Assembly (NCBI RefSeq): GCF_003946625.1
Contig: NZ_RHOR01000010.1
Location: forward strand, 1-64,000
From: Companilactobacillus kedongensis
Lineage (GTDB): Bacteria; Bacillota; Bacilli; Lactobacillales; Lactobacillaceae
Direction: 5' to 3'
Length of the DNA: 64,000 bases
How positions within the stretch are numbered: position 1 is the stretch's first letter; every line of letters begins with the position of its first letter. The position numbers and the translations under genes were made by a program. The notes under the pieces are model-generated. The model did no database searches. It saw only the letters and a list, made by a program, of their open reading frames with translations, and was not told the DNA's origin. Of this stretch, positions 1-64,000 are shown piece by piece.

Positions 1-97
1 TAGCTATTCCATATTTCTTTGCTAGAGTTGTGGAACCACATCCATTGAAATATTCAGTTACTATTTTAGTTTTTAAATCTAAATTGAATTTAACCAT
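1..97 (-). mobile_element. IS3-family transposase OrfA, N-terminal fragment (runs off the window)
   Basis: The minus strand reads an ATG at 97 followed by about 32 codons, beginning MVKFNLDLKTKIV and containing GCGSTTLAKKYGI. This is the usual helix-turn-helix start of OrfA in IS150-like IS3 elements. The rest lies outside the window, so completeness cannot be judged. It sits 150 bases from the 3' end of the glycine reductase operon. Confidence 0.7.
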
Positions 98-103
98 AAA
101 AAA

Positions 104-140
104 GCCCCTTAGTTTGGATTTTATGTCCAAACTAAGGGGT
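104..140 (-). repeat. Hairpin at the end of the IS3-like element
   Basis: A perfect 14-bp inverted repeat (105-118 with 126-139, 7-base loop) lies just upstream of the transposase start. On the minus strand it is followed by a T run. Such hairpins near IS ends can block transcription entering the transposase gene. The element boundary is probably near 143-153, but no target duplication could be checked. Bases 150-246 hold no gene I can support. Confidence 0.6.
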
Positions 141-246
141 TCACTTCATTGAGGGCTTATTTGATTTAACGTCAACGAATCGTTTCATATTTGGAGGTGC
201 TTATCACATTGATTACTAAAATTCTTTCACCAGAGTTAAATACTTT

Positions 247-1404
247 TTAGAGATAATCAGCGGCTTTGAGAACCTCGCGTGCGTGATCCTCATCATCTGG
301 AGCAACCATAACAACGGGGCCTGTACATCCCATTCCGCTTGTAGCATAGATATCAGCTTTCCAAAGCTCTGTAACAGCTTCTTCTAAGACTAGGATATCA
401 ATACCTAAGATAGCTTCTGAAACAGCTTTTTTGGCTGGTTCTTTGACTTCTTGAGATGAGTCATCTTTCTTTGGAGGGGCTGTTAAACTAGCCAGAACGT
501 CAGACAATCCAGCCTTTTCAGCAGCTTTATACTCAGAATTTACTTTATCTACTAAATTACCTTTGACACATCTACCGGCATAACTTAATGCACCGGCAAT
601 AACATTGGCACCTGAGGCACGACTAACGATATTAATAATCTTATCGTACCCTTTACCAGCACCGGGACCATATCCTTCACCAACGGATTCATAGCTTCCG
701 CCAGTTAAGAAGGAACTCATTACTTTAGTAATAATATTACCTGTCAAACTATCCATGATCATAATATCAGGAACACCTTGTAGTAAATCATTACCACGCA
801 TTTCTATACCGCCATCTGCACGATGACTTTGGGTAAAGTTTATTTTATAACCTTTATCTTTTAATTTATTTAATGACTTTTCAACTTGGTGTGCGCCATC
901 AATATTTAAAATTCCAACTGTTGGATTTTCGTTACCATTTGCTTTAGCTACGGCAATACCTGAAATGGCATTTTTAACCATAGCACTTGTTCTATCCATA
1001 TCTGAAGTACCAGTTGTATTAGCGATAAACATGGTTTTACCGACACCTGGTGTAGTTGAACGGCCAACGGTCGACACACCAATTGGGAATGTATAATGCA
1101 TCGTTACCGCGGCATCTAATTTGCCCGCAGCCAACAATTCATCCATTCTATCATGTGCATCTTCTGGGGTAGACGCAGCAACGGTCTCTAGTTTTGTATC
1201 AGTTAAGGTACCAATAACTACAACTTCAATGGAGGGATCGTTAGCTTGAGCCAGTTCAGCACCACGAAGAACTTCTTCTTCACCATGTTCACTACCAAGT
1301 AGTGTTACACCTACACGAGGTCTAGAGCCAAAATTACCATCCTCTAAACCTTGAGCAATTTCGTCAAACACTTCGGCAATCGTGTTTTGTACGTTATTTT
1401 CCAT
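247..1404 (-). CDS. grdD: Glycine reductase complex component C, alpha subunit
   Basis: This 385-residue protein is the acetyl-phosphate-forming subunit GrdD of protein C. With GrdC it takes the carboxymethyl-selenoether carried by GrdA and releases acetyl phosphate. It has a PlsX/phosphotransacetylase-like fold by family. The C-terminal GMGCTGPVVMVAPDDEDHA segment carries the conserved Cys. A good ribosome site (AAAGGGGGGAG) precedes the ATG at 1404. It is the last gene of the operon, 30 bases after grdC. No clear terminator was seen between it and the IS3 fragment. Confidence 0.93.
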   Translation of the reverse strand: MENNVQNTIAEVFDEIAQGLEDGNFGSRPRVGVTLLGSEHGEEEVLRGAELAQANDPSIEVVVIGTLTDTKLETVAASTPEDAHDRMDELLAAGKLDAAVTMHYTFPIGVSTVGRSTTPGVGKTMFIANTTGTSDMDRTSAMVKNAISGIAVAKANGNENPTVGILNIDGAHQVEKSLNKLKDKGYKINFTQSHRADGGIEMRGNDLLQGVPDIMIMDSLTGNIITKVMSSFLTGGSYESVGEGYGPGAGKGYDKIINIVSRASGANVIAGALSYAGRCVKGNLVDKVNSEYKAAEKAGLSDVLASLTAPPKKDDSSQEVKEPAKKAVSEAILGIDILVLEEAVTELWKADIYATSGMGCTGPVVMVAPDDEDHAREVLKAADYL

Positions 1405-1434
1405 TTTTCTCCCCCCTTTAAGGATGATTATTCT

Positions 1435-2973
1435 TTATTTTAGAGAATCAGCAAATTGTTTCATTGATTCGGCGATCATTTGACGAATTGTATCTTTGTC
1501 GACTGAATCGTCTTCAACATGTCCATCATTTGCTTCTACAATAAATGAAATACCATCAAAGAGGTTTGTTAATCTTCCTAAGAATAAACTACCTTTACCA
1601 ATGATCATTGTACGATGAATATCACCATTTTCGATCATCTCGATAGCGTGTCCTAAGAATGGAACACCTGATGGGATGTGGCCCTGTGTAGGTACAAATC
1701 CAGGCATACCAATTCTTTCAACAACTTCATTTAATTCACTTCTAGCAAATACTTTTTTCATAATACCCAAAGCGGCAATCATCTTGTAATTGGCAGAAGG
1801 TATATCACCAGCACCAGCTGGGACAGTAATTTCAGGATTTTGCATTTCGGCAGAAAATACATCAACATCCTTGATCGATAAACCTGCATGTTCGAGTGGA
1901 TCGGCAACTATAGCTTGCATAATAGCTTGTGGAGCGGCACCACTACCAATTTTATGTTTACCGACAATATCTGTACGGATCACTGGGGACTTGCCATCAT
2001 TTTCACCAACGTGAATAGCAAAGGCACCTAAACAGTCTTCAATGAGGGGTTGATCTTTTTTAACGTGATCTTTACCATTCATTCCAAGTTTGGCTGATGA
2101 ACCTCCGGCAAGGACTACGACATTTGAATATACGCCCGCTTGTACTAGTGCTGAAGCTTCTACCATAGAGTGAGCAGGAGCGGCACAGAAACTACGTGTA
2201 TCTGATCCAGTAGCGTTGACACATCCACAAATTTCACCGATAGATTTGGCATAGTTACCACCGGCACGTTGGAACATGTCACCACAACCTTCTTCACTAC
2301 ATTCGATCAAATAATCAACATCATCTGGTTCGAGATCATTCTTAGCAAATAATTCAGCTAATGCATAGGCACCAGAAGCCTTACTTACTAAGTTTTCAAA
2401 CATGACATCACTTGTCAAAGCGGCGTCAAATTCATGAGCTCTCTTGATGCAACCAACTAATTCATTATCAAGATACAATGGTTTTGCATCTTTTTCTTCA
2501 ATTAAAGATTTAATCTCATCAACTGAGCTGGGATTCTCAGTTAACTTATCTAAAGTTACCCAATATTTACCAATGACTGGGTCTTCTTTAACTTTTTTAG
2601 CGATCTTCTCTTGAAAACTTGCATCTAAAACTACTAATTCAAACATATCAACGGCCTTTAAGCAGCCATAAAACATATCTTCTGACATAATTGAACCGAA
2701 TTTTCCTTCGGTTGAAGCGTTTTCTAATGGATGTTCGTACCAAGGTTTCTCAATATTATTTAAATCACGTGGATGAATATTACCTATATAAGCTTGATTA
2801 GGACCATACCCAACAACATCTTCAAATGAACGCAAGTGATCTGGAATAGCTTTGAGATAATCTGAATCCGGGCTATTTCTCATTTCACTTTCTTGCAATT
2901 TACCTTCATGAACTAAGATATCTGGTGTATGAACTAATGTATAAGCGGTTCCTTTAAGCACTGGAAAAGTCAT
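1435..2973 (-). CDS. grdC: Glycine reductase complex component C, beta subunit
   Basis: This 512-residue GrdC is a thiolase/KAS III-fold subunit of protein C that works with GrdD to form acetyl phosphate. The stretch around CGCVNATGSDTRSFCAAPAHS holds candidate active-site cysteines. An upstream in-frame TTG at 2988 exists, but GGGGGTGC sits 6 bases before the ATG at 2973, so that start is preferred. A terminator-like hairpin lies between grdB and this gene. grdCD expression may therefore depend on readthrough or a secondary promoter. Confidence 0.93.
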   Translation of the reverse strand: MTFPVLKGTAYTLVHTPDILVHEGKLQESEMRNSPDSDYLKAIPDHLRSFEDVVGYGPNQAYIGNIHPRDLNNIEKPWYEHPLENASTEGKFGSIMSEDMFYGCLKAVDMFELVVLDASFQEKIAKKVKEDPVIGKYWVTLDKLTENPSSVDEIKSLIEEKDAKPLYLDNELVGCIKRAHEFDAALTSDVMFENLVSKASGAYALAELFAKNDLEPDDVDYLIECSEEGCGDMFQRAGGNYAKSIGEICGCVNATGSDTRSFCAAPAHSMVEASALVQAGVYSNVVVLAGGSSAKLGMNGKDHVKKDQPLIEDCLGAFAIHVGENDGKSPVIRTDIVGKHKIGSGAAPQAIMQAIVADPLEHAGLSIKDVDVFSAEMQNPEITVPAGAGDIPSANYKMIAALGIMKKVFARSELNEVVERIGMPGFVPTQGHIPSGVPFLGHAIEMIENGDIHRTMIIGKGSLFLGRLTNLFDGISFIVEANDGHVEDDSVDKDTIRQMIAESMKQFADSLK

Positions 2974-3012
2974 ACTTTGCACCCCCAAAATAATTATTTG
3001 AAACTATCTTAT

Positions 3013-3045
3013 AAAAAAAGGAGTCGAAAAGTTGTTTTCGGCTCC
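3013..3045 (-). terminator. Terminator-like hairpin between grdB and grdC
   Basis: An 11-bp stem (3020-3030 with 3035-3045, one mismatch, 4-base loop) is followed on the minus strand by seven Ts. It sits inside the operon, so it probably attenuates rather than ends transcription and lowers grdCD relative to grdEAB. Confidence 0.75.
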
Positions 3046-3070
3046 TAGTTGAAACTCTTGAGCTCCCTTA

Positions 3071-4366
3071 CTAGTTGAATACTGTCTGTTCAGTAACAGG
3101 TGTTTCAAGCGCTTTAAGAGCTTTTCTTACTAATTTTCTACGTAATTCTTTTTCATCTTTAGGATCCAATTCTGGATTACCTAATGGATATGGAATTGCG
3201 ACTGTAGGAACAATTCTGTTAGCTCCAACTGTCTTAGAAATAGGAACAATTGTACACATATGAACAATTGGTAGTCCTGTGGCTTCAATAGCCTTAACCA
3301 TCGTTGCACCGCAACGAGTACAAGTTCCTCAAGTGGATGTTAGAATAACAGCATCTACGCCGTCTTCTTTAAGTTGTGCTGCAATTTCTGTACCAAACTT
3401 TTTAGCATTTGCTACAGATGTACCATTACCAACGGTAGCGTACCAATAATCATGTAACGAACCGATTTCACCGTTAGCAAGCATTTCTTTAATCACGTCG
3501 ACTGGTAGGACACGATCCAAGTCTTCATTTGCGTAGACTGGGTCATAACCACCGTGAGCTGTTTGTCCGTTTTCTGGAGTAAAGTCATCGATATCTTTCA
3601 AGCTATATTTACCATACTTAGATGCACTTGAAGATTCGATGTGGTCAGGATTTCCTTTTGGAACTGGACCACCAGAAGATACCAAAGCGATTCTTGCCTT
3701 TGTAATATCTTTAACGGCTGGAGCTGGGTCAACACGGTCGAAGGTAGGCATTGGATATTCAGTTGTGAATTCCTTGCCTTGAATTTTGTTTACGAGCATT
3801 TCAACAGCACGTTTTGAACCACGTTCTTCTCTGAATACATTTTCACGGAGACCTTTTGGCATATAACCTGTAACTTCTTCATTACCGTCAATAATTTGTT
3901 TAACAACGGCAGACATTGCAGGAATTGCTTTTCTCATTGTAGCGGCACTATTACCAACCTCTACAAAATATCCGTGTTTTCTGTATAGCTCGAAACCAGG
4001 GTTCTCTGGATACATACCACCAACAACTGGTAAATGTAAATTCTCATCAACCAATTTGGCAACTGCACCAGCTGCGACACCATAACGACCGGCGTTAAAA
4101 CTTGGTCCTACGATGACGATATCTGGATCGTAGCTTTTAATCATTTCAAGAACAGTTTCTGAAGCTTCTGCTTCATTTTCATTAAAGTAACTATCACCAC
4201 AGATGACGGTACCAACGATTTCTGCTACATCAGTAAGTTGACCTTTAAAAGCCATACCAGGTCCAACAACACCGTCTCTCTTTTCAGGCTTAACATCAGC
4301 CTTCTCTTCACCACCGATCCCGGCAAAGAATTGGTTTATGTAATGCACAATTCTTTTTTTGGTCAT
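3071..4366 (-). CDS. grdB: Glycine reductase component B gamma subunit, selenoprotein (in-frame TGA at 3329-3331)
   Basis: Reading the TGA at 3331-3329 as selenocysteine joins a 345-residue N-terminal part to an 85-residue C-terminal part, giving 431 residues, the normal GrdB length. The junction reads ST-U-GTCTRCGATM, which matches the GrdB UxxCxxC-type active site. GrdB with processed GrdE forms protein B, which binds glycine as a Schiff base and passes the carboxymethyl group to GrdA. AAGGAGG precedes the ATG. A short hairpin starts 12 bases after the TGA and could be a SECIS element. Automated annotation would split this gene in two. Confidence 0.95.
3297..3316 (-). promoter_or_regulatory. 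Candidate bacterial SECIS hairpin in grdB
   Basis: After the minus-strand TGA (3331-3329) and 12 bases, CGTTGC pairs perfectly with GCAACG around a GGT loop. A 6-bp stem with a G at the loop start, 18 bases after the UGA, fits the spacing known for bacterial SECIS elements read by SelB. Assignment is by position and shape only. Confidence 0.55.
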
Positions 4367-4407
4367 TTTATTTCCTCCTTTACAAAAGGTTTGGGAAGTA
4401 GTGAAAA

Positions 4408-4857
4408 CTATCCACGATATTCTTGTACTTCTTTATTAATGGCATCTTTATCCAATACCATTTCCATCATTGATATTTGTTCGTCATAAACTGCTGGATC
4501 TACTTCATCTTTTAGTTCAAACATATGATATGCTTTGAGTCCTAACTGGACTCCTGCTAATGGACCAGCGAATGTTGGATCACCAGTTGATACGGTTTCG
4601 GCAGCCAAACCACAAGCTTCAGCTTCCCCACCACCTAGTACTACTACTAGATTGTCTTTACCGTATTTGTCTGTAAGATCTTTAATTCTTTGTTGGTTTT
4701 CCAGGTCCATAGCTCCCGCGCTCGTTCAAACAAAGCATTCAGTTGTTGAAAAGACAACTTCTGCGCCTGCTGTTTTTACACAAGCTTCGATAGCCATGCC
4801 AGGAATTCCATCACGGTCGCCTAAAATGGCGATCTTTTTGTTTTCAAGAATACCCAT
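4408..4857 (-). CDS. grdA: Glycine reductase component A, selenoprotein (in-frame TGA at 4726-4728)
   Basis: The full gene starts at ATG 4857 (AGGAGAGC ribosome site) and reads [20 protein letters not shown], then [16 protein letters not shown], to a total of 149 residues with one selenocysteine at codon 44. The ECFVU motif is the GrdA signature. The selenol carries the carboxymethyl group between proteins B and C and is recycled by thioredoxin. Only the part after the TGA would be found as an ordinary ORF. It lies between grdE and grdB, the conserved clostridial position. Confidence 0.96.
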
Positions 4858-4913
4858 AATGTGCTCTCCTTCAATTTTATTAAATTTAATGTTTACTAAA
4901 TAATTTCGTTATA

Positions 4914-6203
4914 CTATATTGTTTTAGCTGATAGATTGAAGAATCCTAATTCATTTGTTGAACCAGTGATTACTTGAAGTTCAGCTTCAATTGATCCATC
5001 TTCACGAAGGCTTCCATCCCAAGCACCAGCAATAATATTGGCAACTTCTGGATGACCGATAACTGTATCCATAGCTGGAAGGTCGATAACTTCGTTAGCG
5101 TTACCTGCAGTTACAACAGCATCACCTTTAGGAGTTGAATCAGCTAATGATTGACTGGCACCATCTTGTCCAGCATACTCATCTGTTACAAGAACTGTCT
5201 TGATACCTTTATTTTCAAGGTTGTTACAGTTCATAACCAAGTCGGCATCAGGGTTACCAAAGCCTTCTTCTGAGATGATTGCTGCGTCAGCGCCAAGTAA
5301 TTCAACCAATTTAGCGGTCATATTTGATGAACGTTTCTTGTCTTGCAATGTTACGTTCTCATTGGTAATAACACATCCGATAAAGTTAATTTCTTTACCA
5401 TTCTTTTCATATAAATCGTCAATAACTGGACTGTTCAAATGTACATATGATGGATTCTTGTCACAAGCCGAAACACAGTTACCACTTGTAATGGCTCCGT
5501 CAAATACTTCTGTTGGATACATAAATGTTGGAACGATCTTCTTGGCATCTGCACCATAGAAGAAGGTATTATGCATCAATCCTTGTGTTTGTAGTGCATA
5601 TACATAAACTACTTTTGGTAGATCAGGATATTCTTTAACTTGTTCAAGAAGAGGTTTTGTTTCATATACCTTTTCTTCATCAGGTTCAACATTTCTTCCT
5701 GCTTCACCAATATAATTGGCAGCTCTGAAACCAGCTAAACGAATAACTTCTTCGTGTTCGTGTTGCTTGATGCTGTCGATTGGTTCCATTTTAATTACAA
5801 TATTATTTAATTTTGAGAATGGTGTATATTTAGCACCTTCACCACTCATATCAATGATTCCTTCTTGGAATCCAACAATCTTACCAGTTGTTACAATTGC
5901 TGCACCTTTAAGTACGTGTGTACGTCCAGATCCAACTTGCTCAACATCACCAATAACACCTGGGAAAATATTTCCTTTGCCGTCAACTTTGCAACGTGGT
6001 TCGATAACGTCTTTAACTGGAATGATACGAGTCTTGTCACCTGGTTTAGCTAAATACACATCAAGAGACTTGATTCTTTCATCTCCACCTGTCGCAGCTT
6101 CGATCAATTCGTCTTTATCAACGAATAATGTGCCATCTTTAACTTCGGTTTTTTCACCGAAGGCAATATCTTTAATTAGGATATTGCCAATTTCTAATCG
6201 CAT
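4914..6203 (-). CDS. grdE: Glycine reductase component B, alpha/beta proprotein
   Basis: This 429-residue GrdE proprotein forms the substrate-specific part of protein B. The family is cleaved before a Cys to give a new N-terminal carbonyl group that binds the amino acid substrate. Here GNCVSACDKN places the cleavage between Asn242 and Cys243, as in characterised clostridial GrdE. The order trxB-trxA-grdE-grdA-grdB argues for glycine rather than sarcosine or betaine, though substrate cannot be settled from sequence alone. ATGGAGGGATATT precedes the ATG. Confidence 0.93.
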   Translation of the reverse strand: MRLEIGNILIKDIAFGEKTEVKDGTLFVDKDELIEAATGGDERIKSLDVYLAKPGDKTRIIPVKDVIEPRCKVDGKGNIFPGVIGDVEQVGSGRTHVLKGAAIVTTGKIVGFQEGIIDMSGEGAKYTPFSKLNNIVIKMEPIDSIKQHEHEEVIRLAGFRAANYIGEAGRNVEPDEEKVYETKPLLEQVKEYPDLPKVVYVYALQTQGLMHNTFFYGADAKKIVPTFMYPTEVFDGAITSGNCVSACDKNPSYVHLNSPVIDDLYEKNGKEINFIGCVITNENVTLQDKKRSSNMTAKLVELLGADAAIISEEGFGNPDADLVMNCNNLENKGIKTVLVTDEYAGQDGASQSLADSTPKGDAVVTAGNANEVIDLPAMDTVIGHPEVANIIAGAWDGSLREDGSIEAELQVITGSTNELGFFNLSAKTI

Positions 6204-6251
6204 AATATCCCTCCATTCTTTGCATATTTGCAGTTATTCTAAATGATGAAA

Positions 6252-6584
6252 CTAAACTGTTAATTCATCTAGTTTAGCTGTTACGGCTGCCATACCTTGA
6301 TCTTCCAAGATTTCTTTGCCAAGAGTAGCAACTTTTTCACCATCTTTATAGAATAAATATGCTGGAATTCCCATGACTTTTTGTTTCATGGCCATTCTCA
6401 TATTTCCTGTAGTGTCGAATGCATAGAATGTTGCTACATCAGATTTGTCATCTGATAGTTTTTCAACATCTGGCATAAGTGCCATACATGGTACGCATTT
6501 TGGACTAAAGAAATCCACCATAACTAAACCTTTCGAATTACTGATTGTATCTTCAAAATTTTCTTTTGTAAGATGTTCCATCAT
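6252..6584 (-). CDS. trxA: Glycine-reductase-associated thioredoxin with CVPC active site
   Basis: This 110-residue thioredoxin has the active site SPKCVPCMALMP (Cys30 and Cys33), in place of the WCGPC of ordinary thioredoxins. Non-canonical CxPC thioredoxins are typical of grd operons. They reduce the mixed selenide-sulfide of GrdA after each turnover. The start offers two adjacent ATGs after AGGGAGGC, and the first is annotated. It lies between trxB and grdE. Confidence 0.9.
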   Translation of the reverse strand: MMEHLTKENFEDTISNSKGLVMVDFFSPKCVPCMALMPDVEKLSDDKSDVATFYAFDTTGNMRMAMKQKVMGIPAYLFYKDGEKVATLGKEILEDQGMAAVTAKLDELTV

Positions 6585-6610
6585 AATTTTCGCCTCCCTT
6601 CAATTTTTTT

Positions 6611-6647
6611 ATCTTTGAAATCTAATACTGGACTAAATTTCAAAGAT
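6611..6647. repeat. Intercistronic hairpin between trxB and trxA
   Basis: A perfect 11-bp inverted repeat (6611-6621 with 6637-6647, 15-base loop) lies in the 104-base trxB-trxA gap. On the minus strand the stem is followed by As, not Ts, so it is not a classical terminator. It may be a processing or stability element in the operon mRNA. Confidence 0.5.
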
Positions 6648-6688
6648 AAAAAATTTAGAAATCAATCTAAACTTTTTATTTGATCTGT

Positions 6689-7933
6689 CTAAACTTCAAC
6701 AGATTCTTTCAATAAATCTTCAACGGCATCAGATGTAATATTCTTTGCTCCTTCAATTCGAGCAACATCTTTGCCATCTTTGAACAATACAATAGTAGGA
6801 ATTTCTGTAACTTTATATTGTGTAGCTGTCTTTTTGGCTCTATATGTATCGAGTTTTACTAATTCAACTGCACCATTTTTCTCTTCAACAATTTTATCTA
6901 CTGCGGCAATCGAGTCGATACTTTCTTCAACTTGTGGTGCCCAGAATGCTAAGATAACTGGTTTCTTGTTGCTTACATCTAGGACATCATTTTGAAGTGT
7001 TTCGAGTTCTGACAAGTACTTTTCAGCGGCTGATGCGGCAATTGCACCATCAGCTGCAGCTGTAACAACTTGACGAAGATATTTAACTCTTGCATCTCCA
7101 ACAGCATAAACACCAGGTACATTTGTTTCCATCATATCGTTAGCAACTAAGTAGCCGCGATCATCTAATTCAACCTTTCCTTTAAGGAAATCTGTGTGAG
7201 GTTCTGTTCCGATAAATACGAAGACACCGTTTGTTTCAAGATCAGTTAACTCGCCAGTGTTGATATTCTTCAAAACAACTTTTTCTACTAATTCATCACC
7301 AGCAATTTCTTCAACAGTTGAGTTCCAAACCCATTTGAGTTTTGGATTCTTCATGGCCTTTTCAGCACTAGCCTTATTACAATCAAGATTTCCTTCTTCA
7401 TGAATAACGATGATCGTTACTGTCTCAGCAAATTTGGTTAAGTACATTGCTTCTTCAATAGCAGCATCCCCGTTACCAACAACCACAACATCCAAATCTA
7501 CAAAGAAGTCAGCGTCACAAGTTGCACAATAACTTACACCTTTACCTCTTAACTCAGCTTCACCTTTAACATTGATTTTTCTTGGTGTAGCTCCAGGTGA
7601 TAAAACAACAACCTTTGATTCATATGTATCACCTTGTTGTGTGTGAACCTTCTTTACAGGTCCAGTGAAGTCAACTTCATCAACTGTTCCCCTTAAAAAT
7701 TCTGTTCCGAATGACTTAGCATGGTCAGCAAATTCCTTCATAATACCGGGACCAGTAGTACCGTTATAAAAACCAGGATAATTTTCCATTTCATCTGTTG
7801 TTGAGGCTTGTCCACCAGGTTCAGCATTCTTATCTAGAACAGCTGTACTCAATTTAGCACGGCTACCATAGATACCTGCGGCTAGTCCACCAGGACCAGC
7901 ACCGATAATTAAAAGATCATATAGCTTTGACAT
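6689..7933 (-). CDS. trxB: Thioredoxin reductase with fused Cys-less thioredoxin-like C-terminus
   Basis: The protein has 414 residues from ATG 7933. GGAGGAG sits just before it, so the in-frame start nine codons upstream is rejected. Residues 1-305 are a TrxR flavoprotein: FAD GAGPGG (11-16), redox CATC (Cys136/Cys139), a GNGDAA nucleotide loop (153-158) and a VGDAR FAD motif near 278. Residues about 315-414 form a thioredoxin-like fold with WAPQVEES where WCxxC is expected, so it has no redox cysteines. The HRR motif that binds NADPH phosphate in ordinary TrxR is absent (IVIHEEG instead). NADH or ferredoxin could therefore be the electron donor. Confidence 0.85.
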   Translation of the reverse strand: MSKLYDLLIIGAGPGGLAAGIYGSRAKLSTAVLDKNAEPGGQASTTDEMENYPGFYNGTTGPGIMKEFADHAKSFGTEFLRGTVDEVDFTGPVKKVHTQQGDTYESKVVVLSPGATPRKINVKGEAELRGKGVSYCATCDADFFVDLDVVVVGNGDAAIEEAMYLTKFAETVTIIVIHEEGNLDCNKASAEKAMKNPKLKWVWNSTVEEIAGDELVEKVVLKNINTGELTDLETNGVFVFIGTEPHTDFLKGKVELDDRGYLVANDMMETNVPGVYAVGDARVKYLRQVVTAAADGAIAASAAEKYLSELETLQNDVLDVSNKKPVILAFWAPQVEESIDSIAAVDKIVEEKNGAVELVKLDTYRAKKTATQYKVTEIPTIVLFKDGKDVARIEGAKNITSDAVEDLLKESVEV

Positions 7934-7972
7934 AAAACTCTCCTCCCATACATAAGACAATTATTAATTTAA

Positions 7973-8359
7973 TTATTCATGGTATTTGTAAGGCAAACTA
8001 TCAATCGCGGAATCTAATAAGTCTAAGTCAATTACTTGAAAATCCTCTAAAACGCTCTCGTCATATTTTCTGTTTAAAGGAGGAAACTTTCTAAGTACTT
8101 GAATTGATCCTTCTATTAGTTTTAGTGAAGTCATATCAAGATCACCTTTTTGATTGCTTAAAACTAAACTCTTATATGGACTCTGATTAGGCTTGATGCT
8201 CCCAGCAAGTGGATGATTAATCAAATTGGCTCCTAAATGAATGGAATCTCTACTATGAGCAAAAATATCTGCAACGGTTAAGTTCTGGTCAAATTCGGTA
8301 AATTCTGAATACTTATCTTTAACCATTGGATTATTAGTCAAGATATGGAAATTTGCCAT
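7973..8359 (-). CDS. grdX: GrdX family protein
   Basis: This 128-residue protein matches the small GrdX family by its MANFHILTNNPMV start and its place as first gene of a grd operon. Its biochemical function is unknown. A strong AAAGGGGG ribosome site precedes the ATG. The consensus promoter 50-75 bases upstream starts the operon here, and trxB follows after 39 bases. Confidence 0.82.
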   Translation of the reverse strand: MANFHILTNNPMVKDKYSEFTEFDQNLTVADIFAHSRDSIHLGANLINHPLAGSIKPNQSPYKSLVLSNQKGDLDMTSLKLIEGSIQVLRKFPPLNRKYDESVLEDFQVIDLDLLDSAIDSLPYKYHE

Positions 8360-8405
8360 TCTTCAGACCCCCTTTGTTAACTTTTTCACTTTCTCTTACA
8401 ACTGC

Positions 8406-8434
8406 AATATATCGTATTAACGATTGATTTGCAA
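8406..8434 (-). promoter_or_regulatory. Promoter of the glycine reductase operon
   Basis: On the minus strand, TTGCAA (8434-8429), a 17-base spacer and TATATT (8411-8406) form a near-consensus sigma-A promoter, about 47 bases before the grdX ATG. No riboswitch-like leader fits in this short 5' region. Confidence 0.75.
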
Positions 8435-8443
8435 GCGTTTTTA
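8430..8443 (-). promoter_or_regulatory. cre-like site overlapping the grd promoter
   Basis: TGCAAGCGTTTTTA matches the catabolite-responsive element pattern TGNAANCGNWWNCA at 13 of 14 positions and covers the -35 box. This placement suggests CcpA repression when preferred sugars are present. The inference rests on the motif only. Confidence 0.5.
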
Positions 8444-8794
8444 CAAAAAAACCATCAATTATTTTATATTAAAGATCATTAAAATCCATTTTATTAATTG
8501 GAGAACTGATTCTTTTACAGTACAACAACAATTGTCTAAAAAAATCCAATTAATGGTAATTAAATACCAATATATCAGCATTTACACATGCAGTGTTTTA
8601 TATGAACCATAACCTCTTTTCCTACTTTACACATTAAACTTTTTGTCAATTTTCTAAAACTATCTATAATCTTCTTATAATCTGATGATCAATGATCGTC
8701 AATCGGTGTGTTCATCGAGCATTAACACATCTAAGGTTAAAAAAGGATTTTTCTACTCATATAGTGATTTAGTTCACAATTGATGATAAAAAAA

Positions 8795-10150
8795 TCAATA
8801 GATTACATGAGACTTAGAATAAGCAAAGTATAAGATTACTCCAATGGCTAGCCAGCCTAGGTAGTTTAACCATGCGGAGCCTGGTAGATTAAACAATAGC
8901 AAGATACATACCAATGCTGATAACGTTGGAATAATTGATCCAAATGGAACCCTAAATGCACGTTTCAATTCTGGATGCTGTTTTCTTAATAGTAGAACTG
9001 CGACAGAAATCAGGAAGAAAATACATAATGAGCCGACATTGGCGAATGTGGCCAGTTTTTTGATGTCTAATAATCCTGAACATGTTGCAGTGATAATTCC
9101 GATGATCCAGAGTGCTTCATTAGGTGTTTGTGTCTTAGAATTTAACTTACTAAATCTAGCAGGTAAGAATCCCCCCCGACTCATTGACATAGCAATGTTT
9201 GAAGAAGCATAAATAAATGCCAAAATTACGGCAAGAATACCTAATATAGCCCCAAACGAAACAATTTCTGCTACGATTGGATGTTTTAAAGTAATCAAAA
9301 CAAATGACATTGCTTCGGGAACGTTCAGTAGATTATACTTAACGTCTCCAGTCATTACTAAACTGACAATAATATATAAGATAGTAGAAATAGTTAATGA
9401 AGCAATAATAGCAATTGGCAAGTTTCTTTGAACTTTCTTACAATCCTCAGCTGATGTTGCTAAAGCATCAAATCCTAAGAAAGAAAAGAATACCGTTGAA
9501 GCTCCTGTAAAAATTCCCTTTACCCCAAATGGTAAGAATGGTTTCCAGTTAGAAGTCCTGACATGAAATGCGCCAACAACCACGAATAGTAAGATAATAC
9601 CGATCTTTACTAAAACTAATACATCATTAACGACTTTACTTTCACTCATACCGCGAGTTAGTAATAAGGTTATTAATAGTACAACTATAACGGCCGGCAA
9701 ATTAATTAATCCACCGTTAAATGGAGACTGCACTAAACTTTCTGGCAAGAAGATATTTACTTCTTTCAAAAATGACGTTACATATCCTGTCCAACCTGTA
9801 GCAACCGTCGCTGTCGTTGTAATATAAACACCAAGTAGTGTCCAACCAGAAAAGAAGGCAATTTGTTCACCCATCGTTATCCATGAATAAACGTAGGCAC
9901 TACCTGAACTTGGGATTGTTGTTGTTAACTCTGAATAACACAATCCAATCAATGCACTAGCTAAAGCTGCTATTAAAAATGAAAATACTACACCCGGACC
10001 GGCATCCGTTGCGGCAACGATACCTGTCAAAACTAAAATACCAGTACCAATGATGGCTCCGATCCCCATAATTGTGAGATCAAAAAGCCCTAGTGTTTTG
10101 GGTTTATCCTGTGAAACGTTTATTAAATCTTCAATTGGCTTTCGTCGCAT
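8795..10150 (-). CDS. APC-family amino acid permease (YfnA/CAT-like)
   Basis: This 451-residue integral membrane permease has about twelve hydrophobic segments and the APC start GIGAIIGTGILVLTG. It resembles cationic or broad-range amino acid transporters of the YfnA type. It lies upstream of the glycine reductase operon on the same strand, separated by 435 bases with their own promoter. It could supply substrate, but specificity is not readable. An extended -10 promoter and a CodY-box-like site lie upstream. Confidence 0.85.
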   Translation of the reverse strand: MRRKPIEDLINVSQDKPKTLGLFDLTIMGIGAIIGTGILVLTGIVAATDAGPGVVFSFLIAALASALIGLCYSELTTTIPSSGSAYVYSWITMGEQIAFFSGWTLLGVYITTTATVATGWTGYVTSFLKEVNIFLPESLVQSPFNGGLINLPAVIVVLLITLLLTRGMSESKVVNDVLVLVKIGIILLFVVVGAFHVRTSNWKPFLPFGVKGIFTGASTVFFSFLGFDALATSAEDCKKVQRNLPIAIIASLTISTILYIIVSLVMTGDVKYNLLNVPEAMSFVLITLKHPIVAEIVSFGAILGILAVILAFIYASSNIAMSMSRGGFLPARFSKLNSKTQTPNEALWIIGIITATCSGLLDIKKLATFANVGSLCIFFLISVAVLLLRKQHPELKRAFRVPFGSIIPTLSALVCILLLFNLPGSAWLNYLGWLAIGVILYFAYSKSHVIY

Positions 10151-10194
10151 AATATCACCCTATCTCAAGCTTTTTTATAATTGAAATCTCTTTT

Positions 10195-10224
10195 ATCATA
10201 GCACGGTTTTTAAATGTTAACCAA
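10195..10224 (-). promoter_or_regulatory. Extended -10 promoter of the APC permease
   Basis: On the minus strand, TTGGTT (10224-10219), an 18-base spacer ending in TGC and TATGAT (10200-10195) form an extended -10 promoter, 45 bases before the permease ATG. Confidence 0.6.
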
Positions 10225-10247
10225 AATTTTGTGAATGTTTTAACAAA

Positions 10248-10262
10248 CATTTTCTGAAATTT
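10248..10262. promoter_or_regulatory. CodY-box-like site
   Basis: CATTTTCTGAAATTT matches the CodY box AATTTTCWGAAAATT at 13 of 15 positions. It lies immediately upstream of the -35 of the minus-strand permease. CodY repression of amino acid permeases is well established, but the site itself is a motif match only. Confidence 0.5.
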
Positions 10263-10670
10263 GGATTTTGCTTTATGATAATGTTTATAATTAATGAACA
10301 CTCGTATTTGTTAAATAATCACGCAGATCCACTGAAACAGCTAGCTTTTGTCACAATTAAGAGTGTTCATCGACGTACAGTGTATAAGCAGTGTATCAAC
10401 TTCGTAAACACTGTCAAATCAACGATAAAAAATTTCAAAAGAACAATATTTTAGTCATTTCAGAGCATTTTTAGCAATAAAACATCACTCTTTTTGATAA
10501 ATAAGCATTGCTATTGCTACATTCAAAGAGTATTTTATTAGGTATTCAAACCTAAAAAATGAATTTCATGAAGGGAAAGTCTAAATTTCCCTTTCAATAT
10601 TTTCATTATCTGTTAGAATGATTGTGAAAACATTATCAAACGGTTTTCGGAAATAAGGAGGTACAACATA

Positions 10671-12008
10671 ATGAATGAAGATGCTCAGCTCAAAAGAAAT
10701 ATTGGCTTTTGGGCTGCTCTTTCAACGGTTATCGGAACAGCAATAGGTGGAGGGGTATTTTTTAAAACACCTGTTGTTACAGAAGTAACTGGTTCTTCTA
10801 GTCTTACATTATTCAGTTGGTTACTAGGGGGACTAATAACGATTGCCGCTGGACTTACTACTGCAGAACTATCTGCTGCTATTCCAGAAACAGGTGGTAT
10901 GGTTGAATACATCAACCACACTTATGGGAAGACACCGTCATTTATGCTCGGTTGGGCAGAAATGGTTATCTACTTCCCTGCTAATATCTCTGCTTTATCA
11001 ATTATTTTTAGTACACAGCTGATCCACCTATTAGGTATGGACCTTAAATATTTGATACCTATGGCATTAGTAGTTGCATTATCAATCACCTTGATCAACT
11101 TATGCGGATCAAAATACGGTGGTGGATTCCAAACATTTACTACTGTTTTTAAATTAATTCCTATCGCACTTATAATTGTTTTTGGATTATTCTCAAAAAA
11201 TGGTGGTCCAGTTCCTCTATTTCCAGTTAAAGCCGGAACAGATATCAATTTCTTAACTGGTCTTGGTCATGGACTTCTTGCCACAATGTTTGCCTATGAT
11301 GGATGGATTCAAGTAGGTAATATTGCTGGAGAGCTAAAGAATCCTAAAAAGGATCTTCCAAGAGCCATCATCTTTGGATTACTAGGAATTACTGTTATTT
11401 ATCTATTTATTAACTTTGTCTTTTTGAAATCATTACCTATTGGTAGCATCGTTGGTAACGAAAATACTGCTGCTGATGCTGCTAAAGTAATTTTTGGTGA
11501 CTTCGGTGGTAGATTGGTTACAATCGGAATTTTGATTTCTGTATATGGTGCCATCAATGGTTATACAATGACAGGATTAAGAATTCCTTATGCCATGGCC
11601 TTGGATAAGACTTTACCATTTAGTAAACAACTATCTAAGTTGTCTAAATTCGGTATTCCAACTGCCGCTGCATTAGTTCAATTATTCATTGCCTTTATCA
11701 TGGTATTCTTAGGAGATTTCAATACACTAACAGATATGCTAGTCTTCGTAATTTGGATCTTCTATACTATGACATTTGCTGCAACAATTATTTTAAGAAA
11801 ACGTGAACCTGAACTAAAACGTCCTTATAAAGCTCTTCTCTATCCATTCACTCCAATCGTTGCCATTTTGGGTGGTGTCTTCATTGTCGTTTCAACGATC
11901 TTCACTCAAACATCCTTGGCATTACTTGGACTTGGTATCACTTTGTTAGGATTGCCTGTTTACGCATATGCGAGAAAACATAATCATATCTCTAAAGATT
12001 CTGATTAA
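10671..12008 (+). CDS. APC-family amino acid permease (LAT/SteT-like)
   Basis: This 445-residue membrane permease has about twelve hydrophobic segments. The N-terminal GTAIGGGVFFKTP matches the LAT branch of the APC superfamily, which includes the serine/threonine exchanger SteT. AAGGAGG precedes the ATG, and TGtTAGAAT at 10611-10619 is an extended -10. It is transcribed away from the other permease, and a terminator follows. The 520-base region between the two also holds the repeated GTGTTCAT motif; no T-box was recognised there. Confidence 0.85.
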   Translation: MNEDAQLKRNIGFWAALSTVIGTAIGGGVFFKTPVVTEVTGSSSLTLFSWLLGGLITIAAGLTTAELSAAIPETGGMVEYINHTYGKTPSFMLGWAEMVIYFPANISALSIIFSTQLIHLLGMDLKYLIPMALVVALSITLINLCGSKYGGGFQTFTTVFKLIPIALIIVFGLFSKNGGPVPLFPVKAGTDINFLTGLGHGLLATMFAYDGWIQVGNIAGELKNPKKDLPRAIIFGLLGITVIYLFINFVFLKSLPIGSIVGNENTAADAAKVIFGDFGGRLVTIGILISVYGAINGYTMTGLRIPYAMALDKTLPFSKQLSKLSKFGIPTAAALVQLFIAFIMVFLGDFNTLTDMLVFVIWIFYTMTFAATIILRKREPELKRPYKALLYPFTPIVAILGGVFIVVSTIFTQTSLALLGLGITLLGLPVYAYARKHNHISKDSD

Positions 12009-12019
12009 TATTTATTAAG

Positions 12020-12057
12020 GCAATCTTCTTGGCATCCGATTGGGAGATTGCTTTTTA
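12020..12057 (+). terminator. Terminator after the APC permease
   Basis: GCAATCT (12020-12026) pairs with AGATTGC (12045-12051), followed by five Ts. Confidence 0.65.
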
Positions 12058-12088
12058 TTCGGGAATAAATATCTAGGGGGTAGTAAAA

Positions 12089-12274
12089 TTGTCAGAAAAA
12101 TTAACCACTGCAAGGATCAAGGCAAATAAAAAATGGGACGAAAATCATAAAGAACGTATAAGATACTTACATTCTCGGTCATCAGCTAAGAGTTTTATAA
12201 ATAATCGAGCTACTCTCGATGATATTGAAGCTCTACGAGAACTTTTAGATAAAAGAAAAAGTAAATTAGTATAA
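12089..12274 (+). CDS. Small basic protein of unknown function
   Basis: A 61-residue protein starts at TTG after AGGGGG. It is rich in Lys and Arg, with a predicted helical ARIKANKKWDENHKERIRYL segment and a second acidic-basic helix (ATLDDIEALRELL). Similar small proteins occur in lactobacilli and enterococci, but I know no function. Nucleic acid binding is possible from charge alone. It is followed by the palindromic repeat at 12285. Confidence 0.6.
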   Translation: MSEKLTTARIKANKKWDENHKERIRYLHSRSSAKSFINNRATLDDIEALRELLDKRKSKLV

Positions 12275-12284
12275 AAAAGTGTAA

Positions 12285-12412
12285 CAAAACATGGTCAGCT
12301 TTCGAGCATTAAGACAAATGGCTCCAGTAATCCGATTTTGGATTACTGGAGCCATTTGTCTTAAGCGGAAAAAGTTACGTTTAAAGTGAAAATAGTTATG
12401 TCACAGCACCTT
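12285..12412. repeat. Long-stem palindromic repeat, copy 1
   Basis: A 25-bp perfect inverted repeat (12309-12333 with 12340-12364, 6-base loop) is flanked by AACATGGTCA on the left and a GTTATGTCACAG-like motif on the right. The same core and flanks recur at 45457-45612 with scattered differences, so this is a dispersed element rather than a local terminator. It has a MITE- or REP-like organisation with no coding capacity. Confidence 0.75.
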
Positions 12413-12506
12413 ATTTGTATTAATTATCAAAAACAGTTAACTAACCCTAACAATAAAAAAAGTTGTATAACTTCCTTGAAAATATTTGTTTTGTAGGAGG
12501 TCCCCT

Positions 12507-13145
12507 ATGAAAAAGCACTCAGTTAGTAAAGGATTAACAATCATTTTTTATCTATTTGTTTATCAATTATGTACCATTCCTTTTATCGTGGGTATGGCAA
12601 TCAGTAATCACATCGGTTATCTAATTATAACTGCAATATCATTGGTGATTTTTGGATTCTTTCTTTATTCACTCTGGAAGTATTTTAAAAAGGATTTCTC
12701 TTTTAAAGTCAATGTGACTAAAAAGATTCCTTTAGAATTGGCTATCTTCATTGTTGCTATTATTGTGATTGGATATGCTAGCGAATTCTTTCCAGAATCC
12801 GGTAATCAAAAAATGGTTCTGGATCAATTGCATAATAATACGATCAATGCTGTTTTAACGTCGGTATTTCTTGGACCAATAGCTGAAGAATTAATATTTC
12901 GAGGATTGATTGCTAAATTATTTTTTCCTAAAATAACTGATTATAAAACTGCATTTTGGTATATTCTGGTTTCTTCGTTGGCCTTTGGATTTGCTCACGT
13001 GACAAGTCTTAGTTTGACTATCATTCCATACATCTTAATGGGTGTTGTTCTATCTTTGGCCTATGTCAGATTTGGAAACATTCGTTACAGTATCTTTTTA
13101 CATTTCCTAAATAACTTGATCGCAACTATTTTGGTTATTCTATAG
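12507..13145 (+). CDS. CPBP-family intramembrane metalloprotease
   Basis: This 212-residue multi-pass membrane protein has the Abi/CPBP motifs EELIFRG (Glu127, Glu128, Arg132), FGFAH (His164) and a C-terminal HFLNN. These form the metal site of Rce1-like proteases. In lactobacilli such proteins are often linked to bacteriocin self-immunity or membrane protein processing. AGGAGGTCCCCT directly before ATG 12507 decides the start; an upstream TTG in frame has no ribosome site. Confidence 0.82.
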   Translation: MKKHSVSKGLTIIFYLFVYQLCTIPFIVGMAISNHIGYLIITAISLVIFGFFLYSLWKYFKKDFSFKVNVTKKIPLELAIFIVAIIVIGYASEFFPESGNQKMVLDQLHNNTINAVLTSVFLGPIAEELIFRGLIAKLFFPKITDYKTAFWYILVSSLAFGFAHVTSLSLTIIPYILMGVVLSLAYVRFGNIRYSIFLHFLNNLIATILVIL

Positions 13146-13199
13146 AAGATATTCTATTTACCTCTGATATAATTGAACTATTACTGGAGGATTTAAAAT

Positions 13200-13775
13200 A
13201 TGGATAATCAAAGGATACGTTCCAGGTCAGAAATGCATAGAAGGCGTAAACCTCCAAAACCATTTTATAAACGAATATGGTTCATTATTTTAATCGTAAT
13301 CATTGGACTATTTATTGTTATCAGCCTTGTTAAACCAAAAAATAACAGTAAAACTTCTGAAACAAAAACCGAACAAACTACTAAGAATTATTCCAAAATA
13401 AACAAATCGATAGCCTCAAAGTTGAAGATGGACAAAGGATTTGCGAATGGAACTCTTGATGAAAATGGTAAGCCAACTGATAACGGGACTCCCAACAATG
13501 CTTTTGCATGGTCAAACGGAGTTGTTAAAGTAAAAATGGTAGATAAAGATCGAATCAATGTTCATGTCGTGACTGAATTTAAAGATTTGCCCGCTGCTAA
13601 CAAAAATGAAGTTGCTCTCAAAGCACAAAACATAGCGCTGATAGGACTTGCAAAACACGAAAAAGTAAAACAGAAAACCTATAAAGAAGGAGTCTACACT
13701 ATTATCTTTTGTGATGGCGAAAATGTCGGCCATTCCAAAATGTCCAACTATAAGGAATTTAAGTGGAATAAATAA
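13200..13775 (+). CDS. Membrane-anchored protein of unknown function
   Basis: A 191-residue protein has a basic N-terminus (RSEMHRRRKPPKPF), one membrane segment at about residues 27-45, a Lys/Thr-rich linker and an extracellular domain of about 110 residues. I do not recognise the domain. The topology suggests a cell-envelope protein with its C-terminus outside. It follows the CPBP gene by 55 bases with its own ribosome site and may be co-transcribed with it. Confidence 0.6.
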   Translation: MDNQRIRSRSEMHRRRKPPKPFYKRIWFIILIVIIGLFIVISLVKPKNNSKTSETKTEQTTKNYSKINKSIASKLKMDKGFANGTLDENGKPTDNGTPNNAFAWSNGVVKVKMVDKDRINVHVVTEFKDLPAANKNEVALKAQNIALIGLAKHEKVKQKTYKEGVYTIIFCDGENVGHSKMSNYKEFKWNK

Positions 13776-13783
13776 CCGATTCT

Positions 13784-14194
13784 CTATTGCAATTTCTTTT
13801 TCAATATACTTATTGCTTCCGCTACGTCGCTATAATAATTAATATCTCCAAAATAACTAGAGCCTGCTATCATTGCCGATAGTTGACTCTTATTTTTATT
13901 GTGTAAAATTATAACCGATTTTTCGATCTTTTCGGCATATGCTAATTCGTATCCAACACCCAAACTTGGATTACTGGTCTCTGCTACTACTAGATCACTC
14001 TCTTTTAGCCAAGCGATATCTCTATTTCTAATGTGGCTATTATCCAATTTATCCTGGCCGTTAACGGATAATTTATAGTCGCCAATATGTTCTGTTAGAA
14101 CTTCATTATCAATTTTTAAATAGTCGATTATTTTTCTATAGACATCGACATCTTTTCTACCACCACGAATCGAACCTGCAAAATATATTTTCAT
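13784..14194 (-). CDS. DNPH1/Rcl-like 2'-deoxynucleoside 5'-phosphate N-hydrolase
   Basis: This 136-residue protein has the N-terminal MKIYFAGSIRGGR and the ETSNPSLGVGYEL motif of the DNPH1 (Rcl) branch of the nucleoside deoxyribosyltransferase family. The Glu in GVGYEL and the upstream Asp (LDNSHIRNRD) are likely catalytic. Members cleave the N-glycosidic bond of deoxynucleotides and serve in salvage or nucleotide pool cleaning. It converges on the 13200 gene with 8 bases between stops. A plain deoxyribosyltransferase is the alternative. Confidence 0.75.
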   Translation of the reverse strand: MKIYFAGSIRGGRKDVDVYRKIIDYLKIDNEVLTEHIGDYKLSVNGQDKLDNSHIRNRDIAWLKESDLVVAETSNPSLGVGYELAYAEKIEKSVIILHNKNKSQLSAMIAGSSYFGDINYYSDVAEAISILKKKLQ

Positions 14195-14300
14195 CCAATC
14201 ACACTATTCCCTATTCTTGTTTAAAATAAATTATATAACAATTTACATTCATATTTTGATAATTTATGCTATACATAAAACATATGTTATGGGGGTAACT

Positions 14301-14864
14301 ATGAAAAAATTAATCAGCACCGGATTGCTTTTAGCAGTGACCTTCTCGTTAGTCGGATGTTCTAACGGCAACAAACAATCAGCTGATACGCATAAGAAGG
14401 ACACAACTACTGCGGTCAAGAAGAAGTCGACACATAAGAAGAAAGCAAAAAAGTCTACGAAGAAAAATACTGGAGAAACAGCGTCATCCACTAACAATCA
14501 AACCACTGACCAATTAGCGGCTAATCAGCAGACTCAAACTAACCAATCGAGTCAACAATCCCAACCAACTCAACAAAGTAATGGTATCTCTTATGATGAA
14601 AATACTTTGAGCGGTTTTGTTAATAAATATGGTATGTCACCTGCTGCTTATAAGATGCAAAACAGTGGTATGTCAGCCTATGAAGCACTTAAAAGTACTC
14701 CAAATTATCTGGAAACTTTTGGTGAACAACAGTCAGAGAGTCAAATGGATCGCGGTCTAATGGACCATAATGGAAATATGACTGACAAAGGTATGCAATG
14801 GGAAAATCATACTGACGATCAATCTGACCAAGATTATGATCAGAACAATGATTTTGAATATTAA
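14301..14864 (+). CDS. Secreted lipoprotein with Lys/Thr/Gln-rich linker
   Basis: This 187-residue protein starts at ATG 14301 after GGGGG. Its signal peptide ends in the lipobox SLVGC (Cys20), so it should be lipid-anchored outside the membrane. A low-complexity spacer of Lys/Thr then Gln/Thr/Asn follows (about 30-100), then a short folded region with YGMSPAAYKMQNSGMSAYEAL. The last 40 residues are Asp/Gln-rich. Function is unknown. A terminator follows directly. Confidence 0.7.
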   Translation: MKKLISTGLLLAVTFSLVGCSNGNKQSADTHKKDTTTAVKKKSTHKKKAKKSTKKNTGETASSTNNQTTDQLAANQQTQTNQSSQQSQPTQQSNGISYDENTLSGFVNKYGMSPAAYKMQNSGMSAYEALKSTPNYLETFGEQQSESQMDRGLMDHNGNMTDKGMQWENHTDDQSDQDYDQNNDFEY

Positions 14865-14866
14865 TT

Positions 14867-14896
14867 CAATCATCTTAAATAGATGATTGTTTTTTA
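14867..14896 (+). terminator. Terminator after the lipoprotein gene
   Basis: CAATCATCT pairs perfectly with AGATGATTG around a 5-base loop and is followed by six Ts. Confidence 0.8.
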
Positions 14897-14992
14897 ATTT
14901 ATAGCAGTATTTAGTTGCTAAAGACTACTCAAAAAAATAGAATATGAGTAACAGGTTTACAGTAAGAAATTATTAGGAAAAAGGCGAATGAA

Positions 14993-15619
14993 ATGAAATT
15001 ATTAATTATTGGTGCAACCGGACCGACTGGTAGAAAAGTCATTGAATCCGCACTCGACTTAGGAGATACAGTAACAGCATTTGCCAGACATACTGAATCT
15101 TTAAATGACATCAAGGATAAGATCAACATTATCCCTGGAGATGCTATTTTAACTGCTGATTTGGAAAAGGCCATGATCGGACAAGATGCTGTTATTTCAA
15201 CTTTAGGACGTGGCGGATCGATCCATGCTCATAATCTATTTACGCGCGCAGCTGTTTCAGTAGTCAATTCCTGTAATCACACTGAAGTTCCACGCTTGAT
15301 CTGGTTATCATCTTTTGGAGTTGGCGATACATTCAAAGATGCTACTCCTACTCAAAAAATCGCTTATAGAACATTTTTGCGAAATATTTATGCTAATAAA
15401 AAAGCCTCTGAACAGATCATTCATGCTAGCAAATTAAATTGGACGATTGTTTACCCTTCTGCTCTAACAAATGGAAGTGCCAAGGGTAAATTCAAAGCAG
15501 ACGATCATATTAAAATGCATGGTATCCCCATGATCAGTCGTAGTGATGTCGCTGATTTCTTATGCACCGCCGCTCATGATGATAAGTGGATTCACAGAAA
15601 TGCTGTCATTACTGATTAA
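14993..15619 (+). CDS. NAD(P)-binding SDR-like oxidoreductase
   Basis: This 208-residue protein has the Rossmann start LLIIGATGPTGRKV and the atypical SDR (NAD(P)H-binding) layout, without a clear YxxxK catalytic pair. Relatives include flavin reductase-like and NmrA-like proteins, so the substrate is unknown. It is followed after 26 bases by an alpha/beta hydrolase in the same direction, probably an operon. Confidence 0.75.
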   Translation: MKLLIIGATGPTGRKVIESALDLGDTVTAFARHTESLNDIKDKINIIPGDAILTADLEKAMIGQDAVISTLGRGGSIHAHNLFTRAAVSVVNSCNHTEVPRLIWLSSFGVGDTFKDATPTQKIAYRTFLRNIYANKKASEQIIHASKLNWTIVYPSALTNGSAKGKFKADDHIKMHGIPMISRSDVADFLCTAAHDDKWIHRNAVITD

Positions 15620-15645
15620 TTAGTTTTATTTATTGAGGAGTTAAT

Positions 15646-16359
15646 ATGAAGAAATTTACCAAGTGGATAATTGCTATTATTCTTGGATTATTTATCATTA
15701 CAATATCTACTTATTTGGTAGTAAAAAGTAAAGAGTACGAGCCTTCAACGGCTGCCATGAATGCAGCGACAACCACTACTACAGTTGAAAATAGTATCAA
15801 ATTTCAAGGTGACGATACTAGACCCGCCATAATTTTTTATCCAGGAGCTTTAGTGGAACCAAAGAGTTACAGCATTTGGGCTAATGAGGTTGCAAAAGCT
15901 GGTTATTCAGTCTATATTGTCAGATTTCCTTTGGACCTAGCAGTTATGAATGCAAATGCGGCGTCAAAGATTCAGGCAAATAAACCATATGTTATCGGCG
16001 GACATTCACTTGGCGGTACTATGGCTGCTCGCTATGCGCATAACAATACTAAGGAATTAAAAGGTCTCTTTTTCTTGGCCAGTTATCCTGAAAAGAAAAT
16101 TAACCTTAGACATCTCAAAGAACCGGTTCTCTCAATAACTGCCAGTCAAGACGGTGTCTTAAATGAATCTAGCTATAAAAAAGCTAAGAAACTACTACCT
16201 GCATCTACTAAATATTTAGTAATAAACGGTGGTAATCATGCAGGATTTGGTAGTTATGGCAAACAAAAAGGTGACAATAAATCTAGCATCAAAAATATTG
16301 ACCAACAAAAAGTCGTAGCCAGTTTGTTGATTCATTGGTTGGATAGTAAGGTCAAATAG
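15646..16359 (+). CDS. Membrane-anchored alpha/beta hydrolase
   Basis: This 237-residue protein has an N-terminal hydrophobic segment (about 8-27) acting as anchor or signal. A hydrolase domain follows, with nucleophile elbow GGHSLGGT, a likely acid in SQDGVL and a His in GGNHAGFG. The last motif and overall layout resemble alpha/beta hydrolases annotated as YdeN or carboxylesterase-like. Substrate is unknown. TGAGGAG precedes the ATG, and a bidirectional terminator follows. Confidence 0.78.
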   Translation: MKKFTKWIIAIILGLFIITISTYLVVKSKEYEPSTAAMNAATTTTTVENSIKFQGDDTRPAIIFYPGALVEPKSYSIWANEVAKAGYSVYIVRFPLDLAVMNANAASKIQANKPYVIGGHSLGGTMAARYAHNNTKELKGLFFLASYPEKKINLRHLKEPVLSITASQDGVLNESSYKKAKKLLPASTKYLVINGGNHAGFGSYGKQKGDNKSSIKNIDQQKVVASLLIHWLDSKVK

Positions 16360-16400
16360 TGTTCATTGGATGTCGCTGAAGATTTCCTTTAATAACATAA

Positions 16401-16455
16401 AAAATCCCTTCAATATACATTTTCAAATACGTATATTGAGGGGATTTTTATTTTA
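16401..16455. terminator. Bidirectional terminator
   Basis: An 18-bp stem (16401-16418 with 16431-16448, one mismatch) with A and T runs on both sides lies between the convergent hydrolase and MDR genes. Confidence 0.8.
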
Positions 16456-16502
16456 AATTAAATTTCAATTCAGCCGGAGTACACAAGGTGGCATCCAAAA
16501 TA

Positions 16503-17438
16503 CTACTTCAACAACACAACTTTTCCAAAGACATGATTATCTTCATAGTAATCCTGGGCATCTTTAACACCTGCCGCAGTTAATGGATATGTCTGTTGCA
16601 CATTTAATTTAACCTTTCCATCGGCGACTAATTTAACTACTTTGCTCAGCGGATTATCAAATTTTCCACTTAAATACATGGCGTTGACTTGATACTTAGC
16701 AGCTAATCGATCATCTGGTTCTTCTACAAGTGATACTAGACGACCATTTTTCTTTAACACTTCAAAACTATTTTTATAAGTGTAGTGTCCCACTGTATCA
16801 ATGACTAAATCTAAATCAGATAATTCTTCTTCAAATTTCTCTGTATGATAATCAATTACCCGACTGGCACCTAATTGTTTCAAAGCTTTAGTATTACGGT
16901 CACTGGCAGTCGTATACACGGTTGCACCACTGTTTTTGGCCAATTGAATAGCCATCGAACCTACTCCTCCAGCGCCACCATGAATAAGTACTTTTTGACC
17001 TGCCTTCAATTGTCCCAAATCAAATAAGGCATTGTAAGCTGGAATAGAAGTCATCGGTAAAGCTGCTGCAACCTCTACTGGAATATTATCTGCTACTTTA
17101 GCAGCCTTACTTTGTCCCAAGATCGCATAATCAGAATAAGCTCCGAATCCTTTGACACCGACCATTCCACAAACGGTATCACCAATATTGAATTTTTCAA
17201 CTTCCGAACCCATATCAATGACTTTACCAACTACATCAGTTCCTGTTATGGCTGGCATATCTAGAGCAAAATCATTTTTAAAAACACCTTCACGAACAGC
17301 AATATCAAATGGAGCTACTGAACTTCCAGCTACTTTTATCAATAACTGTTTAGGTTTCAACTCCGGAATATCAATCATCTGATCTCTAAATTTACTGCTA
17401 TCTCCATAATTATCAATAACAATTGCATTTGTTTGCAT
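16503..17438 (-). CDS. Zinc-independent MDR-family NADP-dependent quinone oxidoreductase
   Basis: This 311-residue medium-chain dehydrogenase has the quinone oxidoreductase layout: a GroES-like N-terminal domain, GTDVVGKV, and the nucleotide motif HGGAGGVGSMA. Zinc-binding Cys residues of alcohol dehydrogenases are absent. It likely reduces quinones or reactive enals with NADPH. GGGGGATGTCAT precedes the ATG. It follows the DHA2 exporter by 11 bases, suggesting joint expression, perhaps for detoxification. Confidence 0.85.
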   Translation of the reverse strand: MQTNAIVIDNYGDSSKFRDQMIDIPELKPKQLLIKVAGSSVAPFDIAVREGVFKNDFALDMPAITGTDVVGKVIDMGSEVEKFNIGDTVCGMVGVKGFGAYSDYAILGQSKAAKVADNIPVEVAAALPMTSIPAYNALFDLGQLKAGQKVLIHGGAGGVGSMAIQLAKNSGATVYTTASDRNTKALKQLGASRVIDYHTEKFEEELSDLDLVIDTVGHYTYKNSFEVLKKNGRLVSLVEEPDDRLAAKYQVNAMYLSGKFDNPLSKVVKLVADGKVKLNVQQTYPLTAAGVKDAQDYYEDNHVFGKVVLLK

Positions 17439-17449
17439 ATGACATCCCC

Positions 17450-18940
17450 CTAATTCAAATTAACTTTTTTAGCCAAACTTTGTTTGTGATAATACACCAG
17501 CATAGTAATGACAATTATCATTGAGATAATGATCAGTAACAATCCAGTGATCATAATATTTCGATAACCACTATACAAAATATTCCTCATTTCTGGCACT
17601 AAATTCTGCGGTAGCTGCTTAGCGGCACTGGCATCGCTTAGCTTATTCAACATTCTCATGGTTATCGTATGGTTTGATTCACTGACACCTTTCATCAAAG
17701 CATGATTCAAAATAACACCATAAACTGATGACATCAACGTTTGACTAAGAATTCTCAATAGATAGCCCAAAGATGTGGCTGTTGGAATATCTCTACTTTC
17801 TGCATCAGTTTGAACATTTACCTGCAAAATATTAAAGATAATTCCAACACCAAAACCTTCAAACCCTCCTGCTGTTAACAATAACCAAAAGGGAGTTTTT
17901 TGTCCAAATAAAAGAATAATCACAAATGATATAAAAATAGTTATCGTACCAACCGTAACAATCAGATATTTACTCCATTTAGTCTGCAAAAAAGGAACCA
18001 ATTCTGATCCAATAATATTAGTTGCTGCACCGGGGATCTGGGTCATACCTCCCATTAAGGCACTCAATCCTAAGATTCCTTGTGCCCACATGGGAATATA
18101 TGTGATAAAGGCTATAAATGAACCCCAAATAATAACGAATAGACTAAAGTCGACCACCAGATCACGATTAGTCAACAAGCGACTCGGTACGATTGGATCT
18201 TCCGCCTTGCTGTCAACTTTCATCATCCAAGCTATCAGAACAATTCCAACAACTAATAGAGTGACAATGACAAAAATGGATGTAACTCCAATCATCTGAA
18301 TACCGGTCAAAATTGATACTAATCCAATAACTAACAACGTTGCACCCAAATAATCAACCGATTTACCTGCAGCGTTGCGTTTAGTATCTTTATAAAATAA
18401 CATCAAAATAGTAACTGACAATAAAGCAACTGGAACATTCAAATAAAATACCCAACGCCATGTCAAAACATCGACGATCCAGCCACCAAGTAGAGGTCCA
18501 ATGATCGAGGCCGTACTAAACAAAGCTGTTGCCAATCCAATAATTTGCGAACGCTTTTTTAGATCAGTATAGATATCGGCAAATACAATAAATGGAATTG
18601 TATTCATACCGCCACCACCAATACCCATTACTGTACGAGCAATAATAAACCACTGGATATTTGGGGCTATACCTTGAAAAATTGCCCCAATCATAAACAA
18701 AATCGTTGAATAAATATATCCCCGTTTATTACCCCGGTGTTCACCAAACTTACTCCATAACGGTGTCGACACGGCTAATCCCAACAGAAAAGTTGCCACG
18801 ATCCATCCCATATAGGCTAATCCATGTAGATCGCCAGTAATAGCTGGCAAAGCCGTATTGACAATTGTTGCATCCATACCTGTCATGATATTTGACAATA
18901 ATAGTGCAATAGTAACTAATGTTCGCTTATTTTCTTTCAC
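17450..18940 (-). CDS. DHA2-family MFS multidrug exporter (14-TM)
   Basis: This 496-residue protein shows the EmrB/QacA pattern: an N-terminal MDATIVNTALPAI motif in helix 1, SKFGEHRGNKRGY (motif A), IARTVMGIGGGG, and GPLLGGWIVD (motif C of drug antiporters). Fourteen helices fit the length. It probably exports hydrophobic cations or toxins. The start is GTG after GGGGGACTTCTG. The oxidoreductase gene follows immediately. Confidence 0.85.
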   Translation of the reverse strand: MKENKRTLVTIALLLSNIMTGMDATIVNTALPAITGDLHGLAYMGWIVATFLLGLAVSTPLWSKFGEHRGNKRGYIYSTILFMIGAIFQGIAPNIQWFIIARTVMGIGGGGMNTIPFIVFADIYTDLKKRSQIIGLATALFSTASIIGPLLGGWIVDVLTWRWVFYLNVPVALLSVTILMLFYKDTKRNAAGKSVDYLGATLLVIGLVSILTGIQMIGVTSIFVIVTLLVVGIVLIAWMMKVDSKAEDPIVPSRLLTNRDLVVDFSLFVIIWGSFIAFITYIPMWAQGILGLSALMGGMTQIPGAATNIIGSELVPFLQTKWSKYLIVTVGTITIFISFVIILLFGQKTPFWLLLTAGGFEGFGVGIIFNILQVNVQTDAESRDIPTATSLGYLLRILSQTLMSSVYGVILNHALMKGVSESNHTITMRMLNKLSDASAAKQLPQNLVPEMRNILYSGYRNIMITGLLLIIISMIIVITMLVYYHKQSLAKKVNLN

Positions 18941-19027
18941 CAGAAGTCCCCCAATAAAATCACTACTTTTATTAAACAGCTATCCCATCAAAAAAGTAAG
19001 CATTGTAAAACTTTTGAATACGTTTAC

Positions 19028-19513
19028 TTAAATAATTTTTTCCATATTGAACCAGACCTCATTACCATGATTAGAATTAGCTTGTCCCATATTTTTGAAA
19101 CCATTTTTCTCATAAAATGGAATTCGATCCTCTAAACAAGTCAGGGCAATACTCTCACGTTTATCTTCTTTAGCATTCTCCTCCAATTTTTTTAACAATT
19201 TACTACCGATACCCTGTCCACGAAAGTTTGGACTAATCGCAATTGTGAAAACTAATTGATGTCCGCCAACCAAAAGATTATCTGGAGTCTTCTCATACAT
19301 ATCATCTTCCACAAAACGGGCTGATACTGCTGGACCGCAAATAAATCCAATAACTTTATTTTCGTCATTTCTGACAACTAAAAAAGTTTTATACAATTTT
19401 TGAATACGTTCTCGATAGCTTTCAATACTACCAGCCTCTGCCTCATTAAATCCTTGCTTTTCTATTGTCATGATCTCATCTAAATCACTTAATTCTGCTA
19501 AGTCGAATTTCAT
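19028..19513 (-). CDS. GNAT-family N-acetyltransferase
   Basis: This 161-residue protein has the acetyl-CoA loop PNFRGQGIGSKLL and a C-terminal FYEKNGF motif, diagnostic of GNAT enzymes. Substrate is unknown; the layout resembles arylalkylamine or polyamine acetyltransferases. ATG 19513 (GGAAAGG upstream) is chosen over the ATG twelve codons earlier. It lies downstream of the ppk1 terminator and may have its own promoter. Confidence 0.78.
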   Translation of the reverse strand: MKFDLAELSDLDEIMTIEKQGFNEAEAGSIESYRERIQKLYKTFLVVRNDENKVIGFICGPAVSARFVEDDMYEKTPDNLLVGGHQLVFTIAISPNFRGQGIGSKLLKKLEENAKEDKRESIALTCLEDRIPFYEKNGFKNMGQANSNHGNEVWFNMEKII

Positions 19514-19534
19514 TGTATTTACCTTTCCATATAA

Positions 19535-19565
19535 AAAAACTTGCAGCATTACACTACAAGTTTTT
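19535..19565 (-). terminator. Terminator after ppk1
   Basis: AAAAACTTG pairs with CAAGTTTTT around a 13-base loop, with a T run on the minus strand immediately after the ppk1 stop. Confidence 0.7.
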
Positions 19566-19566
19566 A

Positions 19567-21561
19567 TTATTTAACATACTTTCTATATTTTATCCGTTTC
19601 AACCATGTTTGTTGAGCGGAAATATTCCAAAATCTCTTAATTTTGCCATATTCTCCATCTGCATTTAGATAGTATGAATTAGCAGAATCTTTCATGTACA
19701 TCTTGATCATTTTTCTAAGTTTCTTCTTAGTAGGTTCTTCAACCATTGGTGCGGCAATTTCTACACGACGATCTAAGTTTCTAGTCATCAGATCGGCTGA
19801 AGAGATCCAAATCTCGTCCTCGCCATTTCCATAATCAAAATTATAAATACGACTGTGTTCTAGAAGTTCTCCAACGATACTTTTGACCACAATATCTTCT
19901 TTTTCACCACATAGTCCTAGCTTTAATGAACAAGGTCCACGAACGATAATTCTAAAAGGTAGTCCCAGTCTGGCAGCACCATAGATACCATTAATGATAT
20001 CAATATCCGTCAAGCCATTAACTTTGATGAACACTTTACCCTTACCAGTTCGTAGGTAATTTCTAGTTGCTTTTCTGATTTTATGTAAAACCATTTGCTT
20101 AATACTATTAGGCGATGTTACCAATAGATTAAAATCACTTGCTGAATTTCCAGCAACCGAGTCGAAAAACGATTTAGCATCATTTACATACTGCGGATTA
20201 CTGGTAAAGAAACTCACATCAGAGAATATCTTAGAAGTGATTGCATTATAGTTACCTGTCCCAATTTGTACATAACCCGATTTACCCTGTTCAACCAAAC
20301 AAATCTTAGCATGTACTTTATTGACACGATCACCATAAAGAATTTTACATCCAGCTTTCTCAAGCTCATCAGCTACGATCAAATTATGTTGCTCATCAAA
20401 TCTTGCTCGTAATTCCACGATAACGGTAACTTTAATTCCCTTGCCGGCAGCTGTTCTGAGCAAATTAACTACTTGTGATTTTTTCTCAGTCCGATAAATC
20501 GACATTTTAATAGCCGTTGTTCGACTATCATTAACCGCTGCCTTCAAAAACTTCAAAAAGATATCAAATGATGCATATGGATAATTGACCAATAACGATT
20601 TAGTATCCAAATATTTCAAAATATCTTTTGAATCATTCCATGTTAACCCTGTAAATGGAGCAAACACTAATTTTGGATCATCCCGATATTTCTTAAACAG
20701 CTTATCTAAGAATTTCAGATCCAATGGTCCACAAATTTCGTAGACACTTTTCTTACTGATACCAAATAATGAACTGAAAAACACTCGATCTCGCGCACCA
20801 TCATGACTCATAAATTCTACTCGAGTGGTCTTTCTGTGACCTTTATTGGTCAAATAATCAGTCATATTATCTAAATATTCTTCATCACTAAGATCTTCAT
20901 CCAAAAAGTCATAATGCTTATTCTTATCAAAAGTCAGTCGATAAACATAACTGGTAATGATCTTGTGTTTTTTAAAGTGATCTTCAGCTGCATTCATGAT
21001 CAAATCTTCTAGCAAAACAAAATGATTAGGCACTCCCGTTTCGACCAGTCGATCTAAATCATCAGGTATTTCAGCTGTAAATATTTGATCCTTGGAGCAT
21101 AACAAGACATTCAAATTAGTATGTGATTTTTTGGACGCACTAAATTCAACTACCTTGAGCCTTTTTGAAATATTTTCAGTGTAATATTTCTTGAGGTATT
21201 CTTTTTCTTTCTCACTAGTATCTTTAAAGTAAGAAATTTCAAAAATACCTTTGTCTTTGATGTCATCCAGAACAATTCCTAAAGCTTGATACTGCTTTGA
21301 AATATTTCGTGAATTGAAATCATAGATAAAACTTAACAGGTCCACCCCATCTAACCCTGTTCTGCGATCACGTTTTTTTCGAGTTATCATGCTGTAAACA
21401 TTGTGCATTCTTACTCTGAAAAACTCATCTAAGTTATTTGATGCAATCGACAAGAAACGCAGTTTTTCAAGCAATGGAACCTTGTCGTTATAAGCTTGGT
21501 CAATAACTCGATTGTCGAATAATAACCAGCTTAAATCCCTATTATAATATTTAATTTTCAT
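19567..21561 (-). CDS. ppk1: Polyphosphate kinase 1
   Basis: This 664-residue enzyme makes polyphosphate from ATP. The N-terminal NRDLSWLLFDNRVI and SNNLDEFFRVR motifs are typical of PPK1. The autophosphorylated His is His417 in VNKVHAKIC, and the second catalytic His is His569 in LEHSRIY. It is slightly shorter than the E. coli enzyme. Its start overlaps the stop of the DUF2252 gene by 11 bases, so the two are translationally coupled. Polyphosphate is a common stress polymer of lactobacilli. Confidence 0.93.
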   Translation of the reverse strand: MKIKYYNRDLSWLLFDNRVIDQAYNDKVPLLEKLRFLSIASNNLDEFFRVRMHNVYSMITRKKRDRRTGLDGVDLLSFIYDFNSRNISKQYQALGIVLDDIKDKGIFEISYFKDTSEKEKEYLKKYYTENISKRLKVVEFSASKKSHTNLNVLLCSKDQIFTAEIPDDLDRLVETGVPNHFVLLEDLIMNAAEDHFKKHKIITSYVYRLTFDKNKHYDFLDEDLSDEEYLDNMTDYLTNKGHRKTTRVEFMSHDGARDRVFFSSLFGISKKSVYEICGPLDLKFLDKLFKKYRDDPKLVFAPFTGLTWNDSKDILKYLDTKSLLVNYPYASFDIFLKFLKAAVNDSRTTAIKMSIYRTEKKSQVVNLLRTAAGKGIKVTVIVELRARFDEQHNLIVADELEKAGCKILYGDRVNKVHAKICLVEQGKSGYVQIGTGNYNAITSKIFSDVSFFTSNPQYVNDAKSFFDSVAGNSASDFNLLVTSPNSIKQMVLHKIRKATRNYLRTGKGKVFIKVNGLTDIDIINGIYGAARLGLPFRIIVRGPCSLKLGLCGEKEDIVVKSIVGELLEHSRIYNFDYGNGEDEIWISSADLMTRNLDRRVEIAAPMVEEPTKKKLRKMIKMYMKDSANSYYLNADGEYGKIKRFWNISAQQTWLKRIKYRKYVK

Positions 21562-22924
21562 TTTCCAGTTCCTTCTTAAATGAATCGTAGTCGTATTCTA
21601 CTTGCTTTGCATAGCTGTTAGCAAAATTCATCAAAGAATTGTCCAGATCTTGATACTCTGCACCAAATCCAATTATTAATGGATAGTTTGGTGAATGTGA
21701 GTGAGCTCTGGCAAGCAGGATCACACAAACTGTCACATAATCTTCAAAAGAGGCATAGTCCAATTTATCCAAATTGATCGAAGTCTTCATATCTTTAAAT
21801 TGACGCATATAGAAACTGTACTTATCAGTGTCAAAAGCACCCAAGAAAGGATCGGAAGCACTCTGTAGGATCAATTGACTGTCTACAATATTTTGACCTT
21901 GGCTGACTTTTTTGTCGGAATATAATCCTTCAACATTATAGATGGGTAAAGCTTGTTTAGCTTGTAAAACCAAATAGTTTTTGTCTAAATCCTGTAAAAG
22001 AATCAGATAGCACAGCGTTCCAACGCTCCCCACGCCGACACTGTGTCTAACGACATCAATAATGTTAAAGTCCTCAAGAAATAATCTCACATCGCTTCTC
22101 TGACGTGCTTTATATTCCTTATATCCATTAACCAAGGAATCAAAATCTTCTTTAGTTATGTGTTGCGTGACCGGCTTATTTTCTTCAAATCGTCTTTCGC
22201 CTTTTTCATTCAACGTAGTGTATTTCTCGATCACTAATTTAGAATTGCTCCTTTGAGCTTTCTTGATACTCTTAGTGATCATCTTAGCGAATGAATTTTG
22301 AAAATATTCCTCATTATCCTTTAAATTACCAAAGATCTCGGTAATATTTTGCAACGTATTCGGTAAAATAAAACGTTTCATTTCTGAAATTTTAGTCATA
22401 TGTTTTAAAGTATCGAAGTAGGTATGAATAACACTCAATAAAAATTCTTGTATATCAGTCTCTTCAAAATTATGTGATCTAGCCACTAATAATGAACTGA
22501 CCAAAAAACGCTTTAAATCGTATTCCCAATATCCCAAATGAGCCTCATCAAAATCATTCATATCGAATAATAATTGACCTTCAGATGAACCATAGAAACC
22601 AAAGTTTCCTAAATGTGCATCCCCACCGATCAAAACTTTGATCTCACTGTCAGAATGTTTGGCTAGATCGTAATGCATCACATCTGCTGTTCCTCTAAAA
22701 AAAGCAAATAATGACTTAGACATACGTTCTCTTTTGACCGCTAATAGCTCCGGTACAAGTAGTTTGTTCTTAATATTCAGAATCTTATGAATATTCCTCT
22801 TTTGTGGTTCAAACGAATTGAAATCGTCTGGAACCATCGTAGCAAAGTAACGTCCCTTTATGATTAACTGTTCCGTACTTTTAAAAGCATCAGTATCCTG
22901 AAAAGTATATGGTGTTTGATTCAT
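21551..22924 (-). CDS. DUF2252 family protein (kinase-like fold)
   Basis: This 457-residue protein belongs to DUF2252. GGDAHLGNFG (about 100-109) and FDMNDFDEA (about 119-127) resemble the HGDxHxxN catalytic loop and DFD metal motif of aminoglycoside-type phosphotransferases, and LQAKQA may be the Lys strand. A phosphotransferase role is therefore plausible but unproven. It overlaps ppk1 by 11 bases in a two-gene operon, which suggests a job in polyphosphate metabolism. AGGGAG precedes the ATG. Confidence 0.82.
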   Translation of the reverse strand: MNQTPYTFQDTDAFKSTEQLIIKGRYFATMVPDDFNSFEPQKRNIHKILNIKNKLLVPELLAVKRERMSKSLFAFFRGTADVMHYDLAKHSDSEIKVLIGGDAHLGNFGFYGSSEGQLLFDMNDFDEAHLGYWEYDLKRFLVSSLLVARSHNFEETDIQEFLLSVIHTYFDTLKHMTKISEMKRFILPNTLQNITEIFGNLKDNEEYFQNSFAKMITKSIKKAQRSNSKLVIEKYTTLNEKGERRFEENKPVTQHITKEDFDSLVNGYKEYKARQRSDVRLFLEDFNIIDVVRHSVGVGSVGTLCYLILLQDLDKNYLVLQAKQALPIYNVEGLYSDKKVSQGQNIVDSQLILQSASDPFLGAFDTDKYSFYMRQFKDMKTSINLDKLDYASFEDYVTVCVILLARAHSHSPNYPLIIGFGAEYQDLDNSLMNFANSYAKQVEYDYDSFKKELENEN

Positions 22925-22989
22925 GCCATCATCTCCCTAAAGGTATTATACCTTAACCATTCAATAAGTCAGGAGATAATCCGACCCTT

Positions 22990-25152
22990 TTACAAAACAT
23001 CCATTGCCGTCCATTCAAGCTTAGCTTTGTATATTCCTGAAGCTATGTTTTTTCCGTTAGTTTCATCGACGTGCATTAACAATCCGCAATTCTTTTCCCA
23101 GACAACAGCATCCGTATCGGACTCATTATCACTGTTGATATCCTCATCTGGAATGGGTGAATTAGTGTTGGTCAACGGTGTAAAACCGCCGTCCTCATCG
23201 TAGTAACGCAATGAAACTGGCAGTGTGTCACCATTCCTTTCGCACTTAAAGTCACTCTTTTGACAGACAAACAAATTATGTTTGCAGTTTTTTCTTCTAT
23301 GGTCATCGATAATAACCACTGACTTAGATTTATCATTAAAATTGGTTCGATTCAATAGTTCTCCGGAAGTTAAGTTTGACACTTTGCCAAACGAAATATC
23401 GTTTGGTTTAATCACTAGCTTATCATTTGTATAATTAATCAATAATGTTTTATCACTATATGCTCTATAGTTATGTGCTTGATCAGAAGAATCATCTGAC
23501 TCAAATTTTGTATTACCATGAATTCTCGGCTTCGTCATAAATTGCATAGTTGTGTCCGGCTCTCTGGCATCAAACTCAACTTCAATTTTATGCAACAGTC
23601 CTTCCCCAGTGCCGCGGACGATAAAGTCGAGATTCTCAATTCTGATATGTGGACACTCATCGTCATTAGAGATAGAAAACTCTTCTTCCCTTAAAACTTT
23701 TCCATCTAAAACAACTTTCTTAATATGTTTTGCTTCTATATTATTCTGCAACGGTAATTCAAAAACTCCATACTTTAAAACACCTAATGGATTTTCATTA
23801 TTTAAAATACTAGTAACTTTGATTCGATCTCCTTTAACAACTTTATCCGTATTATGTTTATGATTTTCCTTCGTGTAAGTTAAGTTCTCAACTTCTACAT
23901 CAAAACTTATTTCTGGATCAACATTATTCAAGACATTTAATACTGCTGTCCTGGTAACAAAGCTGTGCTCTTTTTGATTACCTTCGCCGTTAGTTTTGGC
24001 ATAAATCTTAGCGTAAAAATGTCTTTGGTGATCATTCATAGTTGTATTTTTTATCGTATAAGAAAGATCTTGTTTTTCAGTTTTCAGTTTAATATCTTTT
24101 CCCTTTTTTGATTCATACCATTCCACATGCCAGTCATCCATCATATGTGCTTGATAAATACCTTTTATTTCAAAGGTTGCATCATCTCCGACATCTACTG
24201 TTTCGTCATCAAGACCACCGCCGATCTCAATCGTCTTGTTGGCGCTAATTTGCGTACCATCATTGTTAATGAAGGTTCCCGTTATTGTGTACTCCCCAGA
24301 TATACCTTTTTGATTAGCCTCAATTTCTCCACTGATCGGGTCTATTTTAGCCAACGATTTATTGTCCCCACTCCAAGTCATCTGCCCTGACGCATCTATT
24401 GGATCTACCGTTTCGTGTGCATTAGTTATATTATCTAAACCTTTTAAATTGAAAAGATAATCTTCATCTGTATCAACACTCAAATGAATAATATTCTTAG
24501 GATCTTCAACTACATGGATAGTCGTTACATCCGAATAATAATGTATTACACCCAAGCCCAAAAGCACCCCTGATGAAGCTCTTGACTGCATATAATACGT
24601 TCCAACCTTTTTCGCCTTGAATTCATAATTTTTTGAATGGGCGACTTTCTTTTTGAATCTCAACCAATGCGTCATATCTTCCGAATAACGCCACCGATAA
24701 TTTGGTGTTGGATCTTTCAAAATTAATAAACCAGACAATCGATTCCAAATTGATTCTTTGAATTTGGATTTAATTATTACTGACCGACCCTTTTGTACAT
24801 AATATGCTTTATTTGGTTGAACAAAAAATCCGGCTTTAATAATCATCCCTAACGCTTTTACTGGCCGATGACTAGGATGAACGTACTTCCCCTTCCCTTG
24901 AGAAGCACCTTCCTCACCATCTCCGTCAATATCATCAATGTCATCTGATGCCTTATTCTCCGCTATCATTTCTTCAAAAGATGATTTTTCTTGATCCTTA
25001 TTTGAATTTTTTTTAACTTCAGACCCAACTATCTGCTCTTCATTTACTCCTACCTCATCGGCATTAACACTCGAAGAACTGGAGATCATACTGGCTAAAA
25101 ATAACAAAGTCCATATCAAAATTAAAGAACCCAATAATACTACCTTTTTCAT
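22990..25152 (-). CDS. Large secreted Ig-like surface protein with degenerate WxL-type C-terminus
   Basis: This 720-residue protein starts at ATG 25152 (GGAAGTGAG upstream), and a signal peptide of about 30 residues follows. It has an acidic linker, an Ig-like region with WRWRYSEDMTHW-type strands, a Big-type repeat (MTWSGDNKSLAKIDPISGEI) and a C-terminal domain ending in AKLEWTAMDVL. The latter recalls the second WxL motif, while the first WxL tryptophan is missing. A close paralogue lies at 36981-38933. Four cysteines in CKHNLFVCQKSDFKCE are unusual for a lactobacillar surface protein. A cre-like site lies upstream. Confidence 0.7.
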   Translation of the reverse strand: MKKVVLLGSLILIWTLLFLASMISSSSSVNADEVGVNEEQIVGSEVKKNSNKDQEKSSFEEMIAENKASDDIDDIDGDGEEGASQGKGKYVHPSHRPVKALGMIIKAGFFVQPNKAYYVQKGRSVIIKSKFKESIWNRLSGLLILKDPTPNYRWRYSEDMTHWLRFKKKVAHSKNYEFKAKKVGTYYMQSRASSGVLLGLGVIHYYSDVTTIHVVEDPKNIIHLSVDTDEDYLFNLKGLDNITNAHETVDPIDASGQMTWSGDNKSLAKIDPISGEIEANQKGISGEYTITGTFINNDGTQISANKTIEIGGGLDDETVDVGDDATFEIKGIYQAHMMDDWHVEWYESKKGKDIKLKTEKQDLSYTIKNTTMNDHQRHFYAKIYAKTNGEGNQKEHSFVTRTAVLNVLNNVDPEISFDVEVENLTYTKENHKHNTDKVVKGDRIKVTSILNNENPLGVLKYGVFELPLQNNIEAKHIKKVVLDGKVLREEEFSISNDDECPHIRIENLDFIVRGTGEGLLHKIEVEFDAREPDTTMQFMTKPRIHGNTKFESDDSSDQAHNYRAYSDKTLLINYTNDKLVIKPNDISFGKVSNLTSGELLNRTNFNDKSKSVVIIDDHRRKNCKHNLFVCQKSDFKCERNGDTLPVSLRYYDEDGGFTPLTNTNSPIPDEDINSDNESDTDAVVWEKNCGLLMHVDETNGKNIASGIYKAKLEWTAMDVL

Positions 25153-25209
25153 TGCTTGCTCACTTCCTTTCACTCGTTAGTGAATTAGAAAACGCCTATG
25201 GGCTACATA

Positions 25210-25223
25210 AGTAAGCGTTTGCA
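25210..25223. promoter_or_regulatory. cre-like site upstream of the Ig-like surface protein
   Basis: AGTAAGCGTTTGCA matches the cre pattern at 13 of 14 positions, 58 bases before the gene start. The rest of the 25174-25780 gap is AT-rich. I see nothing else in it apart from short A/T tracts. Confidence 0.45.
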
Positions 25224-25783
25224 AGTACAAAGTATATCGGTTTAATTTCACAATATCAAAATTAATTTATAATATTTCGACAATAAAAATAGAGAATACA
25301 AATTTTGATTCATCTTTGTACTCTCTTATCTTTTGATATTTTATTTTTATTGAATAATTTTAGTTAGTTTGGAAATGAAATTTTAGTTTTTAAATATTGT
25401 TAATAGTTTTCTCTTACATTAATACATTTGCTGAAATTTGCTTTATCGTAATTCTAGTTTTCTAGAATAGTCATATTTGAAATATATATCTCAAAACAAC
25501 AAAAAAATAGAATAAATCTTAATTGCACTCTCCTCTAACAAAAATCATCTTTAATAGTAAATTTAAATTTTCTATCAAAGAATTTATGCAAATTTTTTAT
25601 AAATCAGTTGTTATCATTTTGAAAACTAAGATTATGGATATCATTCATATGAACCCTAAAATTTGATTTACTAACTTAACCCTTTTGATAGTAGGTAAAT
25701 TAAAATTTAAAAGTCATTTAGGATCAACCAAATACTTTAAAATATTTCAATATGTTTTTTGTATTATTATCTTTCAAAATAGA

Positions 25784-25818
25784 AAAAAGTTCATATCAAA
25801 AGTTGATATGAACTTTTT
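25784..25818. terminator. Terminator after the sugar-acid kinase gene
   Basis: AAAAAGTTCATATCA pairs with the mirrored arm ending at 25818, with A/T runs on both sides. It ends the minus-strand pdxA2-kdgT-kinase operon. Confidence 0.8.
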
Positions 25819-25827
25819 AACTAAATG

Positions 25828-27054
25828 TTACATATTTGATTCTTTTAACTTTTTAAAGGAGAAAGAAATCAAATCATCATTTCCAAATGCACCTGCTTTT
25901 GTTATAACCCGTAGATTATCATAATCTCCACCTGTAATTTTCATCATTGGTGTCCCAGTTGCAACTTCGGTAATAATATCAACGCTATTTGCTTTAACTA
26001 CATCAAAGAAGCCCTTGGCAGTATCTCCACCTGTAATGAATAGCCCTGATGGCTTAATATTTTTAATTATCCGTCTACCCAATCCACCTAAAATTGACTG
26101 AACTATTAAACCTATTTCGTCCATGGAAAGACCGTCTGCTTTTAATTTATCTTGAGTATACTTTAATTCATTTCTATTAATAGTCGCAGAAGACGTAACA
26201 ATTACATCTTGTCCATCCTTCATGGCATTAACGGCCTCATCAACATAGTTATAATACGATTCATCTTTATATACATCATAAATAGGAATTGAAATAACTT
26301 TGACATTATTTTCTCTAGCAAATTTAACCTGCTTGGATGTAACTTCACTTACGCTTCCCACAATAGCCAATGCTGGTACTACAGGATTCTCAATACTTAA
26401 AATTGCATCCATTATTCCTGACGATCCAACCCATAGTACCTTCAATTTAGATTTTAAAATATCTTTAACTAGCAATTGTAAATCTAAATCACTCATAGCA
26501 TCTGCTGCATAAAATTTAGTTTGTGAGTCTATATTGATGTTGCCACTTCTTATTTCATCCAATGAAATTGCATCAACATTCTCACCAGGAAATGCTTTTT
26601 TTAAAATACTAAAGATATTATCGTCATTTAGAGGCTTAACTGGATCTTTTGCAAATTGTGTATCTAATCCTTTCACTCCATTAATAGTAAGAACACTATC
26701 TTTAACTTGACGGCCGATAGATGGTAGTGATGGAGCAAATACTAAAATGTCACTCTCATAAAGACGATTTAGTTCATTTAACTCATCAGGAATATTACCG
26801 CGTAAAGTAGAATCGACTTTTTTTATTGTGTAATCAAATTGTTTCATATCCGTTTGCAATACCGCTCTTGAAATTTTATCTCTAGCATCACTAGGACTTA
26901 AATTACGTGACTCAGTGTCCACGACTAATGATGAATATGTACCCTCTTCGTCATGAAGTCTAACCTGAACAGGAATACCACGTTTTGCTAGTTGAACTCC
27001 TGTATCTGTTGAACCAGTGAAATCATCAGCCATAATTAAATATTTTTTATCCAT
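25828..27054 (-). CDS. Four-carbon acid sugar kinase (DUF1537 family)
   Basis: This 408-residue kinase has the DUF1537/OtnK start MADDFTGSTDTG and the C-terminal ATP-binding TGGDTAKG. Characterised members phosphorylate D-threonate, D-erythronate or related acids at the 4-position. ATG 27054 overlaps the stop of the permease gene by 8 bases, so translation is coupled. Together with the PdxA2-like dehydrogenase it would convert a sugar acid to dihydroxyacetone phosphate and CO2. DtnK is the closest model. Confidence 0.85.
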   Translation of the reverse strand: MDKKYLIMADDFTGSTDTGVQLAKRGIPVQVRLHDEEGTYSSLVVDTESRNLSPSDARDKISRAVLQTDMKQFDYTIKKVDSTLRGNIPDELNELNRLYESDILVFAPSLPSIGRQVKDSVLTINGVKGLDTQFAKDPVKPLNDDNIFSILKKAFPGENVDAISLDEIRSGNINIDSQTKFYAADAMSDLDLQLLVKDILKSKLKVLWVGSSGIMDAILSIENPVVPALAIVGSVSEVTSKQVKFARENNVKVISIPIYDVYKDESYYNYVDEAVNAMKDGQDVIVTSSATINRNELKYTQDKLKADGLSMDEIGLIVQSILGGLGRRIIKNIKPSGLFITGGDTAKGFFDVVKANSVDIITEVATGTPMMKITGGDYDNLRVITKAGAFGNDDLISFSFKKLKESNM

Positions 27055-28030
27055 TTGCAATAACACCTTTTTTCTCAACATCACTATTACTTTTTGCCTT
27101 ATTCTCATGTTTTACTAACCATGAAACTAGCAAAGGACAAAGAATTGCTGTAATAATAACTGAAGCAGCAACCTGTGCAGTAGCAACAGCTGTCGTTTTT
27201 GCAAATGAAGGAACAACCGCAGCAATTGCAGCTGGAGTTGCGGCCGCGTTACCAGCAGTAGTACCAATAGCAGCTCCTACCGCTGGATGCTCTGTACGAA
27301 GAATATATTTCATAATTAAATAACCACCGAATCCGGCAATTAATGTTACTAAAATACCTAAGACAATACCTGGTAGACCGGCCTTAATTATTTGTGAAAA
27401 GTTTAAGGCTGCTCCAAGAGTAAATGCGAAGAATGGAATAGGCATAACGGTACCTGCTTTAAAGAAATCTTTAAGATCTGGATCTAAATTACCAAAAATA
27501 AATCCCAATACGATTGGTACTAATGCTGCAACAAACAACATAACTGGTAATTTTGCTGTTCCAGTTGCACCTAAAGCAATCATAGTAAAAAATGGTCCAT
27601 CCATTAACGTAGTAATGGAAATTGCTCCAACGTCACTTGCATCACCATATTCTCCGGCAAGTGCACCATACAAACCACCATTCGCATTAGTCATTGATGA
27701 TATCAAGGCTAATGGTAGAATCCCTAGAAATGTTCCGTTTCCAAAAAGTGAGCCAATGATCCATCCAAAAATAAGACCTAATAATAATCTAAAGAATGTT
27801 AATGCAGCACCCCTAATAACTGGTTGTCCTGCTTGTTTAATTGAAATTTGTGCACCATTACAAAAGCAGAATAATGATAGTAAAGTTAAAGTACCTGTTT
27901 TGAAAAGCGCAGTAGTAAATCCACCAATTTCTAGTGAATGTGGTAAGAAGGTGTTAAAAGTGGTCCCTAGTAAAAGTGGAACAACCATTAGTCCTCCAGG
28001 AACTTTATTTATTCCTTTAAGAATCTTCAT
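27047..28030 (-). CDS. 2-keto-3-deoxygluconate permease family transporter
   Basis: This 327-residue transporter has ten or so hydrophobic segments and the KdgT-family pattern (NKVPGGLMVVPLLLGT at the start, GNAAATPAAIAA near 270). KdgT imports keto-deoxy sugar acids by proton symport. Here the neighbours suggest a four-carbon sugar acid instead. It lies between pdxA2 and the kinase with tight spacing. Confidence 0.85.
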   Translation of the reverse strand: MKILKGINKVPGGLMVVPLLLGTTFNTFLPHSLEIGGFTTALFKTGTLTLLSLFCFCNGAQISIKQAGQPVIRGAALTFFRLLLGLIFGWIIGSLFGNGTFLGILPLALISSMTNANGGLYGALAGEYGDASDVGAISITTLMDGPFFTMIALGATGTAKLPVMLFVAALVPIVLGFIFGNLDPDLKDFFKAGTVMPIPFFAFTLGAALNFSQIIKAGLPGIVLGILVTLIAGFGGYLIMKYILRTEHPAVGAAIGTTAGNAAATPAAIAAVVPSFAKTTAVATAQVAASVIITAILCPLLVSWLVKHENKAKSNSDVEKKGVIANG

Positions 28031-28041
28031 TGCTAATCCCC

Positions 28042-29070
28042 CTATTTGTTAACAGCTAATTTAGTTGCATAGTCAATTGAATTTAACAAACTAATATCAT
28101 TGGCCTTACCAGTCAAAACTTGGTCAAATGCTGTCCCATGATCAACTGACGTACGAATGATTGGTAATCCTAATGTGATATTCACACCAGATACATTGCC
28201 CCATGTCTTAGTCTTTTGATCATACTTAAATCCGATCAATTTAATAGGAATATGTCCTTGGTCATGATACATTGCTACAACAATGTCAAACCAACCACCT
28301 GCTGCCTTAGGAAATACAGTATCTGGTGGAACTGGACCAGTAACATTAATTCCTTCATCTTTAGCAACATTTATTGCAGGAATAATTTCTTTTTCTTCTT
28401 CATCACCAAATAATCCGTTTTCACTGCTATGTGGATTTAACCCCGCAACTCCAATCTTTGGTTCTGGAATTCCCAATTGTTTCATAGCCTTATTAGCAAT
28501 TTCAATAACCTCTAATACACGATCCTTTTTAACCAGTTCTGTTGCACGTCTTAATGAAACATGTGTACTAACATGAACCACCCTAAGATTTTCATGTGCT
28601 AACATCATTGTGTAATTTTTAGTACCCGTTCTTGTTGCATATATTTCGGTGTGACCAGCGAAATGATGACCAGCCAAATTCATGGCTTCTTTATTAAGTG
28701 CATTAGTTACCGTTGCATCAACATCCTTATTCATCGCCAAATCAATAACCGTCGTTACATATTTATATGCAGCATCTCCCGCCATAGCACTAACTTGACC
28801 AAATTTGAGATTATTGATATCAATCATTTTCATATCTAAAACATCCATCGAACCAAATTCAAATTTTGCTTCACTTACTTTCTGAATTGGATTCAAATTT
28901 AATTTTAATTCCGGTATTTTTTTCATGACGTACTCAAGAACTGAAACATCACCAACAATAAATGGATGGCACTTCTCAAATAATTCTTCATGTTTAAAAG
29001 CTTTTAAAGATATTTCGGGACCAATACTTGCTGGGTCCCCCATAGTAATAGCAATAATAGGTAATTTCAT
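28042..29070 (-). CDS. PdxA2-like 4-phospho-sugar-acid dehydrogenase
   Basis: This 342-residue protein has PdxA-family motifs ITMGDPASIGPEI, HFAGHTEIYA and YHDQGHIPIK (metal and substrate His residues). In PdxA2 members next to DUF1537 kinases the reaction is oxidative decarboxylation of 4-phospho-D-threonate or erythronate to dihydroxyacetone phosphate. That context outweighs a pyridoxine role. ATG 29070 (AAGGAATACC upstream) gives the normal family length; an earlier in-frame ATG at 29121 would add 17 residues. Confidence 0.85.
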   Translation of the reverse strand: MKLPIIAITMGDPASIGPEISLKAFKHEELFEKCHPFIVGDVSVLEYVMKKIPELKLNLNPIQKVSEAKFEFGSMDVLDMKMIDINNLKFGQVSAMAGDAAYKYVTTVIDLAMNKDVDATVTNALNKEAMNLAGHHFAGHTEIYATRTGTKNYTMMLAHENLRVVHVSTHVSLRRATELVKKDRVLEVIEIANKAMKQLGIPEPKIGVAGLNPHSSENGLFGDEEEKEIIPAINVAKDEGINVTGPVPPDTVFPKAAGGWFDIVVAMYHDQGHIPIKLIGFKYDQKTKTWGNVSGVNITLGLPIIRTSVDHGTAFDQVLTGKANDISLLNSIDYATKLAVNK

Positions 29071-29144
29071 TTTATCGGTATTCCTTATGAATACCTTCAC
29101 TCCCCTCTCTTTATCTTTCATAACATAGTTTAGAAGGGTTGAAA

Positions 29145-29158
29145 TAAAAGCGCTAACA
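29145..29158. promoter_or_regulatory. cre-like site upstream of the sugar-acid operon
   Basis: TAAAAGCGCTAACA matches the cre pattern at 13 of 14 positions and lies in the divergent promoter region. CcpA control of a catabolic operon is expected, but this is motif evidence only. Confidence 0.5.
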
Positions 29159-29180
29159 TAATATGATTCATATTGAAACA

Positions 29181-29199
29181 GGTTTCTTCAATAGAAACC
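29181..29199. promoter_or_regulatory. GTTTC/GAAAC operator-like palindrome 1
   Basis: GGTTTC and GAAACC flank a 7-base centre. The same half-sites form the palindrome at 29225-29243, and a related TTCATATTGAA lies at 29167-29177. All sit between pdxA2 and the PrpR-like gene, as expected for operators of that regulator. Confidence 0.5.
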
Positions 29200-29224
29200 A
29201 TTTATCTAAGCATATTAATAAACC

Positions 29225-29243
29225 ATGTTTCATAATGAAACAT
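29225..29243. promoter_or_regulatory. Operator-like palindrome 2 upstream of the PrpR-like gene
   Basis: ATGTTTCATAATGAAACAT is a perfect palindrome around a central A. It ends next to the AAGGAG ribosome site of the regulator. Binding here could block the regulator's own translation region or promoter, suggesting autoregulation. Confidence 0.6.
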
Positions 29244-29257
29244 AAGGAGATAAAATA

Positions 29258-31006
29258 TTGAAATTTAGGATTTTAGGTATTTATCCATACGCAGGATTAG
29301 AACAATCAATCAAAAATCAATTACCAAAATTCTCAGAATTAAAGATCGATCATTTTGTCGGTGATTTAAGTTACGGAATTGAAATAGCAACTAAGCAATT
29401 AAAAGAAAACAATTATGATGCGATTATTTCACGTGGTGGAACCAAAAGAGCATTAGAACAAAAATTTGATTTACCAATCATTGATATTGGGGTATCAAAA
29501 TACGATATCTTACAAGCAATTCAAAGTCTCAAACATATTAATAAAATTGCGGTTGTTGGATTTGATTTCTTAAGTATAAATGCCGAACATGTAATTAAAG
29601 ATTTCAACAAGAACTTATCCGTATTTAAAATTGAATCCTTGGATGATGCACAAAAAATCCTCCTTCAACTGAAGGAGGATAACTATGATGTCATTATTGG
29701 AGATAGGATAACCAGTCGCCTGGCAAATAAAATTGGTATTAACTGTATTCTCATTTCATCAGGAGATGAGAGTGTTATTTCGGCTCTACAAAATTGCTTA
29801 ACCATCTTAAAAAACAAGTATTCTGAAAAAGAATCTAGCCGTATACTTCTTGATTTATTAAGATACCGTAATGAAAGTCTTGTTGTGACTGACGAAGATA
29901 ACATGATAAACTACACTGCTAATTTAAACCACTCTCCAAAGTTAATTCCACACATAAAAAAAAGAATCCGATATATAAATTGGGAGGAAAACAAAACCAG
30001 TATATTTATGAGCCAGAATAAATATTATCAAATGAACAAAATAAGGAATTCTACATATATTATAAGCAAATTGAACAATTATCTGCCTAACAAAGCGATA
30101 AATACACCAACAGATGAAAACGAAGAAATATTCAATGCCTATTTGAAAAGCAATTTATCCCAAAAGTTCTTAAATGCTCTAGAAATATACAAACATAACG
30201 ATGATATACTCTTTATTGCGGGAGAAAACGGTTCTGGAAAAAATCAGTTAATAAGTATTATAAGTTCATCTGAAGCTAAAAAAACTTTTAGAATAAATTG
30301 TAGCGAATTAACTGAATTAAAACTAAATGATCTGGAAAATTCGCTATCTTCCCCATTATTGGATACTCAAAATATTATTATATTTGATCACTTAGACAAA
30401 ATAAATGTTGGCCTTCAGCGCAAACTAATGTATTTTATAAATGAAACATTACTTTTCAAAAGAAATAAACTCATTTTCAGTTATGAACTAGATTCACAAA
30501 ACGGAGTAAATTTAACTAGAATATTATTGAAGCAACCTAAATATATTGAATTAAGACCCTTTAACTATCTAGATAGTAAACAAATATCGTTATTAATATC
30601 TTTACTGATAAATCAATTGAATATAAGTTACGGTCGAGAAATACTTGGAGTAACTGATATAACTTTTGATCGTATACTGAGAGGACCGTGGGAAAGAAAT
30701 TATTGGCAATTTATAACTGTTCTAACAGAAAGTTATAAAGCTACCAAATCTCCCTATATCGACCTAAGTAGTTTAAAATATGGACTTAATCAAGAAAATA
30801 TTGAATATAATCTTACAAAAACTAGCAAAATCAATCATGTACAGAGAAATAAATTAAGCATTCCAATTGAGAACAATTTAGATGACAGCATTGACCTAAT
30901 AGTACAAAAAGAACTTGCAATGAATAACTTTAATAAAACAAAAACTGCAAAATCATTAGGTATATCCAGATCTACCTTATGGCGTTTATTAAAAAGAATT
31001 GAATAA
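29258..31006 (+). CDS. PrpR-N domain regulator with degenerate AAA+ and Fis-type HTH
   Basis: This 582-residue protein starts at TTG after AAGGAG. Residues 1-190 match the propionate-regulator sensor domain (LSYGIEIATKQLK, ISRGGTKRAL). A central AAA+-like region has GENGSGKNQL near 325, where Asn replaces the Thr/Ser of Walker A. The sigma-54 contact motif GAFTGA is absent. The C-terminus is a Fis-type HTH (FNKTKTAKSLGISRSTLWRLLKR). It probably senses the sugar acid or a product and controls the divergent operon with sigma-A. Loss of ATPase motifs is unusual for PrpR relatives. Confidence 0.78.
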   Translation: MKFRILGIYPYAGLEQSIKNQLPKFSELKIDHFVGDLSYGIEIATKQLKENNYDAIISRGGTKRALEQKFDLPIIDIGVSKYDILQAIQSLKHINKIAVVGFDFLSINAEHVIKDFNKNLSVFKIESLDDAQKILLQLKEDNYDVIIGDRITSRLANKIGINCILISSGDESVISALQNCLTILKNKYSEKESSRILLDLLRYRNESLVVTDEDNMINYTANLNHSPKLIPHIKKRIRYINWEENKTSIFMSQNKYYQMNKIRNSTYIISKLNNYLPNKAINTPTDENEEIFNAYLKSNLSQKFLNALEIYKHNDDILFIAGENGSGKNQLISIISSSEAKKTFRINCSELTELKLNDLENSLSSPLLDTQNIIIFDHLDKINVGLQRKLMYFINETLLFKRNKLIFSYELDSQNGVNLTRILLKQPKYIELRPFNYLDSKQISLLISLLINQLNISYGREILGVTDITFDRILRGPWERNYWQFITVLTESYKATKSPYIDLSSLKYGLNQENIEYNLTKTSKINHVQRNKLSIPIENNLDDSIDLIVQKELAMNNFNKTKTAKSLGISRSTLWRLLKRIE

Positions 31007-31019
31007 CAAGGAGCAAATC

Positions 31020-31649
31020 ATGCTAAAAAATATCCTCTTCGACATCGACGGAACAATCACTGATACAGAATACACGATCATAAAATCCTTACAGGCCTTA
31101 CTTCTTCGCGAAAAAGGTCTAACTGTTAAAGATGAGGATCTCTACTATATTTTAGGAATTCCCGGCGAAGATGGCGTACGTCAATTTTCTGACAACCAAG
31201 CGGATCTTGATGATTTATTGGAGAAATGGCGCTTACTTATTGCTGACTATGCTAAATACTCAACTGTTTTTGACGGTATGGAAAAGCTTTTCATAAATTT
31301 GAATAAGGCTAACATGAACCTAGGAATAATAACTTCTAAAACCCATCAGGAATTGAAAAATGATTTTGATCGTTTCAATTTGAATAAATACTTTGACATT
31401 TTCGTAACGGCATCTGACACAGAGAAACATAAGCCAGAGCCTGATCCAATATATAAAGCTTTGGATATGTTAAATGCAGCACCTGAAAACTCAATCTACA
31501 TTGGCGATTCGATTTACGATATGAAATGCGCTCATAGTGCAAATCTTCCCTTTGCATTGGCTAGTTGGGGCGCTAAATATAACCCCGAATTTAAACAAGC
31601 GGAATACAAATTGGATACTCCTGATTCATTAATGCAAATAATTTTATAG
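31020..31649 (+). CDS. HAD-family hydrolase (phosphoglycolate phosphatase-like)
   Basis: This 209-residue HAD hydrolase has motif I FDIDGT (Asp8, Asp10), motif II ITSK, motif III Lys in KHKPEPDP and motif IV GDSIYDM. It resembles PpaX and Gph-type phosphatases. ATG 31020 follows AAGGAG and overlaps the end region of no gene; the regulator stop is 14 bases upstream. It may dephosphorylate sugar-acid pathway intermediates or side products. Confidence 0.82.
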   Translation: MLKNILFDIDGTITDTEYTIIKSLQALLLREKGLTVKDEDLYYILGIPGEDGVRQFSDNQADLDDLLEKWRLLIADYAKYSTVFDGMEKLFINLNKANMNLGIITSKTHQELKNDFDRFNLNKYFDIFVTASDTEKHKPEPDPIYKALDMLNAAPENSIYIGDSIYDMKCAHSANLPFALASWGAKYNPEFKQAEYKLDTPDSLMQIIL

Positions 31650-31761
31650 TTTTTTGAGCAAAAATCTAGATATATTTAGCTAAACCTGACAAAATACATG
31701 GTAGATACAAGCACCCCCAACTGTTTGTATCCACCCCCGTTGATTTTTATAACTCAACATA

Positions 31762-31800
31762 AAAAGCCACCAGATTCCCCGACCTGGCGGCTTTTACTTT
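31762..31800. terminator. Bidirectional terminator
   Basis: AAAAGCC-A-CCAG pairs with CTGG-C-GGCTTTT, one internal mismatch, between the convergent HAD and membrane-peptidase genes. Confidence 0.8.
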
Positions 31801-31802
31801 GT

Positions 31803-32573
31803 CTAAAATATTCCTAAAATTTTAATAACGATAATAGCTAAAACCATACTGATAATAGCATGAACCATGAATAAAATTGAAAATGATGTGAAGTACAACA
31901 AATAACTATTTAATAGATCGATTTTCCCAACAATGATAAAAATATTGCCAATTACAAATTGTACGATCAACCAAGGTATTATTCCCTTATGAACTGTACT
32001 AAAATCGGCATCACTTAAATCATATCCGGTACTGGCAATCATGATCGTCAAAACTAAATACAGAATGATCATCGACCAAGTTCCATTAGCGAACGCGGTC
32101 TTTAGATTATTCAAAACTGACTCAACCAGATTAGTGGCATTTAAAGTCGTTTCCGTACCGATACTACTGAAGTTGAATTGGGCATTCAGTAAAAATTTCT
32201 GCAACAAATATAATGCAACAGAACAAGTATAATATGGTGCTAAGCCAATAAAGAAGTTCCCTAAACGCTGATAAATATTATTTTCGTTCCAAGAATGTTG
32301 AACTGACCCTAATGCACCGGAGTTTTGGTAGTGAACATTCAACAATTGCACTTTGGTAACCTTATGTCCGAAGATAAATGCAAACATAGCGTGACCCAAT
32401 TCATGGATCATAACGCCCAGTCCCCCGACAACTAACTGACTATTATTTCCTAAATTATCTACTAGAGTTTTCTTGGCAACGTGTCCGATCCACGACACAA
32501 TTCTTGCGGTCAGATACGGTACGACAGTAAAAGTCACCAAGACACCTAAAATCCATCTAAAGTAGTCTTCCAA
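31803..32573 (-). CDS. Membrane protein with HELGH zinc-peptidase motif
   Basis: This 256-residue multi-pass membrane protein has GLGVMIHELGHAMFAFIFGH near residues 50-70. HExxH in a membrane context resembles the M50 (site-2 protease-like) family, though the second metal motif (NxxPxxxLDG) is not seen. It could be an M50B-like protease or an inactive relative. The start is TTG after AAGGAG. It follows the TSUP gene by 32 bases. Confidence 0.6.
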   Translation of the reverse strand: MEDYFRWILGVLVTFTVVPYLTARIVSWIGHVAKKTLVDNLGNNSQLVVGGLGVMIHELGHAMFAFIFGHKVTKVQLLNVHYQNSGALGSVQHSWNENNIYQRLGNFFIGLAPYYTCSVALYLLQKFLLNAQFNFSSIGTETTLNATNLVESVLNNLKTAFANGTWSMIILYLVLTIMIASTGYDLSDADFSTVHKGIIPWLIVQFVIGNIFIIVGKIDLLNSYLLYFTSFSILFMVHAIISMVLAIIVIKILGIF

Positions 32574-32605
32574 AAAGAAATCTCCTTATTTTTGAATTGA
32601 TTATG

Positions 32606-33334
32606 TTATTTTATCAAAAGTATCGCTCCAAATAATATTAAGATCATGTAAACATACTTTACAAAATCCGCACTATTTATTTTTGATGCGACCCAATTTC
32701 CCAATGGTATCACTAATATCAACAAGGGAACGATTATTAAAAGTAATTTAACTACTTCTAAACTCCACATCCCCGAAGATATCTGGCTAAGCACAACGAT
32801 ACTACCAACACAGACAAAGTGTCCTTGCAGGATACCTCGCAATTTGAAGGCATCCCATTTTTTTGCTGTTCCATAAACTACTATTGGAACGCCATGGCTA
32901 TTGAAGGAACTCCCCAGAATACCTGATATCATTCCTGCTAGATAGTCATATTTGTCATTTATTTTAATATTTATTGGACTCTTCCTATTAAGAAAGTAGA
33001 GATTATATCCTCCATAGATAACAATGAATGTACCCAAGAATTTCATAATTATTTTGGGAGAACCCAATTTGATGATCAATATACCGATCGGTATCCCTAG
33101 AATTGATCCAATCACCAGACGCTTTAAAACTTGATAATCAATATTTCCTTTATACCTTATGGCTACTGGAATCGCTACGATCAATCCTAAAGCACCTATC
33201 AAAGCTGTTGATGATTCGATATCAAATGATATCAATGCCAACAACGGCATGGTGACCAGCGCTTCTCCAAATCCAAAAACTGTTCTCATTAAAGCCCCGA
33301 ATAAGGCAATAATAACGACTAAAAAGTATATCAC
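32606..33334 (-). CDS. TauE/SafE (TSUP) family anion exporter
   Basis: This 242-residue membrane protein has the TSUP repeat pattern: FGFGEALVTMPLLAL near the start and GMISGILGSSFNSHG in the second half. The family moves sulfite, sulfonates or organic anions; substrate is unknown here. The start is GTG after AGGAGG. It follows the sugar acetyltransferase by 10 bases and is likely in one operon with it. Confidence 0.82.
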   Translation of the reverse strand: MIYFLVVIIALFGALMRTVFGFGEALVTMPLLALISFDIESSTALIGALGLIVAIPVAIRYKGNIDYQVLKRLVIGSILGIPIGILIIKLGSPKIIMKFLGTFIVIYGGYNLYFLNRKSPINIKINDKYDYLAGMISGILGSSFNSHGVPIVVYGTAKKWDAFKLRGILQGHFVCVGSIVVLSQISSGMWSLEVVKLLLIIVPLLILVIPLGNWVASKINSADFVKYVYMILILFGAILLIK

Positions 33335-33344
33335 CGGATTCCTC

Positions 33345-33929
33345 CTATTTAGTTAATGAGATACGATCTTTTTCAGTGATTTTTCGTAATACTTTGCAAG
33401 GTACACCTGCAGCAACTACTCCAGCTGGAATGTCCTTATTAACGACACTACCAGCCCCAATTACACTGTTATTACCGATTGTTACACCACCAAGAACACT
33501 GACATTGGCACCCAACCAAACATTATTTCCAATATGAATCGGGGCACTCGTTTCCATTCCAGAAGCACGCTGTTCTGGATCTAGTGGATGACTGGCACAA
33601 GCTATACAAACACCCGGCGCAATAAAAACACCATCCCCTAAATAAACTGGAGAAGTATCAAGGATTGAACAATTATAATTGATAAATGCCATTCCTGTAC
33701 TGTGAATGTTAAATCCATAGTCGCATCTAAAACTAGGCTCGATCATAGTCAAGTCAGTAGATTCCGCAAATAATTTCTTAATAATATTTTTACGTTTATC
33801 AATTTCTGTCGGTCTAGTTTGATTGTATTCAAAACACAATTCCTTTGATTTATCTTGCAAACCCATAGGCATATCTTTGTAACTTATAGCATAGGGGCGA
33901 TCCTGTCGAATCATTTCTTTAATATCCAT
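33345..33929 (-). CDS. Maltose/galactoside O-acetyltransferase family
   Basis: This 194-residue left-handed beta-helix enzyme has an N-terminal Mac domain, hexapeptide repeats (IGNNVWLGANVSVLGG, IGNNSVIGAGSVV) and the catalytic His in CASHPLDPEQR. It transfers acetyl from acetyl-CoA to a sugar hydroxyl, perhaps for detoxification. GAGGTGAAAA precedes the ATG. Confidence 0.88.
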   Translation of the reverse strand: MDIKEMIRQDRPYAISYKDMPMGLQDKSKELCFEYNQTRPTEIDKRKNIIKKLFAESTDLTMIEPSFRCDYGFNIHSTGMAFINYNCSILDTSPVYLGDGVFIAPGVCIACASHPLDPEQRASGMETSAPIHIGNNVWLGANVSVLGGVTIGNNSVIGAGSVVNKDIPAGVVAAGVPCKVLRKITEKDRISLTK

Positions 33930-33966
33930 TTTTCACCTCATTCATATATGTTAACAAATAATCAAT

Positions 33967-33990
33967 AAAAAAAGACCCTTTTCAGGGTCT
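33967..33990 (-). terminator. Terminator after the DUF2628-like gene
   Basis: AGACCCT pairs with AGGGTCT around a 4-base loop, followed by a T run on the minus strand. Confidence 0.75.
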
Positions 33991-34004
33991 GAAAGTTAAT
34001 CTGA

Positions 34005-34367
34005 TTAATACATCTCACCTAAACTATTAAGACCATTAATCAATGAATACATCCAGTATATTACAAATAAACTAAGAACTACATTGACTAGAAAATAAAC
34101 TAATCCCGCTAGATTCCAAGTCTTTTGTGTTTTCTTAAAGCCCTCGATATCGTTATGATCACTGTTATTCCATGCCCACTCATTTCCCTTAAATCCACAA
34201 ACAAATGCCCAAATAATATTGAAAAGTGGAATCAAACATAACAATGGTAAGTAAGTCTTATTACCGATCCCCCACCATACATTAAAAGCAAATGCTCCCC
34301 AATTCCAACCTTTGATTTCGTCTGGTGTTCCTTTAATTTCTACTTGTTGTGACGTTGCTTCTTGCAT
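34005..34367 (-). CDS. DUF2628-like small membrane protein
   Basis: This 120-residue protein has GWNWGAFAFNVWWGI, followed by two or three membrane segments and FKGNEWAWNN. The pattern is that of DUF2628-type proteins, sometimes misnamed ribonuclease G. Function is unknown. AGGGAGAAC precedes the ATG. Confidence 0.7.
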   Translation of the reverse strand: MQEATSQQVEIKGTPDEIKGWNWGAFAFNVWWGIGNKTYLPLLCLIPLFNIIWAFVCGFKGNEWAWNNSDHNDIEGFKKTQKTWNLAGLVYFLVNVVLSLFVIYWMYSLINGLNSLGEMY

Positions 34368-34500
34368 AGATGTTCTCCCTGAATTCGTTTTATGGTTCTA
34401 TCTATATAGTAAACAAATCATCGCTTATTAAATATCGCCAATATGTCAATCTATGGTCTTTCATAGCCAAACTTGATATGATTTTAAAAAAGGAGTTCTT

Positions 34501-34593
34501 ATGAAAATACCGAATACAAGAATCAAGATACCTAAGATATTTTTAATGATAGCTCTATTGCTTCCTTTGATCGGTTATCGCCGGCACAAATAA
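34501..34593 (+). CDS. 30-residue hydrophobic cationic peptide
   Basis: An ATG at 34501 sits 5 bases after AAGGAG and opens a 30-codon frame: a basic start (MKIPNTRIKIPKIF), a hydrophobic run and a GYRRHK tail. A perfect palindromic terminator follows at once, and a TATGAT -10 lies at 34477-34482. These signals support a real small gene, possibly a membrane peptide or toxin. Alternatively it is the remnant of an LPxTG-type sorting signal. Confidence 0.45.
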   Translation: MKIPNTRIKIPKIFLMIALLLPLIGYRRHK

Positions 34594-34626
34594 AAAGTCA
34601 TGGAAAATTTTCCATGACTTTTTTTA
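34592..34626. terminator. Bidirectional terminator, perfect 32-base palindrome
   Basis: Two 16-base arms meet at 34607/34608 with A and T runs outside. It serves both the 30-codon gene and the convergent DUF1801 gene. Confidence 0.8.
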
Positions 34627-34995
34627 CTTGCGCCAAAAACTAGTACAGTCTTTTTTATCTTCTATATTAAATTCAATGATCTTTTTTAGTAAATCATAAT
34701 TTACTTCTTGATCAAACTGAATCCTAAACATCTTCTTACCAAAGCTATAATTATTTTGCTCAAAATCTTTATTGAATTGTTCCATCGCTAGACCTTCAGG
34801 CGCAATCGACATATGCTTTTTTGCTACACTGAAACCAATTATAAAAGTTCCATGATCAGTAAACATTGGTTGATTCCAGGCTACTCTTGTACTTAAGTCG
34901 GGAAAAGTTTCATGTACCCAATTAAGAATTTCAACAACTCGTTCTTGATGGTCTGCATCGTCAATTTTAGCTAAATATTCTTCAAAGACATCCAT
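34624..34995 (-). CDS. DUF1801 / YdhG-type iron-chaperone-like protein
   Basis: This 123-residue protein has the DUF1801 layout with RVAWNQPMFTDHGTFIIGFSVAKKHMSIAP, a pattern shared with the frataxin-like iron chaperone YdhG of Bacillus. A role in iron-sulfur assembly is inferred only from the family. AGGAGAATC precedes the ATG. Confidence 0.75.
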   Translation of the reverse strand: MDVFEEYLAKIDDADHQERVVEILNWVHETFPDLSTRVAWNQPMFTDHGTFIIGFSVAKKHMSIAPEGLAMEQFNKDFEQNNYSFGKKMFRIQFDQEVNYDLLKKIIEFNIEDKKDCTSFWRK

Positions 34996-35039
34996 ACTGA
35001 TTCTCCTATACTCATAGTTTCATAAGTATAGCATTACTA

Positions 35040-35270
35040 TTAGATTCCTTCGATTTTTTCAAGCTTTGAAATTAATTCTGTTTGATTTTCATTAAGTTCA
35101 CTTTTATTTGATTGTACAAAGGTAAGTAGTTGATCGACAAGGCTTGTTTCGTTTCCGCCCTTTTGCAGGTGTACGTATGTATTCATCAACACTTGCTTAA
35201 ATTCATTTGAGTTATTATCGGTTAAGCCACTAAATAATTCATGAATTATCGTTAATACTGTTTCAGTCAT
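35040..35270 (-). CDS. Bacteriocin immunity-like helical protein (third of three)
   Basis: This 76-residue mostly helical protein (MTETVLTIIHELFSGL, then LMNTYVHLQKGG) shares the size and helix spacing of the enterocin-A immunity family, which binds the mannose PTS-bacteriocin complex. ATG 35270 follows AGAGGATAG; the in-frame ATG six codons earlier has no ribosome site. It lies 120 bases after the terminator of the other two genes. No bacteriocin gene was found near it. Confidence 0.5.
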   Translation of the reverse strand: MTETVLTIIHELFSGLTDNNSNEFKQVLMNTYVHLQKGGNETSLVDQLLTFVQSNKSELNENQTELISKLEKIEGI

Positions 35271-35392
35271 AACTCTATCCTCTACCATGAATTTACAGAA
35301 AACAATTCATCTGCATTGAACTTCATAGTAACATATCACACGAAAACTGATTAACAATTTTCATTATTTTTCAAAATTAAGACAAATAAAAA

Positions 35393-35406
35393 AGGCGCCG
35401 AAGCAC
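35393..35406 (-). terminator. UUCG-loop terminator after two immunity-like genes
   Basis: On the minus strand GGTGC-TTCG-GCGCC (5 bp including one G-T pair, stable tetraloop) is followed by six Ts. Confidence 0.7.
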
Positions 35407-35407
35407 C

Positions 35408-35683
35408 CTACTCTACTGCGAAACCTGGATTACGTGACATCCAATCAATTTTCTGTGTATAATCCTCTCCCGTTTCCATTCCAGCTAAAGCTTTTGAAAC
35501 TTTATTGTCATCTTTTAATTTGCCAAACAGATGTGTTAATGAATAATTTTCATCAAGTAACTTATATGTAGATAGAATTAATTCTTTGCAATACCCGTCT
35601 TGATCAACATCCTTGGTGTTGTTCATATCTGTATATAATTCTGATAAAACCTTCTTAGCTTCCGAATTGTCATTTAATTTCAT
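35408..35683 (-). CDS. Bacteriocin immunity-like protein (second of three)
   Basis: This 91-residue protein contains VLSELYTDMNNTKDV and LILSTYKLLDENYSL, close in pattern to the ELYNDI and YLKLEK helices of enterocin-A-type immunity proteins, with the variable C-terminal tail (MSRNPGFAVE) that decides specificity in the family. It follows the first copy by 17 bases and ends at a terminator. Confidence 0.6.
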   Translation of the reverse strand: MKLNDNSEAKKVLSELYTDMNNTKDVDQDGYCKELILSTYKLLDENYSLTHLFGKLKDDNKVSKALAGMETGEDYTQKIDWMSRNPGFAVE

Positions 35684-35700
35684 AAATTACACCGCCTATT

Positions 35701-35991
35701 TTAATAGATTTTACCTAAAGAACGTTCTAATTCCGCTACACAATATTCTATTTTTTGAATGTACTGACTTGCCTCTTTATTGAACTCTAATCCCTCGGTT
35801 ATTGATAATTGATCCAAATAAGACTTCAAAGAGGCAATTGTATTGTCTTTCAAAAATTCCGTATCGTTCAGCCTTAAATATGTATCTCGTATCTTTTCTG
35901 CCGCCATCTTGTCGCACTCTCGGGACATATCCAAAGTACTATATAAACCCGATAAGGCCGATTTCAATGCCGTTAGATCTTCATACTCCAA
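35701..35991 (-). CDS. Bacteriocin immunity-like protein (first of three)
   Basis: This 96-residue four-helix protein (SALSGLYSTLDMSREC, IRDTYLRLNDTEFL, FNKEASQYIQKIEY) has the enterocin-A immunity family pattern. The start is TTG after GGTGAAGG. It heads a two-gene unit with the next copy. It probably confers cross-immunity to bacteriocins made by competitors, since no producer genes are near. Confidence 0.55.
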   Translation of the reverse strand: MEYEDLTALKSALSGLYSTLDMSRECDKMAAEKIRDTYLRLNDTEFLKDNTIASLKSYLDQLSITEGLEFNKEASQYIQKIEYCVAELERSLGKIY

Positions 35992-36221
35992 TGACCTTCA
36001 CCTGCCAGTCTCAATAATTTTTATAAAATTATTTTTGATTTATAGTCATCATACATCTTTAAAATGATAGCGTCTACATTTTGCATAATTCGTTATTTTT
36101 AATTAAGTATTCGACTTAAAAATGACTGTTAAGTAAAGTTTTTATGGGTATGTTGAACAGATTAGCACTTTTAAAATCACAGTCAAATAAATTACTAATT
36201 TAATTAGCAATATCCTAACAA

Positions 36222-36269
36222 AAAAAGTTGAAATATCCCACTATATTAGTGGAGATACTTCAACTTTTT
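36222..36269 (-). terminator. Terminator after the YczE-like gene
   Basis: A long interrupted stem (AAAAAGTTGAA with TTCAACTTTTT outside, TATC/GATA and CACTA/TAGTG inside) overlaps the gene's stop. The 35992-36221 stretch is AT-rich with no further feature that I can support. Confidence 0.75.
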
Positions 36270-36924
36270 ACTTTTCAACAATATCTTTTACTACAAAATT
36301 ATGCTTCAAACCGGGCCAGATCAACTTATCAGCCGTCGCGATCAATACCCCATTAAAAATGATCGAGAACAATGTTCCGACATTAACTGAATATATCTTA
36401 CCTGTCATAACAAAAGCTACGATCACGATAATAATTGGTGGCACAAAATCAATGATCTGTGCAGCTGTTGAATTACCCTTTAGATAAAAGAATCTTAAAA
36501 TATTTGTCGTATCATCATTAGGATGCATGATGATATTGGCACGTTGATATAACGAAATTGCTACACAGAAACAAGCAACTCCCAAACATGATAGTACGGC
36601 TCTAACGATCATTGGAAGATTGGGCACTCCAAGATTGTTTAACATATCCGTAAAGATATCCACAAAAGAACTGAAGAATAAAATATAGAGTATCTCTCCA
36701 ACCATTCTTTTAATATCAAGTCTTCTAATTAAGAATTGATTAGTTATAGCATTCAATACCCCAACTATGAAAAGTATCATTCCGACACTTAAACCAGACA
36801 TCATATTGATGTTAACTGCGGCTGCGGTCCAAATTCCACTTCCCATATTAGCTGAGATGCAAAGCCCATTACCGAAGGCATTCAAAATCAGTCCGATTAT
36901 CAAACCTGATATCCGCACTGTCAT
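36268..36924 (-). CDS. YczE/YitT-like membrane protein
   Basis: This 218-residue membrane protein has five or six hydrophobic segments and the pattern GNGLCISANMGSGIW and HPNDDTTNIL, typical of the YczE/YyaS family of unknown function. The start is uncertain: ATG 36924 is chosen, but no ribosome site is well placed, and an upstream in-frame TTG or GTG (36945-36954) near GGAG may be used. It lies just downstream of the Ig-like surface protein gene. Confidence 0.7.
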   Translation of the reverse strand: MTVRISGLIIGLILNAFGNGLCISANMGSGIWTAAAVNINMMSGLSVGMILFIVGVLNAITNQFLIRRLDIKRMVGEILYILFFSSFVDIFTDMLNNLGVPNLPMIVRAVLSCLGVACFCVAISLYQRANIIMHPNDDTTNILRFFYLKGNSTAAQIIDFVPPIIIVIVAFVMTGKIYSVNVGTLFSIIFNGVLIATADKLIWPGLKHNFVVKDIVEK

Positions 36925-36980
36925 TGTATTTTTAATACATATCACTCCAAACAAAAGTCAATACTAAACAGTATACTCTA

Positions 36981-38933
36981 CTAAAGACTATATGAAACCG
37001 TCCAACTGAGAGTTGTGTGATACTGTCCCGGCTGAATATCTGATGAGTTGAAATACAACCTCAATCCTTCAGACTTCTTCCAATAAATTGGCTTGACCTT
37101 TTCCCCCTCTTCAAATCTAGCGACAGACGCATCATTATTTGATAAATCAACAAAACTACCATCGTCATAATAATATCTTAAACTAGCTGGTAGGATTATA
37201 TTCTTATCCTTAGTATTTCTAAAATACTCATTTTGAGAAACTGAAATAGAGGCCTCTCCTATTTTGCGTCGTTGATCATCCGCTTCAATAATCGGGTCTT
37301 TTTCGTCATTATGATTAACTCGATCAACTATCTGGTCCCTTTGTACGAAATGATGAACTCCATAGTCAATATTATTAACCGTTATAGTTAAAAAGTTATC
37401 AATCAGATTCATCGATAATGGAGTGCCATTTTTCAGATAAAAATTACCATCTGAGTCTGTTCCTTTAATAAAAGGTGTAGTTGTAAAGCTGCCTTTTTTC
37501 GTATTTCCCATTGTGGCTGTAATTTTGACAGTGTGTGATTCTTTACCTAAAAAATTTAACTGATCTATTTCTAAGGTATTATTTTCTGTTTTATATCGTG
37601 ACAAGTCGACAATTTTATCATCTATAAGCACCCTTTGGACAGTCATATTTTCGTATAAAGGCATGACAAAGTTTCCATTATCCAAGGAAGAATCTTCACT
37701 GTTATTATTCATAGTGCTTTCAATATTGATAACATCCCCACCTGATACATTATCCAAACTAGTATTCAGATCATTATTAGTATTATCAGAATATGTTTGA
37801 TTATGAATCGTGTCGATCATATCTATTTTAGGACTACCTACTGCTTGAACTTTCAATTCAGCATTATTAGTAGTAATAGATTTAGAATTTGAACGCTCAT
37901 TTATTTTTACGACTGCATAATACTGACTGCCATTATCAGTCAACTTAGTCTTAGGTGTTGTATAAGTTACTCCACCAGTGGCTACCTGCGTAGTTTTAGA
38001 ATCTTGAACCTTGTACCACGTTATCGTTGCCTGATCTGGATCTATATCTCCTCTTATCCTAAATGTAGCAGTCTGACCTGATTTAACAGTCTGAGGATCC
38101 AATCCCTTACCGACCTCAACTTCAAAAGAATCGCTCAATGTTTCTTGCTTGCCATCCTCAGTTGTATTATTTATTGTTGCCGTAATAGTCAATTTTCCAA
38201 TCATGCCATTATTATTAGCCGTTATCAATCCGGTTTCTGGATCAACTCTTGCCAAACTATCATTACTTCCAGACCAGGTTATTTTGCCAGTAGAATTATA
38301 GGGCGTTACATCAACATGTGCATATGATGATCCATTGATATATAAGTATGGATCTTCTATTCCTGCTTCTATCTTTGTAGCAGAAATATGTTTTGCAACA
38401 AATGACACAAACGCTAAGTTAGAGTATATCGTCGTAAACGGAAGTGTGTTCCAAGTGACTTGCTGTTGATAAAATCTCCACTTTTTCTCATCATATAAGC
38501 TTATTTTTATATTTTTATCGTTACCACCTTCATCTTTGGGTATTTTAATCCATTCAGTTCCCAAATGTGGTAAAAAATACCATTGATATGTAGGCCTTGC
38601 TAACCAATTTAAGGATTTTGAAAATACTGAACGATCAGCGTCTGTATACAGCGTGATAGAATCTCCAATTTCAGCATAATTTTCTCTCCGGGGCTGTTTT
38701 TTATACCCAGCGCTCATCAACTCACCTAAGACATTTATTGGCTTGGGCGTAGGCGGATTCCTTGGCTTAATATTTTCCCATATAGCAATGTTATCTGTTC
38801 CAGATATGGTTTCACTTGTTACCTGTTCAGTATCATTATAGTCGCTGGCTGCACTACTTTTATCTTCTGAAAAAATGACAAATAAAGTCATATTCAATAA
38901 AAGTAGTATAAAAAAGAATACGCATTTTTTCAT
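36981..38933 (-). CDS. Large secreted Ig-like surface protein, paralogue of the 22990 gene
   Basis: This 650-residue protein has a signal peptide, YQWYFLPHLGTEW (matching YRWRYSEDMTHW in the paralogue), a Big-type repeat (ITWSGSNDSLARVDPETGLI), an Ig-like domain (ITWYKVQDSKT) and a C-terminal domain ending TLSWTVSYSL. The end resembles the second WxL motif, while the first is degenerate. It is probably wall-associated. AAAGGAATC precedes the ATG. Confidence 0.72.
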   Translation of the reverse strand: MKKCVFFFILLLLNMTLFVIFSEDKSSAASDYNDTEQVTSETISGTDNIAIWENIKPRNPPTPKPINVLGELMSAGYKKQPRRENYAEIGDSITLYTDADRSVFSKSLNWLARPTYQWYFLPHLGTEWIKIPKDEGGNDKNIKISLYDEKKWRFYQQQVTWNTLPFTTIYSNLAFVSFVAKHISATKIEAGIEDPYLYINGSSYAHVDVTPYNSTGKITWSGSNDSLARVDPETGLITANNNGMIGKLTITATINNTTEDGKQETLSDSFEVEVGKGLDPQTVKSGQTATFRIRGDIDPDQATITWYKVQDSKTTQVATGGVTYTTPKTKLTDNGSQYYAVVKINERSNSKSITTNNAELKVQAVGSPKIDMIDTIHNQTYSDNTNNDLNTSLDNVSGGDVINIESTMNNNSEDSSLDNGNFVMPLYENMTVQRVLIDDKIVDLSRYKTENNTLEIDQLNFLGKESHTVKITATMGNTKKGSFTTTPFIKGTDSDGNFYLKNGTPLSMNLIDNFLTITVNNIDYGVHHFVQRDQIVDRVNHNDEKDPIIEADDQRRKIGEASISVSQNEYFRNTKDKNIILPASLRYYYDDGSFVDLSNNDASVARFEEGEKVKPIYWKKSEGLRLYFNSSDIQPGQYHTTLSWTVSYSL

Positions 38934-39056
38934 AATGATTCCTTTCGTGATTTATATTTCAATATAATAATATAGTTATAGTACCTATAACTTATTTAAA
39001 TGTTATCACGAATCATTTCGTTTATCATTTCATTTTTCGATACATTGGTCTAGAGC

Positions 39057-39091
39057 AAAAAAACACTCTCATTTTTTGAGAGTGTTTTTTT
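39057..39091. terminator. Bidirectional terminator hairpin
   Basis: AACACTCTCA pairs with TGAGAGTGTT around a 5-base loop, with A and T runs on both sides. It ends the opuC transcript together with the oxidoreductase remnant. Confidence 0.75.
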
Positions 39092-39093
39092 TA

Positions 39094-39293
39094 TTAAACT
39101 ATGACAACAGCTTTTCCAAAACTATCTTTACTTTCCAAAAACTCATGTGCCTGTTGTACTTCACTAAGTTTAAAGACTTTTGTTGGTGCAACATCAACGT
39201 GTCTAGATTCAATAAGATCAAGCAGATTTTGCAATAATTGTTTGTCTATTTGTCCAGAATAAAATGAGGTTAAATAACAACAACTGCTTTCAT
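39094..39293 (-). pseudogene. Remnant of an MDR-family oxidoreductase
   Basis: The minus strand reads MKAVVVI then a stop, followed in another frame by YSGQIDKQLLQNLLDLIES and a C-terminus LESKDSFGKAVVIV. These are the first and last parts of a zinc-type/quinone oxidoreductase with the middle deleted. It overlaps the end of the opuC permease gene by a few bases and has no intact frame. Confidence 0.7.
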
Positions 39294-39294
39294 A

Positions 39295-40821
39295 TTAATC
39301 ACCTTTTAGCAAATTATGTTTGACCAGATAATCATGTGCCACTTTAGAGGCTTTTTCATGTTTAACGGCTACTTGATAATTCATCTTTTGCATATCTTCT
39401 TCACTAATTTTACCAGCTAGCTTACTCAAAGTTGTCTTTAGTTCTGGGTACTTAGTGATCAACTTTTCGGAAACCAGCGGAGCACCTTGATATGGTGGGA
39501 AAAATTCTTTATTGTCTTTCAGCGCTACTAAATTATATTCCTTGATCTGGGGATCAGTCGTGTAACCATCAACTAGATTGACCTTGCCATTAGCAATCGC
39601 CTTATATCGAATTGAAGATTCCATTGTCTTAGCACTAGCAAATTCTAAGTTATAGGCCTTGCTAATACCGGGATATCCATCTTTTAACTGATAAAAATCG
39701 GGATCAAATCCAGCATGTATCTTACCTTCAACACCTACTAAATCGGAAACAGTCTTTAAATTATACTTTTTAGCAAAGCTCTTCTTTACTACTAAAGCAT
39801 AACCATTCTCGTACTTCATTGGTTTTAAGTAATCCAAATCTTCTTGTTCTTTTAACAGTTTTTTGGCTAATTGATATGTCGCCTTAGGATCGTGGCTGGC
39901 ACTCTTATTGGTTTTAACTAAGGACTCCAAAACTGTTCCTGTAAACTCGGGGTAAATATCGATTGAGCCTGATTTTAATGCTTTAAATAAGAACGATGTA
40001 CCACCAAAATTAGGCTTAGTAGAAACTTTCATATTTGGATGATCATTTTCAATTAAGTCTTTATACATATTGATCAAAATCTCTGGTTCACTACCCATTT
40101 TACCGGCAATAGTAATTGAAACCTTTGGTTGGGCAACTGTCCGATACCCAAAATATCCACCCATCAAAACGACTACCGCAGTAAAGATAATTCCAATTTT
40201 CCGTAGTGATAATTTTGAAATACCTTTAATAGCTGCACTGAAAATCAATGCTAAAACGGCTGAGAAGACCGCACCAATGATCAATAAGGCATTATTATTC
40301 GTTTCAATACCTAACAGAATATACGTACCAAGGCCACCTGCACCGATCAAGGCAGCAAGAGTCGCAGTACCAATGATCATAACCATAGCAATCCTTAACC
40401 CTGAAATTATCATCGGCATGGCTAAAGGAATTTCAATTTTAACTAATTTCTTTGTTCGAGATAATCCAAAGGCTTCGGCAGCCTCTTCTAAATTAGGATC
40501 GATCGTGGTCAATCCTGAATAAGTATTTTGGAAAATCGGCATTACCGCATATAGAACTAAAGCAATAACAGATGGGACAGTCCCGATACCAACTATCGGG
40601 ATCAAAATACCCAACAATGCCAAACTGGGAATTGTCTGCAAAACACTGGTGATCTGCAAGATAACTTCAGCAGCACGTTTGTGATTCATTAAAATAATCG
40701 CTAAAGGAATGGCAATAACCGCTGCAATTAATAGTGATACCAAAGAAATAGTAATGTGTTGACCAATAGAACTTAAAATATCGTTACCTTGAGTTTGTAA
40801 AATGTGAATAATACTATTCAT
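39295..40821 (-). CDS. OpuC-type transporter, fused permease and substrate-binding protein
   Basis: This 508-residue fusion has residues 1-215 as an ABC permease (EAFGLSRTKKLVKIEIPLAMP is the EAA loop) and residues about 230-508 as an OpuAC-type substrate-binding domain (GSEPEILINMYKDLIEN, GSIDIYPEFTGT). Such fusions import glycine betaine, carnitine or choline for osmoprotection. ATG 40821 overlaps the ATPase stop by 8 bases. Lactobacilli often use this two-protein form. Confidence 0.88.
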   Translation of the reverse strand: MNSIIHILQTQGNDILSSIGQHITISLVSLLIAAVIAIPLAIILMNHKRAAEVILQITSVLQTIPSLALLGILIPIVGIGTVPSVIALVLYAVMPIFQNTYSGLTTIDPNLEEAAEAFGLSRTKKLVKIEIPLAMPMIISGLRIAMVMIIGTATLAALIGAGGLGTYILLGIETNNNALLIIGAVFSAVLALIFSAAIKGISKLSLRKIGIIFTAVVVLMGGYFGYRTVAQPKVSITIAGKMGSEPEILINMYKDLIENDHPNMKVSTKPNFGGTSFLFKALKSGSIDIYPEFTGTVLESLVKTNKSASHDPKATYQLAKKLLKEQEDLDYLKPMKYENGYALVVKKSFAKKYNLKTVSDLVGVEGKIHAGFDPDFYQLKDGYPGISKAYNLEFASAKTMESSIRYKAIANGKVNLVDGYTTDPQIKEYNLVALKDNKEFFPPYQGAPLVSEKLITKYPELKTTLSKLAGKISEEDMQKMNYQVAVKHEKASKVAHDYLVKHNLLKGD

Positions 40822-41752
40822 TACTCTCACCATCCCTTGCTAGATAACTTAAGAGATTTTGAGTAGTTAGCTTCCAAACTTTTTCATCTGAACTTTCGAT
40901 CAATGCAAATTTCTTATTCTCCAAAACTCGAGCCAAATCAGAAACATTATCTTCTTCACTTAAATCGGCATCTTGTTTGTCTACTCCTTGACAATTTTGA
41001 CTGTCGATGATCAACTTGATTTTTTTATCATCATTATGTTGGTTCTTAAAGAATCCATCCACAAAATTATTTTTCGGATTATGAATTATCTCATCACGTG
41101 TTCCAACCTGTTCTAGGTGTCCTAAACGCATGATGGCAATCGTATTCCCTAATCTCAAAGCCTCATTCATGTCATGAGTTACAAAAATAAAAGTCATTTT
41201 CATTTCCTTGTGTAATTTCAAAACTAATTCTTGTAATTGATTACGAGAAATTGGGTCTAACGCACTAAATGGCTCATCCATCAAAACAACTTTAGGATTA
41301 GATGAAAGCGCACGAATAATACCAACTCGCTGCTGTTCACCGCCAGATAGCTCTCTAGGGAATCTTTGTGCATATTCTGGTGCTAAACCAACTTTTTCTA
41401 AAAGATCCATCGCTACTTTATGACGTACATCTTTTGACCATTTGAGTGATTCTGGCTGAATAGTGATATTTTCTTCAATTGTCATATTGGGAAATAACGC
41501 AATATTCTGCAATACATATCCCATATTTAGACGCATTTCTTGTAAGTCCAAACTATCAATATCCTTACCATCGATCAAAATCTCTCCAGATGTTTGTTTG
41601 ATAAGTCGATTGATCATCTTTAGGGTAGTTGTTTTTCCACTACCACTGGGGCCAACCAAAACAAAAAAATCTCCATCATTGATTGTTAAGTTCAAATCAG
41701 AAATTGCTTGATTACCCTGATATTTTTTGTAAACATTCTTGAATTCAATCAT
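40814..41752 (-). CDS. OpuC-type transporter ATP-binding protein
   Basis: This 312-residue ATPase has Walker A GPSGSGKTT, signature LSGGEQQRVG and Walker B VVLMDEPFSALD. The C-terminal 80 residues look like a degenerate CBS module, which in OpuA senses ionic strength. ATG 41752 (AGGGGTTATTC upstream) is the start; the longer in-frame version adds 23 non-family residues. Confidence 0.9.
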   Translation of the reverse strand: MIEFKNVYKKYQGNQAISDLNLTINDGDFFVLVGPSGSGKTTTLKMINRLIKQTSGEILIDGKDIDSLDLQEMRLNMGYVLQNIALFPNMTIEENITIQPESLKWSKDVRHKVAMDLLEKVGLAPEYAQRFPRELSGGEQQRVGIIRALSSNPKVVLMDEPFSALDPISRNQLQELVLKLHKEMKMTFIFVTHDMNEALRLGNTIAIMRLGHLEQVGTRDEIIHNPKNNFVDGFFKNQHNDDKKIKLIIDSQNCQGVDKQDADLSEEDNVSDLARVLENKKFALIESSDEKVWKLTTQNLLSYLARDGESNE

Positions 41753-41769
41753 GAATAACCCCTCATTTA

Positions 41770-41788
41770 TGTAACTCAATAAGTTACA
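41770..41788. promoter_or_regulatory. TGTAACT/AGTTACA operator-like inverted repeat
   Basis: A 7-bp inverted repeat with a 5-base centre lies 18 bases before the ATPase gene, and a further AGTTACA half-site lies at 41893-41899. Both are in the opuC-rrf2 divergent region and may bind the Rrf2-type regulator. Confidence 0.45.
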
Positions 41789-41921
41789 CGAATCATATAA
41801 CTTTTTTATATTTTTAGTCAAATAATTCGCATTGAGGCTAAAATAATTGACGATTCATCAATAAATCCTTATGCTACTAGTTGTTAGTAATGAAGTTACA
41901 TGAAGCTTTGGAGGTGATAGA

Positions 41922-42362
41922 ATGAGAATTTCTACACGTTTCAGTGATTCGATCCATATTTTAGCGTTCATTGAGATATATAAAGACATTAAAGTATCCA
42001 GTGAAGTCATCGCCAGTAGCATAGAAACATCTGCGGTTGTAGTTCGTCGATTGATGGGAAATCTCAGAGAAGCTGGATTGCTTGACACCAAACAAGGATC
42101 AGCTGAACCTAAACTTGCTAAAGATCCTTCTCAGATAACTCTTTTAGATGTTTATTTTGCTACAGAAGGTAATAAACCGTTATTTGAATTGGATAAAAAA
42201 ACTAATCCTGATTGCATTGTCGGTGGTAATATTCAAGAAGTTTTGGGTGATTACTATGAACAGGCTAAAATATCTGCTCAACGAAAACTCAACGAAACTA
42301 CTTTAAAAGATGTGATCGAAACTATTTTGGTTAAGCAAAAATATAAAGATAGTCAGAAGTAG
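41922..42362 (+). CDS. Rrf2-family transcription regulator
   Basis: This 146-residue protein has the Rrf2 winged-helix start (RFSDSIHILAFIEIY, SSEVIASSIETSAVVVRRLMGNLREAGLL). Only one Cys (Asp-Cys-Ile) is present, so an iron-sulfur cluster like that in IscR or NsrR is unlikely. It resembles YwnA-type Rrf2 proteins. It faces opuC and is a plausible regulator of it. TTTGGAGG precedes the ATG. Confidence 0.83.
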   Translation: MRISTRFSDSIHILAFIEIYKDIKVSSEVIASSIETSAVVVRRLMGNLREAGLLDTKQGSAEPKLAKDPSQITLLDVYFATEGNKPLFELDKKTNPDCIVGGNIQEVLGDYYEQAKISAQRKLNETTLKDVIETILVKQKYKDSQK

Positions 42363-42367
42363 TTTTG

Positions 42368-42415
42368 TATGCAGTCTCCAGGACTGAGAATAATCTCCTG
42401 CTATGCGGAACGTCC
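42368..42415 (-). repeat. Fragment of the cloverleaf-like repeat family (copy A)
   Basis: CCTGCTATGCGGA at 42398-42410 and the nearby CTCCAG and AATAAT words match the reverse complement of the right end of copy B (42797-42835). Only this end is present, so it is a truncated copy in inverted orientation. A terminator follows at 42461. Confidence 0.5.
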
Positions 42416-42460
42416 CGACTTGATTAGTATTTGATTTAAGATATATAGAATAGTACAAAT

Positions 42461-42503
42461 AAACCCTTAACTTTGGATATAACATTCAAATTTAAGGGTT
42501 TTA
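42461..42503. terminator. Terminator after the Rrf2 gene
   Basis: AAACCCTTAA (42461-42470) pairs perfectly with TTAAGGGTTT (42492-42501) around a 21-base loop. Confidence 0.6.
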
Positions 42504-42665
42504 TTATGGAAATAATTCAACATCAAAATGGTAAATAAATATTTTTTGAATTTACATAATCCTTTTAAATAAGAAAAAATCAGTACAAAACTATTTAATT
42601 ACCTAACCTTGCAGTAAAACTTATATTTCCTTATCAACCATTATAGAGACACCAAATCAGTCGGA

Positions 42666-42826
42666 AGAAATAATAATATTTACCAGCTATGAATGTGGAG
42701 TTATGGCGCAAGCCATTTACTCCACCGGGAGTATTTAAAGACTTGTCGAACTTCACAAGGCTTTGAATCTAGACCAGAGACCTCGGCTCTGGTCGGTCCG
42801 CATAGCAGGTAAATATTATTATTTCT
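42666..42826 (-). repeat. Cloverleaf-like structured repeat, copy B
   Basis: A closing stem of 19 perfect base pairs (42666-42684 with 42808-42826), extended by GCTATG/CATAGC, encloses three hairpins: 42695-42725 (GCAA loop), 42733-42768 (13 of 14 pairs) and 42772-42794 (8-bp stem, loop ACCTCGG). Copies C and D share this architecture and loop sequences. It lies 89 bases before the UvrA-like gene. No coding potential is seen. Confidence 0.75.
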
Positions 42827-42914
42827 GGAGGCCGTCCCACTAACCAAGTGTTGAGATTTTTTTAAGCACTAACTTTGTTCTATAATTAAAAGTATCAATT
42901 TTGAGGGGGAAAAC

Positions 42915-45446
42915 ATGGAAATAAGACATAAAAACTATATTCCAGACGATATTGAAGTCAGAGGTGCTAAAGCTAACAACTTGAAAGACCTTGACGTCAA
43001 TATTCCTCTGAATTCTTTTGTTGCCATAACTGGTGTCTCCGGTTCTGGTAAATCATCCTTAGCTATGGATACGATCTATTCTGAGGGCGCTAGAAAGTAT
43101 CTTAACGCATTATCGACATATACAAGACGTCGTATCACACAAATGGGACGATCAAATGTCGAAAACATCAAAAATCTGCCTTCAACGATTGCTTTAAGAC
43201 AACGTCCGACTGTCCCGGGTGTCCGCTCAACTGTCGGTACAATGACTGAAAGTCTCAATATTTTAAGATTGATGTTTTCAAGACTAGCTTCAGTTGTCTG
43301 CCCCAATGGACACAGAATCGACCCCACTCTAAAGATTTCTCAAGCTATGGATCTTCCTGGCAATGATGATGAAATGGGAATGATCACTTGCCCTGTCTGT
43401 CAGACCAAATTTATGGCCTTTGGTGCCGAAGATTTTGCTTTTAACTCAACTGGTGCCTGCCCAACTTGTCAGGGAACAGGATTTTTGAAGAGTATCGAAC
43501 TCGATAAGATCATCCCTGATAAGAGTTTATCGATCAAAGACGGAGCTATCAGTTCATGGCGTTTACCGGGACGCTCTTTACAAGTTGAATTAGTCGAACA
43601 ATTGGGTGTCAGAATCGATGTTCCTTTTTCAGAATTAACCGAAAAAGAAAAAGATATCGTCATCAATGGCAAAGGTGTCAAACGTGAAGTTATTGTCCCT
43701 ACTTCGACTGGTAAAACTTTTAAACTAAATGCTCTCTACGAAAACGCCTACGATGCTGTTAAGCACAGCCTTGCCAGCGCTAAAAATGAGAATACTTTAA
43801 ATCGTTTAAGTAGATTTTATTCCATTAAGGAATGTCCAAATTGTTTAGGTAGTCGTTTTGATCCTAAGTTATTTAATAACGAATTAGTCGGAAAAAATAT
43901 TGCTCAAGTCTGTCAATTGAGTATCGACCAACTACAAGACTTTTGCCAAAAAATCATGGATTGGTTACCTGACGAAATGAAAAAATTGGGTAAAAATCTA
44001 ACCAATGAATTATTGGAATTATTACAACCGATCGACGATCTAGGTTTGAATTACTTAACTATCATGCGTGCTGGAAATACTTTATCCACTGGCGAATTGC
44101 AACGAATTCAATTGGCAAGAACAATTCTCAATCAGATGACTGGTGTGCTCTATGTTTTGGATGAGCCTAGTGTTGGACTGCATCCGGCAAATGTAACTGG
44201 TTTGATCAAGATCTTACGTGAACTAGTTCGTTTAGGAAATTCATTGATCGTTGTTGATCACGATACCAGTATCATTGCTGCAGCTGACTACGTCATCGAA
44301 ATTGGCCCTTCTTCTGGTGAAAATGGTGGACAGGTTATTTCTAAAGGCAGTGTTGACGAAATAAAGACCAACAATAATTCAGTCATCAAGCCTTACTTGA
44401 CTGGTGAAGCAGACATCATCAAGCACCATCAAGTTAAACCATTTGAAAAGGGTGAATTAAGTATTGAAGTTGGGGATCGCTTCAACATTCATAATATGAA
44501 AGCCAAATTCAGTAAGGAATCACTAAATGTTGTTTCTGGAATGTCAGGTTCTGGTAAGACTACCCTAGTCTTTGACAGTCTGATTCCTTCTCTTCTGGAT
44601 CAAGCATCTAATGAATCTTTACCAAATTATGTTAAATCACTTGATAATGGTGGTATTAAAAGCGTCATCACTGTTGATTCAACTCCGATCGGCAAAAATG
44701 TTCGTTCAACAGTAGCCACTTACACCAAAATTTTAGACAAAGTCAGAAAACTTTTTGCGACGACCGATCAAGCCCAAGAGAAGCATTATACTGCCAGTTA
44801 CTTCTCATACAACAATAAGCAAGGCGCTTGTCCAAATTGTGGCGGTACTGGTGTCATTACCTTGGACATTCAATATTTGCCTGATATGGTTGAAACTTGC
44901 CCCGTATGTCATGGTGATCGTTTTAAAAAAGAAATCCTCGATATTACTTGGCACGGTAAAAACATTGCTGAAATTTTAGATATGTCTGTTACTGAGGCGG
45001 CTGAATTCTTCAAAGAAGAATCAAATATCGAGTCGGTTATTCAGACACTTTCAGAAATTGGATTAAGTTATCTGGAACTTGGTGAAAGTACACCCACCCT
45101 TTCTGGTGGTGAAGCTCAAAGATTGAAATTAGTCACTTATATGAAACGAAGTCAGAAAAATCAACTATTCATTTTTGATGAACCTAGTGTCGGACTACAC
45201 CCCAAAGACGTTTCTGTCCTAATTGGAGTCTTAAACAAACTGATCGACAATCACGCAACAGTTATTGTCATTGAACATGATCTTGATATCATCGCTAACG
45301 GTGATTACATCAATGATCTAGGTCCAGAAGGTGGCATTAACGGTGGCCATATCGTTGCATCTGGAAGCCCTAGAGAAATTTGTGCCAGCAATAGTATCAC
45401 TGGTAAATATCTCAAGAAACACTTGCAAGAATTTAATTTATACTAA
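42915..45446 (+). CDS. Class II UvrA-like ABC ATPase
   Basis: This 843-residue protein has two UvrA ATPase modules (GVSGSGKSS near 35, GMSGSGKTT near 540), two zinc-finger CxxC pairs (CPVCQTKF with CPTCQG; CPNCGG with CPVCHG) and two STLSGGEAQR-like signatures. It is about 100 residues shorter than UvrA, as in class II forms that lack the UvrB-binding insertion. Such proteins are linked to drug tolerance rather than core excision repair. TTGAGGGGG precedes the ATG. Confidence 0.85.
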   Translation: MEIRHKNYIPDDIEVRGAKANNLKDLDVNIPLNSFVAITGVSGSGKSSLAMDTIYSEGARKYLNALSTYTRRRITQMGRSNVENIKNLPSTIALRQRPTVPGVRSTVGTMTESLNILRLMFSRLASVVCPNGHRIDPTLKISQAMDLPGNDDEMGMITCPVCQTKFMAFGAEDFAFNSTGACPTCQGTGFLKSIELDKIIPDKSLSIKDGAISSWRLPGRSLQVELVEQLGVRIDVPFSELTEKEKDIVINGKGVKREVIVPTSTGKTFKLNALYENAYDAVKHSLASAKNENTLNRLSRFYSIKECPNCLGSRFDPKLFNNELVGKNIAQVCQLSIDQLQDFCQKIMDWLPDEMKKLGKNLTNELLELLQPIDDLGLNYLTIMRAGNTLSTGELQRIQLARTILNQMTGVLYVLDEPSVGLHPANVTGLIKILRELVRLGNSLIVVDHDTSIIAAADYVIEIGPSSGENGGQVISKGSVDEIKTNNNSVIKPYLTGEADIIKHHQVKPFEKGELSIEVGDRFNIHNMKAKFSKESLNVVSGMSGSGKTTLVFDSLIPSLLDQASNESLPNYVKSLDNGGIKSVITVDSTPIGKNVRSTVATYTKILDKVRKLFATTDQAQEKHYTASYFSYNNKQGACPNCGGTGVITLDIQYLPDMVETCPVCHGDRFKKEILDITWHGKNIAEILDMSVTEAAEFFKEESNIESVIQTLSEIGLSYLELGESTPTLSGGEAQRLKLVTYMKRSQKNQLFIFDEPSVGLHPKDVSVLIGVLNKLIDNHATVIVIEHDLDIIANGDYINDLGPEGGINGGHIVASGSPREICASNSITGKYLKKHLQEFNLY

Positions 45447-45456
45447 AAGAAAGTTC

Positions 45457-45612
45457 GCCAAAACATGGTCAACTTTAAAACATTAAGGCAAATGGCTCCA
45501 GTAATCCAACTTTGGATTACTGGAGCCATTTATTTTGAACGTAAAAAGCTATATTTTATTATACGTTTATGCTACATATTTAAGACAAGAATAGTTATAT
45601 CACAGTTATCTT
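45457..45612. repeat. Long-stem palindromic repeat, copy 2
   Basis: An 18-bp perfect inverted repeat (45490-45507 with 45514-45531, 6-base loop) carries the same core AATGGCTCCAGTAATCC, the same left flank AACATGGTCA and the same right flank motif as the copy at 12285. It differs by insertions in the right flank. It lies between uvrA2 and the convergent SDR gene and may also act as a terminator. Confidence 0.75.
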
Positions 45613-45632
45613 TTAAGACTTGGAAAACCGGT

Positions 45633-46490
45633 TTATGATAATCTACTCTTTAAAAATTCAATTAACGGCGTGGCTTCATGATCCATAATTGTCTTATAGT
45701 CATTAGATAACTCTTGCAGCATCCCACGAGAACCAGCATCATACATTGAGCTCAACATATGACCTTCACCATTTTCATCATAGAGTGAACCAAATTCATC
45801 TAAACTAACTGGTTTATACCCAATCTCATGACCTGTAACTTTGGTCAACACTTCAGCTAACTCTGGCATAGTATAATTTCTTTCTTGCGTTAGCGTATAG
45901 ATTTTACCATTTTGGCGTAATCGTCTTGTAACAGCCACTTTAGCAAAAGCTTTGGCACTATCTTCTAAACTAATAAATGATAAAGCTTTATCACCCATTG
46001 GATAAATAACATTTTTTCGCTCAATCAATTCTGGTAAATAAGGAACTAACGGATCAGCGTACAAAGAATTACGAATAATCGTGTATGGCACACCAGATTC
46101 AGCTAATCGTCTCGGTAAATATCCATAAAACGCTGATAAGGCAAATGGATCATCAACTTGATCTGCTATGAACCCCATTGCTAAAATATGCCCAACGTGT
46201 GACTTTTTTGCGGCATCGATAACGTACTCTAGTTCAGTTATTCGTGTGAAACTGTCATGGCTTTTACTAGGAACATAAATGAAAACATCGATCCCTTTTA
46301 AAGCGTTTACCAATGAATCTCTGTCAAAATAATCCACTTTAACCACTTCTAAACCATGACGTTTCAAATCATTAGCCTTAGAAATTGTGTGGACACCAGC
46401 AACAATCTCTTTGTCGGGAATCAATTTTCTAATCTCTGCCAAAATTTTAGAACCAAGATGTCCAGTTGCCCCTGTAACCAAATACTTCAT
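45633..46490 (-). CDS. NmrA/QorB-like NAD(P)-binding oxidoreductase
   Basis: This 285-residue protein has the Rossmann motif VTGATGHLGSKI and the atypical SDR layout of quinone oxidoreductase QorB (RRLAESGVPYTIIRNSLY). It likely reduces quinones with NADPH or senses redox state. ATG 46490 is favoured over a TTG two codons earlier, with AGGGGG 7 bases before it. Confidence 0.82.
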   Translation of the reverse strand: MKYLVTGATGHLGSKILAEIRKLIPDKEIVAGVHTISKANDLKRHGLEVVKVDYFDRDSLVNALKGIDVFIYVPSKSHDSFTRITELEYVIDAAKKSHVGHILAMGFIADQVDDPFALSAFYGYLPRRLAESGVPYTIIRNSLYADPLVPYLPELIERKNVIYPMGDKALSFISLEDSAKAFAKVAVTRRLRQNGKIYTLTQERNYTMPELAEVLTKVTGHEIGYKPVSLDEFGSLYDENGEGHMLSSMYDAGSRGMLQELSNDYKTIMDHEATPLIEFLKSRLS

Positions 46491-46716
46491 TTTCAATCCC
46501 CCTTTTCATTTGATAAAGGTATCATACTTCATAAATAAAGCGGTTGCAAACATGTCAATAGAATACTACTTATTCATTTAGGACATTATTTTACTGTTAA
46601 ACTAGTATTTAGAAACTGTATTTATGCCATGAAAAATGTAATAAAATAATATTTGCTTCTAGGAATTATTAAATAATTCACCATATTGGTCAACCAGTAT
46701 TTAAGTTACAGTAAAC

Positions 46717-46749
46717 AAAAATCGCTCTACCTTGAAAAATAGAGCGATC
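46717..46749 (-). terminator. Terminator after the WxL protein gene
   Basis: ATCGCTCTA pairs with TAGAGCGAT, and a T run follows on the minus strand. The 46500-46716 stretch shows nothing else that I can support. Confidence 0.7.
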
Positions 46750-46780
46750 TCCAAATTATATTACTATTCATTTTTTAAGT

Positions 46781-47398
46781 TTAAGCAGGAGCGTCTAACA
46801 ATGACCATGTCAATGTTGAAGTATAACTACCGCCAATATTGCCGGCTGGAACGTATAATGAAGCATCTCCAGCTGTAAATGTACCAGTATATGCACCAAT
46901 ACCTTCACCAGCCGTAGCGTTTACAAGTGTTGATGCAGCGCTAGAAACTGTAACGGGACTTACCGTTGTAGGTGGTGTTGATTGGTTAGTACTATCATCA
47001 GCAGCAATCGTTGGTGCTTCAAGTGATAATGTTGCACCCTTTAAAGGAGCCTTACTTGTTGCATCTGCGAATCCTGAACCAGCTACACTTACTGACCAAC
47101 CGCTTGGGAAGCCAGGGTTTGTAACGTGCAATGTGCTATCAAAAGCACTTGATGTATAAGTTGTTTTGCCAACAGACAATGGTTGTGTACCAAATGAAAT
47201 ATCTGGAGCACTATCCAAAGTTAAAGAACCAGTTTGTTGCAATCCAACATCAGTGGATTTGGTTAATGGACTTGGAGAAGTTGGCGTTGTTGCCGTTACC
47301 GTTGTATCTGTCGTTGCGGCCTTAGCCGTAATCAATCCAGCCGGTAAAGCTAATGCTAAAGCACCTAAAGCTGCGAAACCTTTTACAAATTTAATCAT
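46781..47398 (-). CDS. Small WxL-domain surface protein
   Basis: This 205-residue protein has a signal peptide ending near AKAA (about residue 28) and both WxL motifs: GWSVSVAG in the middle and TLTWSLLDAPA at the C-terminus. WxL domains bind peptidoglycan non-covalently. It is Ala/Thr/Pro/Ser-rich. It stands beside a DUF916 protein, the standard partner in WxL cell-surface complexes. AGGAAAAT precedes the ATG. Confidence 0.92.
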   Translation of the reverse strand: MIKFVKGFAALGALALALPAGLITAKAATTDTTVTATTPTSPSPLTKSTDVGLQQTGSLTLDSAPDISFGTQPLSVGKTTYTSSAFDSTLHVTNPGFPSGWSVSVAGSGFADATSKAPLKGATLSLEAPTIAADDSTNQSTPPTTVSPVTVSSAASTLVNATAGEGIGAYTGTFTAGDASLYVPAGNIGGSYTSTLTWSLLDAPA

Positions 47399-47471
47399 GA
47401 CTATTTTCCTCTATCTTCTTACATAAAAGAAACTTTCCCATGAGCTCCCCTCGTTAGTTCATGATTTATCT

Positions 47472-47493
47472 CGGATAAGTAATCCCTTATCCG
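47472..47493. repeat. Hairpin in the leader of the WxL gene
   Basis: CGGATAAG and CTTATCCG pair perfectly around a 6-base centre, 75 bases before the WxL start. It could be an operator or a stabilising 5' mRNA hairpin for a highly expressed surface protein. Confidence 0.4.
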
Positions 47494-47546
47494 CCCTAAT
47501 ATATACATCTTTTTAGCCCAGTAATCAAAATAACAGCACATAAATA

Positions 47547-47582
47547 AATAACCTAACAAAATATAAATTTTGTTGGGTTATT
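47547..47582 (-). terminator. Terminator after the DUF916 gene's neighbour region
   Basis: A 16-bp stem with one G-T pair lies next to the stop of the DUF916/DUF3324 gene and has A/T runs on both sides. Confidence 0.75.
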
Positions 47583-47587
47583 TAATA

Positions 47588-48604
47588 TTATTTCTTATTT
47601 TTACTCTTAATGATAATTGCCAAAAGTGCTGCGATAATTAGGATCAAGAAAGCAACTACTGCGAGCATTGGCCAATTTTCTTTAGTATTTGTTTCACCAA
47701 CTGCAGTCTTGTTCATCTGCTTTGCTTTAGTTGTGGTAATTGTGAAGTTCTTAGTGAAACTCCAAGTCTTATCACTAGTTGACAACTTCAGATGTAAAGT
47801 ATAATTTCCAGATTTCAATGGAGCATTATTTGTACTTACTGGAAGGTCAAAATTACTGTTAGGTGCCATATCTAAGCCGTCTTTTTCAAGTCTATAAACT
47901 GTTGTACCGCTGCCCTCTTTAGTAACCTTAGCATCTGCTTTTATCTTATTAATAAGCATTGGTTGATCATTTTGGAGATTAGCAACGATATAGTTCTGAT
48001 AGTTGAACTGTTTTGTTTTAGCGTAATTCAAATTAATATTAGGTTTGATTTTTTCAGAATTTTCCCGTAATTGTAAACCAATCACATAGGCATATTGATT
48101 ATTGATCGTTACACCTTTTTTATTAGTTGCATTTTGAGCAGAATCCAATAATTTAATCTGAACACCGCCTAAAACTATTCCGTCAAATTCTTTTTTTGGA
48201 ACTTTCAATTCAAAGGATTCAGCTTTATTAGTATCAGCAGGAACTGTAACTGTCTTAGGTTCCGGAACCATCTTTTCAATATCTGCCTTAACGGATGGAT
48301 CAGGTTCTGATCCATGCTTACTATAATCTACAACACCGTTAATATTGGTACTGGCACGATTGATCGAAATCAAATACTTATGTTCTTTACTGTCACTGTT
48401 ATTAATATGAAAAGTTAATTTCTGACTATCACCTGGTTTTACTTTTAAATCGTAATAACTAATATTTGAATCTATCTGGTTATCCGGATGATCCGCAGAA
48501 ACGGTATAACTTAAATTAGCCGCTTGTGCCGTAGTTAGATCCGTTGTAAAGAAACTTGCCACTAGCAAAATCAAAAAAAAAAACATTATTGATAGTTTCT
48601 TCAT
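47588..48604 (-). CDS. DUF916/DUF3324 WxL-associated membrane-anchored protein
   Basis: This 338-residue protein has a signal peptide, the DUF916 domain (LSYTVSADHPDNQIDSNISYYDLKVKPGD), the DUF3324 domain (NLNYAKTKQFNYQNYIVANLQN) and a C-terminal membrane anchor followed by KSKNKK. Such proteins tether WxL proteins and peptidoglycan at the surface. ATG 48604 follows CAGGAGAT; an upstream in-frame start would add twelve residues. Confidence 0.92.
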   Translation of the reverse strand: MKKLSIMFFFLILLVASFFTTDLTTAQAANLSYTVSADHPDNQIDSNISYYDLKVKPGDSQKLTFHINNSDSKEHKYLISINRASTNINGVVDYSKHGSEPDPSVKADIEKMVPEPKTVTVPADTNKAESFELKVPKKEFDGIVLGGVQIKLLDSAQNATNKKGVTINNQYAYVIGLQLRENSEKIKPNINLNYAKTKQFNYQNYIVANLQNDQPMLINKIKADAKVTKEGSGTTVYRLEKDGLDMAPNSNFDLPVSTNNAPLKSGNYTLHLKLSTSDKTWSFTKNFTITTTKAKQMNKTAVGETNTKENWPMLAVVAFLILIIAALLAIIIKSKNKK

Positions 48605-48640
48605 ATTTACTATCTCCTGTGAAACCATCAATTCCCACAC

Positions 48641-48671
48641 AAAAAGGCAACTCTAATTAGAATTGCCTTTT
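48641..48671 (-). terminator. Terminator between the small gene and the DUF916 gene
   Basis: AAAAGGCAA pairs with TTGCCTTTT (stem extended by TCTAATTAGA inside), with a T run on the minus strand. Confidence 0.75.
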
Positions 48672-48807
48672 ATCTCTCAATCTTATCCTTAAATAATTTT
48701 TAAAGCTAAATTCCGGTTTCGATAAAAAGCAATGATTATTATCATGTTTTTCAAAACCGATTATATGAACTTATTAACGTTAATACAATTAATCAGCTTA
48801 TTTTATT

Positions 48808-48987
48808 TTACCAATTATCGTGATCCCAAAGTCTGCCATCTAACTCACCTTGAGCCTGTTCAATTCTAATTTGTTGCTCACTGACAACTTTCTTTAAAGC
48901 TAACAGTAAAGCCCTTTTTTCATAATCATTTTGTCTAGCAGATAATTCATCAATTTGTTTTAATAACCATTTTGTATTCTCATCCAT
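48808..48987 (-). CDS. Small cytosolic helical protein of unknown function
   Basis: This 59-residue protein starts at ATG 48987 after GAGGTAAT. It reads as a helix-rich, possibly coiled-coil peptide (KWLLKQIDELSARQNDYEKR) and ends in GRLWDHDNW. Similar short proteins occur in other lactobacilli, but I know no function. It follows the first lectin gene by 46 bases. Confidence 0.6.
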   Translation of the reverse strand: MDENTKWLLKQIDELSARQNDYEKRALLLALKKVVSEQQIRIEQAQGELDGRLWDHDNW

Positions 48988-49033
48988 AATTATTACCTCG
49001 AATCTAAATCTGCTTATCAATATAACACATATT

Positions 49034-51310
49034 TTAGCGAACTGAGTCCGTTAAGCCCCAGGTAATTGTATACTCATAATTTCCAGCCTTAGCGGTAGAA
49101 TTTGCCTTCAAGAGAATGCCATCATTTTCAGTCCACGTATTGGCAACCTGAAAAGTAGAACCGTCTATAATATTATTGCTGGGAAAAGTACTCTTATTAG
49201 CAATTTCTATAATAGATCCATTCAAAATGGATTTTGATATGCCGGCATCGTCAACATACACTAGATCTCCATCAAATTTAGCACTTGTATCGGGTTGTTT
49301 AGCGGTAGCTGTTAAGATCCATTTAGAAGTATCAACCGCATTATCAACAATATCCAACTTCCAATTACCTTGGCGCGGAACCGTCTGATTCTTACCATTA
49401 GATCTCACTGTTCTAAAGTACATAAGCTTATCAGCGTCTATCAATATCGGTGCTGAAGTCGGTTTGGTAATTGTATAGGTAACATAGTTAGTTCGATTTC
49501 CACTTTTATCAGTTACATACACCATCAATGTATTTTTACCATCATTTAAACTAGTTCTAGGTATGGTTAACTTCATAACAGCATTAGTGTCGGACCCCAT
49601 ACCAGTAGTAACTTCATTATTACCATTAAGTGAATAGTGAACCGTTAAATCTGAGTTGACCACATTTATACTAGTATCATCGTACCAAATTTTACCCGTG
49701 GCATCGACCGATGCAGCATCCCCAATATCAAGATTCAGGTTTCCCCCATCCAACAACATACCTGCTCTCTTTATGACAAAATCTTGTAGTTGTGTGTACT
49801 TAATCAAATTGTCTCCAGTAAAAGCAACATCTGTAGCAGCGACATCAGTATCTACTTTAGGGTTTAGAGAATTGGCCACTCCGTTTAATGTAATCGTTGC
49901 GCTATTAGGGTCTTTGTCTTTCAGAAGATTTTTTAATGTCCGTTTAAGTGGAGAAACTCTAAGTTCATTACTAGTTATATTCTCACTAGTACCATCACTA
50001 TATATAATCGTTCCATTTATATAGATCATATTATCTGGCAAATTTATCGAAGCTAGAATATTTTGCCAATCCATCGCACCACTATCACGTTTAACATTAT
50101 AGACAAAATGTAATTGATCATGATTATAAACACTTTTATCAGTCGAAGTTAGTTCCTTACCACCTTGAGAAATATTATAAATATGCGTTCCAACTGTACC
50201 TTCAACGATAGATGGAATCGACTCAAAAACAACCATATTTCTGGCATATTGATCACCGGTACTACCAGTGAATCCCCAAAGAACTTTCCCTTCATTTTGA
50301 GAAAATTGTTGCGTAGGGTTTTTATAAAAATTACTTGTATCAATTGGTATATCAGCTACTTTAACAGGTTGGGAATTATTACCCGCAGTTACTTCACCCG
50401 TATGAATTTTACCATCCAATTCATATGTTAAGTGACCAACCGTACTTCCAGGATCTGCCGGAGTCCACGTTATTACCAAGTGATGCCAGAGACCATTACT
50501 TAATCTAAGGTCTCCCTTAGAACTTTGAGTCTTTAAATTTCTATGCAGTAATTGATATATATATACCGTTTTCATTGTTCCCTGATTAGGTATTTGATAA
50601 ATAGAAGCGGGTAAACCAACGTACGAACTGGCCTCACCAGGATAATTATCCCCAATATGTGACGTTGCCTCCGTTGAGAATCCTCCATCAAAGCCGTTAT
50701 TTACCCCAGTAAGACTACCACTCCAACCACCATTACTAAAAAGACTAGAATGATTTCTATTAGGATTCATATGAGTATCAAATTCCATAGCCCAGCTATT
50801 CTGAATTGCCTTATCTGCTAAAGTTTGCCCTGACCCACTAAAGGGATCTTTATCTATCCCCCAAACTCCCATAGTTTGTCCTTTTGCAGGTAAAGCTCCA
50901 TCCATAGATATAGCACCATATCCAGAATTCTGTAGAACGAATGCCAATCCATCAGCCGGATCACTTTCATATCCAAAATACATCCACATTGATAAAGTCT
51001 GCTTAACGTTTAGATTAATGTAGTTATTTGCCTTGTCATTAGACCAGACACCACCAATTGACATACCTTCTTTAGGTGTAACTTGGATGATACTAGTGTC
51101 ACCATTTTTAAAATTAGTATTGGCTCCATTACCCTTAAATGTTCCCCTAGTAAAATAATCATCAAAATTCAAACCTTTTGGTGCATTATCAACAGGTATA
51201 TCTGCCGCCTTCACATCCAGTGTATTGATCTGATCATAAGATAAAATGAATCCGGATAAGAATACGAACAAAAATACAGTAATTCCCTTTATAATTTTAT
51301 TTATGGTCAT
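49034..51310 (-). CDS. L-type lectin WxL surface protein 1
   Basis: This 758-residue adhesin-like protein has a signal peptide, then a legume-type lectin domain (about 40-300) with DGLAFVLQN, GQTMGVWG, NSWAMEFDTH and a GLWHHLVITW strand. An all-beta linker follows, then a WxL domain with WILTATA and YTITWGLTDSV at the end. It probably binds glycans and stays wall-associated. ATG 51310 follows GAGGG; a GTG four codons earlier is less likely. The next gene is a tandem paralogue. Confidence 0.88.
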   Translation of the reverse strand: MTINKIIKGITVFLFVFLSGFILSYDQINTLDVKAADIPVDNAPKGLNFDDYFTRGTFKGNGANTNFKNGDTSIIQVTPKEGMSIGGVWSNDKANNYINLNVKQTLSMWMYFGYESDPADGLAFVLQNSGYGAISMDGALPAKGQTMGVWGIDKDPFSGSGQTLADKAIQNSWAMEFDTHMNPNRNHSSLFSNGGWSGSLTGVNNGFDGGFSTEATSHIGDNYPGEASSYVGLPASIYQIPNQGTMKTVYIYQLLHRNLKTQSSKGDLRLSNGLWHHLVITWTPADPGSTVGHLTYELDGKIHTGEVTAGNNSQPVKVADIPIDTSNFYKNPTQQFSQNEGKVLWGFTGSTGDQYARNMVVFESIPSIVEGTVGTHIYNISQGGKELTSTDKSVYNHDQLHFVYNVKRDSGAMDWQNILASINLPDNMIYINGTIIYSDGTSENITSNELRVSPLKRTLKNLLKDKDPNSATITLNGVANSLNPKVDTDVAATDVAFTGDNLIKYTQLQDFVIKRAGMLLDGGNLNLDIGDAASVDATGKIWYDDTSINVVNSDLTVHYSLNGNNEVTTGMGSDTNAVMKLTIPRTSLNDGKNTLMVYVTDKSGNRTNYVTYTITKPTSAPILIDADKLMYFRTVRSNGKNQTVPRQGNWKLDIVDNAVDTSKWILTATAKQPDTSAKFDGDLVYVDDAGISKSILNGSIIEIANKSTFPSNNIIDGSTFQVANTWTENDGILLKANSTAKAGNYEYTITWGLTDSVR

Positions 51311-51476
51311 ATAATCCCTCACTTATATAATCAAATCATTTCTAAATATAAAACTTTTCTCTTTACAAAATATATATTACACGCTTTACGTAATAATTAA
51401 AACTCAAAATACGTAATTTTTCATTACAAATTTTGATTAAATTTTATATATCAAAACCATTTAAAAATTTATAGAT

Positions 51477-51525
51477 AAAAAAAGACTTTCAATACTGAAA
51501 AAGTTCAGTTATCGAAAGTCTTAAT
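51477..51525 (-). terminator. Terminator after lectin gene 2
   Basis: AAGACTTTC pairs with GAAAGTCTT, extended by CTGAA/TTCAG inside, with a T run on the minus strand. Lectin genes 1 and 2 are thus separate transcription units. Confidence 0.75.
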
Positions 51526-51527
51526 TT

Positions 51528-53819
51528 TTATAGAGAATCTGTTAGATTCCATGTCACATCGTATTTGTAGTTACCCTTTTTAGCCGTTGAATTTGCTTTT
51601 AAAAGTATTCCGTCGTCGTTATCCCAGGTATTTGCTACCTGATAAGTTTTTCCATCGCTAACAAAATTGGATGGGAAAGTTGACTTATCGGCTATTTGAA
51701 CAATTGATCCATTCAATACCGATTGAGTAACCCCAGTATTATCAACATACAATAAATCACCATCAAAAGTATCACTACTTGGATCTTGCACTGCAGAAGC
51801 GGTCAGTTTCCAATCAGAAGGATCAGTATTATCGACCACATTTATCTTCCAACTGCCATTGCGCTTAACCATCTGATCTTTACCATTCGAGTGGACGGTC
51901 CTAAATGACATATTGCTATCAGCATCAATCAGAATGGGTGCAATCGTTGGTTTATTTATCGAGTATGTAACTGAATTGGAACGATTACCATCAGAGTCGG
52001 TTACATAAGCAGTAAGTTTATTATCACCATCATTCAAATCTGCTTTAACAACATTGATTGAAATCTTACCGTTAGATCCGCTAGCCAATGCTTGTGTTTT
52101 TTCAGTACCATCATTGAGCTTATAGTGTACAGTAACTTTTGAATTATTCATAACTACACTTGGATCAATATATGAAGCCGTCGCCATTGCATCGACACTT
52201 TCCTTGGAACCAAGGTCCAAATTTGTTGAGTCCGGAACTAGTTTCATAGTCGTTGCCTTAATAGTGAATCCCTGAAGATCAACATTTTTGAGCAAATCAG
52301 ATCCGTTAAAACTGGCTGTTGTCGCTGCAACATTAGTATCAGCAGTCGGTTTCGTTGCATTTGTTACACCATTAATAGTGACTGTCGCACTGTTAGGATC
52401 ACCTGATTTTAATAGATTTTTTAATGTTCTAGTAAAGGTCCCACTGGACAAATCACTTGCAGAAATATTATCGATAGTTCCATCACTGTATGCAATCGTA
52501 CCACCAGTATAATCCATATTATCTGGCAAATTTATCACTGCATTAATGTCCTTCCAATCTAGCTCACCACTATCACGTTTCAAATTGTAGACAAAGCGCA
52601 TATTATCGCCGTTATAAACTTTATCATCAGTTGAAGTAAGCTCTTTACCAGCCTGTGAATCATCATAAATATTAGAACTGACAGTACCTTCAACTAGAGA
52701 TGGGATTGATTCAAAGATTACCATATTTCTGGCATATGATGCACCGGTTGTACCAGTAAATCCCCAGAGGATCTTACCTGTGTCTCTACCAAATTGTTGT
52801 GTTGAATTTTTGTAAAAATTATCAGTATTAATCTCTATATTTGAATCCGAAACTGGTTGCTGTTTTTTAGGTGCAAAGAGATCGGCAGTCTTGATCTTAT
52901 CGTCAAAAGTATAAGATAAGTGACCTTTATTACTACCCTCTACTGGTGGTTGATAAGATATAACCACATGATGCCACATACCATCACTTAAACTAAGTCC
53001 CTTATTATTAGATGTCGACTTTAATCCCTTATGAGCCATTGAATACCAGTATGTTTGTACAGGATTCGGATAATAGCTGTTGCCATCATTTGCGGTCTTA
53101 TCACTATGCTGCATGTAGGTGGTAGCCTCACCAGGATAGTTATAAGCAATATGAGAATAAATTGAATTTATTCCAAGCTGCCCATCAAAACTAGTATTGT
53201 AATTTTTATAATTGGCATCCGTTGCTATCCCATTATCAAACATACTTGCACCAGAATTATTATTGTTTTCAAATGTATCAAATTCAAGAGCCCAACTATT
53301 TTGAATGGCCTTCGCAGCTACATCATCTGAAGTAGTACTGCTCTTATAACTATCATCTGATCCCCAGACACCCATCGTTTGTCCCTTGGCTGTTTCACCG
53401 TTAGATAACTTGGCAGCAGCATCAAACCCAGAATTCTGTAATACAAAAGCCATCCCATCACCAGGGTTTGCTCTGTTATCTAGATAAATCCACATTGACA
53501 GTGTCTGTTTTGCTTTAAGGTTAAAATAGTTCATACTATCAGGATTTGACCAAACATAACTTTGCTGATTTTGAGCTCTTTTTGTTAATTGAACAATACC
53601 GGTATTACCATCATTTGATGAAATAATACTGGCATTATTAGTTGGAACCGTACCATTTTTAAAATAATCTGAAAACTTCAACCCAGCCGGAGCATTAGAA
53701 ACAGGATAATCTGTATCAGCAATTACTGTTTTTAGGCTCTGATTACTTTCAAAAAATACCCCAAATAAAACAATCGCCGAGATAACCCAAATATACCTCA
53801 GTGTAGTGTTTTTCCTCAT
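51528..53819 (-). CDS. L-type lectin WxL surface protein 2
   Basis: This 763-residue protein repeats the architecture of the neighbour at 49034: signal peptide, lectin domain (DGMAFVLQN, GQTMGVWG, NSWALEFDT, MWHHVVISY), beta-rich linker and WxL domain (DWKLTASA, YDVTWNLTDSL). Long stretches of the C-terminal halves match closely (DGILLKANSTAKKGNYKY), so the two genes are tandem duplicates with diverged lectin loops. ATG 53819 follows GAGGG. Confidence 0.88.
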   Translation of the reverse strand: MRKNTTLRYIWVISAIVLFGVFFESNQSLKTVIADTDYPVSNAPAGLKFSDYFKNGTVPTNNASIISSNDGNTGIVQLTKRAQNQQSYVWSNPDSMNYFNLKAKQTLSMWIYLDNRANPGDGMAFVLQNSGFDAAAKLSNGETAKGQTMGVWGSDDSYKSSTTSDDVAAKAIQNSWALEFDTFENNNNSGASMFDNGIATDANYKNYNTSFDGQLGINSIYSHIAYNYPGEATTYMQHSDKTANDGNSYYPNPVQTYWYSMAHKGLKSTSNNKGLSLSDGMWHHVVISYQPPVEGSNKGHLSYTFDDKIKTADLFAPKKQQPVSDSNIEINTDNFYKNSTQQFGRDTGKILWGFTGTTGASYARNMVIFESIPSLVEGTVSSNIYDDSQAGKELTSTDDKVYNGDNMRFVYNLKRDSGELDWKDINAVINLPDNMDYTGGTIAYSDGTIDNISASDLSSGTFTRTLKNLLKSGDPNSATVTINGVTNATKPTADTNVAATTASFNGSDLLKNVDLQGFTIKATTMKLVPDSTNLDLGSKESVDAMATASYIDPSVVMNNSKVTVHYKLNDGTEKTQALASGSNGKISINVVKADLNDGDNKLTAYVTDSDGNRSNSVTYSINKPTIAPILIDADSNMSFRTVHSNGKDQMVKRNGSWKINVVDNTDPSDWKLTASAVQDPSSDTFDGDLLYVDNTGVTQSVLNGSIVQIADKSTFPSNFVSDGKTYQVANTWDNDDGILLKANSTAKKGNYKYDVTWNLTDSL

Positions 53820-53967
53820 AAAACATCCCTCATTTACCCATTCGTTTATGTCTCGATATAATAAGATAACATAAGCATACATTAATAAAAGGAATAGGCG
53901 TTACCAATAATAATAATGGTTCCTTACAAGAAATGAGAAAAATCATATAACCATAATTTTATTTACA

Positions 53968-54018
53968 GAAAAAGATGATTAAAGAGAAATCAACTTTCAT
54001 CATTCTCTTTAATCATCT
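53968..54018 (-). terminator. Terminator overlapping the end of the quinone-reductase gene
   Basis: A perfect 16-bp inverted repeat (53973-53988 with 54003-54018) overlaps the last codons, with a T run following on the minus strand. Confidence 0.75.
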
Positions 54019-54682
54019 CTAAAGTGTCATTTAATTGATCTAATTCTTCAATTCTAGCTGTAAAGTTATCCAAAATTAACTCAATTGATTTTTTATCATC
54101 AATATTGGCATCTAAATCAAATTGTTGCAGCTTTTTTTCAAACCATGTCTGCTTATTCTTCAATGAGTCAGGCATTTTTTGAGTTAAATATCTTTGATAA
54201 TCCATTAAAAGATCCATTTGCATCAATTCAGTTTTATACCAGAACTGTGGGACCGGAAAAATAGGCAGTATCTTCATCTTGGCTTTATCAGCAATAGCTC
54301 GATAAGGTGTCATCAATTCATCTAATGAAAAGTTTTCAGCAGCACCCTTCTTGAAATCTTTTAAGGGTAATCCAGTTGTTATAACTAAACCAAATTCCTT
54401 ATCTTCCAATGGATAAGTCCTATCGCCGTATATAAAATTCCGAGTTAAGACTGTATCTTCCCAAGCCTTCAAACCACTGGGTGCTGAATACCAATAGAGC
54501 GGAAACTGAAAAATTATTCGATCCGCTTGAATTAGCAGTTTTTGCTCATTAATAATATCAATGTTATCAAGTTCTTCAACATGGTGCCAAACAACGTTTT
54601 TTTGTTTAGACCCTTCATATAAAAACTGTTGAGTCTGGGAATTATCTATCTCAGGATGAGAAACTATTATCAAAGTTTTCAT
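53990..54682 (-). CDS. KefF/MdaB-like NAD(P)H oxidoreductase
   Basis: This 230-residue flavodoxin-fold protein has the start KTLIIVSHPEIDNSQTQQF and FQFPLYWYSAPSGLKAWEDTVLTRNF, typical of KefF and NQO1-type quinone reductases. FMN or FAD is the expected cofactor. It interrupts the lectin gene row, and its role there is unclear. ATG 54682 follows GGAAGTGAG. Confidence 0.85.
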   Translation of the reverse strand: MKTLIIVSHPEIDNSQTQQFLYEGSKQKNVVWHHVEELDNIDIINEQKLLIQADRIIFQFPLYWYSAPSGLKAWEDTVLTRNFIYGDRTYPLEDKEFGLVITTGLPLKDFKKGAAENFSLDELMTPYRAIADKAKMKILPIFPVPQFWYKTELMQMDLLMDYQRYLTQKMPDSLKNKQTWFEKKLQQFDLDANIDDKKSIELILDNFTARIEELDQLNDTLEMIKENDES

Positions 54683-54755
54683 CGTTCTCACTTCCAATTA
54701 TTCAAATTACTTATTTACCAATGAGCATAACAAAAAACATTGCATTTTTGTAATA

Positions 54756-56921
54756 TTAAACACCATCAATTAGTACCCAGTGAATCTGGCCCGAATATTC
54801 ACCCATCAAATTTGAACCATCCATTTTTAATAACACACCTCTATCAGAATCCCAAAAGTCAGAAATATTGATTTTTTGAGAGTCATTTACATCTTTGGTT
54901 TGCTTAAAAATAGACAATGGTTCAGCGATGGGATTTATCTTACCCTCTTGATCTCGATAAACAATATTTCCATTAAATTTATCATTTCCTTTGTACAGTG
55001 AATCGGCATAAACTTGCATCTCCCAAGAAGCACCAGCTGGTCGATCATCTACAACCTCTACTTGCCAGGAACCTTGTCGAGGAATTATTGAACCTGGTAG
55101 TTGTCCATGTATCGTATGAAAAGAAACTGTTTTTTGTACATTTCCAAATGCAACCGTACCTTTTCCGATTTGAATCTCAAAATTTAACTCATTAGAATAA
55201 TTTCCATATAAATCAGTAACAAATATCTTTAAAGTGTTTTTACCAGGCCGCAGATCTCCCGATTTTATTAAAGTATTGAATACACCTTTTAATGTATCAC
55301 TGGACATACTAGTGGTTTTTTCAGAGGCCCCGTTCAATACTGTATGCAAAAGAAAAATTCGATTATAAAAATAACTGTTGTCTAAATACCTAGCCGTACC
55401 TTCGATATTAATATCTGCCGGTTTATCCAATTTAATAGGATTTTCTTTTTTGGAATCAATCAAAATCTGCTTATTAACTTTAATATTGAATGCTTGAAGA
55501 TCATCATATGTGATAAAACTATCTCCTTTAAAGGACGAATGTGTTTTAGCAATATTAATAGAATGATCAGAATTGGCAATTCCATCTAATTTTATCTGTG
55601 CGGTTAAATTATTCTCTGATAAATTACGTTGTAATTTATATACTAATTGCTTATCTTTCAATTTGGACAGCGGAATATCCTCAATACTTCCGTCTTCATA
55701 GATAATAGATCCACCTGTATAAATTAAGTTAGTTGGCAGGTCTATTGAAGCAGTGATGCCTTCCCATTCCTTAGATCCACTAAGATATTCCAAATTATAA
55801 ATAAGTTCTAAATCATCACCATTATTAACTGCTTTTCCTTTTATGGTCGAATCTAGATACTTATTACGGGTAACATCAAATATCTGAGTTGAAGTCCTAC
55901 CTTTAACATATGCAGGGATGGATTCAAAGACCACCATATTATTTTCAAACTCTGTTCCTGTGGCACCAGTAAATCCCCAGCGTAATTTATTATCAGTTAA
56001 TTTAAAATGAGATACATCAATTGGCATTGTGGAAATAATAGGCCAACTAGTGTCAGTTCCATCAGGTTCCTTATCATCATAGGCTAATTGCATAGTGCTT
56101 GTGGTTGGGTCCCAGCACATAGTAACATGATGCCATTTTCCATCACTAAGATTCATATTATCTCGTATAACATTATGCTTCATCTCAAAATAGTGTCTCG
56201 GTGTAACTCCCGAAGATGGTGCAATAGCAGTTTTTGACATATAAGTTTCTGGTGAATCAGGATAATTATACGCAATGTGATCTCCGTTGCGAGTCGCGTC
56301 AAAGGAATTATTCAATCCTAGGATCGACTTGTAGTCAATATTTTTATCTTCAAAAGTATCGAATTCCACAGCCCAACTGTTTTTTATAGCCATATTTGCG
56401 ATCACATTAGGATCAGTTAGGTTATTATCAAAATCTCCACCCCAAACTCCCAATGTTTGTCCAAACAGAGGCTTACCATCAGGCCCCTTAGCAATAGCTT
56501 CTCTGCTATCATTTTGCAGTACTAAAGCCATACCATCTCCAGCTTGACTATTTTGTTTTCCAAAATACATCCACATAGAAAATGTTTGCTCATTATTTAT
56601 ATCAATATAATTTCTATTGTCAACTTTGCTCCAAATAGCTCCCAGTTGATTTCTATTATTAGTTATCTGAACGATATCAGTATCATGTGTATTGGGATTG
56701 GTTGAAGCAACTACTTTAGCACTATTTTCAGGAAACTTGCTAATATAGAAAGTATTTTTATCAATTTTAAGTCCTTGGGGTGCTGTTGATATGGCATATT
56801 TATAATCGTCATCTATCTCAGCCTTAGCTAAATTATTTGTTCTAGTAATTACAACCAGAGTAGCTGTGAAGGCCGACAATATTACCATCAATATTGCATA
56901 AACAATTCTACATTTAACCAT
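54756..56921 (-). CDS. L-type lectin WxL surface protein 3
   Basis: This 721-residue protein has a signal peptide, lectin domain (DGMALVLQND, GQTLGVWGGD, NSWAVEFDTFED, WHHVTMCWDP), beta-rich linker with SGSKEWEGITASIDLP, and WxL-type C-terminus (ASWEMQVYA, QIHWVLIDGV). It is more diverged than proteins 1 and 2: the first WxL motif reads WEM. AGGGGTAAC precedes the ATG. Confidence 0.85.
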   Translation of the reverse strand: MVKCRIVYAILMVILSAFTATLVVITRTNNLAKAEIDDDYKYAISTAPQGLKIDKNTFYISKFPENSAKVVASTNPNTHDTDIVQITNNRNQLGAIWSKVDNRNYIDINNEQTFSMWMYFGKQNSQAGDGMALVLQNDSREAIAKGPDGKPLFGQTLGVWGGDFDNNLTDPNVIANMAIKNSWAVEFDTFEDKNIDYKSILGLNNSFDATRNGDHIAYNYPDSPETYMSKTAIAPSSGVTPRHYFEMKHNVIRDNMNLSDGKWHHVTMCWDPTTSTMQLAYDDKEPDGTDTSWPIISTMPIDVSHFKLTDNKLRWGFTGATGTEFENNMVVFESIPAYVKGRTSTQIFDVTRNKYLDSTIKGKAVNNGDDLELIYNLEYLSGSKEWEGITASIDLPTNLIYTGGSIIYEDGSIEDIPLSKLKDKQLVYKLQRNLSENNLTAQIKLDGIANSDHSINIAKTHSSFKGDSFITYDDLQAFNIKVNKQILIDSKKENPIKLDKPADINIEGTARYLDNSYFYNRIFLLHTVLNGASEKTTSMSSDTLKGVFNTLIKSGDLRPGKNTLKIFVTDLYGNYSNELNFEIQIGKGTVAFGNVQKTVSFHTIHGQLPGSIIPRQGSWQVEVVDDRPAGASWEMQVYADSLYKGNDKFNGNIVYRDQEGKINPIAEPLSIFKQTKDVNDSQKINISDFWDSDRGVLLKMDGSNLMGEYSGQIHWVLIDGV

Positions 56922-57037
56922 TAGTTACCCCTACTGTTTTAAAAGTATGTCATTTTATATGATAAATTATACCAAAGAATGGTTCTTTCTAATTTATAGT
57001 TTTGTAATGAAAAATTAAATGAAATTTTCATAAAAAA

Positions 57038-57070
57038 ATAACCTAGAGCATTTGTATTTGCCCTAGGTAT
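57038..57070. repeat. Hairpin between divergent genes
   Basis: ACCTAG-A-GCA and TTGC-CCTAGGT form an interrupted stem with A and T runs outside. It looks like a terminator, although the flanking lectin and ACT genes point away from it, so its role is unclear. Confidence 0.4.
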
Positions 57071-57149
57071 TTGTTTTTGGACTAATGTTGTAACCGTTTA
57101 AGTGATATAATTTAGTAAATATAAACTCATTACTAAAAGGAGGATTATT

Positions 57150-57584
57150 GTGGAAAAGTATTACATTGTAGATCGTTCTATTTTGCCGGATTCCTTTGAT
57201 AAAGTCATTCAGGCGCGTAAGTTGTTAGAGACGGGTAAAGCTTCAAATGTAAGTGACGCTGTTAAGCTAGTTAACATTAGTCGTGGTACTTACTATAAAT
57301 ATAAGGACCTAGTCTTCTTACCTGATGAAAGTACCAGTGATCGTAAAGCTGTCTTCTCAATGATCCTAGATCATGAACCTGGGATATTGTCCAAAGTTTT
57401 ATTGATCATCTCAGAATCAAATGCCAGCGTACTTACCATCAATCAAGATATACCGATTCACAATATGGCTAGTGTTTCAATTTCACTTGATATTAGTCAC
57501 ATGACGGGAACTATCAATGATTTGATCGATAAGCTCAAAGGTTATGAATTCATCAGTAATGTTCAATTGATTGCTGTGGAATGA
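57150..57584 (+). CDS. ACT-domain protein (PheB-like, UPF0735)
   Basis: This 144-residue protein has an N-terminal helix-turn-helix-like region (KVIQARKLLETGKASNVSDAVKLV) and a C-terminal ACT domain (HEPGILSKVLLIISESNASVLTINQ). ACT domains bind amino acids, so an allosteric or regulatory role in amino acid metabolism is likely. The start is GTG after AAGGAGG. The gene ends one base before a convergent small gene. Confidence 0.82.
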   Translation: MEKYYIVDRSILPDSFDKVIQARKLLETGKASNVSDAVKLVNISRGTYYKYKDLVFLPDESTSDRKAVFSMILDHEPGILSKVLLIISESNASVLTINQDIPIHNMASVSISLDISHMTGTINDLIDKLKGYEFISNVQLIAVE

Positions 57585-57737
57585 CTACTTGGGCCAGGCA
57601 ATGTACATTGCCATAATAACGCCGACGGTTCCAATGAAGTAGCACAGTTTGGAGACTGTTCCGCTCTTTATATGACTGCCGGAGATCAGAAGTATTAAAC
57701 CGACTGAGAATATTATTGCAATAATTAAGAATTCCAT
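57585..57737 (-). CDS. Small two-helix membrane protein
   Basis: An ATG at 57737, five bases after GGAGTG, opens a 50-codon frame: MEFLIIAIIFSVGLILLISG, a short polar KSGTVSK loop and a second hydrophobic helix ending MYIAWPK. Two membrane segments are clear. Function is unknown. The stop is directly adjacent to the ACT-gene stop, in convergent orientation. Confidence 0.65.
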   Translation of the reverse strand: MEFLIIAIIFSVGLILLISGSHIKSGTVSKLCYFIGTVGVIMAMYIAWPK

Positions 57738-57836
57738 AAAACACTCCTTATTATTTACTTGAAGTTATCGTTAATTAATACTGTAACGAATAAATGTGAC
57801 GAAAAAGTGAATAAGTTGTGGAGTTTTATGACAAAC

Positions 57837-57866
57837 AAAAAGAACCCTCGCGGGTTCTTTTTTATT
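57837..57866 (-). terminator. Terminator after the LysM protein gene
   Basis: AAAAAGAACCC pairs with GGGTTCTTTTT around a 4-base loop, with T runs on both strands. Confidence 0.85.
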
Positions 57867-57874
57867 TTATCAAA

Positions 57875-58591
57875 TTAGATAACTTCGACAGTAGCTGAAG
57901 TTACACCATATGAAGGAATTTGTGCATTTGGCATAGCAACGTCCAATTGTTGTGGATTGCTGTAAGCAAATGTTCCTGTATCATTAACTGTTCTGTACAA
58001 TACTGTACCGTCAGCTAAAGTGATCTTAAGTTGTGTACCTTTAGGGAATACTGAAAGGTTAGCGGCAACACCACTATAACCCATGTTTGAACCTAATACA
58101 GCTGGATCATAGAAACTGATCTTAAATGTTCCATGTGATGTACCTGTTGTACTTGATTGTGTTGTTTGTGTTTGTGTATTTGTTGTTGCTGGAGTTTGTG
58201 TCTGTGTTTGAGCTGCTTGTTGTGTTGGTGCTGTTGTAGCAGCTTGAGTTGGTGTTTGTGTCTGTGTTTGAGCTGCTTGTTGTGTTGGTGCTGTTGTAGC
58301 AGCTTGAGTTGGTGTTTGTGTCTGTGTATTTGTTGTTGCTTGGGCTGTTGGCAATGTGATTGTTTCCCCAGGGAAGATCAAATCAAATCCACCAACTTCT
58401 CTACCGTTAGCTTGTTCAAGTTCAGCAATTGATAAACCATTTGCGGCTGCAATACTCTTATATGTATCACCTGCTTCAACGCTTACGTGTGTGCTGTCGA
58501 TAGTTGTAGCAGCTTGGGCTGTTTTAGCAGTTGCTCCCATTGCTGTTAGTGCCATTGTACTTAATAAAGCGATTGATAATACTTTTTTCAT
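57875..58591 (-). CDS. Secreted LysM and 3D-domain protein
   Basis: This 238-residue protein has a signal peptide ending near AQAA, a LysM domain (VSVEAGDTYKSIAAANGLSIAEL; binds peptidoglycan), a TQTQTP/AATTAPTQQAAQ low-complexity linker and a C-terminal 3D domain (YDPAVLGSNMGYSGVAA, VNDTGTF, QLDVAMP). 3D domains resemble the lytic-transglycosylase fold of MltA and resuscitation factors. The start is uncertain: ATG 58591 is used, and ATG 58609 lies upstream in frame. Confidence 0.85.
   Translation of the reverse strand: MKKVLSIALLSTMALTAMGATAKTAQAATTIDSTHVSVEAGDTYKSIAAANGLSIAELEQANGREVGGFDLIFPGETITLPTAQATTNTQTQTPTQAATTAPTQQAAQTQTQTPTQAATTAPTQQAAQTQTQTPATTNTQTQTTQSSTTGTSHGTFKISFYDPAVLGSNMGYSGVAANLSVFPKGTQLKITLADGTVLYRTVNDTGTFAYSNPQQLDVAMPNAQIPSYGVTSATVEVI
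58201..58320. repeat. 60-bp perfect tandem duplication in the LysM linker
   Basis: Bases 58201-58260 and 58261-58320 are identical. They encode a 20-residue unit TQTQTPTQAATTAPTQQAAQ twice. Perfect identity suggests recent slippage or recombination, and linker length probably varies between strains. Confidence 0.95.
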
Positions 58592-58820
58592 AAATTTAAA
58601 CATCCTCATTTGTTTATTTAGCTCTTAACGCTACGAGTGATATACTAACAGGCTTATATTACACAAATAGCATTAATAGATTACAAATTTGAGGTTTTCT
58701 GTAATCTTAGTAACATAACTGAAACATTTGTTCTCGTTATGGTTGGTAAATCAAGGATTATATATCATGATTATTTTATGAAAAAAATGATTATTTACGA
58801 AAAAATCTCTAAAAAAAGGT

Positions 58821-59510
58821 TTATTTAAAGAATTTTTTCATTTCTAAAGCCATTTTGACCAATTCTTGTGATTGATTCAGTTGCAATTCTAGCAATGAAA
58901 AATCAGTTTTATCAATTTTACTCAATTCAAATAAATCTTGTAATGCTTTAGCCACTAATTGATAATCCTTATATTTAACAAATTGAACTATTATTTCCGA
59001 ATCACTGAAATTTGGAGGTTGATATGGTTCTTCAATCAGTTTATTAAAAAACCTTTTGTCAAAGTCATCCCAATTATCCTGATAAAAATCTTCAATGATA
59101 TCAAACAAGTTATGATTTTTAACCGTAATAAACGATGTCATCAACATCCAACTCAGCTTTTGTGACAGATTCAATTTTTGAGCTAACGCGGTAGCTAAAT
59201 AAATTAGGTTCGTATCATTTAATTGTGGGTACTTCATATCTAATCGATCGATCAACGTGAAAGCATTGTCTAAATAAATGCTGCCACAGGTCTTCTCATT
59301 CATAAAATCATCCAAAGACTGCTGATCATAGATATACAGTTCACCGACATCTACTAAATCATCCAACGAATACTTGGCATCGCCTCTAAGCTTTACTAAG
59401 ACGACATCTTTGTTTCGTTTTAAAACGTTCAAAATATTTTTATCATCGGTCTGCCACGGCATAACTAATTTGTCATTTTTCATGGCAGAATAATAAATTT
59501 TCTTAGGCAT
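58821..59510 (-). CDS. Protein of unknown function downstream of MerR
   Basis: This 229-residue, mostly helical cytosolic protein begins MPKKIYYSAMKNDKLVMPW. I do not recognise a family. Its ATG overlaps the MerR stop by 8 bases, so the two are coupled and probably part of the redox-responsive unit. The 58610-58820 stretch upstream of the LysM gene holds no other gene that I can support. Confidence 0.6.
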   Translation of the reverse strand: MPKKIYYSAMKNDKLVMPWQTDDKNILNVLKRNKDVVLVKLRGDAKYSLDDLVDVGELYIYDQQSLDDFMNEKTCGSIYLDNAFTLIDRLDMKYPQLNDTNLIYLATALAQKLNLSQKLSWMLMTSFITVKNHNLFDIIEDFYQDNWDDFDKRFFNKLIEEPYQPPNFSDSEIIVQFVKYKDYQLVAKALQDLFELSKIDKTDFSLLELQLNQSQELVKMALEMKKFFK

Positions 59511-59895
59511 GTGTTTTATTTTTTAGCTTCTCTTTCTCAAATTGAGCAATATGATTGTCATAATTATCTACTTTTCTAGTCAAACGTTCATATGTTGCCT
59601 GCATATCTTTCAACTTTTCTGCCATAATAGCCTGTTGATCCAACAGTATCTGCTTTCTTTCGGCAATTGTTGAATCACCCTTTTGAAATAAGGCTACGTA
59701 TTCTGATAAAGATTCGACCGACATACCAGCATTGCGCATGCATTTAGCGAATTCGACCCAATTCTCATCTTCTTCGTTAAAATCTCGATAGCCAACATCA
59801 TTACGATGTACAGCCGGAATCAAGCCAACCTTTTCATAGTATCTTAGTGTATCCGCTGTTAAATCATATTTTTGTGCAACTTCTTTAATATTCAT
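59503..59895 (-). CDS. MerR-family redox/aldehyde-type regulator
   Basis: This 130-residue regulator has the MerR helix-turn-helix start (EVAQKYDLTADTLRYYEKVGLIP) and a coiled-coil dimer helix. It resembles AdhR-type regulators; Cys53 (KCMRNAGMS) is the only cysteine and could be the sensor. It is encoded between the SDR gene and the unknown protein. Two 19-bp-spacer promoters upstream are its likely targets. Confidence 0.88.
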   Translation of the reverse strand: MNIKEVAQKYDLTADTLRYYEKVGLIPAVHRNDVGYRDFNEEDENWVEFAKCMRNAGMSVESLSEYVALFQKGDSTIAERKQILLDQQAIMAEKLKDMQATYERLTRKVDNYDNHIAQFEKEKLKNKTHA

Positions 59896-59905
59896 TTATC
59901 TTCTC

Positions 59906-60502
59906 CTATGATCGTGCTAATCCTAAACTCTCATTCATATAAAGTGTTGGTTCATTTATTATTCGTGTGGCCAGATCTGCAACACTGATCCTAGAAACAG
60001 CGTGACCAACAAAAGTTTCACCTTTAAAAGTGATTTGATAGTTAATATCAGGTTCATCGTCATACCATCCTGGTCGCAAAAGTGTATATTCGATGTCAGA
60101 ATCTTCTATTATATCTGCCGCTTTTCGGTAAGGTATCAAAACACTTGGAACATCATCACTAAATCCATTTGAATTCAATTCATTATAGATACCCATTGAA
60201 GTTACAAATATAATTCTTCCAACATGATTTATGTCCATAGCTTGAACAATTTTTTGAGCAATTTCTGGTAGTCGATTATTAACACTGACAAAGACAATGT
60301 CTTGGTCTTCAATTACTTTATTTAAATCATGAATATCGGTAGCATCACCCGCTACTGCCGTTTCTCTTTTTTCGTCAATTTCACCTAGACGATTTATATT
60401 TCTAACAAACAATGTCAAATGACTGTCACTAGTTTCCAACAGCTTTTGCCGTACTAGTGACCCAATGGAACCACTTGCACCAATTATTAATACATTTTCC
60501 AT
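59906..60502 (-). CDS. NAD(P)-binding SDR-like oxidoreductase
   Basis: This 198-residue protein has the Rossmann start VLIIGASGSIGSLV and the atypical SDR layout (YNELNSNG, PYRKAADIIEDS). Flavin reductase-like and NmrA-like proteins are relatives. It is the first gene of the MerR operon, transcribed from the MerR-type promoter at 60527-60557. Confidence 0.8.
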   Translation of the reverse strand: MENVLIIGASGSIGSLVRQKLLETSDSHLTLFVRNINRLGEIDEKRETAVAGDATDIHDLNKVIEDQDIVFVSVNNRLPEIAQKIVQAMDINHVGRIIFVTSMGIYNELNSNGFSDDVPSVLIPYRKAADIIEDSDIEYTLLRPGWYDDEPDINYQITFKGETFVGHAVSRISVADLATRIINEPTLYMNESLGLARS

Positions 60503-60526
60503 TTAAATCACCTCTATTTGTATAAT

Positions 60527-60557
60527 AATATAAACCTTAAAGTACACTCTAGGGCAA
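60527..60557 (-). promoter_or_regulatory. MerR-type promoter with 19-bp spacer (SDR operon)
   Basis: On the minus strand, TTGCCC, a 19-base spacer and TATATT enclose the near-palindrome CCTTAAAGTACACTCTAGGG (60535-60554). Long 19-bp spacers with an operator inside are the hallmark of MerR-activated promoters. Confidence 0.75.
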
Positions 60558-60583
60558 GTATTTTTATTATTTTTATAAATAAC

Positions 60584-60614
60584 TTGCATTAAAGTCTGCT
60601 CCAAGGTCTAATAT
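60584..60614 (+). promoter_or_regulatory. MerR-type promoter with 19-bp spacer (flavodoxin)
   Basis: TTGCAT (60584-60589), a 19-base spacer with the related TTAAAGTCTGCTCCAAGG operator, and TAATAT (60609-60614) form a second MerR-type promoter facing the other way. Confidence 0.75.
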
Positions 60615-60636
60615 AGATGACACAAGGAGGGACATT

Positions 60637-61080
60637 ATGAAATCAATCGTAGTTTACTTTACACAATCAGGTACCACCAAAGCAGCGGCAAAAAAGATTG
60701 CTGCAAAAACAGACTCTAAAATTGAGGAAATGACTACTAAAGATAGTTATCCAGATAACTTTGATGACTTAGTTGCTAAAGCTAAAGATCAAATCGATAA
60801 CAATGAACATCCAGAGATCAAAGAGGACTTCGACTTTACAGATTATGAAACCATCTACTTAGGATTCCCCGTTTGGTATCAACAACCACCAATGGTCGTT
60901 CACAGTTTCTTTGACAAGTTTGATTTAAGTAATAAAAACATTGTTCCATTCATAACTAGTGCCAGCAGCAGTTTTTCAGTCTGCGAACCTTATCTAAATA
61001 ATATGAAGACAAATGCTACTTTGAAAGATGGATTTAGAGCTAATGCTGATCCTGAGATCGAAGAAGGACTTGGATTGTAG
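60637..61080 (+). CDS. Flavodoxin-like protein
   Basis: This 147-residue protein has the FMN phosphate loop FTQSGTTKAAAKK and the YLGFPVWYQQPPMVVHSFFDKF loop typical of flavodoxins in lactobacilli. It carries single electrons or supports quinone reduction. AAGGAGGG precedes the ATG. It is transcribed from the MerR-type promoter, opposite the SDR-MerR operon. Cloverleaf copy C follows its stop, then a terminator. Confidence 0.85.
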   Translation: MKSIVVYFTQSGTTKAAAKKIAAKTDSKIEEMTTKDSYPDNFDDLVAKAKDQIDNNEHPEIKEDFDFTDYETIYLGFPVWYQQPPMVVHSFFDKFDLSNKNIVPFITSASSSFSVCEPYLNNMKTNATLKDGFRANADPEIEEGLGL

Positions 61081-61097
61081 TTTTGGTTTCGACTCCG

Positions 61098-61255
61098 CGT
61101 TTTAGTAATTCCACCTGTTGCCGGACCATCTTCAGCCAAGGTCTGAAGATTCGATTTTGAGCTTTGCCATCGCAAATCTCAGAATCGTCCATGCCGTAAG
61201 AACGGAAGACCACCGTTCCAACGCCATTGTGGCAACTGGTTCCATTACTAAAACG
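61098..61255 (+). repeat. Cloverleaf-like structured repeat, copy C
   Basis: A closing stem of 12 perfect pairs (61098-61109 with 61244-61255), a TCC/TCC internal loop and 9 of 10 further pairs enclose three hairpins: 61128-61150 (8-bp stem, loop CCAAGGT), 61152-61187 (15 of 16 pairs, loop CATC) and 61200-61218 (6-bp stem). It lies in the 3' region of the flavodoxin transcript, before the terminator at 61309. Confidence 0.8.
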
Positions 61256-61308
61256 TTACGGCTGTATATTCGTTTAAATATAATATGGAAATAATTTTTC
61301 TACTATAT

Positions 61309-61345
61309 AAGAGAAAACTCATTTATTGGGTTTTCTCTTTTTTTA
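61309..61345 (+). terminator. Terminator after copy C
   Basis: AAGAGAAAAC pairs perfectly with GTTTTCTCTT and a T run follows. It ends the flavodoxin transcript or an RNA containing copy C. Confidence 0.85.
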
Positions 61346-61401
61346 TTTTACTATTCCTACTAATAAGCAAAATAGCAGAAACATTATTCTATACAAGCGG
61401 A

Positions 61402-61559
61402 GGGCGCGAGGGAGTTGGTCAGCCGTGAAAATTGCGTTAGGTCGGCGCAGTCGATCTTACGGAATCGGTGATTTCGAGATTTGCGACAGCAAAGCTCAAA
61501 ATCAAGCCGAGAGACCAAGGCTCTCGGAGCCTGCACAGCAGACCAACTCCCCCGCACCC
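61402..61559 (-). repeat. Cloverleaf-like structured repeat, copy D
   Basis: A closing stem of 19 positions with 2 mismatches (61402-61420 with 61541-61559) encloses hairpins at 61470-61503 (13 of 15 pairs, loop GACA) and 61507-61527 (7-bp stem, loop ACCAAGG), plus a weaker third arm. It is inverted relative to copy C. It is much more GC-rich than its surroundings. Confidence 0.8.
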
Positions 61560-61606
61560 GTAGCGCCATTTTTTATCTCAATTTAGAATAAATATTTTTA
61601 TTAAAA

Positions 61607-61618
61607 TTGTTTAAACAA
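61607..61618. promoter_or_regulatory. Palindrome 1 (TGTTTAAACA core) upstream of GH65
   Basis: TTGTTTAAACAA is a perfect 12-bp palindrome. It overlaps the likely -35 region, with TATAAT at 61635-61640 as the -10. It shares its core with palindrome 2. Confidence 0.55.
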
Positions 61619-61634
61619 ATAATACAATAGCAGT

Positions 61635-61640
61635 TATAAT
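61635..61640 (+). promoter_or_regulatory. -10 box of the GH65 gene
   Basis: A perfect TATAAT lies 70 bases before the GH65 ATG, between the two TGTTTAAACA palindromes. The -35 (TAAACA at 61612-61617, 17-bp spacer) is weak and overlaps palindrome 1, consistent with a regulated promoter. Confidence 0.55.
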
Positions 61641-61652
61641 ATAGCTAGAACG

Positions 61653-61670
61653 GATATGTTTAAACATATC
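61653..61670. promoter_or_regulatory. Palindrome 2 (TGTTTAAACA core) upstream of GH65
   Basis: GATATGTTTAAACATATC is a perfect 18-bp palindrome just after the -10, centred 49 bases from palindrome 1. The pair looks like operators for a sugar-responsive repressor. Confidence 0.6.
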
Positions 61671-61710
61671 ATTCAGGGAATTCAAAACTTATGAATTGGG
61701 AGAATATATT

Positions 61711-64000
61711 ATGCAGCCATTATACTTAACTGTCACTGATAAATATTTAAAGTATTCATACAAAGACACAGATAGAAACGAATCGGTCGATCGAATCTAC
61801 AACTTGAACCCCGCACTAGATCTCGACGCTAACTTTAGCAACTTCAAATCTAAGGTACCTGCATTCTTTGATGTTGTTGTAATCATGAATCCAATCGATA
61901 TTGAAATTCGTGATACGATCGTCAGTTGTGCCAATAGTCCAATTGACATTAGCCTTTATATGGAAAATCTTTTCCACGTACCAACGGTTGGTATTAATAA
62001 CGTCAAGAAATACGGCCTGCAAAAAGCTACTGCCGATGAAAAAGACTATGCCGGTTGGCATTTGGACTACTTTGGAATGTATGAAGGCAAAAAACAATAT
62101 GGTCAAGAATCTCTTCTAACAATTGGAAATGGCTATTTCGGCGTCCGTGGTGCTTACTTGGAATCACGTGCTAACGATAATGGCTATCCTGGTACTTATG
62201 TGGCAGGAGTTTACAATCAACTATCCACCTTTATCAACAATCAAGATATTGCTAATGAAGATCTAGTCAACCTACCAAACGCCCAATATACTACTTTCAG
62301 TATTGATGATGGTGACTTTTTCGAGCTTAAAGAACGTGACATTGAAATGGTCTATCGGACTCTCAACATGAAAAATGGAATTTTTTCTACTATTATGTAT
62401 GTCTCCTTACAGAACGGTAAAAAGTTAAAAGTTACAACAAAGAAGGTGGCACATACCCACCACTTCCACAGTTACTCATTACAATACTCAGTTCAACCCT
62501 TAAACTTCTCCGGAAAAATAAAGATTTACACAGAAATTGATGGTGCAATTTCCAACAAAAATGTAAAAAGATATCGCACACTGGATCACCATCATTTAAG
62601 GATCGATAAAACAGAGGTTTCTGACAACTTTGCCCTACTATTAGCCCACACTCGCAATTCACACGTCGATATTGCTGTCAGTTCGATCATCTCCTCACCA
62701 AACGAGGTCGAACCAAAGATCCATTCCGATAAATCACAAGAAAAAATCGGTCAATATATGACTTTTGATGCTAAAGAGAATGAAACATATACCCTCGAAA
62801 AAACTGTCAGCATTTATACATCCCTCGAAACTAAAGGTGACTTAGTAGAGGTCTTAAAAGCTAATACATATCATCATAAATTCTCCGACATCATTAAAAA
62901 TTGTACTGGTGCTTGGAAAGAGATTTGGGATGATGAATATCTGGAAATTGACGGAGATATTACTTCTCAGAAGTTATTACGTATGAACGCCTATCACCTC
63001 ACGATCACCGCACATCAGAATGTTAACAAACACCTCGATGTATCAGTGGGATCTCGTGGTTTACACGGTGAAGCTTATCGTGGACATATTTTCTGGGATG
63101 AACTATTCATCTTGCCATATTACAACATTCATTATCCAAAACTAGTTAAATCATTGTTGATGTATCGCTACAATCGACTAGACGCTGCCAAGAAATACGC
63201 TCAAGAAAGTGGTTATAGTGGAGCAATGTATCCTTGGCAAAGTGCCATGTATGGTGATGAGCAGTCACAGTCAATTCACCTGAATCCGATCACTAATCAC
63301 TGGGAACCAGATAACTCCAGAAAGCAGCATCACGTTTCTCTGGCCATTGCTTACAATGTTTGGAATTATTACAACATGTCAAATGATGAAGAATTCTTAC
63401 ACGAATATGGTTTAGAGATGTTACTGAATATTGCTAAATTCTGGATCAGTCTGGCAAAATATGACGACGAAACTAAGAAATACAATATCGACGACGTCAT
63501 GGGCCCAGATGAATTTCACGAAGGTTATCCTGGCGCCAAAGCTGGTGGCCTTAAAAATAATTCTTATACAAATATCATGACCAGCTGGCTCTTTAAAAAA
63601 ATCGAACAATTAGTTAACCGTGAATCATCTGATGTATTACGTGAAAACTTTAGCCGTGCACACTTTACTGACGAAGATATGGACAAAATGCATGACATCA
63701 GATGTAATCTCAAACTAGAATACAACGAAAATGAATTACTTGGGCAATTTGAAGGTTACTTCAAACTTAAATTGATCAACTTCGACTTTTATCGTCGTCA
63801 ATACGGTAATATCGAGCGTATGGACCGTATCCTAAAGGCTGAAGGTGATTCACCAGATAATTATCAAGTTGCTAAACAAGCTGACGCTTTGATGCCACTC
63901 TACAACATAAGACTTGATACTTTCTTAGAGATCATGAACGATCTGGGTTATCCAGTTAAAGATCGTGATAAGTTCATCGAAAATAATATTCGTTTCTATC
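61711..64000 (+). CDS. Glycoside hydrolase family 65 phosphorylase, 3' end outside the window
   Basis: The frame is open from ATG 61711 (GGGAG upstream) to the window end, 763 codons so far. After an unusual N-terminal part of about 120 residues comes the GH65 start (WHLDYFGMYEGKKQYGQESLLTIGNGYFGVRGAYLES in part). The central RGLHGEAYRGHIFWDELF and the catalytic acid in VMGPDEFHEG follow. The family phosphorolyses disaccharides such as maltose, trehalose or kojibiose. The exact substrate cannot be read. Confidence 0.88.
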   Translation, partial: MQPLYLTVTDKYLKYSYKDTDRNESVDRIYNLNPALDLDANFSNFKSKVPAFFDVVVIMNPIDIEIRDTIVSCANSPIDISLYMENLFHVPTVGINNVKKYGLQKATADEKDYAGWHLDYFGMYEGKKQYGQESLLTIGNGYFGVRGAYLESRANDNGYPGTYVAGVYNQLSTFINNQDIANEDLVNLPNAQYTTFSIDDGDFFELKERDIEMVYRTLNMKNGIFSTIMYVSLQNGKKLKVTTKKVAHTHHFHSYSLQYSVQPLNFSGKIKIYTEIDGAISNKNVKRYRTLDHHHLRIDKTEVSDNFALLLAHTRNSHVDIAVSSIISSPNEVEPKIHSDKSQEKIGQYMTFDAKENETYTLEKTVSIYTSLETKGDLVEVLKANTYHHKFSDIIKNCTGAWKEIWDDEYLEIDGDITSQKLLRMNAYHLTITAHQNVNKHLDVSVGSRGLHGEAYRGHIFWDELFILPYYNIHYPKLVKSLLMYRYNRLDAAKKYAQESGYSGAMYPWQSAMYGDEQSQSIHLNPITNHWEPDNSRKQHHVSLAIAYNVWNYYNMSNDEEFLHEYGLEMLLNIAKFWISLAKYDDETKKYNIDDVMGPDEFHEGYPGAKAGGLKNNSYTNIMTSWLFKKIEQLVNRESSDVLRENFSRAHFTDEDMDKMHDIRCNLKLEYNENELLGQFEGYFKLKLINFDFYRRQYGNIERMDRILKAEGDSPDNYQVAKQADALMPLYNIRLDTFLEIMNDLGYPVKDRDKFIENNIRFY

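Follow-up and report, generated by a model that had tools for sequence, protein, structure and literature searches.

The usual picture of lactobacilli is that of sugar fermenters that do not need selenium. A stretch of 64,000 nucleotides from Companilactobacillus kedongensis (contig NZ_RHOR01000010.1, positions 1 to 64,000; hereafter the window) raises the question of whether a member of this group has a working glycine reductase of the clostridial type. A preliminary description of the window had reported a complete glycine reductase operon of eight genes in clostridial order in a Lactobacillaceae-like host. All eight were found in that order, grdX-trxB-trxA-grdE-grdA-grdB-grdC-grdD, as an intact operon on the minus strand, and the genome belongs to Companilactobacillus, in the Lactobacillaceae. 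The span originally given, 247 to 8434, was right at its start; coding stops at 8359, and 8434 falls in the upstream region.

The gene names rest on NCBIfam models. At the head of the operon, grdX (7973–8359; NF038093, 120.5 bits, cut-off 40) is followed by trxB (6689–7933; TIGR01292, 351.5 bits, cut-off 343.45) and by trxA (6252–6584), which scored below its model's cut-off (NF047697, 108.3 bits against 140) and in whose sequence a CVPC active site can be read. The component B pro-protein gene grdE (4914–6203) was named from the sarcosine GrdG model NF040793, matched over its full length at 619.5 bits, below the cut-off of 780, together with 75–79% identity to GrdE in the nearest clostridial operons; GrdE stood above no curated cut-off. 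Then come grdA for selenoprotein A (4408–4857; NF040748, 251.4 bits, cut-off 130), grdB for selenoprotein B (3071–4366; the glycine-specific TIGR01917), grdC for the beta subunit of component C (1435–2973; NF040746, 767.1 bits, cut-off 450) and grdD for its alpha subunit (247–1404; NF040747, 567.1 bits, cut-off 350). Component B (GrdE, GrdB), component A (GrdA), component C (GrdC, GrdD), the thioredoxin pair and GrdX are all encoded. From the sequence, this is very probably a functional clostridial-type glycine reductase operon in a Companilactobacillus species, predicted to act as an electron sink and as a source of acetyl phosphate.

That the substrate is sarcosine or betaine, not glycine, is improbable. 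Against the sarcosine model GrdF, GrdB did reach a slightly better score (649.5 bits) than against the glycine model (638.5 bits), but the former is short of the GrdF cut-off of 800 and the latter exceeds the glycine cut-off of 602.2; GrdB also fell below the betaine GrdH cut-off (525.6 against 775), and the GrdE score lies below that for sarcosine GrdG. A search for relatives of GrdB with solved structures gave none at E ≤ 0.01.

The in-frame TGA codons claimed for grdA (4728–4726) and grdB (3331–3329) were confirmed and correspond to Sec 44 of 149 and Sec 346 of 431, with predicted products of about 16 kDa (GrdA) and 46 kDa (GrdB), respectively. Directly 3' of the grdB TGA lies a SECIS element (3291–3328, minus strand; Rfam SECIS_4, 60.2 bits, gathering score 38). 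Both TGA codons were kept in all nine Companilactobacillus copies, and the codons before and behind each of them were under purifying selection: on the far side of the TGA, pN/pS was 0.063 for grdA and 0.056 for grdB (0.142 and 0.170 for prdB and prdC of the D-proline reductase cluster described below). In the three species pairs for which dN/dS was computed, no grd gene exceeded 0.104. The conservation in nine of nine copies, the low pN/pS and the SECIS at grdB indicate that these TGA codons are more than chance. Behind the TGA of grdA, prdB and prdC no SECIS was recognised by Rfam, even at E ≤ 1, and the consensus structure downstream of the grdA TGA is a weak one (-4.6 kcal/mol). The Rfam scan of relatives took in seven of the 11 chosen loci. 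The missing Rfam hit for grdA is what speaks for the operon being a relic, or for TGA being read as stop, with no active enzyme made; we regard this as very unlikely, since both codons persist in nine of nine species under purifying selection on either side, and selenocysteine genes are present in the genome.

The preliminary description had placed tRNA-Sec and the sel genes outside the window, predicted that the cell encodes them elsewhere, and named their absence from the genome as grounds for rejecting the reading. No tRNA gene occurs in the window, and neither selA nor selB was matched on the contig that holds it when the genome was searched. Elsewhere in the genome, which is 99.7% complete, we found tRNA-Sec (66.3 bits, gathering score 47; also found by ARAGORN), selA (564.4 bits, cut-off 267.9), selB (359.3 bits, cut-off 242.25) and selD (372.4 bits, cut-off 125), the last on contig C12, along with yedF and a selenium-linked cysteine desulfurase, so the prediction was borne out. 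Adjoining the sel genes, at a locus separate from grd, is a D-proline reductase cluster, which serves a different Stickland acceptor (NCBIfam bits/cut-off: PrdA 966.8/700, PrdB 413.9/300, PrdC 498.2/490, PrdD 344.9/320). Its prdB (241 codons, about 26 kDa) and prdC (435 codons, about 47 kDa) contain TGA, and the genome has at least four selenoprotein genes; this and the second reductase lay beyond the earlier view. Two acetate-kinase-family genes are also encoded.

Full GrdB was found in nine of 36 Companilactobacillus genomes, C. kedongensis included. selA passed its cut-off in 10 genomes of the genus, namely all nine with grd and one with prd only; eight of the 10 carry both reductases, one grd only and one prd only. 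Three combinations thus occur in the genus (grd with prd and sel, grd with sel, and prd with sel), and in C. furfuricola most of prd has been lost by deletion while sel and grd were kept. The operon seen in the window is also carried by C. versmoldensis DSM 14857. At the level of the order, GrdA was detected in 27 of 395 Lactobacillales genomes, all 27 with TGA in GrdA and with selA. In the Lactobacillaceae the GrdA cut-off was passed by seven of 397 genomes, a sample that omits three of the nine grd-bearing Companilactobacillus genomes. Glycine reductase had been presented as typical of clostridia and other amino-acid-fermenting anaerobes; it is not foreign to the Lactobacillales, and in the Lactobacillaceae it is rare.

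In trees and AU tests the grd genes branched with Oscillospiraceae-type clostridia, apart from other Lactobacillales grd, and in its own tree SelA grouped with Lactobacillaceae and other Lactobacillales. Glycine reductase and the selenocysteine machinery therefore appear to differ in origin, and grd was apparently acquired from clostridia and joined to a machinery of other descent. The grd genes would have entered the ancestor of part of Companilactobacillus from an Oscillospiraceae-like source, and the selenocysteine genes would have had a separate history among the Lactobacillaceae. Which gains and losses came first is uncertain, since a long branch (G019) roots the genus tree. On the downstream side of grd, six of eight relatives differ from the flank common to the other two. 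An inheritance shared with other Lactobacillales, in place of a separate gain, would suit the occurrence of GrdA in 27 order genomes and the grouping of SelA, but AU tests rejected a clade that unites Companilactobacillus grd with the 19 other grd rows from Lactobacillales (p 8e-7), as well as one with the Lactobacillaceae genome G067 alone (p 2e-59), and such inheritance is very unlikely. Clostridial contamination or misassembly, which had been named as a possible refutation, is very unlikely, the least credible of these readings: the nearest grd relatives are Oscillospiraceae-type clostridia, GC is 0.381 in the operon and 0.347 in the window outside it, and the contig begins right behind the operon with the start of a transposase-like ORF, but the bcaP flank lies upstream in nine of nine species with apc2 adjoining in eight, a relative (G029) carries both grd and prd-sel on one contig of 2.67 Mb, contamination of the source genome is 0.47%, and operon GC3 (0.243) differs by less than one standard deviation from the mean of the remaining window ORFs (0.287, s.d. 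0.046).

The conserved neighbour is a BcaP-like amino-acid permease gene (8795–10150, minus strand) that scores below the BcaP model cut-off and is a candidate member of the glycine reductase system. Between it and grdX lies a conserved block (8406–8441, minus strand) made up of a cre-like AAAACGCTTGCAA (8441–8429) and TATATT (8411–8406). AAANCGNTTGCAA precedes grdX in nine of nine species and is followed by TATATT in eight of nine, and this cross-species conservation of the block is the support for a putative cre-like element at grdX. Searching the window by cre consensus gave 48 matches at two mismatches against 41.7 expected, which is chance level, and the stricter pattern GAAANCGNTTNCA had no match. 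Upstream of prdC the cre-like stretch was not uniform, with at most one mismatch in six of 10 genomes and no common place. According to PMC3510511, the grd operon of C. difficile is under repression by CcpA, and the Companilactobacillus operon is possibly sugar-repressed as well.

TrxB joins a thioredoxin reductase to a thioredoxin-like domain at its C-terminal end, in which CXXC is missing. Of the two motifs named in the accessible part of PMC10880999, GxGxxA is kept (as GNGDAA), and HEEGNLD stands in place of HRRxxxR, which that part reports to be retained in C. difficile TrxB3. The absent HRRxxxR, a single motif, suggests NADH rather than NADPH as the donor. An AlphaFold model of TrxB from the single sequence had a mean pLDDT of 34.9 and was not used.

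By analogy with the known enzyme, protein B would bind glycine via a pyruvoyl group and selenocysteine, protein A would carry the carboxymethyl group as a selenoether, and protein C would release acetyl phosphate, from which acetate kinase would form ATP; TrxB and TrxA would re-reduce protein A. In this host the reducing power would come from sugar breakdown, so that glycine, and D-proline via Prd, would be external electron acceptors that spare pyruvate from lactate formation. Plentiful sugar would turn the operon down, and use of glycine and proline would depend on selenium. We infer for the host an ATP route and a selenium requirement, and an amino-acid electron sink, of a kind known above all from clostridia, may supplement its fermentation of sugar. 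We offer tentatively, at somewhat less than even chances, a wider reading: part of Companilactobacillus would live by selenium-dependent fermentation of sugar and amino acids, in which glycine and D-proline are NADH acceptors for glycolysis and not partners of amino-acid oxidation, the grd-linked reductase has lost NADPH specificity, and selenocysteine decoding is a modular platform that takes up and drops reductases of different donors. With selenocysteine and two Stickland reductases, some lactobacilli would have an electron sink that depends on selenium as well as an additional route to ATP, and growth on glycine- and proline-rich peptides would have a testable explanation. With at least one reductase in 10 of 10 selA genomes, the genus is a natural experiment on the upkeep of selenocysteine decoding.

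The enzyme is known, and for this host no description of it was found in the open-access literature searched. There, Companilactobacillus paired with glycine reductase or with selenoprotein gave nothing, and in a broader open-access search with proline reductase the genus was absent among the matches listed. In the portions available, glycine reductase A and B are counted among the selenoproteins of lactic acid bacteria by PMC6588266, grdB, selA and selB are listed for Enterococcus durans by PMC8894896, an orphan selD was all that PMC1794560 could name for Lactobacillales in 2006, and neither grd nor prd is reported from Lactobacillaceae in PMC5029168, PMC13188914 and PMC9312934.

Among known systems, the C. 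difficile grd operon has the same gene order as that in the window and a stop codon in the selenocysteine columns of GrdA and GrdB, with identities of 67% for GrdE and GrdA and 63% for GrdB; its TrxB motif reads HRRQGFR, whereas the TrxB in the window lacks HRRxxxR and is fused to the CXXC-less domain. In the other Lactobacillales the five Grd proteins lie in one stretch in 18 of 27 loci, and also in the Lactobacillaceae genome G067; these grd form a separate clade with other gene orders, a GrdC about 50% identical to that in the window, and a TrxB of another type, likewise without HRRxxxR. The operon of Ruminococcaceae bacterium OttesenSCG-928-I18 takes the sister position in the tree (98*). 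It is 79%, 82% and 81% identical in GrdE, GrdA and GrdB and shares the gene order, the TrxB fusion and the motif loss. It differs in its clostridial host and in the partial selA and csd-like gene that flank it, and the SelA of that bacterium is no close relative of the Companilactobacillus SelA.

The glycine reductase operon occupies window positions 247–8359 on the minus strand, with the gene order grdX, trxB, trxA, grdE, grdA, grdB, grdC, grdD. The window itself corresponds to positions 1–64000 of contig C2 of its assembly. Curated NCBIfam cut-offs were passed by grdX, selenoprotein A, both subunits of component C, and selenoprotein B of the glycine type, and no sarcosine or betaine reductase model scored above cut-off for the operon proteins. 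TrxB passed the general thioredoxin reductase cut-off (351.5 vs. 343.45); GrdE gave a full-length match to the GrdG model with a score below that model's cut-off, and TrxA scored below the cut-off of its best NCBIfam model. The in-frame TGA codons that the preliminary description had placed in grdA and grdB were exact on re-checking, and a SECIS_4 element (Rfam) lies immediately 3' of the grdB TGA. The enzyme chemistry is taken from established knowledge of glycine reductase, and the Companilactobacillus kedongensis enzyme should be ordinary in mechanism.

Clostridial contamination had been named as the alternative. The host is a lactobacillus, given the closest GrdE sequences among the best 80 loci, the shared flanks and a relative carrying both loci on a single contig. 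In a GrdE scan of named genomes, the top matches among those 80 were Companilactobacillus zhongbaensis, furfuricola, mishanensis and versmoldensis (88–90% identity), followed by a Ruminococcaceae genome (79%). The relative, G029, is one contig of 2.67 Mb with grd at 2.04 Mb and the D-proline reductase (prd) and selenocysteine (sel) genes at 2.42–2.43 Mb. The BcaP-like permease gene bcaP is upstream of the operon in nine of nine species, and apc2 is beside it in eight. Downstream, congeners of two different lineages, G016 and G021, have three genes in common, judged by eye to be YbjQ-like, dipeptidase-like and a permease gene. The six remaining relatives that were examined have different neighbours at this place, and the window's contig stops here. 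Directly behind grdD, window positions 1–130 hold the start of an ORF resembling an IS3-type transposase gene (by eye), which may explain why the contig breaks there. Elsewhere, positions 49034–56921 hold three large ORFs of 762, 784 and 721 aa. Their N-termini look signal-like, and a similar motif (APxGL) appears early in each; they may belong to one family of surface proteins.

The Sec machinery, expected elsewhere in the genome, was indeed found: tRNA-Sec, selA, selB and selD are on contig C12 of the same assembly (2.27 Mb, 37 contigs, 99.67% complete, 0.47% contaminated). There, an island flanked by alr on one side and cbpA-ldh-pth-mfd on the other (the names alr, pth and mfd assigned by eye) runs from tRNA-Sec through prdC, prdA, a gene for a small CBO2463-domain protein, prdB and prdD to a prdE-like gene with a match to the end of PrdA, a gene resembling proline racemase (510.8 bits, short of the model cut-off of 556) and a TSUP-like permease gene (by eye), then selD, yedF, a DUF3343-like gene (by eye), selB, an EF2568-type cysteine desulfurase gene and selA. 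Neither the permease nor the DUF3343-like gene had an NCBIfam match. In all nine grd species alr lies upstream of prdC; cbpA follows selA in C. kedongensis and C. furfuricola, and the remaining fetched stretches end short of it. An in-frame TGA is codon 151 of prdB and codon 394 of prdC, the latter in a CxxU setting, which PMC13188914 calls the PrdC 'form 1' motif. With TGA codons in grdA, grdB, prdB and prdC, the genome therefore has at least four selenoprotein genes. Two of its genes scored above the Pfam cut-off for the acetate-kinase family. At fetched locus L119, positions 1500–2375, a TSUP-like permease gene (by eye) between prdF and selD is kept in the sel-bearing genomes of the genus and in G136 and G137, and may transport a selenium or sulfur compound.

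On sequence grounds, the operon is intact and under selection. For every grd gene, dN/dS was at most 0.104 in three species pairs; some dS values were high, grdX reaching 2.35. Taking all pairs together, the codons preceding and following the TGA gave summed pN/pS values of 0.076 and 0.063 for grdA, 0.108 and 0.056 for grdB, 0.130 and 0.142 for prdB, and 0.148 and 0.170 for prdC: downstream of each TGA, the codons are under selection as protein. The TGA was retained in all nine genus copies examined of grdA, grdB and prdB, and in nine of ten of prdC, the exception being the truncated C. furfuricola copy.

Full GrdB and PrdB were each found in 9 of 36 genus genomes, C. kedongensis included, and selA above cut-off in 10, among them all nine grd genomes (hypergeometric 1e-7, kinship ignored). 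In the tenth, G002, prd and sel form a cluster away from alr, and the search of the 36 genomes found no full grdB in this genome. This cluster (L250) sits outside the alr locus used by nine other species, which suggests that the prd-sel island can move. C. furfuricola keeps grd and sel. In this species a deletion (L283, 2798–4080) starts in the 3' part of prdC and ends in the 5' part of prdF, fusing the prdC 5' part to the prdF 3' part; the sel genes are present behind it. ARAGORN found tRNA-Sec in 10 of 10 sel-bearing loci; it found none at the 26 alr loci from congeners that lack sel, some of these loci being truncated by contig ends. Eight congeners (L026–L033) match only the N-terminal half of GrdB (about 165–175 profile positions), with an internal stop in four; these are perhaps members of a non-selenium GrdB-like family, presumably NF041545. 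Glycine reductase is rare in this host group, and no description of it there was found in the literature searched. Among 397 Lactobacillaceae genomes, 7 had GrdA and 12 selA above cut-off; C. furfuricola, G029 and G033, each with both, are absent from both lists and were therefore not drawn, which makes each count an underestimate by three or more. Across the order Lactobacillales, GrdA was found in 27 of 395 genomes, all among the 42 with selA. Two Lactobacillaceae loci (L252 and L253, from G101 and G236) hold a full sel cluster, but the fetched stretch matched neither grd nor prd, and the family search found no GrdA in either genome.

Trees of GrdE+A+B+C+D (84 rows with all five genes out of 130 sources, four duplicates removed) and of SelA were both built in quick mode. 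In the grd tree, nine Companilactobacillus rows were united (support 100) as sister to L042, a Ruminococcaceae bacterium (98), inside a clade of Oscillospiraceae-, Eubacteriales- and Defluviitaleaceae-named rows, and 19 other Lactobacillales rows, including G067 of another Lactobacillaceae genus, formed a separate clade (100). The AU test rejected one clade of Companilactobacillus with those 19 rows (p 8e-7) or with G067 alone (p 2e-59). In the SelA tree, Companilactobacillus and G067 grouped together (11 rows, 100), adjoining other Lactobacillaceae (15 rows, 80); Companilactobacillus alone lacked clade support (60). Uniting its SelA with L042–L045 was rejected (p 1.5e-4; p 0.012 with G067 added). 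In G067 itself, a single stretch (L158) holds both Sec genes and a grd operon, separated by a permease gene; its grd genes fall in the other-Lactobacillales clade and its SelA in the Companilactobacillus group. In a genus phylogeny built from four core genes and rooted on a long branch, the grd trait required at least three changes and sel at least four, a pattern that would fit an early gain followed by several losses. In sum, what is new is the combination of a lactobacillus that has two Stickland reductases alongside four or more selenoprotein genes, the differing origins of grd genes and Sec machinery within Companilactobacillus, and the natural grd-only and prd-only variants in the genus.

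Upstream of grdX, the block AAANCGNTTGCAA is kept in nine of nine species, followed by TATATT in eight and TATACT in C. furfuricola; unlike the block, much of the intergenic region drifts between species. The block resembles a cre site, and we infer that the Companilactobacillus grd operon would be repressed by sugar. In Clostridioides difficile, according to PMC3510511, CcpA represses the grd operon in response to glucose, and the prd genes, opposite to grd, are induced.

The operon TrxB (6689–7933) carries a fused thioredoxin-like domain without CXXC (FWAPQVEES in place), and has GxGxxA and lacks HRRxxxR. The CXXC-less fusion without HRRxxxR also occurs in L042–L045, L067, L084, L093, L096, L097, L114 and L117. 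The grd-operon TrxB of L053 has the same fusion, and is the sole fusion locus whose alignment does not show the NAD region. Loss of the arginine motif with the dinucleotide motif kept suggests NADH as the putative TrxB donor. HRRxxxR is kept in most Clostridium-type grd loci; it is likewise missing from the TrxB type of the other Lactobacillales, which has a different sequence. C. difficile TrxB3 has both motifs, and PMC10880999 treats it as an enzyme that uses NAD(P)H.
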